Positions 1 through 64,000 of a DNA stretch of 64,000 bases are shown here, piece by piece (position 1 is the stretch's first letter; every line of letters starts with the position of its first letter). Made by a program: the position numbers and the translations under genes. The notes beneath the pieces were generated by a model. The model was not told the origin of the DNA. It did no database searches and saw only the letters and a list, made by a program, of their open reading frames with translations. Source of the DNA: Panulirus ornatus (lineage: Eukaryota; Arthropoda; Malacostraca; Decapoda; Palinuridae); NCBI RefSeq assembly GCF_036320965.1, contig NC_092248.1, positions 26,379,320 through 26,443,319 of the forward strand, read 5' to 3'.

Positions 1-125
1 CAATCTCTCCTGGTACTTCTTCACACAAGTCTCCTTTCCGACTTTACTTACTTTCACCACTCTCTTCTCCCCGACATTCTCTTTTCTTTTTCGAAAACCT
101 CTATAAATCTTCTCCCCACCTCTGA
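1..125 (-). mobile_element. RTE-like LINE fragment, diverged, cut by window edge
   Basis: The sequence aligns base by base with the antisense of the LINE linker region after the endonuclease, as in the copy at 12270-12390 (CTCTCCTGGTACTTC, GTCTCCTT, CTTACTTTCACCAC). There are many substitutions, so this is an old copy. Confidence 0.7.
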
Positions 126-3100
126 ACTCTCCTCCACTCAGATTTTGCCTAATTAGTTTAAGAGCTGGATTTGCCTGGTGTCTTGGATTAGATATTTTCA
201 CCTATTCGTGCCCCTCCTCCTCCTCCACCTTCCACTATTGTTATTAATACTTCTAGAACACATCTCCTGGGAACATGAGACTTATATTGTTTTTTGTTTT
301 TTTTCCAAGTACCTCCCTCATGGATCGCGACACAGGCAAGTACAATGAACACCAGATAAAGTATGCAGCAAGATCCAGAGTGTTAGATAATGGGAGTGGA
401 GGCCTTCAAGATGCAGGGTGTTTCCGCGCCATACTCAGTGAAACCCTTTACAAAAAAGTTTTAGATGTTGTTCTTATGAAAGGATCTAATGAGTATAAAT
501 ATCAGTTGTTATTTTCTATTTATACTGTGATTTTTTTTTGTAAATAAAGCTGCTTCAAAAACGTAGCGCTTTTGAAAAGTGAAATAACTATTATTGTTCT
601 GACTCTTCTGCACAGGTATCCGTAGACAATGGTACCAATGTATGCACAGGTATCCGTAGACAATGGTACCAATGTATACCAGATAAGTGTTTGAAGAGGT
701 TCAGACAACCAAGGAATGCGTTTTGAGTTCTCCTGGAACTCGTTGCCATCCAGACATTTTCACTCCCGCCCAAATTTACTACGAGTCAAGCGATGACAGT
801 CTTCATAAATCTCCCTGAAACCCAGTATGGCTCTAGTTCTCCTGAAATGCCTCACAAACCTCCATGGTCTCTTAGTTTGTTTGTGTTGAAAAGCCATGTT
901 TGCTTTCATCAATGACGAAATTTTCGGGAGAAAGGCTCAGTATTCATCCATTTGACTTGGAGCGTGTTTCTTGAATTCTTGTTTAATCAATAATAAAGAA
1001 ATAAGTTTTGGATTGACAATATAATCTCTCTGTCCACGTCCTACCCTCCAGATCTGTGACGCTTGACCACGAACGACTACGTAAGACCACGAACGACTAC
1101 GTAAATCTTCCAACCTTCCATCTAAGACCACGACATTATCCCGGCATTCATTGTAAACTCCTGGCATTCTCCTTTTTGTACCTATATATCAGGTGTAATC
1201 TCTTCCTATCCACGAATTCTTTCGTGTCAATCACGAATTTCCAGACTTATATCATATAATACAACTTGATCTTTAGAATCATTAATATATCGCGCACACC
1301 TGTAGATCCCAGTCCTCAGTATCTATCAATCAGCAACATACCGTAAGCATTTCCAATGATATACCTTTTCAGTCAGAATCCATGTATAAGTTCATCATTC
1401 CCTAAACAATTATCGTCACAAGTAAACGATCAGTCGTGATGTATACTATATATATCTCTACAGTCGCTATCGCTGTAAACTCTGGTTTACTGAGCTTGTG
1501 TCTAGTCTCGTGTAAACCCCCTGGCGACATTTTCCTGCATTTTGAGCCACTGTATGTAACTATCAGCTTGACAAGCTCAAACACAAGTCTAGATTTGATA
1601 TAATGATATAATCTCCGGTGTAACAGGTAAACTTCTGTACTCTTTCTAAGTGTCATCTCGTAACGGAAATTTCCGTACCGTCCTAACGTTATCTTGTAAC
1701 CAAAACACTTTTGAACCAGACCATAGTTTCCCCTTAAATCCCAGCCACCTATGTAATTACCCATTTTTTTGTAGTTCTTGAAATTCCCCCAAATTTCTAC
1801 AACACCGCCTTCCCCAGTTGGGTCCTGTTAACGTTTTTATATTGCAGGAGTTTATTGGGTTCCGTGCTTGCGAGAAAAGGGTAACGAAGGATTTCAAAGT
1901 ATTTCTTTTTTTACTGACTGTTGTTTAACTGTTGCTCTTCACTACTAAGAGGCAGAAGACGAGTCTGTGTTTATGTCTGTTGATAAATCATGTATATCTA
2001 TATCTTATGTGTGCTTGTGTATGTTTGTGTAAACATCAAGAAACGACCAAAAAAGAAAAAGACCCAAAGTCAGACAGAAAATAATGGTGAACGTATATGT
2101 AAGATCAGCCATCGTAGCCTGGATATTTGTTATCTAGGTTTGCGGTAAAGAGAGTGAATGTACGACTGTCAGCGCAACTGTGTTCCAACTGAAAAGAATG
2201 ACGAACAACTGGAAAGTAATACTTACTGTTATGCACACGGCTGACGGTGAGGTTGGCTCAGTATCTGCAGCTGGATGGTTGTGTACCTGCAGCTAGATGG
2301 TTCAACATTTGCAGCTGGGAGGTTTAATGTGTGCATCTGAAGTATATGCTCCGACAGCAATTGTTGTCTCGTGTCCTTTTCAAGGTGCTGGACAGCCCAG
2401 AGGAGTACTGATGTATGATTTTGTAAAGTCAGGAGGAACGGATGGCATATCACGAAGAATTGCATTGAGAATCACTCAGAATGAGTTTTATTTCTTTACC
2501 TCTTTTACATCTGGAACATCATGCCATTCAACACTTCTGACTTTAAACGACTGCTGAAATCCGTCGAACTTGAGAGAAATGCTTTTACCTTCTATGGTCT
2601 ACAATCATAGTGTAAAACAAGGTCATCTTCACCTGTATAGTTTATTCTGTAAAAAAGAAGAAAATTACAACAGTGAAGAACATATATAAACCTTTACCCC
2701 CCCTCCCTCTCCCCCGGAAGTATGTAATGAATCACTGATGGCTGGCATGACCGGAGGCTGAATTACTCAAGTCAGTTCGTGTGTGTTCAGGGACCTGAGG
2801 CTAAACCTTCCTGGGGAAAGCAGCAACAGTTTCTGTGATCATCTCACGATCAGATCAAGTGCTGTGCAATGATCACTTGTCATATAATTACCGAATTTCG
2901 GTGTCGTTATGCCAGTAAGTGCATAATGTAGCTGCATAATGTGTTAGTGACATAATCAGAGGTTCCACAGTGCATCTCCCTGTAATTATGATTTTCTTCT
3001 GAATGAGCTAAATTCCTGACTTACAGCACAAGGCTTGCTGCTGAGAGTGTGTTCATGATGACAGCGCCATCACAGTACGCCATTACCAGCTACTGGAGTT

Positions 3101-3868
3101 TCACTGCCTGTTGTAGAAAACGCAAAGACGAGTTTACTTTGCATCAGTGCTGAAGGTTTAGAAGTAATCCCTGAAAACCTTCAAGTATAAGGCTTTCCCA
3201 TTTTGCTCTGCCTCAGCACATCAGTTTTACGCTAACACACATTGACTGCCTCACAGGGGCTCCTGCACTCAGCTTTAAGCTTAGTTGTCTTATTCATCAG
3301 CTGGTCAGAACTGACTGCTACCATCACCAACCTCTCATGCTTCCTGAGAGACTTTTGGTCTTGGATTTGTGAATTAAGTCAAAGTAAAGATTGTCAGATT
3401 AACAAATGCTAAACCTTCCAGCCATAGAGCTGGATTTTGTTTCTGAGCAAGACTCCAAATTAGCTTTGTGCTACATAATGTTTCGTAAAGTTTGTATGTG
3501 GAACCCTTAACCAGTGGCTGCGAAGATACACAAGGATTGGGTTATGCTTTACCCACAAGTTCCTTGGGTCAACTTAAAGATCCCGTAACACGCCAGCCTA
3601 TCATGGCAGCGAGACTGGTATACAGTTTCAGTTCCAATGATTTTTGCTGGATTCCGTCCCCTACCACTGAAGTCTCGACAACACGTTTTCTTAACGTGAC
3701 TGAAGAGTTGTTTCCACTCATGTGGAAAGAATACAACAAGAACTTGAAACTTATTTGTTAGCCGGTGACGCAGGTGGTCTTTTGAATTTCGACATCTAGA
3801 AAGAATGAAGTGATACTCCTGGGAACTAGCAGAGCTGGAAATGACTGAGGGTCTTATTCAAAAACTCG
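126..3868. other. unassigned intergenic or intronic DNA
   Basis: I see no gene or recognisable element. Small direct repeats are present: 34 bp x2 (611-678), 20 bp x2 (1065-1104) and a 22-bp GCAGCTGG-type unit x3 (2265-2330). The short open frames here have no recognisable domain. Confidence 0.5.
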
Positions 3869-4472
3869 TTTTACCTACCCTTTTACTTATACACAAACCT
3901 TCACCATAAATAAATCTTTTAAAAAACATTTTAATCCCCTTACCTACAATAAACATCTTCACAACCATTAACTTACCCAAAAACAACTTTACCTACCAAC
4001 CAATTTTCTTCCCTTTATACCTTCATTTTACCCTAAAAAATACACTCTAAACACAATTTACAACCCTTACACCAATATTAATTACCAACACCCAAATCAC
4101 TCCCCACACAACAAATATAAACACAATACCAAAATAAAAAACCCCCAACCTATAAAACCCTCCCCCTTTTTCCATATTTTCTTTTCCCAAACAAATATAT
4201 AACAACCCAACACAACCCTAAAAAAAAATAACTATTCCCCCCCCCCCTCAACCATTTTTTCTAAACCCTTTAAATCCCAAATTTTAAAACTTAATCCTCC
4301 CTTTAAAAAAAACCCCCTCCCCCCTTCACAACTTAAAACACTCCCCCCAAACCCTTTTCCATTACCAAACATTAACTCTCCAAAACTTAAAAATTTTAAA
4401 CACCACTTAAAACTTACCCAAAAAACATAAAAACCATATTTTAAAATCCCCCCATAAACCATAAAAAAAACA
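3869..4472. other. G-free, homopolymer-rich, non-repetitive block
   Basis: The + strand has no G at all from 3869 until 5012. The first 600 bp are not tandemly repeated but consist of A, C and T runs, including a C run near 4239-4248. Composition switches abruptly from the normal sequence before 3868. Confidence 0.85.
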
Positions 4473-6425
4473 CTTCCCCATCACAACCATAAATAACATC
4501 TACCCCATCACAACCATATAAAACACTACCCATCACAACCATATAATAACATTACCCCTCACCCCATATAATAACATCTACCTCATCAAACCAAAATAAT
4601 AACATCACCCCATCATAACCATATAATAACATCTACTCCATCACAACCATATAATAACTACCCCATCATAACCATATAATATCATCTACCCCATCACAAC
4701 CATATAATATCATCTACCCCATCATAACCATATAATATCATCTACCCCATTACAACCATATAATAACATCTACCTCATCACAACCATATAATATCATCTA
4801 CCCCATCACAACCATATAATAACATCTACCCCATCACAACCATATAATAACATCTACCCCATCACAACCATATAATAACATCTACCCCATCACAACCATA
4901 TAATAACATCTACCTCATCACAACCATATAATATCATCTACCCCATCACAACCATATAATAACATCTACCTCATCACAACCATATAATAACATCTACCTC
5001 ATCACAACCATGTAATATCATCTACCCCATCACAACCATATAATAACATCTACCTCATCACAACCATATAATAACATCTGCCTCATCACAACCATATAAT
5101 AACATCTACCTCATCACAACCATATAATAACATCTACCCCATCACAACCATATAATAACATCTACCTCATCACAACCATATAATAACATCTATCTCATCA
5201 CAACCAAATAATAACATCTACCCCATCACAACCATATAATAACATCTACCTCATCACAACCATATAATAACATCTATCCCATCACAACCATATAATAACA
5301 TCTATCCCATCACAACCATATAATAACATCTATCCCATCATAACCATATAATAACATCTATCCCATCACAACCATATAATAACATCTATCCCATCACAAC
5401 CATATAATAACATCTACCCCATCACAACCATATAATAACATCTACCTCATCACAACCATAAGATAACATCTACCTCTTCACAACCATATAATAACATCTA
5501 CTTCATCACAACCATATAATAACATCTACCTCATCACAACCATATAATAACATCTATCTCATCACAACCATATAATAACATCTACCTCATCACAACCATA
5601 TAATAACATCTACCCCATCACAACCATATAATAACATCTATCCCATCACAACCATATAATAACATCTACCTCTTCACAACCATATAATAACATCTACCTC
5701 ATCACAACCATATGATAACATCTATCTCATCACAACCATATAATAACATCTATCCCATCACAACCATATAATAACATCTATCCCATCACAACCATATAAT
5801 AACGTCTATCCCATCACAACCATATAATAACATCTACCTCATCACAACCATATAATAACATCTACCTCATCACAACCATATAACAACATCTATCCCATCA
5901 CAACCATATAATAACATCTACCTCATCACAACCATATAATAACATCTATCCCATCACAACCATATAATAACATCTATCCCATCACAACCATATAATAACA
6001 TCTACCCCATCACAACCATATAATTACATCTACCTCATCACAACCATATAATAACATCTATCCCATCACAACCATATAATAACATCTATCCCATCACAAC
6101 CATATAATAACATCTACCCCATCACAACCATATAATAACATCTACCCCATCACAACCATATAATAACATCTACCTCATCACAACCATATAATAACATCTA
6201 CCCCACCACAACTATATAATAACATCTATCCCATCACAACCATATAATAACATCTACCTCATCACAACCATATAATAACATCTACCTCATCACAACCATA
6301 TAACAACATCTATCCCATCACAACCATATAATAACATCTACCCCATCACAACCATATAATAACATCTACCTCATCACAACCATATAATGAGATCTACCCC
6401 ATCACAACCACATGACAACATGTAA
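4473..6425. repeat. 28-bp minisatellite, about 69 copies
   Basis: The unit is close to ATCTACCCCATCACAACC plus ATATAATAAC. The C at one site alternates with T (CTACCCC, CTACCTC, CTATCCC). Units in the first 200 bp have missing bases; later ones are regular. It lies 60 bp upstream of the first dpr-like exon. Confidence 0.95.
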
Positions 6426-6485
6426 CCCTAAGTAACCCAACACCATCATCATGGTCGTCTAACCAATGTTTCTGGTCACCCTCAG

Positions 6486-6622
6486 GTCTGATGACAGACG
6501 ACGACTATATGGAGATGACGGCGGGGCCTTACTTCCTCTCCGTCGGCACTAGGAACATTACCACCCCTGTCGGCCAGACCGCCTACCTCCACTGTCGGGT
6601 AGCACAACTTGGTGACTTCGCG
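6486..6622 (+). CDS. dpr-like: dpr-like exon: start of Ig domain 1
   Basis: The acceptor is a pyrimidine-rich stretch ending CACCCTCAG at 6485, and the donor is GTGAGT at 6623. The exon starts with two bases completing a split codon (phase 1) and ends in phase 0 after GDFA. It encodes LMTDDDYMEMTAGPYF, then SVGTRNITTPVGQTAYLHC (A to B strands of an I-set or V-type Ig fold with its first Cys) and RVAQLGDFA. In dpr proteins this segment ends just before the VSWIRKRDLH strand, which is what the next exon supplies. NIT is a potential N-glycosylation site. An ATG at 6491 lies inside the exon. I treat it as an internal Met because the phase and the acceptor imply an upstream exon. Confidence 0.88.
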
Positions 6623-8643
<2,021 letters not shown>

Positions 8644-9235
8644 GCAGCAATGATGGAATTAATGCCTTGAACGAGCAGCAATGATGAAATTAATGCCTTC
8701 ATCGAGCAGCAATGATGGAATTAATGCCTTGAACGAGCAGCAATGATGGAATTAATGCCTTGAACGAGCAGCAATGATGGAATTAATGCCTTCAACGAGC
8801 AGCAATGATGGAATTAATGCCTCCAACGAGCAGCAATGATGAAATTAATGCCTTCAACGAGCAGCAGTGATGGAATTAATGCCTTGAACGAGCAGCAATG
8901 ATGGAATTGATGCCTTGAACGAGCAGCAATGATGGAATTAATGCCTTGAACGAGCAGCAATGATGGAATTAATGCCTTCAACAAGCAGCAATGATGGAAT
9001 TAATGCCTTCAACGAGCAGCAATGATGGAATTAATGCCTTCAACGAGCAGCAATGATGGAATTAATGCCTTCAACGAGCAGCAATGATGGAATTAATGCC
9101 TCCAACGAGCAGCAATGATGGAATTAATGCCTTCAACGAGCAGCAATGATGGAATTAATGCCTTCAACGAGCAGCAATGATGGAATTAATGCCTTCAACG
9201 AGCAGCAATGATGGAATTAATGCCTTCAACGAGCA
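8644..9235. repeat. 31-bp minisatellite, about 19 copies
   Basis: The unit contains GCAGCAATGATGGAATTA then ATGCCTTCAACGA. CCTTCAACG alternates with CCTTGAACG and CCTCCAACG. It ends cleanly at GAGCATTGTGC. Confidence 0.95.
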
Positions 9236-9898
9236 TTGTGCAAGCTTGGGTCGCTCATGGCTGCACAGCTGGCTGGTCCTGCATGAGTCCCACAGCAGTA
9301 CAGGGCGGACTGCCAGGTACAGCTGCTGCTTATACTTGTACTTGCTCGTGGTATGTGATGATCCAAGTTTACTGAGTATGTATCTTAGGATTATTATATT
9401 GATCATTAGTATAACGAAAATTATTAGACATACTGGTCACATTACGTAAAGATGAACGATTTATCATCATTTGTTAACATCCGTCTTACAGATTCAATTT
9501 TGTTTCAATTTCTTACAGCCACGAGCACAATGACGACACAGGCTCTTGTCATTAATGATTTCAATATCATGCTGTTATCATCATACGTATGTCAACAATA
9601 TTTTCAAGAAACCACTACCAGACAGCCTTACTCATTTCACATGAGTATCATTCAATGTGCCAGCACCAGTTCCTTGTGTCAGGGTGAGGGGGAAGATGAT
9701 AAGCCAAGCCCTGCACATGGAGTAGTCCAGGCAACGATACCTCACCTCACATACAGTAGTTGAAGATGGCAAGCTAGACAACCGTTTCCTTGGATCACCC
9801 TGTATCCGCGATGACCGCCACATCTTCACAACCTGAGCACACACACCATGTAACACTGATGAAGGAAGCTATCACGAACCTGAGCCTCACCAGCACCC

Positions 9899-9899
<1 letters not shown>
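9236..9899. other. unassigned intron DNA
   Basis: No element or exon was recognised between the 31-bp array and the first LINE block. Confidence 0.45.
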
Positions 9900-9978
<79 letters not shown>

Positions 9979-9980
9979 AT
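9900..9980. repeat. (TA)n microsatellite plus T run at LINE 3' end
   Basis: About 32 TA units followed by a T run that forms the antisense poly(A)-like end of the next LINE. Confidence 0.95.
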
Positions 9981-10178
9981 TTATATATTTTATTATACTT
10001 TGTCGCTGTCTCCCGCGTTTGCGAGGTAGCGCAAGGAAACAGACGAAAGAAATAGCCCAACCCCCACCATACACATGTATATACATACGTCCACACACGC
10101 AAATATACATACCTACACAGCTTTCCATGGTTTACCCCAGACGCTTCACATGCCTTGATTCAATCCACTGACAGCACG

Positions 10179-11927
10179 TCAACCCCGGTATACCACATCG
10201 CTCCAATTTACTCTATTCCTTGCCCTCCTTTCACCCTCCTGCATGTTCAGGCCCCGATCACACAAAATCTTTTTCACTCCCTCTTTCCACCTCCAATTTG
10301 GTCTCCCTCTTCTCCTCGTTCCCTCCACCTCCGACACATATATCCTCTTGGTCAATCTTTCCTCACTCATTCTCTCCATGTGCCCAAACCACTTCAAAAC
10401 ACCCTCTTCTGCTCTCTCAACCACGCTCTTTTTATTTCCACACATCTCTCTTACCCTTACGTTACTCACTCGATCAAACCACCTCACACCACATATTGTC
10501 CTCAAACATCTCATTTCCAGCACATCCATCCTCCTGCGCACAACTCTATCCATAGCCCACGCCTCGCAACCATACAACATTTTTGGAACCACTATTCCTT
10601 CAAACATACCCATTTTTGCTTTCCGAGATAATGTTCTCGACTTCCACACATTCTTCAAGGCCCCCAGAATTTTCGCCCCCTCCCCCACCCTATGATCCAC
10701 TTCCGCTTCCATGGTTCCATCCGCTGCCAGATCCACTCCCAGATATCTAAAACACTTCACTTCCTCCAGTTTTTCACCACTCAAACTCACCTCCCAATTG
10801 ACTTGACCCTCAACCCTACTGTACCTAATAACCTTGCTCTTATTCACATTTACTCTTAACTTTCTTCTTCCACACACTTTACCAAACTCAGTCACCAGCT
10901 TCTGCAGTTTCTCACCTGAATCAGCCACCAGCGCTGTATCATCAGCGAACAACAACTGACTCACTTCCCAAGCTCTCTCATCCCCAACAGACTTCATACT
11001 TGCCCCTCTTTCCAAAACTCTTGCATTTACCTCCCTAACAACCCCATCCATAAACAAATTAAACAACCATGGAGACATCACACACCCCTGCCGCAAACCT
11101 ACATTCACTGAGAACCAATCACTTTCCTCTCTTCCTACACGTACACATGCCTTACATCCTCGATAAAAACTTTTCACTGCTTCTAACAACTTTCCTCCCA
11201 CACCATATATTCTTAATACCTTCCACAGAGCATCTCTATCAACTCTATCATATGCCTTCTCCAGATCCATAAATGCTACATACAAATCCATTTGCTTTTC
11301 TAAGTATTTCTCACATACATTCTTCAAAGCAAACACCTGATCCACACATCCTCTACCACTTCTGAAACCACACTGCTCTTCCCCAATCTGATGCTCTGTA
11401 CATGCCTTCACCCTCTCAATCAATACCCTCCCATATAATTTACCAGGAATACTCAACAAACTTATACCTCTGTAATTTGAGCACTCACTCTTATCCCCTT
11501 TGCCTTTGTACAATGGCACTATGCACGCATTCCGCCAATCCTCAGGCACTTCACCATGAGTCATACATACATTAGATAACCTTACCAACCAGTCAACAAT
11601 ACAGTCACCCCCTTTTTTAATAAATTCCACTGCAATACCATCCAAACCTGCTGCCTTGCCGGCTTTCATCTTCCGCAAAGCTTTCACTACCTCTTCTCTG
11701 TTTACCAAATCATTTTCCCTAACCCTCTCACTTTGCACACCACCTCGACCAAAACACCCTATATCTGCCACTCTATCATCAAACACATTCAACAAACCTT
11801 CAAAATACTCACTCCATCTCCTTCTCACATCACCACTACTTGTTTTCACCTCCCCATTTGCGCCCTTCACTGAAGTTCCCATTTGCTCCCTTGTCTTACG
11901 CACTTTATTTACCTCCTTCCAGAACAT
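10179..11927 (-). pseudogene. LINE reverse transcriptase ORF (582 residues), frameshifted from endonuclease
   Basis: Motifs in order: [63 protein letters not shown] (palm Asp), [30 protein letters not shown] (catalytic Ala-Asp-Asp), FRYLGVDL, then a Cys/Arg-rich C-terminal region with RRRGRPNWRW and VYRG stop. It copies the element RNA at the nicked target. The frame itself is uninterrupted, but its N-terminal linker is in the other frame because of the A-run deletion at 11984-11989. Confidence 0.88.
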
Positions 11928-11947
11928 CTTTTTATTCTCCCTAAAAT

Positions 11948-12970
11948 TTAATGATACTCTCTCACCCCAACTCTCATTTGCCCTTTTTTCACCTCTTGCA
12001 CCTTTCTCTTGACCTCCTGTCTCTTTCTTTTATATATCTCCCACTCAATTGCATTTTTTCCCTGCAAAAATCGTCCAAATGCCTCTCTCTTCTCTTTCAC
12101 TAATACTCTTACTTCTTCATCCCACCACTCACTACCCTTTCTAATCAACCCACCTCCCACTCTTCTCATGCCACAAGCATCTTTTGCGCAATCCATCACT
12201 GATTCCCTAAATACATCCCATTCCTCCCCCACTCCCCTTACTTCCATTGTTCTCACCTTTTTCCATTCTGTACTCAGTCTCTCCTGGTACTTCCTCACAC
12301 AGGTCTCCTTCCCAAGCTCACTTACTCTCACCACCCTCTTCACCCCAACATTCACTCTTCTTTTCTGAAAACCCATACAAATCTTCACCTTAGCCTCCAC
12401 AAGATAATGATCAGACATCCCTCCAGTTGCACCTCTCAGCACATTAACATCCAAAAGTCTCTCTTTCGCACGCCTGTCAATTAAGACGTAATCCAATAGC
12501 GCTCTCTGGCCATCTCTCCTACTTACATAAGTATACTTATGTATATCTCGCTTTTTAAACCAGGTATTCCCAATCATCAGTCCTTTTTCAGCACATAAAT
12601 CTACAAGCTCTTCACCATTTCCATTTACAACACTGAACACCGCATGTATACCAATTATTCCCTCAACTGCCACATTACTCACCTTTGCATTCAAATCACC
12701 CATCACTATAACCCGGTTTCGTGCATCAAAACCACTAACACACTCATTCAGCTGCTCCCAAAACACTTGCCTCTCATGATCTTTCTTCTCATGCCCAGGT
12801 GCATATGCACCAATAATCACCCATCTCTCTCCATCAACTTTCAGTTTTACCCATATTAATCGAGAATTTACTTTCTTACATTCTATCACATACTCCCACA
12901 ACTCCTGTTTCAGGAGTATTGCTACTCCTTCCCTTGCTCTTGTCCTTTCACTAACCCCTGACTTTACTCC

Positions 12971-13026
<56 letters not shown>

Positions 13027-13756
13027 TTTTTTCCAAAAGTCTCTCTTTCGCACGCCTGTCAATTAACACGTAATCCAATAACGCTCTCTGGCCATCTCTC
13101 CTACTTACATAAGTATACTTATGTATATCTCGCTTTTTAAACCAGGTATTCCCAATCATCAGTCCTTTTTCAGCACATAAATCTACAAGCTCTTCACCAT
13201 TTCCATTTACAACACTGAACACCCCATGCATACCAATTATTCCCTCAACTGCCACATTACTCACCTTTGCATTTAAATCACCCATCACTATAACCCGGTC
13301 TCGTGCATCAAAACCGCTAACACACTCATTTAGCTGCTCCCAAAACACTTGCCTCTCATGATCTTTCTTCTCATGCCCAGGTGCATATGCACCAATAATC
13401 ACCCACCTCTCTCCATCAACTTTCAATTTTACCCATATTAATCGAGAATTTACTTTCTTACATTCTATCACATACTCCCACAACTCCTGTTTCAGGAGTA
13501 TTGCTACTCCTTCCCTTGCTCTTGTCCTCTCACTAACCCCTGACTTCACTCCCCAGACATTTCCAAACCACTCTTCCCCTTTACCCTTGAGCTTCGTTTC
13601 ACTCAGAGCCAAAACATCCAGGTTCCTTTCCTCAAACATACTACCTATCTCTCCTTTTTTCACATCTTGGTTACATCCACACACATTTAGGCACCCCACT
13701 CTGAGCCTTCGAGGAGGATGATCACTCCCCGCGTGACTCCTTCTTCTGTTTCCCAT
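11948..13756 (-). pseudogene. LINE AP-endonuclease ORF with duplicated endonuclease segment
   Basis: This 602-residue frame starts MGNRRRSHAGSDHPPRRLR and gives RVGCLNVCGCNQDV, LALSETKLKG, IIGAYAPGHE, GDLNAKV and [10 protein letters not shown]. These are metal- and DNA-binding motifs of AP-like endonucleases that nick target DNA for target-primed reverse transcription. After the first pass (to about residue 243) comes an Ile-Tyr run from a (TA)n tract. The segment from WGVKSGVSERTRAR to RAKERLL is then repeated before GGMSDHYLVEAKV. The second copy restores the normal continuation into the linker. The frame ends at a one-base contraction in an A run, which separates it from the RT frame. Confidence 0.85.
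12974..13034. repeat. (TA)n tract inside the LINE endonuclease
   Basis: The tract separates two direct copies of an approximately 520-bp endonuclease segment, 12455-12972 and 13037-13555 (period about 583 bp). Confidence 0.9.
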
Positions 13757-13879
13757 TTTAGAAAGTTAATACAAGGAGGGGAGGATTTCCGGCCCCCCGC
13801 TCCCGTCCCCTCTAGTCGCTTTCTACGACACGCGAGGAATACGTGGGAAGTATTCTTTCACCCCTATCCCCAGGGATAA

Positions 13880-13894
13880 TATACATATATATAA

Positions 13895-13925
<31 letters not shown>

Positions 13926-13970
13926 TATGCACATACACACACACACACACACATACATATATATATACAT
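13880..13970. repeat. (TA)n and (CA)n microsatellite
   Basis: Mixed TA and CA dinucleotide runs between two oppositely oriented LINE copies. Confidence 0.85.
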
Positions 13971-14102
13971 ATGAAAAATGTAAGAAACAATTTAGAAAAC
14001 AAACTTTTAGCTTGAAATGAATGAAAAAAAAATGAATGTCACATAATGGTTCAACCTCTGGCTATGGAAAGGAAATGTACAATTTGAGGTGCAACTGGAG
14101 GG

Positions 14103-16343
14103 ATGTCTGATCATTATCTTGTGGAGGCTAAGGTGAAGATTAGTATGGGTTTTCAGAAAAGAGGAGTGAATGTTGGGGTGAAGAAGGTGGTGAGAGTAAG
14201 TGAGCTTGGGAAGGAGACCTGTGTGGGGAAGTACCAGGAGAGACTGTGTACAGAATGGAAAAAGGTGAGAACAATGGAAGTAAGGGGAGTGGGGGAGGAA
14301 TGGGATGTATTTAGGGAATCAGTGATGGATTGCGCAAAAGATGCTTGTGGCATGAGAAGAGTGGGAGGTGGGCTGTTTAGAAAGGGTAGTGAGTGGTGGG
14401 ATGAAGAAGTAAGAGTATTAGTGAAAGAGAAGAGAGAGGCATTTGGACGATTTTTGCAGGGAAAAAATGAAATTGAGTGGGAGAAGTATAAAAGAAAGAG
14501 ACAGGAGGTCAAGAGAAAGGTGCAAGAGGTGAAAAAAAGGGCAAATGAGAGTTGGGGTGAGAGACTATCAGTAAATTTTAGGGAAAATAAAAAGATGTTC
14601 TGGAAGGAGGTAAATAGGGTGCGTAAGACAAGGGAGCAAATGGGAACTTCAGTGAAGGGCGTAAATGGGGAGGTGATAACAAGTAGCGGTGATGTGAGAA
14701 GGAGATGGAATGAGTATTTTGAAGGTTTGTTGAATGTGTCTGATGACAGAGTGGCAGATATAGGGTGTTTTGGTCGAGGTGGTGTGCAAAGGGAGAGGGT
14801 TAGGGAAAATGATTTGGTAAACAGAGAAGAGGTAGTAAAAGCTTTGCGGAAGATGAAAGCCGGCAAGGCAGCAGGTTTGGATGGTATTGCAGTGGAATTT
14901 ATTAAGAAAGGGGGTGACTGTATTGTTGACTGGTTGGTAAGGTTATTTAATGTATGTATGACTCATGGTGAGGTGCCTGAGGATTGGCGGAATGCGTGCA
15001 TAGTGCCATTGTACAAAGGCAAAGGGGATAAGAGTGAGTGCTCAAATTACAGAGGTATAAGTTTGTTGAGTATTCCTGGTAAATTATATGGGAGGGTATT
15101 GATTGAGAGGGTGAAGGCATGTACAGAGCATCAGATTGGGGAAGAGCAGTGTGGTTTCAGAAGTGGTAGAGGATGTGTGGATCAGGTGTTTGCTTTGAAG
15201 AATGTATGTGAGAAATACTTAGAAAAGCAAATGGATTTGTATGTAGCATTTATGGATCTGGAGAAGGCATATGATAGAGTTGATAGAGATGCTCTGTGGA
15301 AGGTATTAAGAATATATGGTGTGGGAGGCAAGTTGTTAGAAGCAGTGAAAAGTTTTTATCGAGGATGTAAGGCATGTGTACGTGTAGGAAGAGAGGAAAG
15401 TGATTGGTTCTCAGTGAATGTAGGTTTGCGGCAGGGGTGTGTGATGTCTCCATGGTTGTTTAATTTGTTTATGGATGGGGTTGTAAGGGAGGTAAATGCA
15501 AGAGTCCTGGAAAGAGGGGCAAGTATGAAGTCTGTTGGGGATGAGAGAGCTTGGGAAGTGAGTCAGTTGTTGTTCGCTGATGATACAGCGCTGGTGGCTG
15601 ATTCATGTGAGAAACTGCAGAAGCTGGTGACTGAGTTTGGTAAAGTGTGTGGAAGAAGAAAGTTGAGAGTAAATGTGAATAAGAGCAAGGTTATTAGGTA
15701 CAGTAGGGGTGAGGGTCAAGTCAATTGGGAGGTGAGTTTGAATGGAGAAAAACTGGAGGAAGTGAAGTGTTTTAGATATCTGGGAGTGGATCTGTCAGCG
15801 GATGGAACCATGGAAGCGGAAGTGGATCATAGGGTGGGGGAGGGGGCGAAAATTTTGGGAGCCTTGAAAAATGTGTGGAAGTCGAGAACACTATCTCGGA
15901 AAGCAAAAATGGGTATGTTTGAGGGAATAGTGGTTCCAACAATGTTGTATGGTTGCGAGGCGTGGGCTATGGATAGAGATGTGCGCAGGAGGATGGATGT
16001 GCTGGAAATGAGATGTTTGAGGACAATGTGTGGTGTGAGGTGGTTTGATCGAGTAAGTAACGTAAGGGTAAGAGAGATGTGTGGAAATAAAAAGAGCGTG
16101 GTTGAGAGAGCAGAAGAGGGTGTTTTGAAATGGTTTGGGCACATGGAGAGAATGAGTGAGGAGAGATTGACCAAGAGGATATATGTGTCGGAGGTGGAGG
16201 GAACGAGGAGAAGAGGGAGACCAAATTGGAGGTGGAAAGATGGAGTGAAAAAGATTTTGTGTGATCGGGGCCTGAACATGCAGGAGGGTGAAAGGAGGGC
16301 AAGAAATAGAGTGAATTGGAGTCATGTGGTATACAGGGGTTGA
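14103..16343 (+). CDS. LINE reverse transcriptase, open 746-codon frame
   Basis: This is the longest undamaged RT frame in the window. It starts at MSDHYLVEAKVK (end of the endonuclease fold), runs through a basic linker ([20 protein letters not shown]) and contains every RT motif: [66 protein letters not shown]. It ends GRPNWRWKDGV, NWSHVVYRG, TGA. The endonuclease is missing through 5' truncation, so the copy cannot be autonomous. The Met at 14103 is an internal codon of the parent element, not a natural start. Confidence 0.85.
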   Translation: MSDHYLVEAKVKISMGFQKRGVNVGVKKVVRVSELGKETCVGKYQERLCTEWKKVRTMEVRGVGEEWDVFRESVMDCAKDACGMRRVGGGLFRKGSEWWDEEVRVLVKEKREAFGRFLQGKNEIEWEKYKRKRQEVKRKVQEVKKRANESWGERLSVNFRENKKMFWKEVNRVRKTREQMGTSVKGVNGEVITSSGDVRRRWNEYFEGLLNVSDDRVADIGCFGRGGVQRERVRENDLVNREEVVKALRKMKAGKAAGLDGIAVEFIKKGGDCIVDWLVRLFNVCMTHGEVPEDWRNACIVPLYKGKGDKSECSNYRGISLLSIPGKLYGRVLIERVKACTEHQIGEEQCGFRSGRGCVDQVFALKNVCEKYLEKQMDLYVAFMDLEKAYDRVDRDALWKVLRIYGVGGKLLEAVKSFYRGCKACVRVGREESDWFSVNVGLRQGCVMSPWLFNLFMDGVVREVNARVLERGASMKSVGDERAWEVSQLLFADDTALVADSCEKLQKLVTEFGKVCGRRKLRVNVNKSKVIRYSRGEGQVNWEVSLNGEKLEEVKCFRYLGVDLSADGTMEAEVDHRVGEGAKILGALKNVWKSRTLSRKAKMGMFEGIVVPTMLYGCEAWAMDRDVRRRMDVLEMRCLRTMCGVRWFDRVSNVRVREMCGNKKSVVERAEEGVLKWFGHMERMSEERLTKRIYVSEVEGTRRRGRPNWRWKDGVKKILCDRGLNMQEGERRARNRVNWSHVVYRG

Positions 16344-16523
16344 CGTGCTGTCAGTGGATTGAAGCAAGGCATGTGAAGCGTCGGGGTAAACCATGGAAAG
16401 CTGTGTAGGTATGTATATTTGCGTGTGTGGACGTGTGTATGTACATGTGTATGGGGGGGGGGTTGGGCCATTTCTTTCGTCTGTTTCCTTGCGCTACCTC
16501 GCAAACGCGGGAGACAGCGACAA

Positions 16524-16525
16524 AG

Positions 16526-16562
<37 letters not shown>
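16524..16562 (+). repeat. LINE poly(A) tail
   Basis: An A run of more than 30 bases ends the LINE at CAAAGTATA. Confidence 0.9.
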
Positions 16563-16987
<425 letters not shown>

Positions 16988-16989
16988 TA

Positions 16990-18018
16990 TTTTTTATTTT
17001 TATTTTGCTTTGTCGCTGTCTACCGCGTTAGCAAGGTAGCGCAAGGAAACAGACGAAAGGAATGGCCCAACCCATCCCCATACACATGCATATACATACA
17101 CGTCCACACACGCAAATATACATACCTATACATCTCAATGTACACATATGTATATACACACACAGACATATACATATATACACATGTACACAATTCAAAC
17201 TGTCTGCCTTTATTTATTCCCATCGCCACCTCGCCACACATGGAATACCATCCCCCTCCCCCCTCATGTGTGCGAGGTAGCGCTAGGAAAAGACAACAAA
17301 GGCCATATTCGTTCACACTCTCTAGCTGTCATGTAATAATGCCCGAAACCATAGCTCCCTTTCCACATCCAGGCCCCACAGAACTTTCCATGGTTTACCC
17401 CAGACGCTTCACATTCCCCGATTCAATCCATTGACAGCACATCGACCCCGGTATACCACATCGATCCAATTCACTCTATTCCTTGCCCGCCTTTCACCCT
17501 CCTGCATGTTCAGGCCCCGATCACTCAAAATCTTTTTCACTCCATTTTTCCACCTCCAATTTGGTCTCCCACTTCTCCTCGTTCCCTCCACCTCCGACAC
17601 ATATATCCTCTTGGTCAATCTTTCCTCACTCATTCTCTCCATGTACCCAAACCACCTCAAAACACCCTCTTCTGCTCTCTCAACCACGCTATTTTTATTT
17701 CCACACATCTCCCCTACCCTTACATCACTTACTCGATCAAACCACCTCACACCACATATTGTCCTCAAACATCTCATTTCCAGCACATCCACCCTCCTGC
17801 GCACAACTCTATCCATAGCCCACGCCTCGCAACCACACAACACTGCTGGAACCACTATTCCTTCAAACATACCCACCTTTGCTCTCCGAGATAACGTTCT
17901 CGACTTCCACACATTCCTCAAGGCTCCCAGAATTTTCACCCCCTCTCCCACCGTATGATTTACTTCCGCTTCCATGGTTCCATCCGCTGCCAGATCCACT
18001 CCCAGATATCTAAAACAC
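16990..18018 (-). mobile_element. RTE-like LINE 3' fragment, long-UTR subfamily
   Basis: A 5'-truncated copy whose homology ends abruptly at 18018 (CCAGATATCTAAAACAC). Its 3' UTR (about 17000-17408) is longer than in the neighbours: it has an extra block with TCTGCCTTTATTTATTCCC, CACCTCGCCACACATGGAAT and a second GCGAGGTAGCGC-type motif at 17271-17285. Confidence 0.88.
17409..18015 (-). pseudogene. LINE RT C-terminal fragment (about 200 residues)
   Basis: Begins CFRYLGVDLAADGTMEAEVN and runs through AWAMDRVVRRRVDVLEM, GRPNWRWKNGVKK and NWIDVVYRG. Where the short-UTR subfamily has TGA right after VYRG, this copy has CGA and reads on for 13 residues ([11 protein letters not shown] end) before stopping. 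Palm and ADD motifs are absent through truncation. Confidence 0.85.
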
Positions 18019-18476
18019 AATCTTTTATCTATTATACTTAAACTCTGTTTCCTGCATCAGAGAGGTAGCGCCAGGAAACATACGTACATCTGAGTCGATA
18101 GGAAATTGTTGTGTCTTAGGTGTGACCGTAATAGCTGGCTTCCCACCGCAGTCCCGAGTTCCACAAAGTAACCTACATCACATCCTGGGCAGCAGAGGAG
18201 TATAATGAGGAAGAACATTGCATCAGAAGCCTAAGGGAAATGTAATGCGTGAGGACATATCGAGCTTGTCTTCAGTACCCACTATAGTCTTATTTGGTAA
18301 AAGAATTTTGATTACCGAAAGCTGATGAAACAGTAACATTTGTGATAATAACTAACCAGGAAGATGTCGAGCACATTGGCTGTACAATGGCTGTTGATTA
18401 GCAGGTTAGCTGCACACCTGATTGGTTTGTACATAGATTGCAGATTGGTCTGCCAATCGGCAAACCAATCTGCAAG
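18019..18476. other. unassigned intron DNA
   Basis: No gene recognised. A short GAGAGGTAGCGCCAGGAAAC motif at about 18060-18080 resembles the hairpin core of the neighbouring LINE UTRs. Confidence 0.45.
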
Positions 18477-20813
18477 TTTGTAGTATGTTAGCTGTTTGTA
18501 GTATGTTAGCTGTTTGTAGTATGCTGCTGTTTGTAGTATGTTAGCTGTTTGTAGTATGCTGCTGTTTGTAGTATGTTAGCTGTTTGTAGTATGCTGCTGT
18601 TTGTAGTATGTTAGCTGTTTGTAGTATGCTGCTGTTTGTAGTATGTTAGCTGTTTGTAGTATGCTGCTGTTTGTAGTATGTTAGCTGTTTGTAGTATGCT
18701 GCTGTTTGTAGTATGTTAGCTGTTTGTAGTATGCTGCTGTTTGTAGTATGTTAGCTGTTTGTAGTATGTTAGCTGTTTGTAGTATGTTAGCTGTTTGTAG
18801 TATGTTAGCTGTTTGTAGTATGCTGCTGTTTGTAGTATGTTAGCTGTTTGTAGTATGCTGCTGTTTGTAGTATGTTAGCTGTTTGTAGTATGTTAGCTGT
18901 TTGTAGTATGTTAGCTGTTTGTAGTATGCTGCTGTTTGTAGTATGTTAGCTGTTTGTAGTATGTTAGCTGTTTGTAGTACGCTGCTGTTTGTAGTATGGT
19001 AGCTGTTTGTGGTATGTTGCTGTTTGTAGTATGCTGCTGTTTGTAGTATGTTAGCTGTTTGTAGTATGCTGCTGTTTGTAGTATCCTGCTGTTTGTAGTA
19101 TGCTGCTGTTTGTAGTATGCTGCTGTTTGTAGTATGCTGCTGTTTGTAGTATGTTAGCTGTTTGTAGTATGCTGCTGTTTGTAGTATGTTAGCTGTTTGT
19201 AGTATGCTGCTGTTTGTAGTATGTTAGCTGTTTGTAGTATGCTGCTGTTTGTAGTCTGTTAGCTGTTTGGAGTATGTTAGCTGTTTGTAGTATGTTAGCT
19301 GTTTGTAGTATGTTAGCTGTTTGTAGTATGTTAGCTGTTTGTAGTATGTTGCTGTTTGTAGTATGCTGCTGTTTGTAGTATGTTAGCTGTTTGTAGTATG
19401 CTGCTGTTTGTAGTATGCTGCTGTTTGTAGTATGCTGCTGTTTGTAGTATGCTGCTGTTTGTAGTACGCTGCTGTTTGTAGTATGCTGCTGTTTGTAGTA
19501 TGTTAGCTGTTTGTAGTATGCTGCTGTTTGTAGTATGTTAGCTGTTTGTAGTATGCTGCTGTTTGTAGTATGTTAGCTGTTTGTAGTATGCTGCTGTTTG
19601 TAGTATGTTAGCTGTTTGTAGTATGCTGCTGTTTGTAGTATGCTGCTGTTTGTAGTATGCTGCTGTTTGTAGTATGCTGCTGTTTGTAGTATGTTAGCTG
19701 TTTGTAGTATGCTGCTGTTTGTAGTATGTTAGCTGTTTGTAGTATGCTGCTGTTTGTAGTATGTTAGCTGTTTGTAGTATGTTGCTGTTTGTAGTATGTT
19801 AGCTGTTTGTAGTATGCTGCTGTTTGTAGTATGCTGCTGTTTGTAGTATGCTGCTGTTTGTAGTATGTTAGCTGTTTGTAGTATGCTGCTGTTTGTAGTA
19901 TCTTAGCTGTTTGTAGTATGCTGCTGTTTGTAGTATGTTAGCTGTTTGTAATATGCTGCTGTTTGTAGTATGTTAGCTGTTTGTAGTATGCTGCTGTTTG
20001 TAGTATGTTAGCTGTTTGTAGTATGCTGCTGTTTGTAGTATGTTAGCTGTTTGTAGTATGCTGCTGTTTGTAGTATGTTAGCTGTTTGTAGTATGCTGCT
20101 GTTTGTAGTATGCTGCTGTTTGTAGTATGTTAGCTGTTTGTAGTATGCTGCTGTTTGTAGTATGTTAGCTGTTTGTAGTATGCTGCTGTTTGTAGTATGC
20201 TGCTGTTTGTAGTATGCTGCTGTTTGTAGTACGCTGCTGTTTGTAGTATGTTAGCTGTTTGTAGTATGCTGCTGTTTGTAGTATGTTAGCTGTTTGTAGT
20301 ACGCTGCTGTTTGTAGTATGCTGCTGTTTGTAGTATGCTGCTGTTTGTAGTATGCTGCTGTTTGTAGTACGCTGCTGTTTGAAGTATGTTAGCTGTTTGT
20401 AGTATGTTGCTGTTTGTAGTATGCTGCTGTTTGTAGTATGTTAGCTGTTTGTAGTATGCTGCTGTTTGTAGTATGTTAGCTGTTTGTAGTATGCTGCTGT
20501 TTGTAGTATGCTGCTGTTTGTAGTATGTTAGCTGTTTGTAGTATGCTGCTGTTTGTGGTATGTTAGCTGTTTGTAGTATGTTAGCTGTTTGTAGTATGCT
20601 GCTGTTTGTAGTATGCTGCTGTTTGTAGTATGCTGCTGTTTGTAGTATGCTGCTGTTTGTAGTATGTTAGCTGTTTGTAGTATGCTGCTGTTTGTAGTAT
20701 CCTGCTGTTTGTAGTATGTTGCTGTTTGTAGTATGCTGCTGTTTGTAGTATGTTAGCTGTTTGTAGTATGCTGCTGTTTGTAGTATGCTGCTGTTTGTAG
20801 TATGCTGCTGTTT
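18477..20813. repeat. 17/18-bp minisatellite, roughly 130 units, often alternating
   Basis: Two unit types, TGTTTGTAGTATGTTAGC (18 bp) and TGTTTGTAGTATGCTGC (17 bp), are interspersed and frequently alternate as a 35-bp compound unit. There are a few single-base variants (TACGC, GGAGT, TATCC). Confidence 0.96.
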
Positions 20814-20827
20814 GGTTGGTTTACTAG

Positions 20828-21041
<214 letters not shown>

Positions 21042-21169
21042 CATGCTTACGGTCATCCTTGCTAATAGTGGTTAACTTCAATTCAGTTTCAATACTTTAT
21101 TCCTTGACAAAGGAACGGGATTCCGGTGCTGTTGCTAGGTACAATAATTCCCAGAAGTATCTGGCAACT

Positions 21170-21330
21170 TGACTGACCATGATGCACGCACGGGTCACTC
21201 ACTGTCAGTTCAAATCCTCAGCATAGCAGTCACTCCACAACCAATCGCAGCTCTTGTTCCTCCTCCTCTCAGAGCTGATCGATAAATGGGTACCTGGCTT
21301 GTCTGTGTGTGTGTGTGTGTGTGTGTGTGA
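21170..21330 (+). mobile_element. tRNA-derived SINE, sense copy, (GT)n tail
   Basis: A B-box-like AGTTCAAATCC at about 21208 is followed by a body ending AGAGCTGATCGATAAATGGG, TACCTGGC and a (GT)n tail. The body matches the inverted copy that follows. Confidence 0.55.
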
Positions 21331-21379
21331 TTACATATCTGCGATTACTCTTTGTGTGTTATTCGTGATGCTCCGTCTC

Positions 21380-21570
21380 TTAACCTTGGAATACACACAC
21401 ACACACACACACACCAGCCGAAGACAGGTACTCATTTATCGACTAGCTCTAAGGGGAAGATAAACAGCTGGAATTAACTGTAGGCCGACTGTCTCTCCTC
21501 GGATTTGAACCCAAAGGGGCCCATGGATGAATCATAGTCAGCGAAGTTAACCTCTGAACCACGGAAGCCT
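21380..21570 (-). mobile_element. tRNA-derived SINE, inverted copy, (GT)n tail
   Basis: On the minus strand: GGCTTCCGTGGTTCAGAGG, TTAAC (A box TGGTTCAGAGG), then GGGTTCAAATCCGAGG (B box at 21501-21511), a body with AGAGCTAGTCGATAAATGAG and TACCTG, and a (GT)n tail. The putative acceptor arm does not pair, so this is a SINE, not a tRNA gene. Confidence 0.65.
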
Positions 21571-21574
21571 CTGT

Positions 21575-22463
21575 ATGTGTGTGTGTTTTGCTCATGTTTT
21601 TCTATCATTTCTAAAGGTATGGAAAATATTCTTTTCTGAAAGGGTAATTACATGAAAATGGAGAGGATATTAAATATAAAAAGTGTCTGTAAAGATGCTA
21701 ATACGTGAAGTAAAACTGTAGTGATGTAACATTTCTTAACAGTAATTCATCTGATATCTTTATGAATGAGAAAGATAATGTAGGGAGCACAGATTGCTAA
21801 AGCATTCTCAGGTATGCCAGCAAAAGGTGTAGTAATAATTGTTAGAAAGACGAAGAAAAGAAAATGTAAGGATAGCTAAATATTTTCTTGAACAAGGCTC
21901 CAATCTGCTATTTTGGATTTTTCATGTTTCGAAGAAATGAAAAACATCTTAAAGTTTTATAATGATGATTAATCTATTTCTTTACAAGAGACGCTTTTTA
22001 CAGTACATGGTAAAGATTTTTCACTACTAACGGCTTTTAGATTTGGAAGAATTTTCATCCAAATTTTTGATATCACAACTGAGCAAGGCTTTCCCTTCGC
22101 ACATAAGAATTACATTTCACTACTCCATGAGAGAAGCCTCAGATCGTGCAATTTCCTTGTAAACTGGTAGAGTTAAAGTGGTGGTGCCTCTTGTCTGACG
22201 TGGACCGTATATTGTCTCTCACTGGAGAGTTGGTCTTACATAAAGCCTGAGTTTTTCGTGTTTTGTTCCACTTTCTTCCCAGACAACGCCAAGACAAGCT
22301 GAAGATTCATAGATTTTTCAAACGGAGCGAGCGTTCTCTTGCTTCTGCTGGTAAATGTCTTCTGGCAGTTTATTCAATCTTCAAAACTTTGATACGTCCG
22401 GTGTACTTACATATACTTAGGTGACTCTCAATCATGTATAGTCCAAATTCAGTATGTGATATC
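21575..22463. other. unassigned intron DNA
   Basis: AT-rich, with no element or exon recognised. Confidence 0.5.
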
Positions 22464-22666
22464 TATGAAATCATCACTCAGACCTCCACACATATGAAAT
22501 CATCACTCAGACCTCCACACATATGAAATCATCACTCAGACCTCCACACATATGAAATCATCACTCAGACCTCCACACATATGAAGTCATCACTCAGACC
22601 TCCACACATATGAAATCATCACTCAGACCTCCACACATATGAAATCATCACTCAGACCTCCACACA
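22464..22666. repeat. 29-bp tandem repeat, 7 copies
   Basis: The unit is TATGAAATCATCACTCAGAC plus CTCCACACA, with one AAGTC variant. Confidence 0.95.
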
Positions 22667-23368
22667 GTTGTTATTTTCCAAAAAACGTTCATCCCAAAAT
22701 GCCACCCCTTCCTTCATCTTTACTTCGCCGTCAGCTGAATAATTCTACATTCTCTTTATATTTTTCATATCTAACATCACACATTCGTCGTCAAGTTCTA
22801 TAATGAATAATAACCGTGAAAAGCCTTTGGCATTCCTTCACATACAACTATTGCTACAATCACCAATGATAATGGGATTGAAGGTGAACCTTAGTGCTAT
22901 CCAAAATAAGCTTGAACCATTCATCATCTCACTGCTGCTCTGAACCATTGCTGTCAAGGTTCTCAAAGATTTTCTAGAATTCTCTCAACTAACAATAATA
23001 AACTGTTTCTCAAGGAACACGGTCAAACACCTTCTCCAGATAAGCAAAGTTGCGTCATAAATTCTTGTTTCTTTCCCAAACTTTTCTTCCTTTATCAGAT
23101 CAAGAATGTTGCGCCTGTTGTTTCTTTCGTGGCATGATCACAAACTGCAATATCATCTATCTTCATTTGACCTATCTCCCCTTCCTCCATCTTTTCAAAT
23201 ATTTTTGCCACATGTTCAACCACGCCTCTCTCTCATCCTCTGACATGTCTCTCTCCACACTCCTCGTAACAATTATCATTCCCAGTCTATACCATCGTGT
23301 TTCTCCTACTGACTCAGTTATCATCCCAACAAACTACATGGTTGTCTTGATTTCATCTGCCTGACGAG

Positions 23369-23370
<2 letters not shown>
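22667..23370. other. unassigned intron DNA
   Basis: Pyrimidine-leaning sequence without a recognised element. Confidence 0.45.
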
Positions 23371-23458
<88 letters not shown>

Positions 23459-23459
23459 A

Positions 23460-23515
<56 letters not shown>
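23371..23515. repeat. (CT)n followed by (CA)n
   Basis: A CT run (23371-23447) then a CA run (23448-23515), directly abutting the PLE terminus. Confidence 0.97.
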
Positions 23516-23521
<6 letters not shown>

Positions 23522-23556
23522 TCCTATGAGCCTAAGGGGAAAATGAAACACGATAA

Positions 23557-23602
23557 GTTCCCAAGTGCACTTTCGTGTGATAATCACATCATCAGGGGAG
23601 AC
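23557..23602 (-). ncRNA. hammerhead-ribozyme-like motif in PLE terminus, intact core
   Basis: On the minus strand: GUCUCCC, CUGAUGA, UGUGAUUAUCACA, CGAAA, GUGCACUU, GGGAAC. The two invariant core boxes are present. GUG...CAC can form stem II, with one extra U beside the CUGAUGA box. Stem III would be two base pairs closed by the self-complementary loop UGCA. GGGA pairs with UCCC for stem I. Predicted cleavage follows CUU, between 23563 and 23562. Hammerheads with very short stem III are known in PLEs (established); activity here is inference. Confidence 0.65.
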
Positions 23603-23699
23603 AAAAGAGAGAAATATAAGTCAGATGATATACATCAAAGAGACGAAGCTAGGACGCCATTTGGTAAACATGTGATTGTTCAAAACATACAACGAGCGT

Positions 23700-24225
23700 T
23701 CATAAACTTATAATTTTACAAATTTTATCAACAATAAAGTTATGTAAAATGTATATACCATCACTAATATTAAGATTATAATTCTTTGTGTATTTGATAA
23801 TAAAAGATTCAATGATATTTCTCTTGGTAATGCAGTTGGAGTTAATAACTGTGATGGCGTTGCTCCAGTCAATACTCCTGTCAATAGTTTTTAACGTGAT
23901 TATACAAGGCATTTGATTCTTGTCCCATTCTTATACTATGTTTATGTTGCTTAAGTCTAACAGAAAGATCCTTACCAGTCTGACCAACATAAAATTTATC
24001 ACAGTTTCCACAAGGCACTTTATAGATGCATCCAAGAGAATTTTCTGGTGAATTCCTGATTAAGATATTTTTTATAGTATTATTGCTGCTAAAGGCAACA
24101 TGTACATTAAAGGATTTAAGCAACATGGGAAGCAAAGTGAAATCATTATTAAAAGGGAGAACTAAAAGATTCTTGGTGTCAATGGGAGGTTTGGGCTCAA
24201 CTCTATAAAATGATTCCTTTGCCAA
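23700..24225 (-). pseudogene. PLE GIY-YIG endonuclease domain, frameshifted
   Basis: MAKESFYRVEPKPPIDTKN leads to GCIYKVPCGNCDKFYVGQTG and KDLSVRLKQHKHSIR, i.e. the GIY and YVG elements plus the conserved Arg of GIY-YIG nucleases with a Cys pair between them, as in PLE proteins. After NALYNHVKNY an extra T creates a stop. The next frame continues with DRSIDWSNAITVINSNCITK and RNIIESFIIKYTKNYNLNIS, the usual C-terminus. Confidence 0.87.
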
Positions 24226-24364
24226 CTTAAGGGATTTGTCAGTGAAAGATCTAGGGTATTATAACTTAGATCCAATAGAATATATCTTCTCAAACTCATC
24301 ATCAATAAACTCTGCACTGGAAATACGTAATGCCATGAGGAACATAGATTGAAATGATGATAAT

Positions 24365-24984
24365 TTAACTCTGCATGTTGAGATGAGTAATAATGGATAT
24401 ATGAGCATATATGGGTTTTCTGTATATGCTAAACTTAAACTTGTTTCCTTGTCTATGGATCATGCAATCTAGAAATAGTAACATACCATTATTTTCATTT
24501 TCTACAGTAAATTTGATGGAAGGTACTAAATTGTTAAGTAAGGGGAGAAATATTTGTAAATTTTCATTTGTTGGCCAAACACAAAGAACTTCATCTACAT
24601 ACCTAAACCAAATTGCATTAGAAGGTAAGATATCCTTTAGTAATTTTGTTTCAAAAAATTCCATATAAAGATTACTTAGTACAGGTGAAAGAGGATTATC
24701 CATTGCCATACCAAATTTTTGAGCATAAAATCTCCATTAAATTGAAATACACTGTCTTTCATACACAATTTTATCAGTTCAGTGAAATTAGACTTTGAAA
24801 CAGGTAAATGAATATCGTCCAAGACATCAAATAAATATCCTAAAAGGTCATCAACTGGAACTTTAGAGAAAAGTGAGGAAACATCAAAGCTAACGAGTTT
24901 GAAATCAAAATTAACATTGATATTGTTTAGCTTGTTGACTAAATCTACATTGTTCATGATATTAGAATTTGATACTTTACCCAC
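24365..24984 (-). pseudogene. PLE reverse transcriptase fragment, frameshifted, YVDE
   Basis: Two overlapping frames. The first gives FKLVSFDVSSLFSKVPVDD (palm strand with Asp), the second MAMDNPLSPVLSNLYMEFFE and WFRYVDEVLCVW. Relative to the expected GDFYAQKFGMAMDN a T is missing, causing the shift near 24715. The catalytic box reads YVDE where active reverse transcriptases have YVDD or similar, so this copy looks dead twice over. RT of PLEs is related to telomerase reverse transcriptase (established). Confidence 0.85.
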
Positions 24985-24991
24985 TAAAGGG

Positions 24992-25257
24992 CTCTATTCC
25001 TTGCACGCCTTTCACCCTCCTGTATGTTCAGGCCCTGATCACTCAGAATCTTTTTCACTCCATCTTTCCACCTCCAATTTGGTCTCCCACTTCTCCTCGT
25101 TCCCTCCACCTCTGACTCATATATTCTCTTGGTCAATCTTTCCTCACTCATTCTCTCCATGTGACCTAACCATTTCAAAACACCCTCTTCTGCTCTCTCA
25201 ACCACACTCTTTTTATTACCACACATCTCTCTTACCCTATTATTACTTACTCGATCA
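24992..25257 (-). mobile_element. RTE-like LINE C-terminal scrap
   Basis: Encodes [39 protein letters not shown], ending at NRA. It abuts the PLE on one side and another LINE piece on the other. Confidence 0.85.
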
Positions 25258-26470
25258 GATTACCTTACCAACCAGTCAACAATACAATCACCCCCTTTTT
25301 TAATAAATTCCACTGCAATACCATCCAAACCTGCTGCCTTGCCGGCTTTCATCTTCCGCAAAGCTTTTACTACCTCTTCTCTGTTTACCAAATCATTTTC
25401 CCTAACCCTCTCACTTTGCACACCACCTCGACCAAAACACCCTATATCTGCCACTCTATCATCAAACAAACCTTCAAAATACTCACTCCATTTCCTTCTC
25501 ACATCATCACTACTTGTTATCACCTCCCCATTAGCCCCCTTCACTGAAGTTCCCATTTGTTCCCTTGTCTTACGCACTTTATTTACCTCCTTCCAAAAAT
25601 ATTTTTTATTCTCCCTAAGATTTATTGATACTCTCTCACTACAACTCTCATTTGCCCCCTTTTTCACCTCTTGCACCTTTCTCTTGACCTCCTGCCTCTT
25701 TCTTTTATACATCTCCCAGTTGTGCGCAGGAGGGTGGTTGTACTGGAAATGAGATGTTTGTTGACAATATGTGGTGTGAGGTGGTTTGATCGAGTAAGTA
25801 ATGTAAGGGTAAGAGAGATGTGTGGAAATAAAAAGAGCGTGGTTGAGAGAGCAGAAGAGGGTGTTTTGAAATGGTTTGGTCACATGGAGAGAATGAGTGA
25901 GGAAAGATTGACCAAGAGGATATATGTGTTTTGAGTGATCGGGGCCTGAACATGCAGGAGGGTGAAAGGCGTGCAAGGAATAGAGAGAATTGGAACGATG
26001 TGGTATACCGGGGTCGACGTGCTGTCAATGGATTGAACCAGGGCATTTGAAACGTCTGCGGTAAACCATGGAAAGTTGTGTGGGGCCTGGATGTGGAAAG
26101 GGAGCTGTGGTTTCGGTGCATTATTACATGACAGCTAGAGGCTGAGTGTGAACGAATGGGGCCTTTGGTGTCTTTCCTAGCGCTACCTCGAACACATGAG
26201 GGGGGAGGGGGATGTTATTCCATGTGTGGCGAGGTGGCGATGGGAACAAATAAAGGCCGACAGTATGAATTATGTACATGTGTATATATGTATATGTCTG
26301 TGTTTGTATATATATGTGTACATTGAAATGTATAGGTATGTATATTTGCGTGTGTGGACGTGTATGTATATACATGTGTATGTGGGCGGGTTGGGCCATT
26401 CTTTCGTCTGTTTCCTTGCGCTACCTCGCTAACACGGGAGACAGCGACAAAGCAAAATAAATACATATAA
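25258..26470 (+). mobile_element. LINE copy with inverted 5' segment and long 3' UTR
   Basis: 25258-25719 is antisense LINE ([10 protein letters not shown] through GCFGRGG, AGKAAGLDG to DWLVR). At 25720 the orientation flips to sense, starting at RRVVVLEMRCL, followed by an internal deletion after RIYV (about 25930) that removes the GRPNWRW segment, then a long-subfamily 3' UTR to about 26465. An inverted 5' piece next to a sense 3' piece is the layout left by twin priming, here with roughly 1 kb missing between them. Confidence 0.75.
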
Positions 26471-26471
26471 A

Positions 26472-26477
26472 TGAATA

Positions 26478-26517
<40 letters not shown>

Positions 26518-26520
26518 TAT
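26472..26520. repeat. (TA)n and T run
   Basis: A short (TA)n then a T run between converging LINE 3' ends. Confidence 0.9.
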
Positions 26521-27713
26521 ACTTTGTCGCTGTCTCCCGCGTTTGCGAGGTAGCGCAAGGAAACAGACGAAAGAAATGGCCCAACCCCCCCCCATACACA
26601 TGCACATACACACGTCCACACACGCAAATATACATACCTACACAGCTTTCCATGGTTTACCCCGGACGCTTCACATGCCTTGATTCAATCCACTGACAGC
26701 ACGTCAACCCCTGTATACCACATCGCTCCACTTCACTCTATTCCTTGCCCTCCTTTCACCCTCCTGCATGTTCAGGCCCCGATCACACAAAATCCTTTTC
26801 ACTCCATCTTTCCACCTCCAATTTGGTCTCCCTCTTCTCCTCGTTCCCTCCACCTCCGACACATATATCCTCTTGGTCAATCTTTCCTCACTCATTCTCT
26901 CCATGTGCCCAAACCATTTCAAAACACCCTCTTCTGCTCTCTCAACCACGCTCTTTTTATTTCCACACATCTCTCTTACCCTTACGTTACTTACTCGATC
27001 AAACCACCTCACACCACACATTGTCCTCAAACATCTCATTTCCAGCACATCCATCCTCCTGCGCACCACTCTATCCATAGCCCACGCCTCGCAACCATAC
27101 AACATTGTTGGAACTACTATTCCTTCAAACATACCCATTTTTGCTTTCCGGGATAATGTTCTCGACTTCCACACATTTTTCAAGGCTCCCAGAATTTTCG
27201 CCCCCTCCCCCACCCTATGATCCACTTCCGCTTCCATGGTTCCATCCGCTGACAGATCCACTCCCAGATATCTAAAACACTTCACTTCCTCCAGTTTTTC
27301 ACCATTCAAACTCACCTCCCAATTGACTTGACCCTCAACCGTACTGTACCTAATAACCTTGCTCTTATTCACATTTACTCTAAACTTTCTTCTTCCACAC
27401 ACTTTACCAAACTCCGTCACCAGCTTTTGCAGTTTCTCACATGAATCAGCCACCAGCGCTGTATCATCAGCGAACAACAACTGACTCACTTCCCAAGCTC
27501 TCTCATCCCCAACAGACTTCATACTTGCCCCTCTTTCCAAAACTCTTGCATTTACCTCCCTAACAACCCCATCCATAAACAAATTAAACAACCATGGAGA
27601 CATCACACACCCCTGCCGCAAACCTACATTCACTGAGAACCAATCACTTTCCTCTCTTCCTACACGTACACATGCCTTACATCCTCGATAAAAACTTTTC
27701 ACTGCTTCTAACA
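26500..27713 (-). mobile_element. RTE-like LINE 3' half, unit 1 of a tandem composite
   Basis: Short-UTR subfamily. The 5' end is cut inside KLLEAVKSFYRG by a (TA)n tract. The same breakpoint recurs in the copy at 28117-29320. Confidence 0.9.
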
Positions 27714-27714
27714 T
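26704..27714 (-). pseudogene. LINE RT C-terminal half, 336 codons open
   Basis: Starts LEAVKSFYRGCKACVRV and keeps [37 protein letters not shown] and RRRGRPNWRW up to VYRG stop. It lacks the fingers and the first palm Asp through 5' truncation, so it is not functional despite being open. Confidence 0.85.
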
Positions 27715-27737
27715 ATATATATGTATATATGTATATA

Positions 27738-27779
<42 letters not shown>
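27713..27779. repeat. (TA)n microsatellite
   Basis: Forms the LINE/short-element junction. Confidence 0.95.
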
Positions 27780-29317
<1,538 letters not shown>

Positions 29318-29320
<3 letters not shown>

Positions 29321-29344
29321 TATATATATGTATATATGTATATA

Positions 29345-29390
<46 letters not shown>
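29318..29390. repeat. (TA)n microsatellite
   Basis: Same position and internal TATTATA interruption as in unit 1. Confidence 0.95.
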
Positions 29391-29395
<5 letters not shown>

Positions 29396-29631
29396 CCCTG
29401 GGGATAGGGGAGAAAGAATACTTCCCACGTATTCCCTGCGTGTCGTAGAAGGCGACTAAAAGGGGAGGGAGCGGGGGGCTGGAAATCCTCCCCTCTCGTT
29501 TTTTTTAATTTTCCAAAAGAAGGAACAGAGAATTGGGCCAGGTGAGGGTATTCCCTCAAAGGCCCAGTCCTCTGTTCTTAACGCTACCTCGCTAATGCGG
29601 GAAATGGCGAATAGTTTGAAAGAAAAGAAAA

Positions 29632-29636
<5 letters not shown>
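29388..29636 (+). mobile_element. short non-autonomous element, unit 2
   Basis: Nearly identical to the member at 27778-28022 across its length. Confidence 0.82.
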
Positions 29637-29726
<90 letters not shown>

Positions 29727-29727
29727 T
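29635..29727. repeat. (TA)n microsatellite and T run
   Basis: Same role as 28021-28130. Confidence 0.95.
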
Positions 29728-30861
29728 TGCCGCTGTCTCCCGCGTTTGCGAGGTAGCGCAAGGAAACAGACGAAAGAAATGGCCCAACCCACCCCCATAC
29801 ACATGTAAATACATACGTCCACACACGCAAATATACATACCTACACAGCTTTCCATGGTTTACCCCAGACGCTTCACATGCCTTGATTCAATCCACTGAC
29901 AGCACATCAACCCCGGTATACCACATCGCTCCAATTCACTCTATTTCTTGCCCTCCTTTCACCCTCCTGCATGTTCAGGCCCCGATCACACAAAATCTTT
30001 TTCACTTCATCTTTCCACCTCCAATTTGGTCTCCCTCTTCTCCTCGTTCCCTCCACCTCCGACACATATATCCTCTTGGTCAATCTTTCCTCACTCATTC
30101 TCTCCATGTGCCCAAACCATTTCAAAACACCCTCTTCTGCTCTCTCAACCACTCTCTTTTTATTTCCACACATCTCTCTTACCCTTACGTTACTTACTCG
30201 ATCAAACCACCTCACACCACACATTGTCCTCAAACATCTCATTTCCAGCACATCCATCCTCCTGCACACAACTCTATCCATAGCCCACGCCTCGCAACCA
30301 TACAACATTGTTGGAACCACTATTCCTTCAAACATACCCATTTTTGCTTTCCGAGATAATGTTCTCGACTTCCACACATTCTTCAAGGCTCCCAGAATTT
30401 TCGCCCCCTCCCCCACCCTATGATCCACTTCCGCTTCCATGGTTCCATCCGCTGCCAGATCCACTCCCAGATATCTAAAACACTTCACTTCCTCCAGTTT
30501 TTCTCCATTCAAACTCACCTCCCAATTGACTTGACCCTCAACCCTACTGTACCTAATAACCTTGCTCTTATTCACATTTACTCTTAACTTTCTTCTTTCA
30601 CACACTTTACCAAACTCAGTCACCAGCTTCTGCAGTTTCTTACATGAATCAGCCACCAGCGCTGTATCATCAGCGAACAACAACTGACTCACTTCCCAAG
30701 CTCTCTCATCCCCAACAGACTTCCTACTCGCCCCTCTTTCCAAAACTCTTGCATTCACCTCCCTAACAACCCCATCCATAAACAAATTAAACAACCAATG
30801 AGACATCACACACCCCTGCCGCAAACCTACATTCACTGAGAACCAATCACTTTCCTCTCTT

Positions 30862-30864
<3 letters not shown>
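29710..30864 (-). mobile_element. RTE-like LINE 3' part, unit 3 of tandem composite
   Basis: Almost identical to unit 2, but cut slightly later by (TA)n, within RVGREESDW. The one clear coding difference is SMKS to SRKS. Confidence 0.9.
29907..30864 (-). pseudogene. LINE RT C-terminal part, open (unit 3)
   Basis: [40 protein letters not shown] and GRPNWRWKDEV to VYRG stop. The upstream Ile-Tyr residues come from the (TA)n tract and are not LINE protein. Confidence 0.85.

Positions 30865-30951
<87 letters not shown>
30865..30951. repeat. (TA)n microsatellite
   Basis: LINE/short-element junction of unit 3. Confidence 0.95.
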
Positions 30952-30952
<1 letters not shown>

Positions 30953-30956
<4 letters not shown>

Positions 30957-31200
30957 CCCTGGGGATAGGGGATTAAGAGTACTTCCCACGTATTCCCTGC
31001 GTGTCGTAGAAGGCGACTAAAAGAGGAGGGAGCGGGGGGCTGGAAATCCTCCCCTCTCGTTTTTTTTTTTTTTTTTTTTTTTTTTCCAAAAGAAGGAACA
31101 GAGAATTGGGCCAGGTGAGGGTATTCCCTCAAAGGCCCAGTCCTCTGTTCTTAACGCTACCTCGCTAATGCGGGAAATGGCGAATAGTTTGAAAGAAAGA
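30953..31200 (+). mobile_element. short non-autonomous element, unit 3
   Basis: As in units 1 and 2, with a longer internal T run and GGGGATTAAGAGTAC in place of GGGGAGAAAGAATAC. Confidence 0.82.
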
Positions 31201-31202
31201 TA

Positions 31203-31297
<95 letters not shown>
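31200..31297. repeat. (TA)n microsatellite
   Basis: About 45 TA units before the next LINE 3' end. Confidence 0.95.
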
Positions 31298-34533
<3,236 letters not shown>

Positions 34534-34566
34534 CTATGAGTCCACGGGGAAAATGAAACACGATAA

Positions 34567-34612
34567 GCTCCCAAGTGCACTTTCGTGTAATAATCACATC
34601 ATCAAGGGAAGT
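34567..34612 (-). ncRNA. hammerhead-like motif, core mutated
   Basis: Minus strand: CUUCCC, UUGAUGA, UGUGAUUAUUACA, CGAAA, GUGCACUU, GGGAGC. The first core base is U instead of C; the other elements are kept. GGGAG can pair with CUUCCC. Probably inactive. Confidence 0.55.
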
Positions 34613-34678
34613 GCAAGAGAGAAATAACAGTCAGTTGATTTACAGCAAAGAGACGTAGTTAGGACGCCATTTGGTAAT

Positions 34679-35261
34679 TTAGTGATTGCCCAAGACAGAC
34701 AACGATCGTATCATAAACTTATTATTTTGACAAGAAGGAGCATTCTTTACAAATTTCATCTGCAATAAAGCTATCCAATTTGTATATACCTTCACTAATA
34801 TCAAGGTTATAATTCTTTTTGTATTCAGTAATAGATTCAATGATATTTCTCGTGGTGCTGGAGTTCGATTATATACCTGAGATAGCATGACTCCAGTCAA
34901 TACACTGATCGTAGTTTTTAGCGTGATTAAACAAGGCATTTGATTCTTGTCATGTTCTTATACTATATTTATGTTGCTTAAGTCCAACAGAAAGATCCTT
35001 ACCAGTCTTCGCAACATAAAGCTTATCACAATTTCTACATGGTACTTTATAGATGCATCCAGGAGAATTTTCTGATGAGTTCCTGATTAAGATATTCTGT
35101 ACAGTATTATTGTTGCTGAAGGAAACATTTACATTAACGGACTTAAGCAACATGGGAATTAAAGTAAAATTTTTATTAAAAGGGAGAAATAAAAGATTCT
35201 TGGTGTCAATGGGAAGTTTGGGTTCAACTCTGTAAATTGATTTCTTTGCTAACTTAAGCTG
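34679..35261 (-). pseudogene. PLE GIY-YIG domain, degenerate
   Basis: LAKKSIYRVEPKLPIDTKN, GCIYKVPCRNCDKLYVAKTG and KDLSVGLKQHKYS. Compared with the other copy, YVGQTG has become YVAKTG and the conserved Arg of LSVRLKQH is Gly, so catalysis is unlikely. A frame break follows HSIRT, and the C-terminal segment continues out of frame. Confidence 0.82.
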
Positions 35262-36985
35262 AACCCAAACCTTTAGTGTACACCTCAAGAGCACCATCTA
35301 CTAAAGCCTTTCTTCGTTTTTTATTCTTCTTTCTCACAATTTTCTGAATTATATTGGCCTCAAAAAACGTCGTTTTCATCCACATTTCTCTCTAGATGCT
35401 CTTTAATGACAGCTTTTTGCTTCTTTATTATTCTCGTCTGTTTAATTGTACTCCTCGGTCCCGTACTTGTAGTGCATAAAAGTTTAATTTCCTCCTCCCT
35501 CCTCACTCATCTCATCCATATCATCTAGGTATGCACTTCTCATCTCCTATACTTTATTACCATCCATCCTTCTCTTTTCTCCACTGTGAAAGGAACAATA
35601 ATCGTATTTTGACTCTCTTGCAGTTTTTCCATACCATCATTTTTCCTGCATATATGCAACTTTCACTTTCCTCCTCATCAAAATATCCACGTTATCCTTC
35701 CTTTCTCGCCAAAGTTTTCACATTCCAGGTGACAAGCGTCAACTTTAGGTGCCTTTTTCCCTTCTCCGCTCCACAAACTTCTTTGTAGCCTAGGAGACTG
35801 TCGTCACCTTGATCGTCTCACACAAGCCCGGCGCCACTCTTGTCCATCGTTTGCAGAGGACACCCGCACACTGTCCTCACTTTCCTTAATATGAGATGTA
35901 TCATGAGAGAATGAACAGCACTAAGGAAGGAAAATGCAAACCAAAGAAATTATACTTCTAACGTGTCAGTTTTAATACCTCATATTAGAGGGAAGGTTGT
36001 ACGTTTTGTGGAACGTTTGATCACATATATTCCAGTTCTATGAAAACTTTTGGATGAATTCCTATGACTGACAGTTACTCGTTTCTGCGAGTTTACAAAG
36101 TTTTCAAGGTACTTTGTCCTGAAATATTTGAAAACAAGTATGTAGCTCAACTTACCTATGGTAACAAGAAGAGACTCATACATCGTTAAAAACCAGGAAA
36201 TATTTATCTTTGCCTTGTATTCACCAAAAAGGAAAAAAGAATTATTCACGAATGGAAGATGTTCTTTCTTCAGCCAGTCTAACCACATTAATGCTTTATT
36301 TACCCTTGCTGATGACACTGTCCCAATTCTCCTCCTTATGCTGATTGAGTCTAACTTCTTCCCTTTCTGCTAAGTACGTCTGCTGATGCTCCTCTATCAT
36401 TCTACCTCTTGCTAGAGACGCGTTGTTACTCTCCGTTCTCTAATGTCCCACTAATCCCCATATCACCTTTCATGCTGAGGACAGTTTATCCCACTCTTCT
36501 GGTGATTACCTCATTGCATCCCTTCCACCAACCAGACTCCATCGTCTTGCAATCTCTGACGACATACTATCCTTATCTACTTCTAGTGACTACCCAGCCC
36601 CTAGTGCTTTCACTGATCATCTCCCATAACTTCCCATTCTGCTATCCACACCACCAAATACTTCTGCTGGCCAAGTCCCCATTACTCCGACTTGGCATTA
36701 CCCTGTTCTGCTGGCTACAATCTAAAGCCTCCTATATCTGACCTATTGTCCCCTCGAATTCGAAAGCCAAACATCCCAACGCAAAGCATTTCTACGGAAT
36801 GCTCCCGTGAAAGCCATCCCCTCAGCTAATATGCCCTTAGAATTCCAAATTTTACAAAGTGTGTCACGAGCAGCCTCCTTTTCTGGAAGTCACTCCTGAA
36901 GAACCTTCAGTTTTTGCGAAAAACATCTTCGCACCTTCCACTCTTTACTGATTATGCCCTCAGCATGCAGTGTAGACCCATGTTT

Positions 36986-36990
<5 letters not shown>
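35262..36990. other. unassigned intron DNA
   Basis: No exon or element recognised. Short frames (for example near 35531, 35980 and 36409) lack any recognisable domain. Confidence 0.45.

Positions 36991-37080
<90 letters not shown>
36991..37080. repeat. (CT)n microsatellite
   Basis: About 45 CT units. Confidence 0.97.
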
Positions 37081-37082
<2 letters not shown>

Positions 37083-37500
37083 CCGCCCGTGGCAATATTT
37101 CTTTCAAAACAACATCAGTGCCATAATTCCGGCCACCAATTCTCAGCATATACATTTTTGTTAGCTACGCCGTCAACACCCGCAGCCTCTCTTCCAGCAT
37201 AAGGCCATCAGTTCCATTCAATGTTTGCGCTTCATCCTGGTTCTGTAATATGTTCTTCTATGGCTTGCCAGCAGAAAACGTAATGGTAATATATTTCTTA
37301 TTTCTCGCAGTCAATTAAAGTTTCTCTATGAGAAATGGATATCGGATTTCCTCCTAATTGAAAAAGTTATTAAACAAATATCTTCCTGTAAAAGGGTTTC
37401 TCATAAATGCTACCTAAAAGGACATTATTGCTCAGATGTATTGTGCGGGAAATATTTTGATTTTGAATTTCATATGATATTTATATATTTATATATATAT
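37081..37500. other. unassigned intron DNA
   Basis: AT-rich sequence ending in a short TA run at the LINE 5' junction. Confidence 0.45.
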
Positions 37501-37510
37501 AAGGCTCAGA

Positions 37511-39025
37511 GTGGGGTGCCTAAATGTGTGTGGATGTAACCAAGATGTGAAAAAAGGAGAGATAGGTAGTATGTTTGAGGAAAGGAACCTGGATGTTTTG
37601 GCTCTGAGTGAAACGAAGCTCAAGGGTAAAGGGGAAGAGTGGTTTGGAAATGTCTGGGGAGTGAAGTCAGGGGTTAGTGAGAGGACAAGAGCAAGGGAAG
37701 GAGTAGCAATACTCCTGAAACAGGAGTTGTGGGAGTATGTGACAGAATGTAAGAAAGTAAATTCTCGATTAATATGGGTAAAATTGAAAGTTGATGGAGA
37801 GAGGTGGGTGATTATTGGTGCATATGCACCTGGACATGAGAAGAAAGATCATGAGAGGCAAGTGTTTTGGGAGCAGCTAAATGAGTGTGTTAGCGGTTTT
37901 GATGCACGAGACCGGGTTATAGTGATGGGTGATTTGAATGCAAAGGTGAGTAATGTGGCAGTTGAGGGAATAATTGGTATGCATGGGGTGTTCAGTGTTG
38001 TAAATGGAAATGGTGAAGAGCTTGTAGATTTATGTGCTGAAAAAGGACTGATGATTGGGAATACCTGGTTTAAAAAGCGAGATATACATAAGTATACTTA
38101 TGTAAGTAGGAGAGATGGCCAGAGAGCGTTATTGGATTACGTGTTAATGGACAGGCGTGCGAAAGAGAGACTTTTGGATGTCAATATGCTGAGAGGTGCA
38201 ACTGGAGGGATGTCTGATCATTATCTTGTGGAGGCTAAGGTGAAGATTAGTATGGGTTTTCAGAAAAGAAGAGTGAATGTTGGGGTGAAGAAGGTGGTGA
38301 GAGTAAGTGAGCTTGGGAAGGAGACCTGTGTGAAGAAGTATCAGGAGAGACTGTGTACAGAATGGAAAAAGGTGAGAACAATGGAAGTAAGGGGAGTGGG
38401 GGAGGAATGGGATGTATTTAGGGAATCAGTGATGGATTGCGCAAAAGATGCTTGTGGCATGAGAAGAGTGGGAGGTGGGCTGTTTAGAAAGGGTAGTGAG
38501 TGGTGGGATGAAGAAGTAAGAGTATTAGTGAAAGAGAAGAGAGAGGCATTTGGACGATTTTTGCAGGGAAAAAATGCAATTGAGTGGGAGAAGTATAAAA
38601 GAAAGAGACAGGAGGTCAAGAGAAAGGTGCAAGAGGTGAAAAAAAGGGCAAATGAGAGTTGGGGTGAGAGACTATCAGTAAATTTTAGGGAGAATAAAAA
38701 GATGTTCTGGAAGGAGGTAAATAGGGTGCGTAAGACAAGGGAGCAAATGGGAACTTCAGTGAAGGGCGTAAATGGGGAGGTGATAACAAGTAGTGGTGAT
38801 GTGAAAAGGAGATGGAATGAGTATTTTGAAGGTTTGTTGAATGTGTCTGATGACAGAGTGGCAGATATAGGGTGTTTGGGTCGAGGTGGTGTGCAAAGTG
38901 AGAGGGTTAGGGAAAATGATTTGGTAAACAGAGAAGAGGTAGTAAAAGCTTTGCGGAAGATGAAAGCCGGCAAGGCAGCAGGTTTGGATGGTATTGCAGT
39001 GGAATTTATAAAAAAAGGGGGGTGA
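37511..39025 (+). pseudogene. LINE AP-endonuclease and linker, 504 codons
   Basis: VGCLNVCGCNQDVKKGEIGS, LALSETKLKG (Glu of the endonuclease), [45 protein letters not shown] and GGMSDHYLVEAKV (Ser-Asp-His) give all the landmarks of an AP-like endonuclease in one unduplicated copy. The basic coiled linker [20 protein letters not shown] follows, then [15 protein letters not shown]. The frame stops at TGA 39023-39025 because GGGGGT has become GGGGGGT. Confidence 0.88.
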
Positions 39026-39041
39026 CTGTATTGTTGACTGG

Positions 39042-40451
39042 TTGGTAAGGTTATTTAATGTATGTATGACTCATGGTGAGGTGCCTGAGGATTGGCGGAA
39101 TGCTTGCATAGTGCCATTGTACAAAGGCAAAGGGGATAAGAGTGAGTGCTCAAATTACAGAGGTATAAGTTTGTTGAGTATTCCTGGTAAATTATATGGG
39201 AGGGTATTGATTGAGAGGGTGAAGGCATGTACAGAGCATCAGATTGGGGAAGAGCAGTGTGGTTTCAGAAGTGGTAGAGGATGTGTGGATCAGGTGTTTG
39301 CTTTGAAGAATGTATGTGAGAAATACTTAGAAAAGCAAATGGATTTGTATGTAGCATTTATGGATCTGGAGAAGGCATATGATAGAGTTGATAGAGATGC
39401 TCTGTGGAAGGTATTAAGAATATATGGTGTGGGAGGCAAGTTGTTAGAAGCAGTGAAAAGTTTTTATCGAGGATGTAAGGCATGTGTACGTGTAGGAAGA
39501 GAGGAAAGTGATTGGTTCTCAGTGAATGTAGGTTTGCGGCAGGGGTGTGTGATGTCTCCATGGTTGTTTAATTTGTTTATGGATGGGGTTGTTAGGGAGG
39601 TAAATGCAAGAGTTTTGGAAAGAGGGGCAAGTATGAAGTCTGTTGGGGACGAGAGAGCTTGGGAAGTGAGTCAGTTGTTGTTCGCTGATGATACAGCGCT
39701 GGTGGCGGATTCATGTGAGAAACTGCAGAAGCTGGTGACGGAGTTTGGTAAAGTGTGTGGAAGAAGAAAGTTAAGAGTAAATGTCAATAAGAGCAAGGTT
39801 ATTAGGTACAGTAGGGTTGAGGGTCAAGTCAATTGGGAGGTGAGTTTGAATGGTGAAAAACTGGAGGAAGTGAAGTGTTTTAGATATCTGGGAGTGGATC
39901 TGTCAGCGGATGGAACCATGGAAGCGGAAGTGGATCATAGGGTGGGGGAGGGGGCGAAAATTTTGGGAGCCTTGAAAAATGTGTGGAAGTCGAGAACATT
40001 ATCCCGGAAAGCAAAAATGGGTATGTTTGAAGGAATAGTAGTTCCAACAATGTTGTATGGTTGCGAGGCGTGGGCTATGGATAGAGTTGTGCGCAGGAGG
40101 ATGGATGTGCTGGAAATGAGATGTTTGAGGACAATGTGTGGTGTGAGGTGGTTTGATCGAGTAAGTAACGTAAGGGTAAGAGAGATGTGTGGAAATAAAA
40201 AGAGCGTGGTTGAGAGAGCAGAAGAGGGTGTTTTGAAATGGTTTGGGCACATGGAGAGAATGAGTGAGGAAAGATTGACCAAGAGGATATATGTGTCGGA
40301 GGTGGAGGGAACGAGGAGAAGAGGGAGACCAAATTGGAGGTGGAAAGATGGAGTGAAAAGGATTTTGTGTGATCGGGGCCTGAACATGCAGGAGGGTGAA
40401 AGGAGGGCAAGGAATAGAGTGAATTGGAGCGATGTGGTATACAGGGGTTGA
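39042..40451 (+). pseudogene. LINE reverse transcriptase continuation, 469 codons
   Basis: [99 protein letters not shown] and RRRGRPNWRWKDGVKR to VYRG stop. No defect is seen inside this frame. Only the single-base insertion just upstream separates it from the endonuclease. Confidence 0.88.
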
Positions 40452-40636
40452 CGTGCTGTCAGTGGATTGAATCAAGGCATGTGAAGCGTCTGGGGTGAAC
40501 CATGGAAAGCTGTGTAGGTGTGTATATTTGCGTGTGTGGACGTGTGTATGTACATGTGTATGGGGGGGGGTTGGGCCATTTCTTTCGTCTGTTTCCTTGC
40601 GCTACCTCGCAAACGCGGGAGACAGCGACAAAGTAT

Positions 40637-40744
<108 letters not shown>

Positions 40745-40758
<14 letters not shown>

Positions 40759-41748
40759 GCTTTGTCGCTGTCTCCCGCGTTTGCGAGGTAGCGCAAGGAA
40801 ACAGACGAAAGAAATGGCCCAACCCACCCCCATACACATGTATATACATACACATCCACACACGCAAATATACATACCTCCACAGCTTTCCATGTTTTAC
40901 CCCAGACGCTTCACATGCCCTGATTCAATCCACTGACAGCATGTCAACCCCGGTATACCACATCGATCCAATTCACTCTATTCCTTGCCCTCCTTTCACC
41001 CTCCTGCATGTTCAGGCCCCGATCACTAAAAATCTTTTTCACTCCATCTTTCCACCTCCAATTTGGTCTCCCACTTCTCGTTCCCTCCACCTCCGACACA
41101 CATATCCTCTTGGTCAATCTTTCCTCACTCATTCTCTCCATGTGCCCAAACCATTTCAAAACACCCTCTTCTGCTCTCTCAACCACGCTCTTTTTATTTC
41201 CACACATCTCTCTTACCCTTACGTTACTTACTCGATCAAACCACCTCACACCACACATTGTCCTCAAACATCTCATTTCCAGCACATCCACCCTCCTGCG
41301 CACAACTCTATCCATAGCCCACGCCTCGCAACCATATAACATTGTTGGAACCACTATTCTTCAAACATACCCATTTTTACTTTCCGAGATAATGTTCTCG
41401 ACTTCCACACATTCTTCAAGGCTCCCAGGATTTTCGCCCCCTCCCCCACCCTATGATCCACTTCCGCTTCCATGGTTCCATCCGCTGCCAGATCCACTCC
41501 CAGATATCTAAAACACTACTTCCTCCAGTTTTTCTCCATTCAAACTACCTCCCAATTGACTTGACCCTCAACCCTACTGTACCTAATAACCTTGCTCTTA
41601 TTCACACTCACTCCCAACTTTCTTCCTTCACACACTTTACCAAACTCAGTCACCAGCCTCTGCAGCCTCTCACACGAATCAGCCACAAGCGCTGTATCAT
41701 CAGCGAACAACAGCTGACTCACTTCCCAAGCTCTCTCATCCACAACAG
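40745..41748 (-). mobile_element. RTE-like LINE 3' fragment with several indels
   Basis: 3' UTR (short form) plus RT from NWEVV and FADDTALVAD down to VYRG stop. Single-base losses near 41358, 41514 and 41547 break the frame. The 5' end stops at ACAACAG (41748). Confidence 0.87.
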
Positions 41749-41764
41749 TATGTATTATTTATCA

Positions 41765-42092
41765 TTATCATGCTTTGTCGCTGTCTCTCGCGTTAGCGAG
41801 GTAGCGCAAGGAAACAAACGAAAGAATGGCCCAACCCACCCACATACACATGTATATACATACACGTCCACACACGCACATATACATACCTATACATCTC
41901 AACGCATACGCATATATACACGCTTAGACATATACATAAATACACATGTACATAATTCATACTGTCTGCCCTTATTAATTCCCCGTCGCCACCCCGCCAC
42001 ACATGAAATGACAGCCCCCTCCCCCCGCATGTGCGCGAGGTAGAGCTAGGAAAAGACAACAAAGGCCACATTCGTTCACACTCAGTCTCTAG
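41765..42092 (-). mobile_element. LINE long-form 3' UTR fragment
   Basis: Contains the CTTTGTCGCTGTCTCTCGCG hairpin, GTGCGCGAGGTAGAGCTAGG and TCACACTCAGTCTCTAG blocks of the long UTR, without coding sequence. Confidence 0.8.
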
Positions 42093-42668
42093 CAAATGGA
42101 TTTGTATGTAGCATTTATGGATCTGGAGAAGGCATATGATAGAGTTGATAGAGATCCTCTGTGGAAGGTATTAAGAATATATGGTGTGGGAGGCAAGTTG
42201 TTAGAAGCAGTGAAAAATTTTTATCGAGGATGTAAGGCATGTGTACGTGTAGGAAGAGAGGAAAGTGATTGGTTCTCAGTGGATGTAGGTTTCCGGCAGG
42301 GGTGTGTGATGTCTCCATGGTTGTTTAATTTGTTTATGGATGGGGTTGTTAGGGAGGTGAATGCAAGAGTTTTGGAAAGAGGGGCAAATATGCAGTCTGT
42401 TGTGGATGAGAGAGCTTGGTAAGTGAGTCAGTTGTTGTTGGCTGATGATACATCGCTGGTGGCTGATTCGGGTGAGAAACTGAAAAAGCTGGTGACTGAA
42501 TTTGAAGTGTGTGAAAGAAGAAAGCTGAGAGTAAATGTGAATAAGAGCAAGGCTATTAGGTACAGTTGGGTTGAGGGACAAGTCAATTGGGAGGTAAGTC
42601 TGAATGGAGAAAAACTGGAGGAAGTGAAGTGTTTTAGATATGTGGGAGTAGATTTGGCAGCGGATGGA
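42093..42668 (+). pseudogene. LINE RT middle fragment, stop and frameshift
   Basis: KQMDLYVAFMDLEKAYDRVD, FRQGCVMSPWLFNLFMDG, TAA at about 42420 in place of the GGA after RAW, LLLADDTSLVAD (Phe to Leu in the catalytic box), FRYVGVDLAADG. Bases are also missing within TEFGKV (42500). It is cut at both ends by other repeats. Confidence 0.85.
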
Positions 42669-42689
42669 TGTCATAAAGTCTTTTTGTAA

Positions 42690-43145
42690 TTTAGCGATAT
42701 ACAGTAATTTAAGTATAGATGAAATTACTATCTGTAACGGTTTAGTGTATGCCAGTTTGTCCAAACCAGTGGCATCTAATTGCCCTAAAAGATTTATAGG
42801 AGGTATTTACACCTTAAAAAAAAGACAAGGATATACATATTACTAAAGCAGAAAAGGTTAACACGTGATTTTAGACAAAAGTAACTATCTATCTAAAATG
42901 AATGATCTTCTAAATTACGACACAACATATTCTAAACTCAGTAAAAATCCCTTAGAAGAAGTTAATTCTCATCTCAATAAAGAAATGAAAGGTAATAGTT
43001 CTCTTATCAAAAGTCTGTCACCTTTGTCCCCTTCATTGCCATATATGTATGGACTTATCTAAACACATAAACAGAATTTTCCAGCAAGACCTATTGTGAG
43101 TTCAGTAGGCTCCATCACATGTAAATTGTCAAAATGGTTAGTTTA
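42690..43145 (+). mobile_element. Penelope-like element, RT N-terminal region
   Basis: Reads KDIHITKAEK, VILDKSNYLSKMNDLLN, SLPYMYGLIKTHKQNFPAR and PIVSSVGSITCKLSKWL with frame breaks. Pro-x-x-Tyr-Gly-x-x-Lys-x-His-Lys and RPIVSS are PLE RT landmarks. The sequence ends at about 43145, some 70 bp before a dpr-like exon. The exact 5' limit is uncertain. Confidence 0.8.
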
Positions 43146-43213
43146 TTAAGCCCCCGGTGTTCTGCGGTATGTTCATCATGTGTGTGTTCATCTCCTCCCT
43201 GTCTGGTCTGCAG

Positions 43214-43294
43214 CAAGTGTCCTGGATCAGGAAGCGGGACCTCCACGTGATGAGCTCAGGCGTGGTGGTCTTCGCGTCGGACCAGAGATTTCAG
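43214..43294 (+). CDS. dpr-like: dpr-like exon: Ig domain 1, C to D strands
   Basis: This 27-codon exon runs in phase 0 from an acceptor ending GTCTGCAG to a donor GTACGT. It encodes QVSWIRKRDLHVMSSG followed by VVVFASDQRFQ. WIRKRDLH and the DQRF motif are nearly invariant in insect dpr proteins, so this exon is the most diagnostic of the six. W is the core Ig tryptophan. A Penelope-like retroelement fragment ends about 70 bp upstream, so the upstream intron boundary is hemmed in by mobile DNA. Confidence 0.92.
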
Positions 43295-43689
43295 GTACGT
43301 GGTCCGAGTTCATAACGTGGGACACAAGACCATAAGCTGTTTGCGTAGGCTCTGGGTGACTTCTCTGATTTTTTTTTTTTTTTCTATTCTGTAGAAACAG
43401 CTGTCTCTTCTGTATTTTCTTTTTATTATCATTTTATAGTTTTGGGGTAAGTACAATGCTTCAGGTCCTGCTCTCATACAAAGATGTTCCTAAAAAGTAC
43501 TGCCTTACGCTGGTGATTCTTCATTGCCTCGAGAACAAGTCACCAGTCTCTTCATGATCCAGTGGCAATTCTACCACCATAACCAGCACGAAGCCAGCTG
43601 GGCACCATCATCTATACCACCTGGACTCACCACCAACATCCTCAGGCTAACTAGGCACAACCATCTCCATCCTTAACTACCTTGTACAT
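43295..43689 (+). other. intron sequence before 33-bp array
   Basis: Nothing recognised apart from a T run near 43371-43384. Confidence 0.45.
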
Positions 43690-46088
43690 TACCACGTCCA
43701 CCATCCAGGAGCCAGCTTGGTACAACACCTCCACCATCCAGGAGCCAGCTTGGTACAACACCTCCACCATCCAGGAGCCAGCTTGGTACAACACCTCCAC
43801 CATCCAGGAGCCAGCTTGGTACAACACCTCCACCATCCAGGAGCCAGCTTGGTACAGCACCTCCACCATCCAGGAGCCAGCTTGGTACAACACCTCCACC
43901 ATCCAGGAGCCAGCTTGGTACAACACCTCCACCATCCAGGATCCAGCTTGGTACAGCACCTCCACCATCCAGGAGCCAGCTTGGTACAGCACCTCCACCA
44001 TCCAGGAGCCAGCTTGGTACAACACCTCCACCATCCAGGATCCAGCTTGGTACAGCACCTCCACCATCCAGGATCCAGCTTGGTACAACACCTCCACCAT
44101 CCAGGAGCCAGCTTGGTACAGCACCTCCACCATCCAGGAGCCAGCTTGGTACAACACCTCCACCATCCAGGAGCCAGCTTGGTACAGCACCTCCACCATC
44201 CAGGATCCAGCTTGGTACAACACCTCCACCATCCAGGAGCCAGCTTGGTACAGCACCTCCACCATCCAGGAGCCAGCTTGGTACAGCACCTCCACCATCC
44301 AGGATCCAGCTTGGTACAGCACCTCCACCATCCAGGAGCCAGCTTGGGTACAGCACCTCCACATCCAGGACCAGCTTGGTACAGCACCTCCACCATCCAG
44401 GATCCACTTGGTACAAACACCTCCACCATCCAGGAGCCAGCTTGGTACAGCACCTCCACCATCCAGGATCCAGCTTGGTACAACACCTTCCACCATCCAG
44501 AGCCACTTGGTACAGCACCTCCACCATCCAGGACCAGCCTGGTACAGAGCACCTCCACCATCCAGGAGCCAGCTTGGTACAAGCACCTCAACCATCCAGG
44601 AGCCAGCTTGGTACAACACCTCCACCATCCAGGATCCAGCTTGGTACAACACCTCCACCATCCAGGATCCAGCTTGGGTACAGCACCCTCACCATCCAGG
44701 AGCCAGCTTGGTACAGCACCTCCACCATCCAGGAGCCAGCTTGGTACAGCACACCTCTACCACTCCAGGAGCCAGCTTGGTACAGCACCTCCACCATCCA
44801 GGAGCCAGATTGTGTACAGCACCTCCACCATCCAGGGATCCAGCTTGTACAGCACCTCGACCATCCAGGAGCCAGCTTGGTACAACACCTCCTCCATCCA
44901 GGATCCAGCTTGGTACAGCACCTCCACCATCCAGGAGCCAGCTTGTACAGCACTCCACCATCCAGGAGCCAGCTTGGTACAAGCACCTCCACCATCCAGA
45001 GCCAGCTTGGTACAACATAACCTCCACCATCCAGGAGCCAGCTTGGTACAACACCTCCACCATCCAGGAGCCAGCTTGGTACAACACCTCCACCATCCAG
45101 GATCCAGCTTGGTACAACACCTCCACCATCCAGGAGCCAGCTTGGTACAGCACCTCCACCATCCAGGAGCCAGCTTGGTACAGCACCTCCACCATCCAGG
45201 AGCCAGCTTGGTACTGCACCTCCACCATCCAGGAGCCAGCTTGGTACAACACCTCCACCATCCAGGAGCCAGCTTGGTACATCACCTCTACCACCCAGGA
45301 GCCAGCTTGGTACTGCACCTCCACCATCCAGGAGCCAGCTTGGTACAACACCTCCACCATCCAGGAGCCAGCTTGGTACTGCACCTCCACCATCCAGGAG
45401 CCAGCTTGGTACTGCACCTCCACCATCCAGGAGCCAGCTTGGTACTGCACCTCCACCATCCAGGAACCAGCTTGGTACAGCACCTCCACCATCCAGGAGC
45501 CAGCTTGGTACAACACCTCCACCATCCAGGATCCAGCTTGGTACAGCACCTCCACCATCCAGGAGCCAGCTTGGTACAGCACCTCCACCACCCAGGAGCC
45601 AGCTTGGTACAACACCTCCACCATCCAGGAGCCAGCTGGTACAGCACCTCCACCATCCAGGAGCCAGCTTGGTACAGCACCTCCACCATCCAGGAGCCAG
45701 CTTGGTACAGCACCTCCACCATCCACGATCCAGCTTGGTACAGCACCTCCACCATCCAGGAGCCAGCTTGGTACAGCACCTCCACCATCCAGGATCCAGC
45801 TTGGTACAGCACCTCCACCATCCAGGAGCCAGCTTGGTACAACACCTCCACCATCCAGGATCCAGCTTGGTACAGCACCTCCACCATCCAGGATCCAGCT
45901 TGGTACAGCACCTCCACCATCCAGGAGCCAGCTTGGTACAGCACCTCCACCATCCAGGAGCCAGCTTGGTACAGCACCTCCACCACCCAGGAGCCAGCTT
46001 GGTACAACACCTCCACCATCCAGGAGCCAGCTTGGTACAGCACCTCCACCATCCAGGAGCCAGCTTGGTACAGCACCTCCACAATTCA
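43690..46088. repeat. 33-bp minisatellite, about 72 copies
   Basis: The unit is ACCATCCAGGAGCCAGCTTG plus GTACAACACCTCC, with AACACC/AGCACC/TGCACC and GAGCC/GATCC variants. As 33 is divisible by three and the unit has no stop in several frames, long frames are open on both strands by chance. Indels cluster between about 44340 and 45020; the rest is regular. It lies in the intron between two dpr-like exons. Confidence 0.96.
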
Positions 46089-46961
46089 ATGGTCAATAGG
46101 AGACTAATTCTACCAGTTGGACATATTCAGTTTTACTATCCTGTAGTGTACCATCATTACTGCAACTCAGTACCTGATTGGATACTGCCATCTCCACCAT
46201 CCTGAGTCGATATGAGTACCACCATTTCTGTACCTCCTGAGGTCAGCTGGCCATCTCCACCATTGTGAATCTGTATGAGTGCCACCACCTCTGTACCTCC
46301 TGAGGTCAGCTGGCCATCCTCACCAGGCTGAGGTGAGTAGGCCTCGCCACCATCGTTTAGAGACCAGATGAGCAACGCCGCCTACGCCATCATGAGTCTA
46401 GATGACATTGCACTTGCATGATCCTTTCGATATTTGGGTACTTTCATCTCTACATCTTGAAGCCAGCTGGGCTTCACGATTTCCACCTACTGAAGCCACC
46501 TGGTCACCACCATCTCCATATACCCCCCCCATCTCCATATCCACAAACTAGCAAGGCACCACCATCCTATGGCCACGTAGATATTACAGTCTTCATCATC
46601 CTAAAGCCAGCTGGACAATACAGTCTTCACCATCCTAAGACCAGTCAGACACCAGTCTTCAACGTTCTAAGGCCAGCCAGACATCACAGTTCTCTTCATC
46701 TTCAAGCTTGTTGTAAGCCACCAACACCACGACCACCATCTTTAGGTCATCTTGACACCGTCACTTCCATCATCCTGACCCCAGCTGACACCACCACTTC
46801 CCTCTGGCCTCGATATCCTCACCTTGCTCAACAAACGTCCTGCAGCCATACCCTGGACACAAATATTCTCTTTGTGGATTTCTGGCCGAACTCAGATGCT
46901 CTCTTAACATTAACTCTTGGAATTACAATGTTACAATAAGAAGAAACTTTTAAAGAATCAT

Positions 46962-46963
<2 letters not shown>
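46089..46963. other. CCA/TCC-rich degenerate intron sequence
   Basis: Imperfect CACCATCTCC-type motifs suggest a decayed older satellite. No exon is seen. Confidence 0.4.
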
Positions 46964-46999
<36 letters not shown>

Positions 47000-47125
47000 C
47001 CAAAAGAAGGAACAGAGAAGGGGGCCAGGTGAGAATATTCCCTCAAAGGCCCAGTCCTCTGTTCTTAACGCTACCTCGCTATCGCGGGAAATGGCGAATA
47101 GTATGAAAAAAAAAAAAAAAATGAA
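46964..47125 (+). mobile_element. short non-autonomous element, 5' truncated
   Basis: A long T run, then CCAAAAGAAGGAACAGAGAA, GGCCCAGTCCTCTGTTC, CGCTACCTCGCTATCGCGGG, GGCGAATAGTATGAAA and an A run. It lacks the LINE-like leader part. Confidence 0.78.
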
Positions 47126-47451
47126 AAAGATTATGATTCCCTCGCTGATCTAATTTCGCTAAAGAGTATCTCAATGTTTGTATACATTGCTTGTTTTTGA
47201 ACTAATATAGAAAAGATTGATCGATTCTTCTTTATCAAATGTATTGCTGGATTTATTGTTATGTCATTCATGATGTATTTCTTGACTGATGCATAAAGAT
47301 TATTTTTATTCAGTCTTTACCTAATAACTTTATCAACATGTCTTTGATGTACTTTGTTAAGAAATCGCTATAGATCCATATCTTTACCATACTCTATCAC
47401 ATGAATGTTACATGAAGAAACGCATGCATGATTATGTGTTCACTGTCACAG
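47126..47451 (+). other. intron sequence upstream of dpr-like exon
   Basis: Unique AT-rich sequence leading to the acceptor; no element seen. Confidence 0.45.
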
Positions 47452-47584
47452 GTAATTCACCCAGACAAGTCGGAGAACTGGACACTGCAGATCAAGTACG
47501 CGCAGCTGAGGGACGCAGGCGTCTACGAGTGTCAAGTCAACACTGAACCCAAAATGTTCATATCCTACGTCCTCAGTGTTGTTG
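47452..47584 (+). CDS. dpr-like: dpr-like exon: Ig domain 1, E to G strands
   Basis: The acceptor is TTCACTGTCACAG at 47451 and the donor GTAAGT at 47585. The exon enters in phase 0 and leaves in phase 1. It encodes VIHPDKSENWTLQIKYAQLR, then DAGVYECQVNTEPKMF and ISYVLSVV. W-T-L-Q-I-K is the E strand, and DAGVYEC is the Asp-x-Gly-x-Tyr-x-Cys tyrosine-corner motif carrying the second Ig1 cysteine. QVNTEPKM matches the family's G-strand region. NWT is a potential glycosylation site. No stops or indels are visible. Confidence 0.92.
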
Positions 47585-48979
47585 GTAAGTCTAGGTTGGG
47601 GCTGGAATGTACACGATGAACGATGCTTAGTTTGGCTAATCTTAGCTATTTTTCCTTCCCTTAACCAACAAGAAACACTCCAGTTCTCCAACCATCCTCC
47701 ACTGTAACATTTTTCTTAATTTCTTATTGGATGGGTAATGAAGTAGGGAAAGGGTGGGAAAGAGAAAGGTAAAGTTTTAAAATGGTGAGAGTTAAAGGGT
47801 ATATGAGTGTATGGTGTGATCATGTGGAGTGTGTGAAAGAATACTATGCAAATAGATGTTTGGTGCCTTTCTATATACCTGTGGCAGACTGTGTGTATGC
47901 ATCAATATGCCTTTGTGTGACTAAAGATCTCATTATCTGTAGTCATGTTTACGGGTAGGTGTATATCCGAATGCTTATCTTTTGTGTTTAACCGTGCTAG
48001 CATTTTGTGTATGTTTTTCTTTCTAATTGTGTTTGTGACATGTTCAGTGTGTGTGTGTGTGTGTGTGTGTGTTTCTGTGCGGGTGTTTCAGCCCCCCCCC
48101 CCCCCCCCCAAAAAAAAAAAAAAATATCGGTTTCATTCAAAATGCATTTATAGTGAAATATTTACACATTCTTTTGATAAAATTTCCTTTAGGATCCAGT
48201 TATAAACTGTGTGAATATTTTTCCAAGATAATTCAGTCTGTAACCGCGGGGCTAATGATAGAAACCTTGCAAATTAGCACGAAATTTCCCACTATGTGCA
48301 GAGTGCAGCTGAACTCTATTTCATGATTCCAATTCTTTATTTTCTGTTTATTTGATCCTTTTTTCCATCGCTATTTTTCCTATAATGAAATCTCAGTCAC
48401 TTATTTCTGCTTTTTCCTATTGGTCAGTTTTGAAACAGTTTTTCCTATTGGTCAGTTTTGAAACAGTGTTTCCTATTGGCCAGTTTTGAAAGTTTTTCTT
48501 CCTCCATCAGAGCCTAAAGTGCTAATTCACTACAACCATTGTTATTTTCCACCCTTCTTGACCAGACACCAGACCAGATGACCCTGTGGACTTCTTTGAT
48601 ATTTGACAGACGTTTGCGCGCCCATGGGCGGGCGTGGCCTTATACCGTAACATTACAACGCATTATGCACACTACACACCAGACTGCATCATGGCGAAGG
48701 TCGCTTTTGCAACGATCCAGTCATTCATCGCATAGTCATACCAGTCAGCCAATCAGCGTCGTCCTGCGTTGCATTACTACCACCTTCTAGAATACGACGA
48801 TGCGAAGCTTCGTCACCTTTGCAGTCAACCACCCGTCGTCTGGTTCTTGAGTACTGGCCAATGTCTCAATGTACACCATACACAACACGTACAAACCACA
48901 CCATATCACACTATAACATCCGCTCTACAACATCCCTACACACAATACATGCTATGAATACCATGATTTATTCACCATG
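47585..48979 (+). other. intron sequence with simple repeats
   Basis: Holds (GT)n at 48046-48073, a C run followed by an A run (about 48090-48124) and a 28-bp TTTTTCCTATTGGTCAGTTT-type repeat x2.8 at 48411-48490. No exon recognised. Confidence 0.6.
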
Positions 48980-49375
48980 CGCATCACACACGACATCACA
49001 CCACATCACACCGCATCACACACGACATCATACCACATCACACCGCATCACACACGACATCATACCACATTACACCGCATCACTCACGACATCATACCAC
49101 ATCACACCGCATCACACACGACATCATACCACATTACACCGCATCACTCACGACATCACACCACATCACACCGCATCACACACGACATCATACCACATTA
49201 CACCGCATCACACACGACATCATACCACATTACACCGCATCACACACGACATCATACCACATTACACCGCATCACACCACATCACACAACATAACACCGC
49301 ATCACGCCGCATCACACACGACATCACACCACATCACACCGCATCACACACGACATCATACCACATTACACCACA
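48980..49375. repeat. 32-bp minisatellite, about 12 copies
   Basis: The unit is CGCATCACACACGACATCAT plus ACCACATCACAC, itself built of CATCACAC-like subunits. Later copies are shortened. Confidence 0.93.
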
Positions 49376-49464
49376 CTCAACACCTGAATTATGAGAAAAT
49401 GTTACCCTGGTACCCAACACGCTAGGCAAGGGAAGTAGATAACGACTTCACGAATGTCTTGCAG

Positions 49465-49554
49465 AATCCAGAGCAACCATTGTGGGGCCCGAGTACGTCA
49501 AGGCTGGGAGCACCATCAACCTTACGTGCATCATCAACCAGCTCAACATGCAAG
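49465..49554 (+). CDS. dpr-like: dpr-like exon: start of Ig domain 2 (shortest form)
   Basis: The acceptor is GTCTTGCAG at 49464 and the first donor GTACGT is at 49555. Phase is 1 in and 1 out. It encodes ESRATIVGPEYVKAGSTINL followed by TCIINQLNMQ, i.e. the A to C region of Ig2 with its first Cys and an NLT sequon. The last 39 bases of the exon plus 12 bases of intron form the unit of a 51-bp array running to about 50636. The frame therefore stays open through 21 further copies, and every copy ends in the same donor. The true exon end in mRNA cannot be chosen from sequence alone. The first donor gives the Ig2 length expected for dpr proteins. Confidence 0.85.
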
Positions 49555-50636
49555 GTACGTCACACATCAACCTTACGTGCATCATCAACCAGCTCAACAT
49601 GCAAGGTACGTCACACATCAACCTTACGTGCATCATTAACCAGCTCAACATGCAAGGTACGTCACACATCAACCTTACGTGCATCATTAACCAGCTCAAC
49701 ATGCAAGGTACGTCACACATCAACCTTACGTGCATCATTAACCAGCTCAACATGCAAGGTACGTCACACATCAACCTTACGTGCATCATTAACCAGCTCA
49801 ACATGCAAGGTACGTCACACATCAACCTTACGTGCATCATTAACCAGCTCAACATGCAAGGTACGTCACACATCAACCTTACGTGCATCATTAACCAGCT
49901 CAACATGCAAGGTACGTCACACATCAACCTTACGTGCATCATTAACCAGCTCAACATGCAAGGTACGTCACACATCAACCTTACGTGCATCATCAACCAG
50001 CTCAACATGCAAGGTACGTCACACATCAACCTTACGTGCATCATTAACCAGCTCAACATGCAAGGTACGTCACACATCAACCTTACGTGCATCATTAACC
50101 AGCTCAACATGCAAGGTACGTCACACATCAACCTTACGTGCATCATCAACCAGCTCAACATGCAAGGTACGTCACACATCAACCTTACGTGCATCATCAA
50201 CCAGCTCAACATGCAAGGTACGTCACACATCAACCTTACGTGCATCATTAACCAGCTCATCATGCAAGGTACGTCACACATCAACCTTACGTGCATCATC
50301 AACCAGCTCAACATGCAAGGTACGTCACACATCAACCTTACGTGCATCATTAACCAGCTCATCATGCAAGGTACGTCACACATCAACCTTACGTGCATCA
50401 TCAACCAGCTCAACATGCAAGGTACGTCACACATCAACCTTACGTGCATCATTAACCAGCTCAACATGCAAGGTACGTCACACATCAACCTTACGTGCAT
50501 CATTAACCAGCTCAACATGCAAGGTACGTCACACATCAACCTTACGTGCATCATTAACCAGCTCAACATGCAAGGTACGTCACACATCAACCTTACGTGC
50601 ATCATTAACCAGCTCAACATGCAAGGTACGTCACTC
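49513..50636 (+). repeat. 51-bp minisatellite made from exon 4's 3' end plus its splice donor, 22 copies
   Basis: The unit encodes HINLTCIINQLNMQ, then G-T-S with CAAG|GTACGT inside it. The first copy is the exon end itself (with GSTINLTC). Twenty-one more follow, giving potential donors every 51 bp from 49555 to 50626. Because 51 is 17 codons, the reading frame is open from 49465 to 50654, where TGA follows GTSLSRGKH. Copies differ only at a few sites (ATC or ATT before AACCAG; AAC or ATC before ATGCAA). Each added unit would contribute one Cys and one NLT sequon. Confidence 0.95.
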
Positions 50637-51654
50637 TCACGAGGCAAACACTGACATGACTCAATAATATTTCTTGCAGTAACTGTGTGTACCAGACATT
50701 ACCCAGGAGACGTATGTGGCCAACTGTTTGCCACCACCAAAAGCCAATGCGTTTTCGGTTTATATGAAGATGATTACTTAAGGATCTTGTCTTGCGAGTG
50801 TCAGATTATGATGTTGATACATTTCTAGTTTTCATATCACCAATCATATGATTTCTTTATTGTAAATGATTTAAACAATCAGTATCTAAACAGTGAAATT
50901 GCTTACAAATCTGACCAAAACGGTAAACTACCATTTCTATAATTTCCACAGGAAAGTCAGGCAACTTCCTTAGCGCATCAATTGATAGGAAAATCCATGT
51001 TCACGAGTTTGGAAAAAATAACAATGAATTACAATGTAGCTTCATTTGTACTGTAGTAAATAGAGCCCATCATGTAGCCCCAGTTGGCACAAACCTCTAT
51101 CCACTACATTCTCTTCCACTAATCGTTTCAGCTGGTTTTCCGATGAATCGTAATGAAACACCTAAAAGCAATCAACTCTGTAAACTCATCAGTCCTTTAA
51201 AAAGCAGACAGTGATAACAAGAACGCAATAGTATTTAATCCTAACCCTTTCGTTGGTTATCAAAATAATACCATTAGAAACAATTTGTCAACTTTTGTTT
51301 CTTCCGGAGTTTCCACTGAAATAACGCTTGTACCTAGATTTAAATATACAACCCTACAGTTGTCTAGTATGTATCGCATGTGTGAGGGCTACTGTTAGGT
51401 AAGATGACCAGGTACCAAAGAAGTGGCAATTCCATGACTGACGTGGTCACTCCTCGAAGTTGCTTTCGTGGTAGAAGGAAAGAGACCGAAGCTTGGCTCC
51501 CTAGTATATCAAGGAATACAAAGGAATTAAAACAGTTACAGACAGTTGTGTCTTTTCAAAGCTGTTTGTGTTAGTGAAAGATATAAGAAACACAAAAATG
51601 TGTAATAAAAGTTAGAAGACATACAAATAATTCAAAGAGAAAAACCAACAAATA
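50637..51654 (+). other. intron sequence after exon-derived array
   Basis: No feature recognised. There are some PLE-like AT-rich stretches, but none I can support. Confidence 0.4.
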
Positions 51655-52425
51655 GTCATTTTGACTATGGAGGCGCAAACAATGAAACTCGCTGAATTGA
51701 AGCGAAGTGTTTATCAAGTCTGTTCTTAAAAACTACTATTGAAGAAAAAGTACTTCGACTCATTCGAGATAGATCGTTTGCCCGCGAATATGTCTCCATT
51801 ACTATGAGTAAAATCAGACGAATCGAGTCTTGGGTAACTTGATAGATCAATGTTATTAAAGCATTTGATCATTTCAAATACGTTAATTAGATTACCTCTT
51901 AACCCTCTCTTTTCAAGCTAGATAGACCCACGTCGTTTAATCTGATCTCGTACCATTTGTTTACCAGCCTGGGAATCATACTGGCAGCCCTATACTGTAC
52001 TATATCCATTGTCAAATTCTCTTTTTCAGGTAGAGTGACCGAAACTGAACACAACATTCAAGATGTGGACGAACAAATAAACTGTAGAGAGTAAGGATGA
52101 CTGCGAAGGCTTTACCTATGTAACCAAGAATTTTGTTTGTTCTTTTCACTGCTTCTGTGCACTGCTCACTTGGTTTTAGTTCACCAGAGATTATTACACA
52201 TAAGTCTTTCTTCATCATTTTCATTTTGTAGTTCAACAGAATTCATACAGTAGCTTGCCGTTTCGTTTTTACTTCTCATATGTAAAACTTTGCACTTATC
52301 GATATTCGATTTCATTTCCCACCTATGAGCACAGTCTATTGGTTTGTCTATGTTAATTTGAGGCGTCCCTATTGTGCTACAGTGGAAAAATCTTATTTGA
52401 ATAAGTGACAAGAGTCAAGCCCTGT
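51655..52425 (-). pseudogene. CR1-like LINE reverse transcriptase C-terminal remnant
   Basis: Out-of-frame pieces in order: CAHRWEMKSNIDKCKVLHM, VIISGELKPSEQCTEAVK, KILGYIGKAF, LYSLFVRPHLECCVQF, LYLKK, VVFKNRLDKHFASIQ. This is the connection or thumb region that follows the RT palm in CR1-type LINEs (NxxKCxxxxF/H, LGxxxS, RPxLEYxxxxW). It is a different family from the RTE-like copies, much older and full of frameshifts. Confidence 0.75.
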
Positions 52426-53525
<1,100 letters not shown>

Positions 53526-53553
53526 GATTGGCTCAAGATATCTTTCATGTTAG

Positions 53554-53745
53554 GTTTAGTGTACTGGTACCACAACCGGGACATCCTGGACTACGAGGGT
53601 ACAGTGAGGATCAGTACACGGGAGAACCACGAGGGCACTGTCTCCCACCTCACCATCAAGGAGGCTACACCCAAGGACTCAGGCAACTACACCTGCTGAC
53701 CCACGTCTGCACACGCGGCCTCCGTCATCATTAATGTTGTCGAAG
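53554..53745 (+). CDS. dpr-like: dpr-like exon: rest of Ig domain 2, with in-frame TGA
   Basis: It encodes (G)LVYWYHNRDILDYEG, TVRISTRENHEGTVSHLTIK, EATPKDSGNYTC, stop, PTSAHAASVIINVVE, ending in phase 1 before donor GTATGT at 53746. YWYHN, DSGNYTC and SAxxASVxxxV are dpr Ig2 signatures. The TGA at 53697-53699 sits directly after the second Ig2 Cys, where family members usually have Ser before Pro; TCA would differ by one base. Both sides of the stop are in the same frame and well conserved, so this is a point change (allele, consensus error or recent pseudogenisation), not a frameshift. Two acceptors six bases apart, TTAG|GTTTAG|TG, both keep the frame. A 104-bp (GA)n tract ends 31 bp upstream. 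Confidence 0.85.
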
Positions 53746-54600
53746 GTATGTATTATGTCACTTTATAATGAGATGGTCTTGATCAGGGCGTTCACTCACC
53801 CGTGCACTCTCTGCTAACTTAGCGGTTACAACAGAAGTCAATATAAGTGTTAGAGTATTTACTATGACAATTTAGAACAGGAATGTTTCCCTGGTGTAAG
53901 GGGCGCTTTGTGAAGTGAGTGGCGTTTATGATCCAGGTGATCTAATGACACATAAGTAACCTAATAGTTATACGAATCATAATTTGCAGAGAACTTGGAG
54001 AGAGTGGAACATGGGTCTCTTACTGAATGCAAGTCATGTAGTTGTAAAGAGGAGTCATAACATAGTCCACTTACCGACTGAGACAGTTGAAAGTTATGCA
54101 GATGATGCTTGCTATGTTCTTCCTAATACACGATCATTGTCTTAAGGTCAAACGTGACTGCGGAACTTGCAGTGTTAGGCAGGACTTAGTCGCAAAGCTT
54201 GCGTGCCTTGGAGAATTAGATCCTAAACTTTAATAAAGAAAGCACAAATATGTTCGTACTAAGATCTTTATAGTGCTATGACACAAGATACTGAAGTATG
54301 CTTTAACAATGATCATTTAGATGTGTGAATGTGTAAATGTCGTGTGACATATTAGCATTCACCGCTGCCACAAACCCTTCTACTTACACCATATCAAAAT
54401 GTTTCATCTTTATTGTTGATGCCACATCATAATGTGTGGTAAGCTTACGTTCCTGCAGGAGTTCATGGCACAGTAATCATTCAAGGTGGAGGAGCACAAG
54501 AAGAAATACACAAGGAATAAAGCTAGAGTACAAAAACTGAGTATTGTGAACAGGGTGTAACCAGAGTGCTTGGAGGTGGTGGTGTAGTCGACTGTACAGG
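53746..54600 (+). other. unassigned intron DNA
   Basis: No element recognised between the exon donor and the 34-bp array. Confidence 0.45.
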
Positions 54601-55345
54601 AGTGAGAGGGTGTGGAGCATCATGTTGTTGTGGGTATGAGAGGGTGTGGAGCATCATGTTGTTGTGGGTGTGAGAGGGTGTGGAGCATCATGATGTTGTA
54701 GGAGTGAGAGGGTGTGGAGCATCATGTTGTTGTGGGTATGAGAGGGTGTGGAGCATCATGTTGTTGTGGGTGTGAGAGGGTGTGGAGCATCATGATGTTG
54801 TAGGTGTGAGAGGGTGTGGAGCATCATGATGTTGTAGGTGTGAGAGGGTGTGGAGCATCATGATGTTGTAGGTGTGAGAGGGTGTGGAGCATCATGATGT
54901 TGTAGGTGTGAGAGGGTGTGGAGCATCATGGCGTTGTAAGACACAGGGGGTGTGGAGCATCATGTTGTTGTAGGTGTGAGAGGGTGTGGAGCATCATGTT
55001 GTTGTGGGTATGAGAGGGTGTGGAGCATCATGTTGTTGTGGGTATGAGAGGGTGTGGAGCATCATGATGTTGTAGGTGTGAGAGGGTGTGGAGCATCATG
55101 ATGTTGTGGGTGTGAGAGGGTGTGGAGCATCATGGCGTTGTAAGACAAAGAGGGTGTGGAGCATCATGTTGTTGTAGGTGTGAGAGGGTGTGGAGCATCA
55201 TGTTGTTGTGGGTATGAGAGGGTGTGGAGCATCATGTTGTTGTGGGTATGAGAGGGTGTGGAGCATCATGTTGTTGTGGGTGTGAGAGGGTGTGGAGCAT
55301 CATGGCGTTGTAAGACACAGGGGGTGTGGAGCATCATCATGTAGG
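54601..55345. repeat. 34-bp minisatellite, about 22 copies
   Basis: The unit is GGTGTGGAGCATCATGTTGT plus TGTGGGTATGAGAG, with TGATGTTGTAGG variants. A distinctive GGCGTTGTAAGACA variant recurs at about 54930, 55134 and 55304. Confidence 0.95.
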
Positions 55346-55919
55346 AGATGAGGCGTTGCAGATGGATGGATCTGACGAGGAGGAGAAGCTGAGACACCAC
55401 AAAAAGGTGAGTGCGAACGATGCATGTAATCAAGGAGAGTGTTTGTTGACATTTTAGCTGAACTGTTGAAACTGATTGTTGAAGGAAGTTTTATATTGTG
55501 GAGACTGATGTGCTTCTTAAGAAAGAACAGAAACATAAACTTCAGAGAAGAGCCAGATATTACTGTATTTCGAGGGACGGCAAGTGTGTACTACAGCAAG
55601 AAAAACATAGTTGTAGTTGATGTTGTCACTGACTTGCAGTCTTGTGAAGATGGTTCAAAGCCTACTGGAGCATTAACGAGGAAACGTACAATAAACAAGT
55701 GAAGTAATATGATTTTTCAAAACAAAGGAAGTCGAACCAAACTAGGGCTAAACAAATAACATTAACCAATGTTTGCTGAAGGTAATGAATGTGTCATCTT
55801 GCTTTTATCAAAGAAAGATAATCTTTTCATGAAAATATAGAGTTCTGTACAATCACTCCCAGCAATGTAAGTTACGCAGTCACATTTAACTTTAAGACAA
55901 TAATCGTGTATTAGAAAGA
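55346..55919 (+). other. unassigned intron DNA
   Basis: A frame at 55439-55702 has no recognised domain and no splice context I can support. Confidence 0.4.
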
Positions 55920-57272
55920 ATCAACTCAGAAGATGTATAGATGTATCAACTCAGAGGATGTATAGATGTATCAACTCAGAGGATGTATAGATGTATCAAC
56001 TCAGAGGATGTATAGATGTATCAACTCAGAGGATGTATAGATGTATCAACTCAGAGGATGTATAGATGTATCAACTCAGAGGATGTATAGATGTATCAAC
56101 TCAGAGGATGTATAGATGTATCAACTCAGAGGATGTATAGATGTATCAACTCAGAGGATGTATAGATGTATCAACTCAGAAGATGTATAGATGTATCAAC
56201 TCAGAGGATGTATAGATGTATCAACTCAGAGGATGTATAGATGTATCAACTCAGAGGATGTATAGATGTATCAACTCAGAGGATGTATAGATGTATCAAC
56301 TCAGAGGATGTATAGATGTATCAACTCAGAGGATGTATAGATGTATCAACTCAGAGGATGTATAGATGTATCAACTCAGAGGATGTATAGATGTATCAAC
56401 TCAGAGGATGTATAGATGTATCAACTCAGAGGATGTATAGATGTATCAACTCAGAGGATGTATAGATGTATCAACTCAGAAGATGTATAGATGTATCAAC
56501 TCAGAGGATGTATAGATGTATCAACTCAGAGGATGTATAGATGTATCAACTCAGAGGATGTATAGATGTATCAACTCAGAGGATGTATAGATGTATCAAC
56601 TCAGAGGATGTATAGATGTATCAACTCAGAGGATGTATAGATGTATCAACTCAGAGGATGTATAGATGTATCAACTCAGAGGATGTATAGATGTATCAAC
56701 TCAGAGGATGTATAGATGTATCAACTCAGAGGATGTATAGATGTATCAACTCAGAGGATGTATAGATGTATCAACTCAGAGGATGTATAGATGTATCAAC
56801 TCAGAGGATGTATAGATGTATCAACTCAGAGGATGTATAGATGTATCAACTCAGAGGATGTATAGATGTATCAACTCAGAGGATGTATAGATGTATCAAC
56901 TCAGAGGATGTATAGATGTATCAACTCAGAGGATGTATAGATGTATCAACTCAGAGGATGTATAGATGTATCAACTCAGAGGATGTATAGATGTATCAAC
57001 TCAGAGGATGTATAGATGTATCAACTCAGAGGATGTATAGATGTATCAACTCAGAGGATGTATAGATGTATCAACTCAGAGGACGTATAGATGTATCAAC
57101 TCAGAGGATGTATAGATGTATCAACTCAGAGGATGTATAGATGTATCAACTCAGAGGATGTATAGATGTATCAACTCAGAGGATGTATAGATGTATCAAC
57201 TCAGAGGATGTATAGATGTATCAACTCAGAGGATATATAGATGTATCAACTCAGAGGATGTATAGATGTATC
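55920..57272. repeat. 25-bp minisatellite, about 54 copies, very homogeneous
   Basis: The unit is ATCAACTCAGAGGATGTATA plus GATGT. Only a handful of variants exist (AGAAG three times, GGACG once, GATATA once). Confidence 0.97.
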
Positions 57273-57898
57273 GATGAAAAAAGTTTTGGTTCTTCATGTT
57301 CATCATTAAAACTTGCGATGAGCTGGTATTCCAAGGGTATATCTGTTTTGTGAAAATTAGATCATCTTTTTACTTACTGAATTTCTGTTTTAGGTCTTAA
57401 GTGATGGTGTATTATTTGCAATGAGAATATGAAAGGCACGTGTAAGTGGCTCGATCTTCCGTGCTTTCACTTCTGAATCTACTTATGTATTGATAGATGG
57501 TCGTACAAAGATTCCCTTCAGAAGCTGAATCGAAAAAGGTATAAGGTAGAATTAAGAATAGAACAGATCTATGTAATGAAACTCAGCATTATTCTGACGT
57601 TTGTTAATGTGCATTGAAATGACCAATTATTGGCGTTAACATCAACAACAGATACTGGTTATGAATACATTATCTTTAATATTATCCTAAAGTTCTTGAG
57701 AGCCGTAAGTGGAGTCATGTGAACAGTTTGGTGTATGCAAAACTAAACATGAGAATTTCTTGAACATTGTGAGCTTACAGACACAAGATTGTGGTACTGC
57801 TACAAAAATAGTGAATGCTGCCGTGTATTGTAGAGTAGGCTGAGGGAGGGAGGGAGTGAGTCGAGGATATTCCTCATGTTGTGTTGTACTTCCTGCAG
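57273..57898 (+). other. intron sequence before the last dpr-like exon
   Basis: Unique sequence with a short GAGGGAGGGAGG patch near 57843; no element seen. Confidence 0.45.
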
Positions 57899-58020
57899 GA
57901 GAGCAGCCGGCAGCTATGCAGACCGGCGGTGGCAGCAGAGCCAGCCATTGCATGTCACTCCTGCTGGTGTTGTTACAGACTCTTGGTCTCCTCTTCACAC
58001 TCCAGCCGGAGCACAGATGA
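57899..58020 (+). CDS. dpr-like: dpr-like last exon: GEQPAAMQ tail and hydrophobic C-terminus
   Basis: The acceptor is TTGTACTTCCTGCAG at 57898. Entry is phase 1 and the exon ends in TGA at 58018-58020. It encodes (G)EQPAAMQTGGGSRASHC, MSLLLVLLQTLGLLFTL, QPEHR. The G-E-x-P-A-A-M-Q motif right after Ig2 is typical of dpr proteins. The following hydrophobic run near the C-terminus, preceded by small residues (GGGS), fits a GPI-attachment signal or a short terminal anchor; no long cytoplasmic tail follows. The GPI assignment is inference. Confidence 0.88.
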
Positions 58021-58198
58021 TGAACTAGCGGAGGTCGGGTGAGCGAGGAGAGGCTCGGGGAGGTCGCACCCCAGACGACATCTAACGCTACGCGATAATA
58101 AGACTTGGCCTTCTGTGCCATATATGCTACACCCTATGTAAACATTAAGTCATGCTGCTCAGAAGTCACACACAGATGTCATATCTTTCTTAAATATC

Positions 58199-58268
58199 AC
58201 AACCTCCTCAGATATCACAACCTCCTCAGATATCACAACCTCCTCAGATATCACAACCTCCTCAGATA
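58199..58268. repeat. 18-bp tandem repeat, about 4 copies
   Basis: ATATCACAACCTCCTCAG repeated downstream of the stop codon. Confidence 0.9.
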
Positions 58269-58611
58269 TATTGCACTCTAATGCATGTTGTCACTCTATC
58301 ACATCCTGCAAATGATATCACGTTCTACTTACATGAAATACCATATCATATGATGTCAAATTGTCACTTATTACCTATGCACTCTATTCTATCTTAACAT
58401 CATACTTCATCACAGTGTCCTACATTAAGAAAGATGTCACAAGTACCTAAGCGTTACATCCAAATTAGATTTATTACGTCACGTTACGATGTTACACCGA
58501 ATTAGAGACGTCACACGCTATTTCGACAGCATCTCATACCTTGACGCTATATCCAAAAATACAATGTCTCTCCAATCCACAGACAGCACACCTTACCACA
58601 GATGTTATACG

Positions 58612-58755
58612 ATACCTTGACATTACATCATACCAAGACAACATACCTTGTTGAAAAATAACATACATTACCACAAATGTTCTACAATACCTTGACATTA
58701 CATCATACCAATATAACATATCTTGTTGAAAAATAACATACATTACCACAAATGT
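58612..58755. repeat. 69-bp direct duplication, 75-bp period
   Basis: ATACCTTGACATTACATCAT through CATTACCACAAATGT occurs twice with three or so differences. Confidence 0.9.
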
Positions 58756-59595
58756 CACGTTTTACTACGTATGTTGGACGCTACCAAGACATCACACTGA
58801 AGTCAATCATACCTCATCATAGAGTATCAAGTCTAATCACAAATATCATAACCTTTCAAGACATCACAGCCTTCCAAGACGTCTTTCCCCATCATCCATC
58901 ACATCTCACTACAGATGTCATAATCTATCTTGGCACCATAGCCTCCCTACACTTCATATATCATAACACAACTTCACATGATAAAATATACGTCATCTCC
59001 GGTCACAACATCCTGCTAAAGTCACAGTCCGCCATAAACATCACACCTCAGCAAACGGTTCACAATGCCCTTTTAACACCATGTGTGATGTCACACTTGG
59101 CCATAATATTTCTCACTTTTTGATACCGGACCTAGCCGTCAGCCAGCCATAAATAATGTTTTGATTGTTTTATAAGCTTATCACAGAGTGTATGGGATGA
59201 GTGTTGCTCATCCGCATGACGAGGGTATCATGGAAAACAATGTATATTTATGTATATTAATGTGCTGTTTATTATGTAAATAGAGTAAGCATATAGATAT
59301 ATATTTCATGTGATGTACATAGTACTTATCAGTGTTGGAAATATTGCCCTGGGTTGGTTAAGAGGGTTGTTACACTCTGTTCTGGCAGAAATGTCGAGTG
59401 TTGCAAACCATCATCCTGCATGCGATTCATGCAACACTCTAAGGTGTTGTCTTCTCCTGGTCATGTGCAGCTCAACACTCGACATATATCTCCGACAGCA
59501 CTCGGGTGTTGCGCTGGTCTTTTCACGTGCAGCTCAACGCCCACCACTTGAAAGTATCGTAGCTACTCTCGCTTTGTTACTGTAGTGGAAGTATC

Positions 59596-59601
59596 AATAA
59601 A
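59596..59601 (+). terminator. candidate polyadenylation signal AATAAA
   Basis: This is a canonical AATAAA about 1.58 kb past the dpr-like stop codon, on the same strand. It is plausible but unproven, since such hexamers are frequent in this AT-rich DNA. Confidence 0.25.
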
Positions 59602-60710
59602 TAGTCTCAAAAATTTTCATATATCTCCCTTCATTCACCTCCAGATTTTCAGATTCAGATTCAGTTCAGGTCATAATATCAGTAAACGAGAAATAAATCA
59701 AACATATGTATACTCTGAGATGATATATACATGTCCAAGAATTCTTTAAAACCTTCAAGTCTTTGAATCCTGGAGTGCTTTCAAGTCCAGAGATTTGCAA
59801 TTGTTCAGAAGTGTCCATAGATCTCGAATATCTCCATATAGTGAGCTGATCTGACCTAGGAATTTCATAGGACTCTCTAGCGTTTTCATGAAAGCCTTAC
59901 GTTCTAGTGAATACTTGCACTTTTAGTGGAATATCTGTGAATCCTAGAATAGGAATCATCGTAAAAGGATTTGGTCGAACGCCATGATACGATGAACGTC
60001 ATCAGGTGTTCAAGTGCCTGACTTGGTGAATATCTGGACCTCAAGTTATCCAGTCATGAAAGTTGCTGGAACCAACGAAGCTCGTAATGTTCCTGGAACT
60101 TCTGCAGGAGCTCGAGGTAGGAAGATTCCTTTTCATATTTGGGACTTCATATGTCCCGAGGATTCTTTGATCATTGAACATCCATGTATCATAGAATGTG
60201 TGAGTATACCAAAACGTCTTTTTTTGTTATGAAACATTTGCTCTAGATACGTTGCGTCTACTTTTTCATCCTTCATCCCGAAAGGTTTTAGAAAAGTAGA
60301 TTAAATCCACTCAACATCGAGCGGATCCTGTGTGAGAAAGTCCAATGTCCTTCCCAGGAGGAACAAGGAAACTCGCCTCCACTAGCAGGTGCGGAACGTT
60401 TGCGTCCCTGATCTCTCTGCAGCATTTCAAATCGTAAATTGTCCATCCTCTGCTCTGTAACTGAGCATTCTCCCAGTCAGATGGACCAAGATAGTTGCTC
60501 CAGGGGAGACCAGCGAAATACATGTAACACCGATCGTAATGGCTATCTCTGGATGTAAAATTGTTCGTCAAAACTTCATTGTGGTAAAGTTTGTACGACA
60601 AAAAAGTTAATATAAGATGACTATGATACGTATTTTACAGATTTCCCTTGGCATTAAGGATTTCCATATGGCAGCCATGAAAAATAAAGTACAACTGACC
60701 GCGTGATTAA

Positions 60711-60873
60711 GTATATTCTTATGAGTCCACGGGGGAAATGAAACACGATAAGCTTCCAAGTGCACTTTCGTGTAATAATCACATCATGATCCAGGGGAGA
60801 TACAAGAAAGAAATATAACAGGCAGTTGATATACAACGAAGAGACGCAGCTGGGACGCCATTTGGTAAATATA
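60711..60873 (-). mobile_element. Penelope-like element terminal fragment
   Basis: Matches the non-coding terminus of the copies at 23521 and 34530, from CTTATGAGTCCACGGGG to GGGACGCCATTTGGTAAA, then stops. Confidence 0.82.
60752..60801 (-). ncRNA. hammerhead-like motif, core disrupted
   Basis: CGAAA and GUGCACUU with GGAAGC are kept. The CUGAUGA box is split by inserted bases (CUGGAUCAUGAUG). It should be inactive. Confidence 0.5.
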
Positions 60874-60874
60874 A

Positions 60875-61622
60875 ATGTCCATACACGCACAAATACATGC
60901 ATATACATATCTACATACACACACACACACACAAATATATACATATATGCACATGTACCTAATCATACTTACTTGCCTTCATCTATTCCCGGCACTGCCC
61001 CGTCCCGCAGGAAACAGCATCACTACCCCCTGCTTCAGAGGGGCAGCGCTAGGAAAACAGACAAAAATGGCCATATTCGTTTACACTCAGTCTCTAGCTG
61101 TCATGTGTAATGCACCGAAACTACAGCTCCCTATCCAGGCCCCACAAAACTTTTCGTGGTTTATCCTAGACGCTTCACATGCCCTGGTTCAGTCCATTGA
61201 AAGCATGTCGACCGCGGTATAACACGTCGTTCCAATTTACTCTTCCTTGCACGCCTCTCACGCTCCTGAATGTTCAAGTCCCGATTGCTCAAAATATTCT
61301 TAACTCCATCATTCCACCTCCAATTTGGTCTCTCGCTTCGCCTTGTTCTCTCTACCTATGACACATATATCCTCTTTGTCAATCTTTCCTCACTCATTTT
61401 CTTCATGTGTCCAAACCATTTCAACACACCCTCTTCTGCTCTCTCAACCACAGTCTTTTATTACGTTTTCATTATTACCCTTTCATTATTACCTTTCATT
61501 ATTACCCTTTTATTACTTACTCGATCAAACCAGCTCACATCACATATTGTCTTCAAACATTTTATTTCCAACACATCCACCCTTCTCCATACAACACTAT
61601 TTACAGCCCATGCCTCGCAACC
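60875..61622 (-). mobile_element. diverged RTE-like LINE 3' fragment, long-UTR type
   Basis: A long-form UTR (CAGCGCTAGGAAAACAGAC, TCACTCAGTCTCTAG-like blocks) is followed by an antisense RT C-terminus up to the CATGCCTCGCAACCA block (AWAMD/GCEA). It is more diverged than the other copies and includes a local TTTCATTATTACC triplication near 61470-61510. Confidence 0.8.
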
Positions 61623-63866
<2,244 letters not shown>

Positions 63867-63868
63867 TT

Positions 63869-64000
63869 ATTGACTGAAGCAAGGTCATTGATTATTGATT
63901 CTAACTCCAGTAACAAGAGAAATATCATTGAATCTTCAATTATTGAATACACTAAGAGTTATAAACTTAATATTAGTGAAAGTCTATACAAATTGTATAA
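63869..64000 (+). mobile_element. Penelope-like element C-terminal fragment, cut by window end
   Basis: In one frame, [20 protein letters not shown] then [15 protein letters not shown], the segment after the GIY-YIG domain seen in the copy at 23700-23912. It begins directly at the (TA)n tract. Confidence 0.8.

Follow-up and report, generated by a model that had tools for sequence, protein, structure and literature searches.

The gene contained in the stretch of Panulirus ornatus DNA analyzed here (the window, 64,000 nt) is, judged by its sequence, a member of the Dpr/zig-8 family of two-Ig adhesion proteins, and an in-frame UGA codon in its second Ig domain appears to be recoded, most likely by translational readthrough. 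The preferred reading, to which a probability of about 0.6 is assigned, is that splicing from the first of 22 tandemly repeated donors removes a minisatellite array from the transcript and that a former Trp codon has become a UGA that is read through in part, which would result in an anchored and an unanchored form of the protein.

Assignment to the family is based on structure, domain and protein searches. The Ig2 pieces find their best solved-structure match in Drosophila Dpr4 (6eg0, E 9.9e-20), with Dpr2 also matched, and score above the cut-off for six Pfam Ig families. Relatives of the zig-8-like type align across both Ig1 and Ig2 in the protein search, in which the public model P0001, annotated as “zwei Ig domain protein zig-8-like [Panulirus ornatus],” shows 100% identity over 90% of the query. 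Residues 39-233 of P0001 map collinearly onto the window in a tblastn search, with mismatches confined to alignment overruns of exon edges, while no convincing tblastn match to residues 1-38 was found within the 64,000 nt. The exons of the gene span more than 47 kb in the window (Table 1).

Table 1. Positions in the window of the exons, the first donor, the repeat array and the in-frame stop codon of the Dpr/zig-8 family gene.
Feature	Position	Strand	Basis or remark
Exon Ig1a (LMTDDDYMEMTAGPYFLSVGTRNITTPVGQTAYLHCRVAQLGDFA)	6486..6622	+	tblastn of P0001, 100% identity; boundaries read from the sequence
Exon Ig1b (QVSWIRKRDLHV...RFQ), donor CAG/GTACGT	43214..43294	+	tblastn, exon reading
Exon Ig1c (VIHPDKSENW...YECQVNT...LSVV), phase 1 end	47452..47584	+	tblastn, exon reading
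Exon Ig2a (ESRATIVGPEYVKAGSTINLTCIINQLNMQ), phase 1 end; final 41 bases are array copy 1	49465..49554	+	tblastn
51-bp minisatellite, 22 copies, each with donor AAG/GTACGT	49514..50634	+	TRF, donor list, identical 9-mers
First donor GTACGT, used by public model P0001	49555..49560	+	P0001 reads ...NLTCIINQLNMQ-GLVYWYH...
Exon Ig2b (GLVYWYHNRDILDY...DSGNYTC-stop-PTSAHAASVIINVVE), phase 1 at both ends	53554..53745	+	tblastn, exon reading
In-frame TGA, next base C	53697..53699	+	codon after the Ig2 F-strand Cys; 46 bases before exon end
Terminal exon past the TGA: GEQPAAMQTGGGSRASHCMSLLLVLLQTLGLLFTLQPEHR, then stop; hydrophobic C-terminal tail	57899..58020	+	tblastn of P0011 and P0004

In the window sequence, exon Ig2b reads TGC TGA CCC, the stop following immediately upon the F-strand Cys of Ig2, and it is with this Cys that P0001 ends. 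An earlier sequence-only reading of the stretch, which had been concerned with the repeated donors, did not mention the TGA at 53697-53699, though it lies in the exon that every one of these donors would join. Twelve of the 293 proteins retrieved end in Cys and, among the matches listed, all 12 do so at the position of the terminal Cys of P0001. Ten of the 12 come from seven species, belonging to Panulirus, Procambarus, Homarus, Portunus (4), Petrolisthes, Eriocheir and Chionoecetes, genera of the Reptantia (lobsters, crayfish, a porcelain crab, and crabs). Among the matches listed, Trp occupies the site in 12 relatives of the same group, including Penaeus (5), Macrobrachium (2), Palaemon, krill, an isopod and an amphipod, and in 13 proteins of the sister group, including Eriocheir, Scylla, Cherax, Panulirus and Procambarus. 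Consequently, Trp is regarded as the ancestral residue at the site; no same-group reptant protein with Trp at this position was found among the matches listed. The codon itself was read in the DNA of P. ornatus, the other species being represented here by their protein ends.

A sequencing or assembly error at the TGA is unlikely, as 11 other proteins end at the same residue. A pseudogene is likewise thought unlikely, since the exons found are intact save for the TGA and other species show an identical protein end. The contigs behind two of the stop-bearing proteins are no longer than 2,402 and 1,672 bases. As the exons are spread over more than 47 kb in P. ornatus, these short contigs most likely represent spliced RNA, in which case the stop would be present in the mRNA. 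A stop located 46 bases before the last junction seen may escape junction-dependent decay.

The history of the stop was studied in trees built without the stop site itself. On the first tree, comprising 37 of 199 proteins (including 7 of 12 sister-group rows), the stop label requires four changes, at least two of which are forced by well-supported branches when P0019 and P0026, in whose models the site is missing, are scored as non-stop. On the second tree of 24 rows, from which P0018, P0019, P0026, P0028, seven sister rows and the insect proteins P0027 and P0130 were dropped, the label requires three changes, and well-supported branches force one. A single clade of stop-bearing proteins was weakly rejected (AU p 0.036, 24 rows), in a comparison of short sequences that includes weakly placed rows such as Portunus P0015. 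A single origin in the form of one clade is therefore not supported (four or three changes; AU p 0.036), and both one origin followed by losses and several origins remain as candidate histories.

Downstream of the TGA, the frame of P. ornatus stays open for 55 codons over two exons, crossing a phase-1 intron: PTSAHAASVIINVVE is followed by a phase-1 donor at 53746 and then by exon 57899-58020, which contributes GEQPAAMQTGGG and a hydrophobic tail before the frame closes at a stop after ...PEHR. The tail exon was located by tblastn with the krill protein P0011 (E 0.002) and with P0004 (E 0.048). Its tail, judged by eye, is of the GPI-signal type and is encoded only past the in-frame TGA. The first 25 residues past the TGA are identical at 20-21 of 25 positions to each of 11 Trp-bearing relatives (P0028, nearly identical to P0004, was left out), with alignment scores of 81-96 as against shuffle maxima of 15-31 (500 shuffles per relative). 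The corresponding values for the 25 residues just before the TGA are 12-20 of 25, which does not constitute a rate test, as the comparison was ungapped before the stop and gapped after it. A C-terminal Arg is shared by the lobster downstream frame and all 11 compared relatives. Between the TGA and the end of Ig2b there is no AG apart from the final two bases and, consequently, no 3' splice site can keep PTSAHAASVIINVVE while skipping the TGA.

In the proposed scenario, the Trp codon after the F-strand Cys of Ig2 would have become UGA in the P. ornatus gene independently of the array. Some ribosomes would then decode UGA-C as an amino acid, resulting in a complete Ig2 with the GPI-type tail and hence in a membrane-anchored protein; the inserted residue may well be Trp, a near-cognate that would restore the ancestral state. 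The remaining ribosomes would terminate and yield a protein with an intact Ig1, an incomplete Ig2 and no anchor, the fate of this short form being conjectural. Readthrough is abundant in Pancrustacea, and TGA with a 3' C is overrepresented among its ancient cases (PMC5100048); in human MDH1, both Trp and Arg are inserted at UGA (PMC5133446). In addition, readthrough of premature-stop reporters was described to peak in fly neurons (PMC7244557). The stop context of the lobster gene, TGA CCC, corresponds to the leaky UGA-C, and the stronger UGA CUA motif is absent. The presence of UGA CCC rather than UGA CUA argues against readthrough: when position +5 or +6 of UGA CUA was altered in human cells, readthrough fell to 0.4-0.8% (PMC5133446). 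In a study of Anopheles, stops found only among close relatives were set aside as probable products of recent nonsense mutation, and a second ORF with an exon break was put down to alternative splicing (PMC5100048); the downstream frame of the lobster does cross an exon break, which also speaks against readthrough. No stable structure was found 3' of the TGA (z -0.46; 65 of 200 shuffles fold as well).

In flies, the majority of the Dprs and DIPs tested carry a GPI anchor, soluble forms were noted in hemolymph (PMC10863630), and the Dpr-DIP interface is located in IG1 (PMC6374074). Taken together, these properties lead to the hypothesis of a switch between unanchored and anchored protein. The odds are put at about even that the reptant Dpr stop has been kept in several paralogues and species, perhaps after repeated fixation, as a recoding switch by which a single mRNA sets how much of the wiring cue is soluble and how much is anchored. 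Provided that the codon is indeed recoded, the present models of these lobster, crayfish and crab genes are truncated, and translation would control the anchoring of a synaptic adhesion family. The gene would then be a clear example from nature of a stop taking the place of a sense codon while the downstream frame is kept.

RNA editing is common in neurons, and A-to-I editing by ADAR would convert UGA into UGI, which is read as UGG (Trp), thereby bringing the ancestral residue back in some of the neural mRNAs. Editing would yield precisely the codon for the residue that the relatives keep, and fly Dprs act in neurons (PMC10863630). Editing is nevertheless considered unlikely, as the target A has a 5' G and ADAR activity on such sites is very low (PMC8809894). 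Moreover, no convincing complementary sequence is present: the best duplex within 51000-57000 (-57.3 kcal/mol), in which the stop region pairs with a 34-bp intronic array (54598-55337) near 54600, was equalled or beaten by 5 of 60 shuffles. The stop is still present in the two short contigs taken to be RNA, so that editing in these two cases, if it occurs, can only be partial. Alternatively, the stop might be final, the proteins having become shorter and unanchored and the post-stop sequence being a relic. Indeed, all 12 public models end at the site, and secreted relatives exist, the secreted cDIP having been used as a control (PMC10863630). This outcome is judged distinctly improbable in light of the intact state of the P. 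ornatus downstream frame, its phase-1 junction, the tail exon and its end. Crabs and lobsters diverged hundreds of millions of years ago, and a neutral relic of a stop shared by both should have decayed, an argument that loses force if the stop had several origins, with a recent one in the lobster. Petrolisthes P0026 keeps a GEEPAAMQTGG tail, which also counts against a final stop, although this protein sits on a long branch, is of unsure placement and may not bear the stop.

Alternative splicing is common in large arthropod genes and could avoid the TGA, for example via a second Ig2b-like exon, and P0026 is indeed a model that omits the TGA stretch. The absence of an internal AG, however, means that the conserved PTSAHAASVIINVVE cannot be retained without the TGA, and only one Ig2b exon was found in the window by tblastn, among the matches listed, which makes this explanation highly improbable. 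Insertion of selenocysteine at the UGA would fit a UGA with conserved coding beyond it, but has to be regarded as exceedingly improbable: the ancestral residue is Trp rather than Cys, and the nine Rfam matches obtained for 53500-64000 at an E of up to 5 include no SECIS family, in a search whose sensitivity for SECIS may be limited. Readthrough of the UGA is retained as the preferred reading.

The preferred reading also includes removal of the array at the end of exon Ig2a by splicing. The sequence-only reading had described this array as 22 copies of a 51-bp unit with the same donor in each copy, which was confirmed. TRF reports a single array here, extending over 49514-50634 with a period of 51, 22.0 copies and 98% matches. 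The 22 occurrences of CAAGGTACGT in the window run from 49555 to 50626 at a spacing of 51 bases. In 22 of 22 donors, the nine bases AAGGTACGT are identical, and they match the consensus at eight of nine positions. While the unit length of 51 bp stands, its proposed division into 39 exon and 12 intron bases does not, as the unit consists of 41 bases of exon end and 10 bases of intron start. The acceptor proposed to be shared by all donors indeed opens a phase-1 exon, Ig2b, but its position has to be amended: the site yielding the conserved G-L-V-Y-W sits just before 53554. A frame open throughout the array had also been claimed and was found, three of six frames being free of stops across it. 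However, the 21 inter-donor units fall into three types only (13, 6 and 2 units), and with nearly identical copies and a period divisible by 3, the open frame represents a single observation rather than 22. A control array of 33 bp at 43693-46082, outside the exons of the gene, has two of six frames free of stops; the open frame was therefore rejected as evidence of coding.

At the junction in question, P0001 reads INQLNMQ-GLVYWYH, which means that this model joins the donor at 49555 to the acceptor before 53554 and that the array is intronic in it. The length of the Ig2a/Ig2b junction is the same in 17 of 19 aligned database rows, P0001 included. One of the two deviating rows, P0019, is a second P. 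ornatus gene on another contig whose model ends just past the junction (NMPGKVSM); the public model of this paralogue leaves its Ig2b exon, along with any stop therein, without annotation. The other, P0026 from Petrolisthes, has 20 extra residues at the junction that bear no resemblance to the array unit. Array units are absent from all 293 proteins retrieved, among the matches listed. These were obtained with a 590-residue isoform of 22 units as the query of the array-unit search (candidates of about 325-1030 aa, best 120 of 1248 matches) and in two further protein searches (about 91-407 residues; best 120 of 307 and best 120 of 2275).

Two outcomes had been offered in the sequence-only reading, namely a length-variable Ig2 produced by donor choice, or a first donor that always wins, with the others as decoys. 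The use of 49555 by P0001 and the equal length of 17 of the 19 rows favour the latter, and we infer that the first donor is also the one used in the animal. The former is without positive support, no array-unit protein being present among the 293 (among the matches listed), and is unlikely on the sequences compared. Its probability, which is separate from that of the explanations of the stop, is put very low. Choice among the donors would let Ig2 vary by 0 to 21 units of 17 residues, and such a mechanism is conceivable insofar as all 22 donors are identical and in frame and SRSF1 can favour intron-proximal donors (PMC5585400). P0026, moreover, carries a predicted extension at the very same junction, albeit of 20 unrelated residues. 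Against it stand the public model and the 17 of 19 aligned rows without inserted residues as well as the lack of array-bearing proteins noted above. In addition, each unit would repeat a strand and a Cys, which would hardly be compatible with one Ig fold, and the TGA at 53697 would be encountered by isoforms of any length. Short-anchored RNA reads cannot separate the donors, as all copies share the last 41 exon bases. The array probably arose by tandem duplication of the end of exon Ig2a together with the first intron bases, followed by expansion. Splicing would normally take the first donor and remove the array with the intron, leaving the protein unchanged. The array is probably a spliced-out DNA stutter, and it shows that a gene of a conserved family can harbour a minisatellite with 22 donor copies while its annotated product is not evidently affected.

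Nine arrays with at least seven copies and a period of at least 10 cover 11,127 bases, or 17.4% of the window (TRF), and an array touching an exon edge is therefore judged not very improbable here. A very large number of satellite DNA families has been described in decapods (PMC10454600), with which this coverage is in line. A second array near an exon edge of the same gene, with a 28-bp unit in 72 copies, occupies 4432-6428 and ends 57 bases before exon Ig1a. An (AG)52 run at 53420-53523 ends 30 bases before Ig2b and leaves little room for a branch point and a pyrimidine tract. The window further contains many copies of a putative retroelement on both strands (10179-16343, 25260-31016, 33371-34630, 37478-40451, and 61362-63533), including 751 aa of open frame at 14088-16343, and several copies are joined in frame to (TA)n runs. 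Their ORFs are presumably endonuclease-like and reverse-transcriptase-like, judged by their motifs.

Among the titles listed in a literature search, none concerned a decapod Dpr stop or a minisatellite multiplying a splice donor. Internal tandem repeats that change gene structure were described in PMC2812944, and the lobster array resembles them in this respect. Compared by description, it differs from the human cases given there in that its unit spans an exon end and a donor and that all copies are in frame. With Drosophila Dpr4 (6eg0) and ZIG-8 of C. elegans, the lobster gene shares two Ig domains, an Ig2 of the Dpr type and a hydrophobic tail, and the GEQPAAMQ that follows its Ig2 is found in the Trp-bearing relatives as well. 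Unlike these family members, it has a stop ahead of the last Ig2 stretch and the tail, and an array at the Ig2a donor.

Ir75a of Drosophila sechellia, known as the pseudo-pseudogene, is reportedly subject to readthrough. In this neural gene, as in the lobster, a premature stop interrupts the ancestral frame, and the gene was once called a pseudogene (PMC7244557). Ir75a concerns one gene in one species, whereas the protein end described here recurs in 12 proteins and several paralogues, for which readthrough is postulated. Parallels are also offered by the pancrustacean readthrough genes (Jungreis et al., 2016; PMC5100048), a set in which the crustacean D. pulex is among the species with abundant readthrough and in the main text of which the word dpr does not occur. 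Like those genes, the lobster gene has a UGA followed by C and conserved coding past the stop. In those genes, readthrough extends the protein beyond a stop that is its annotated end; in the lobster, by contrast, the stop replaces an ancestral Trp within a domain, and readthrough would restore the protein together with its tail.
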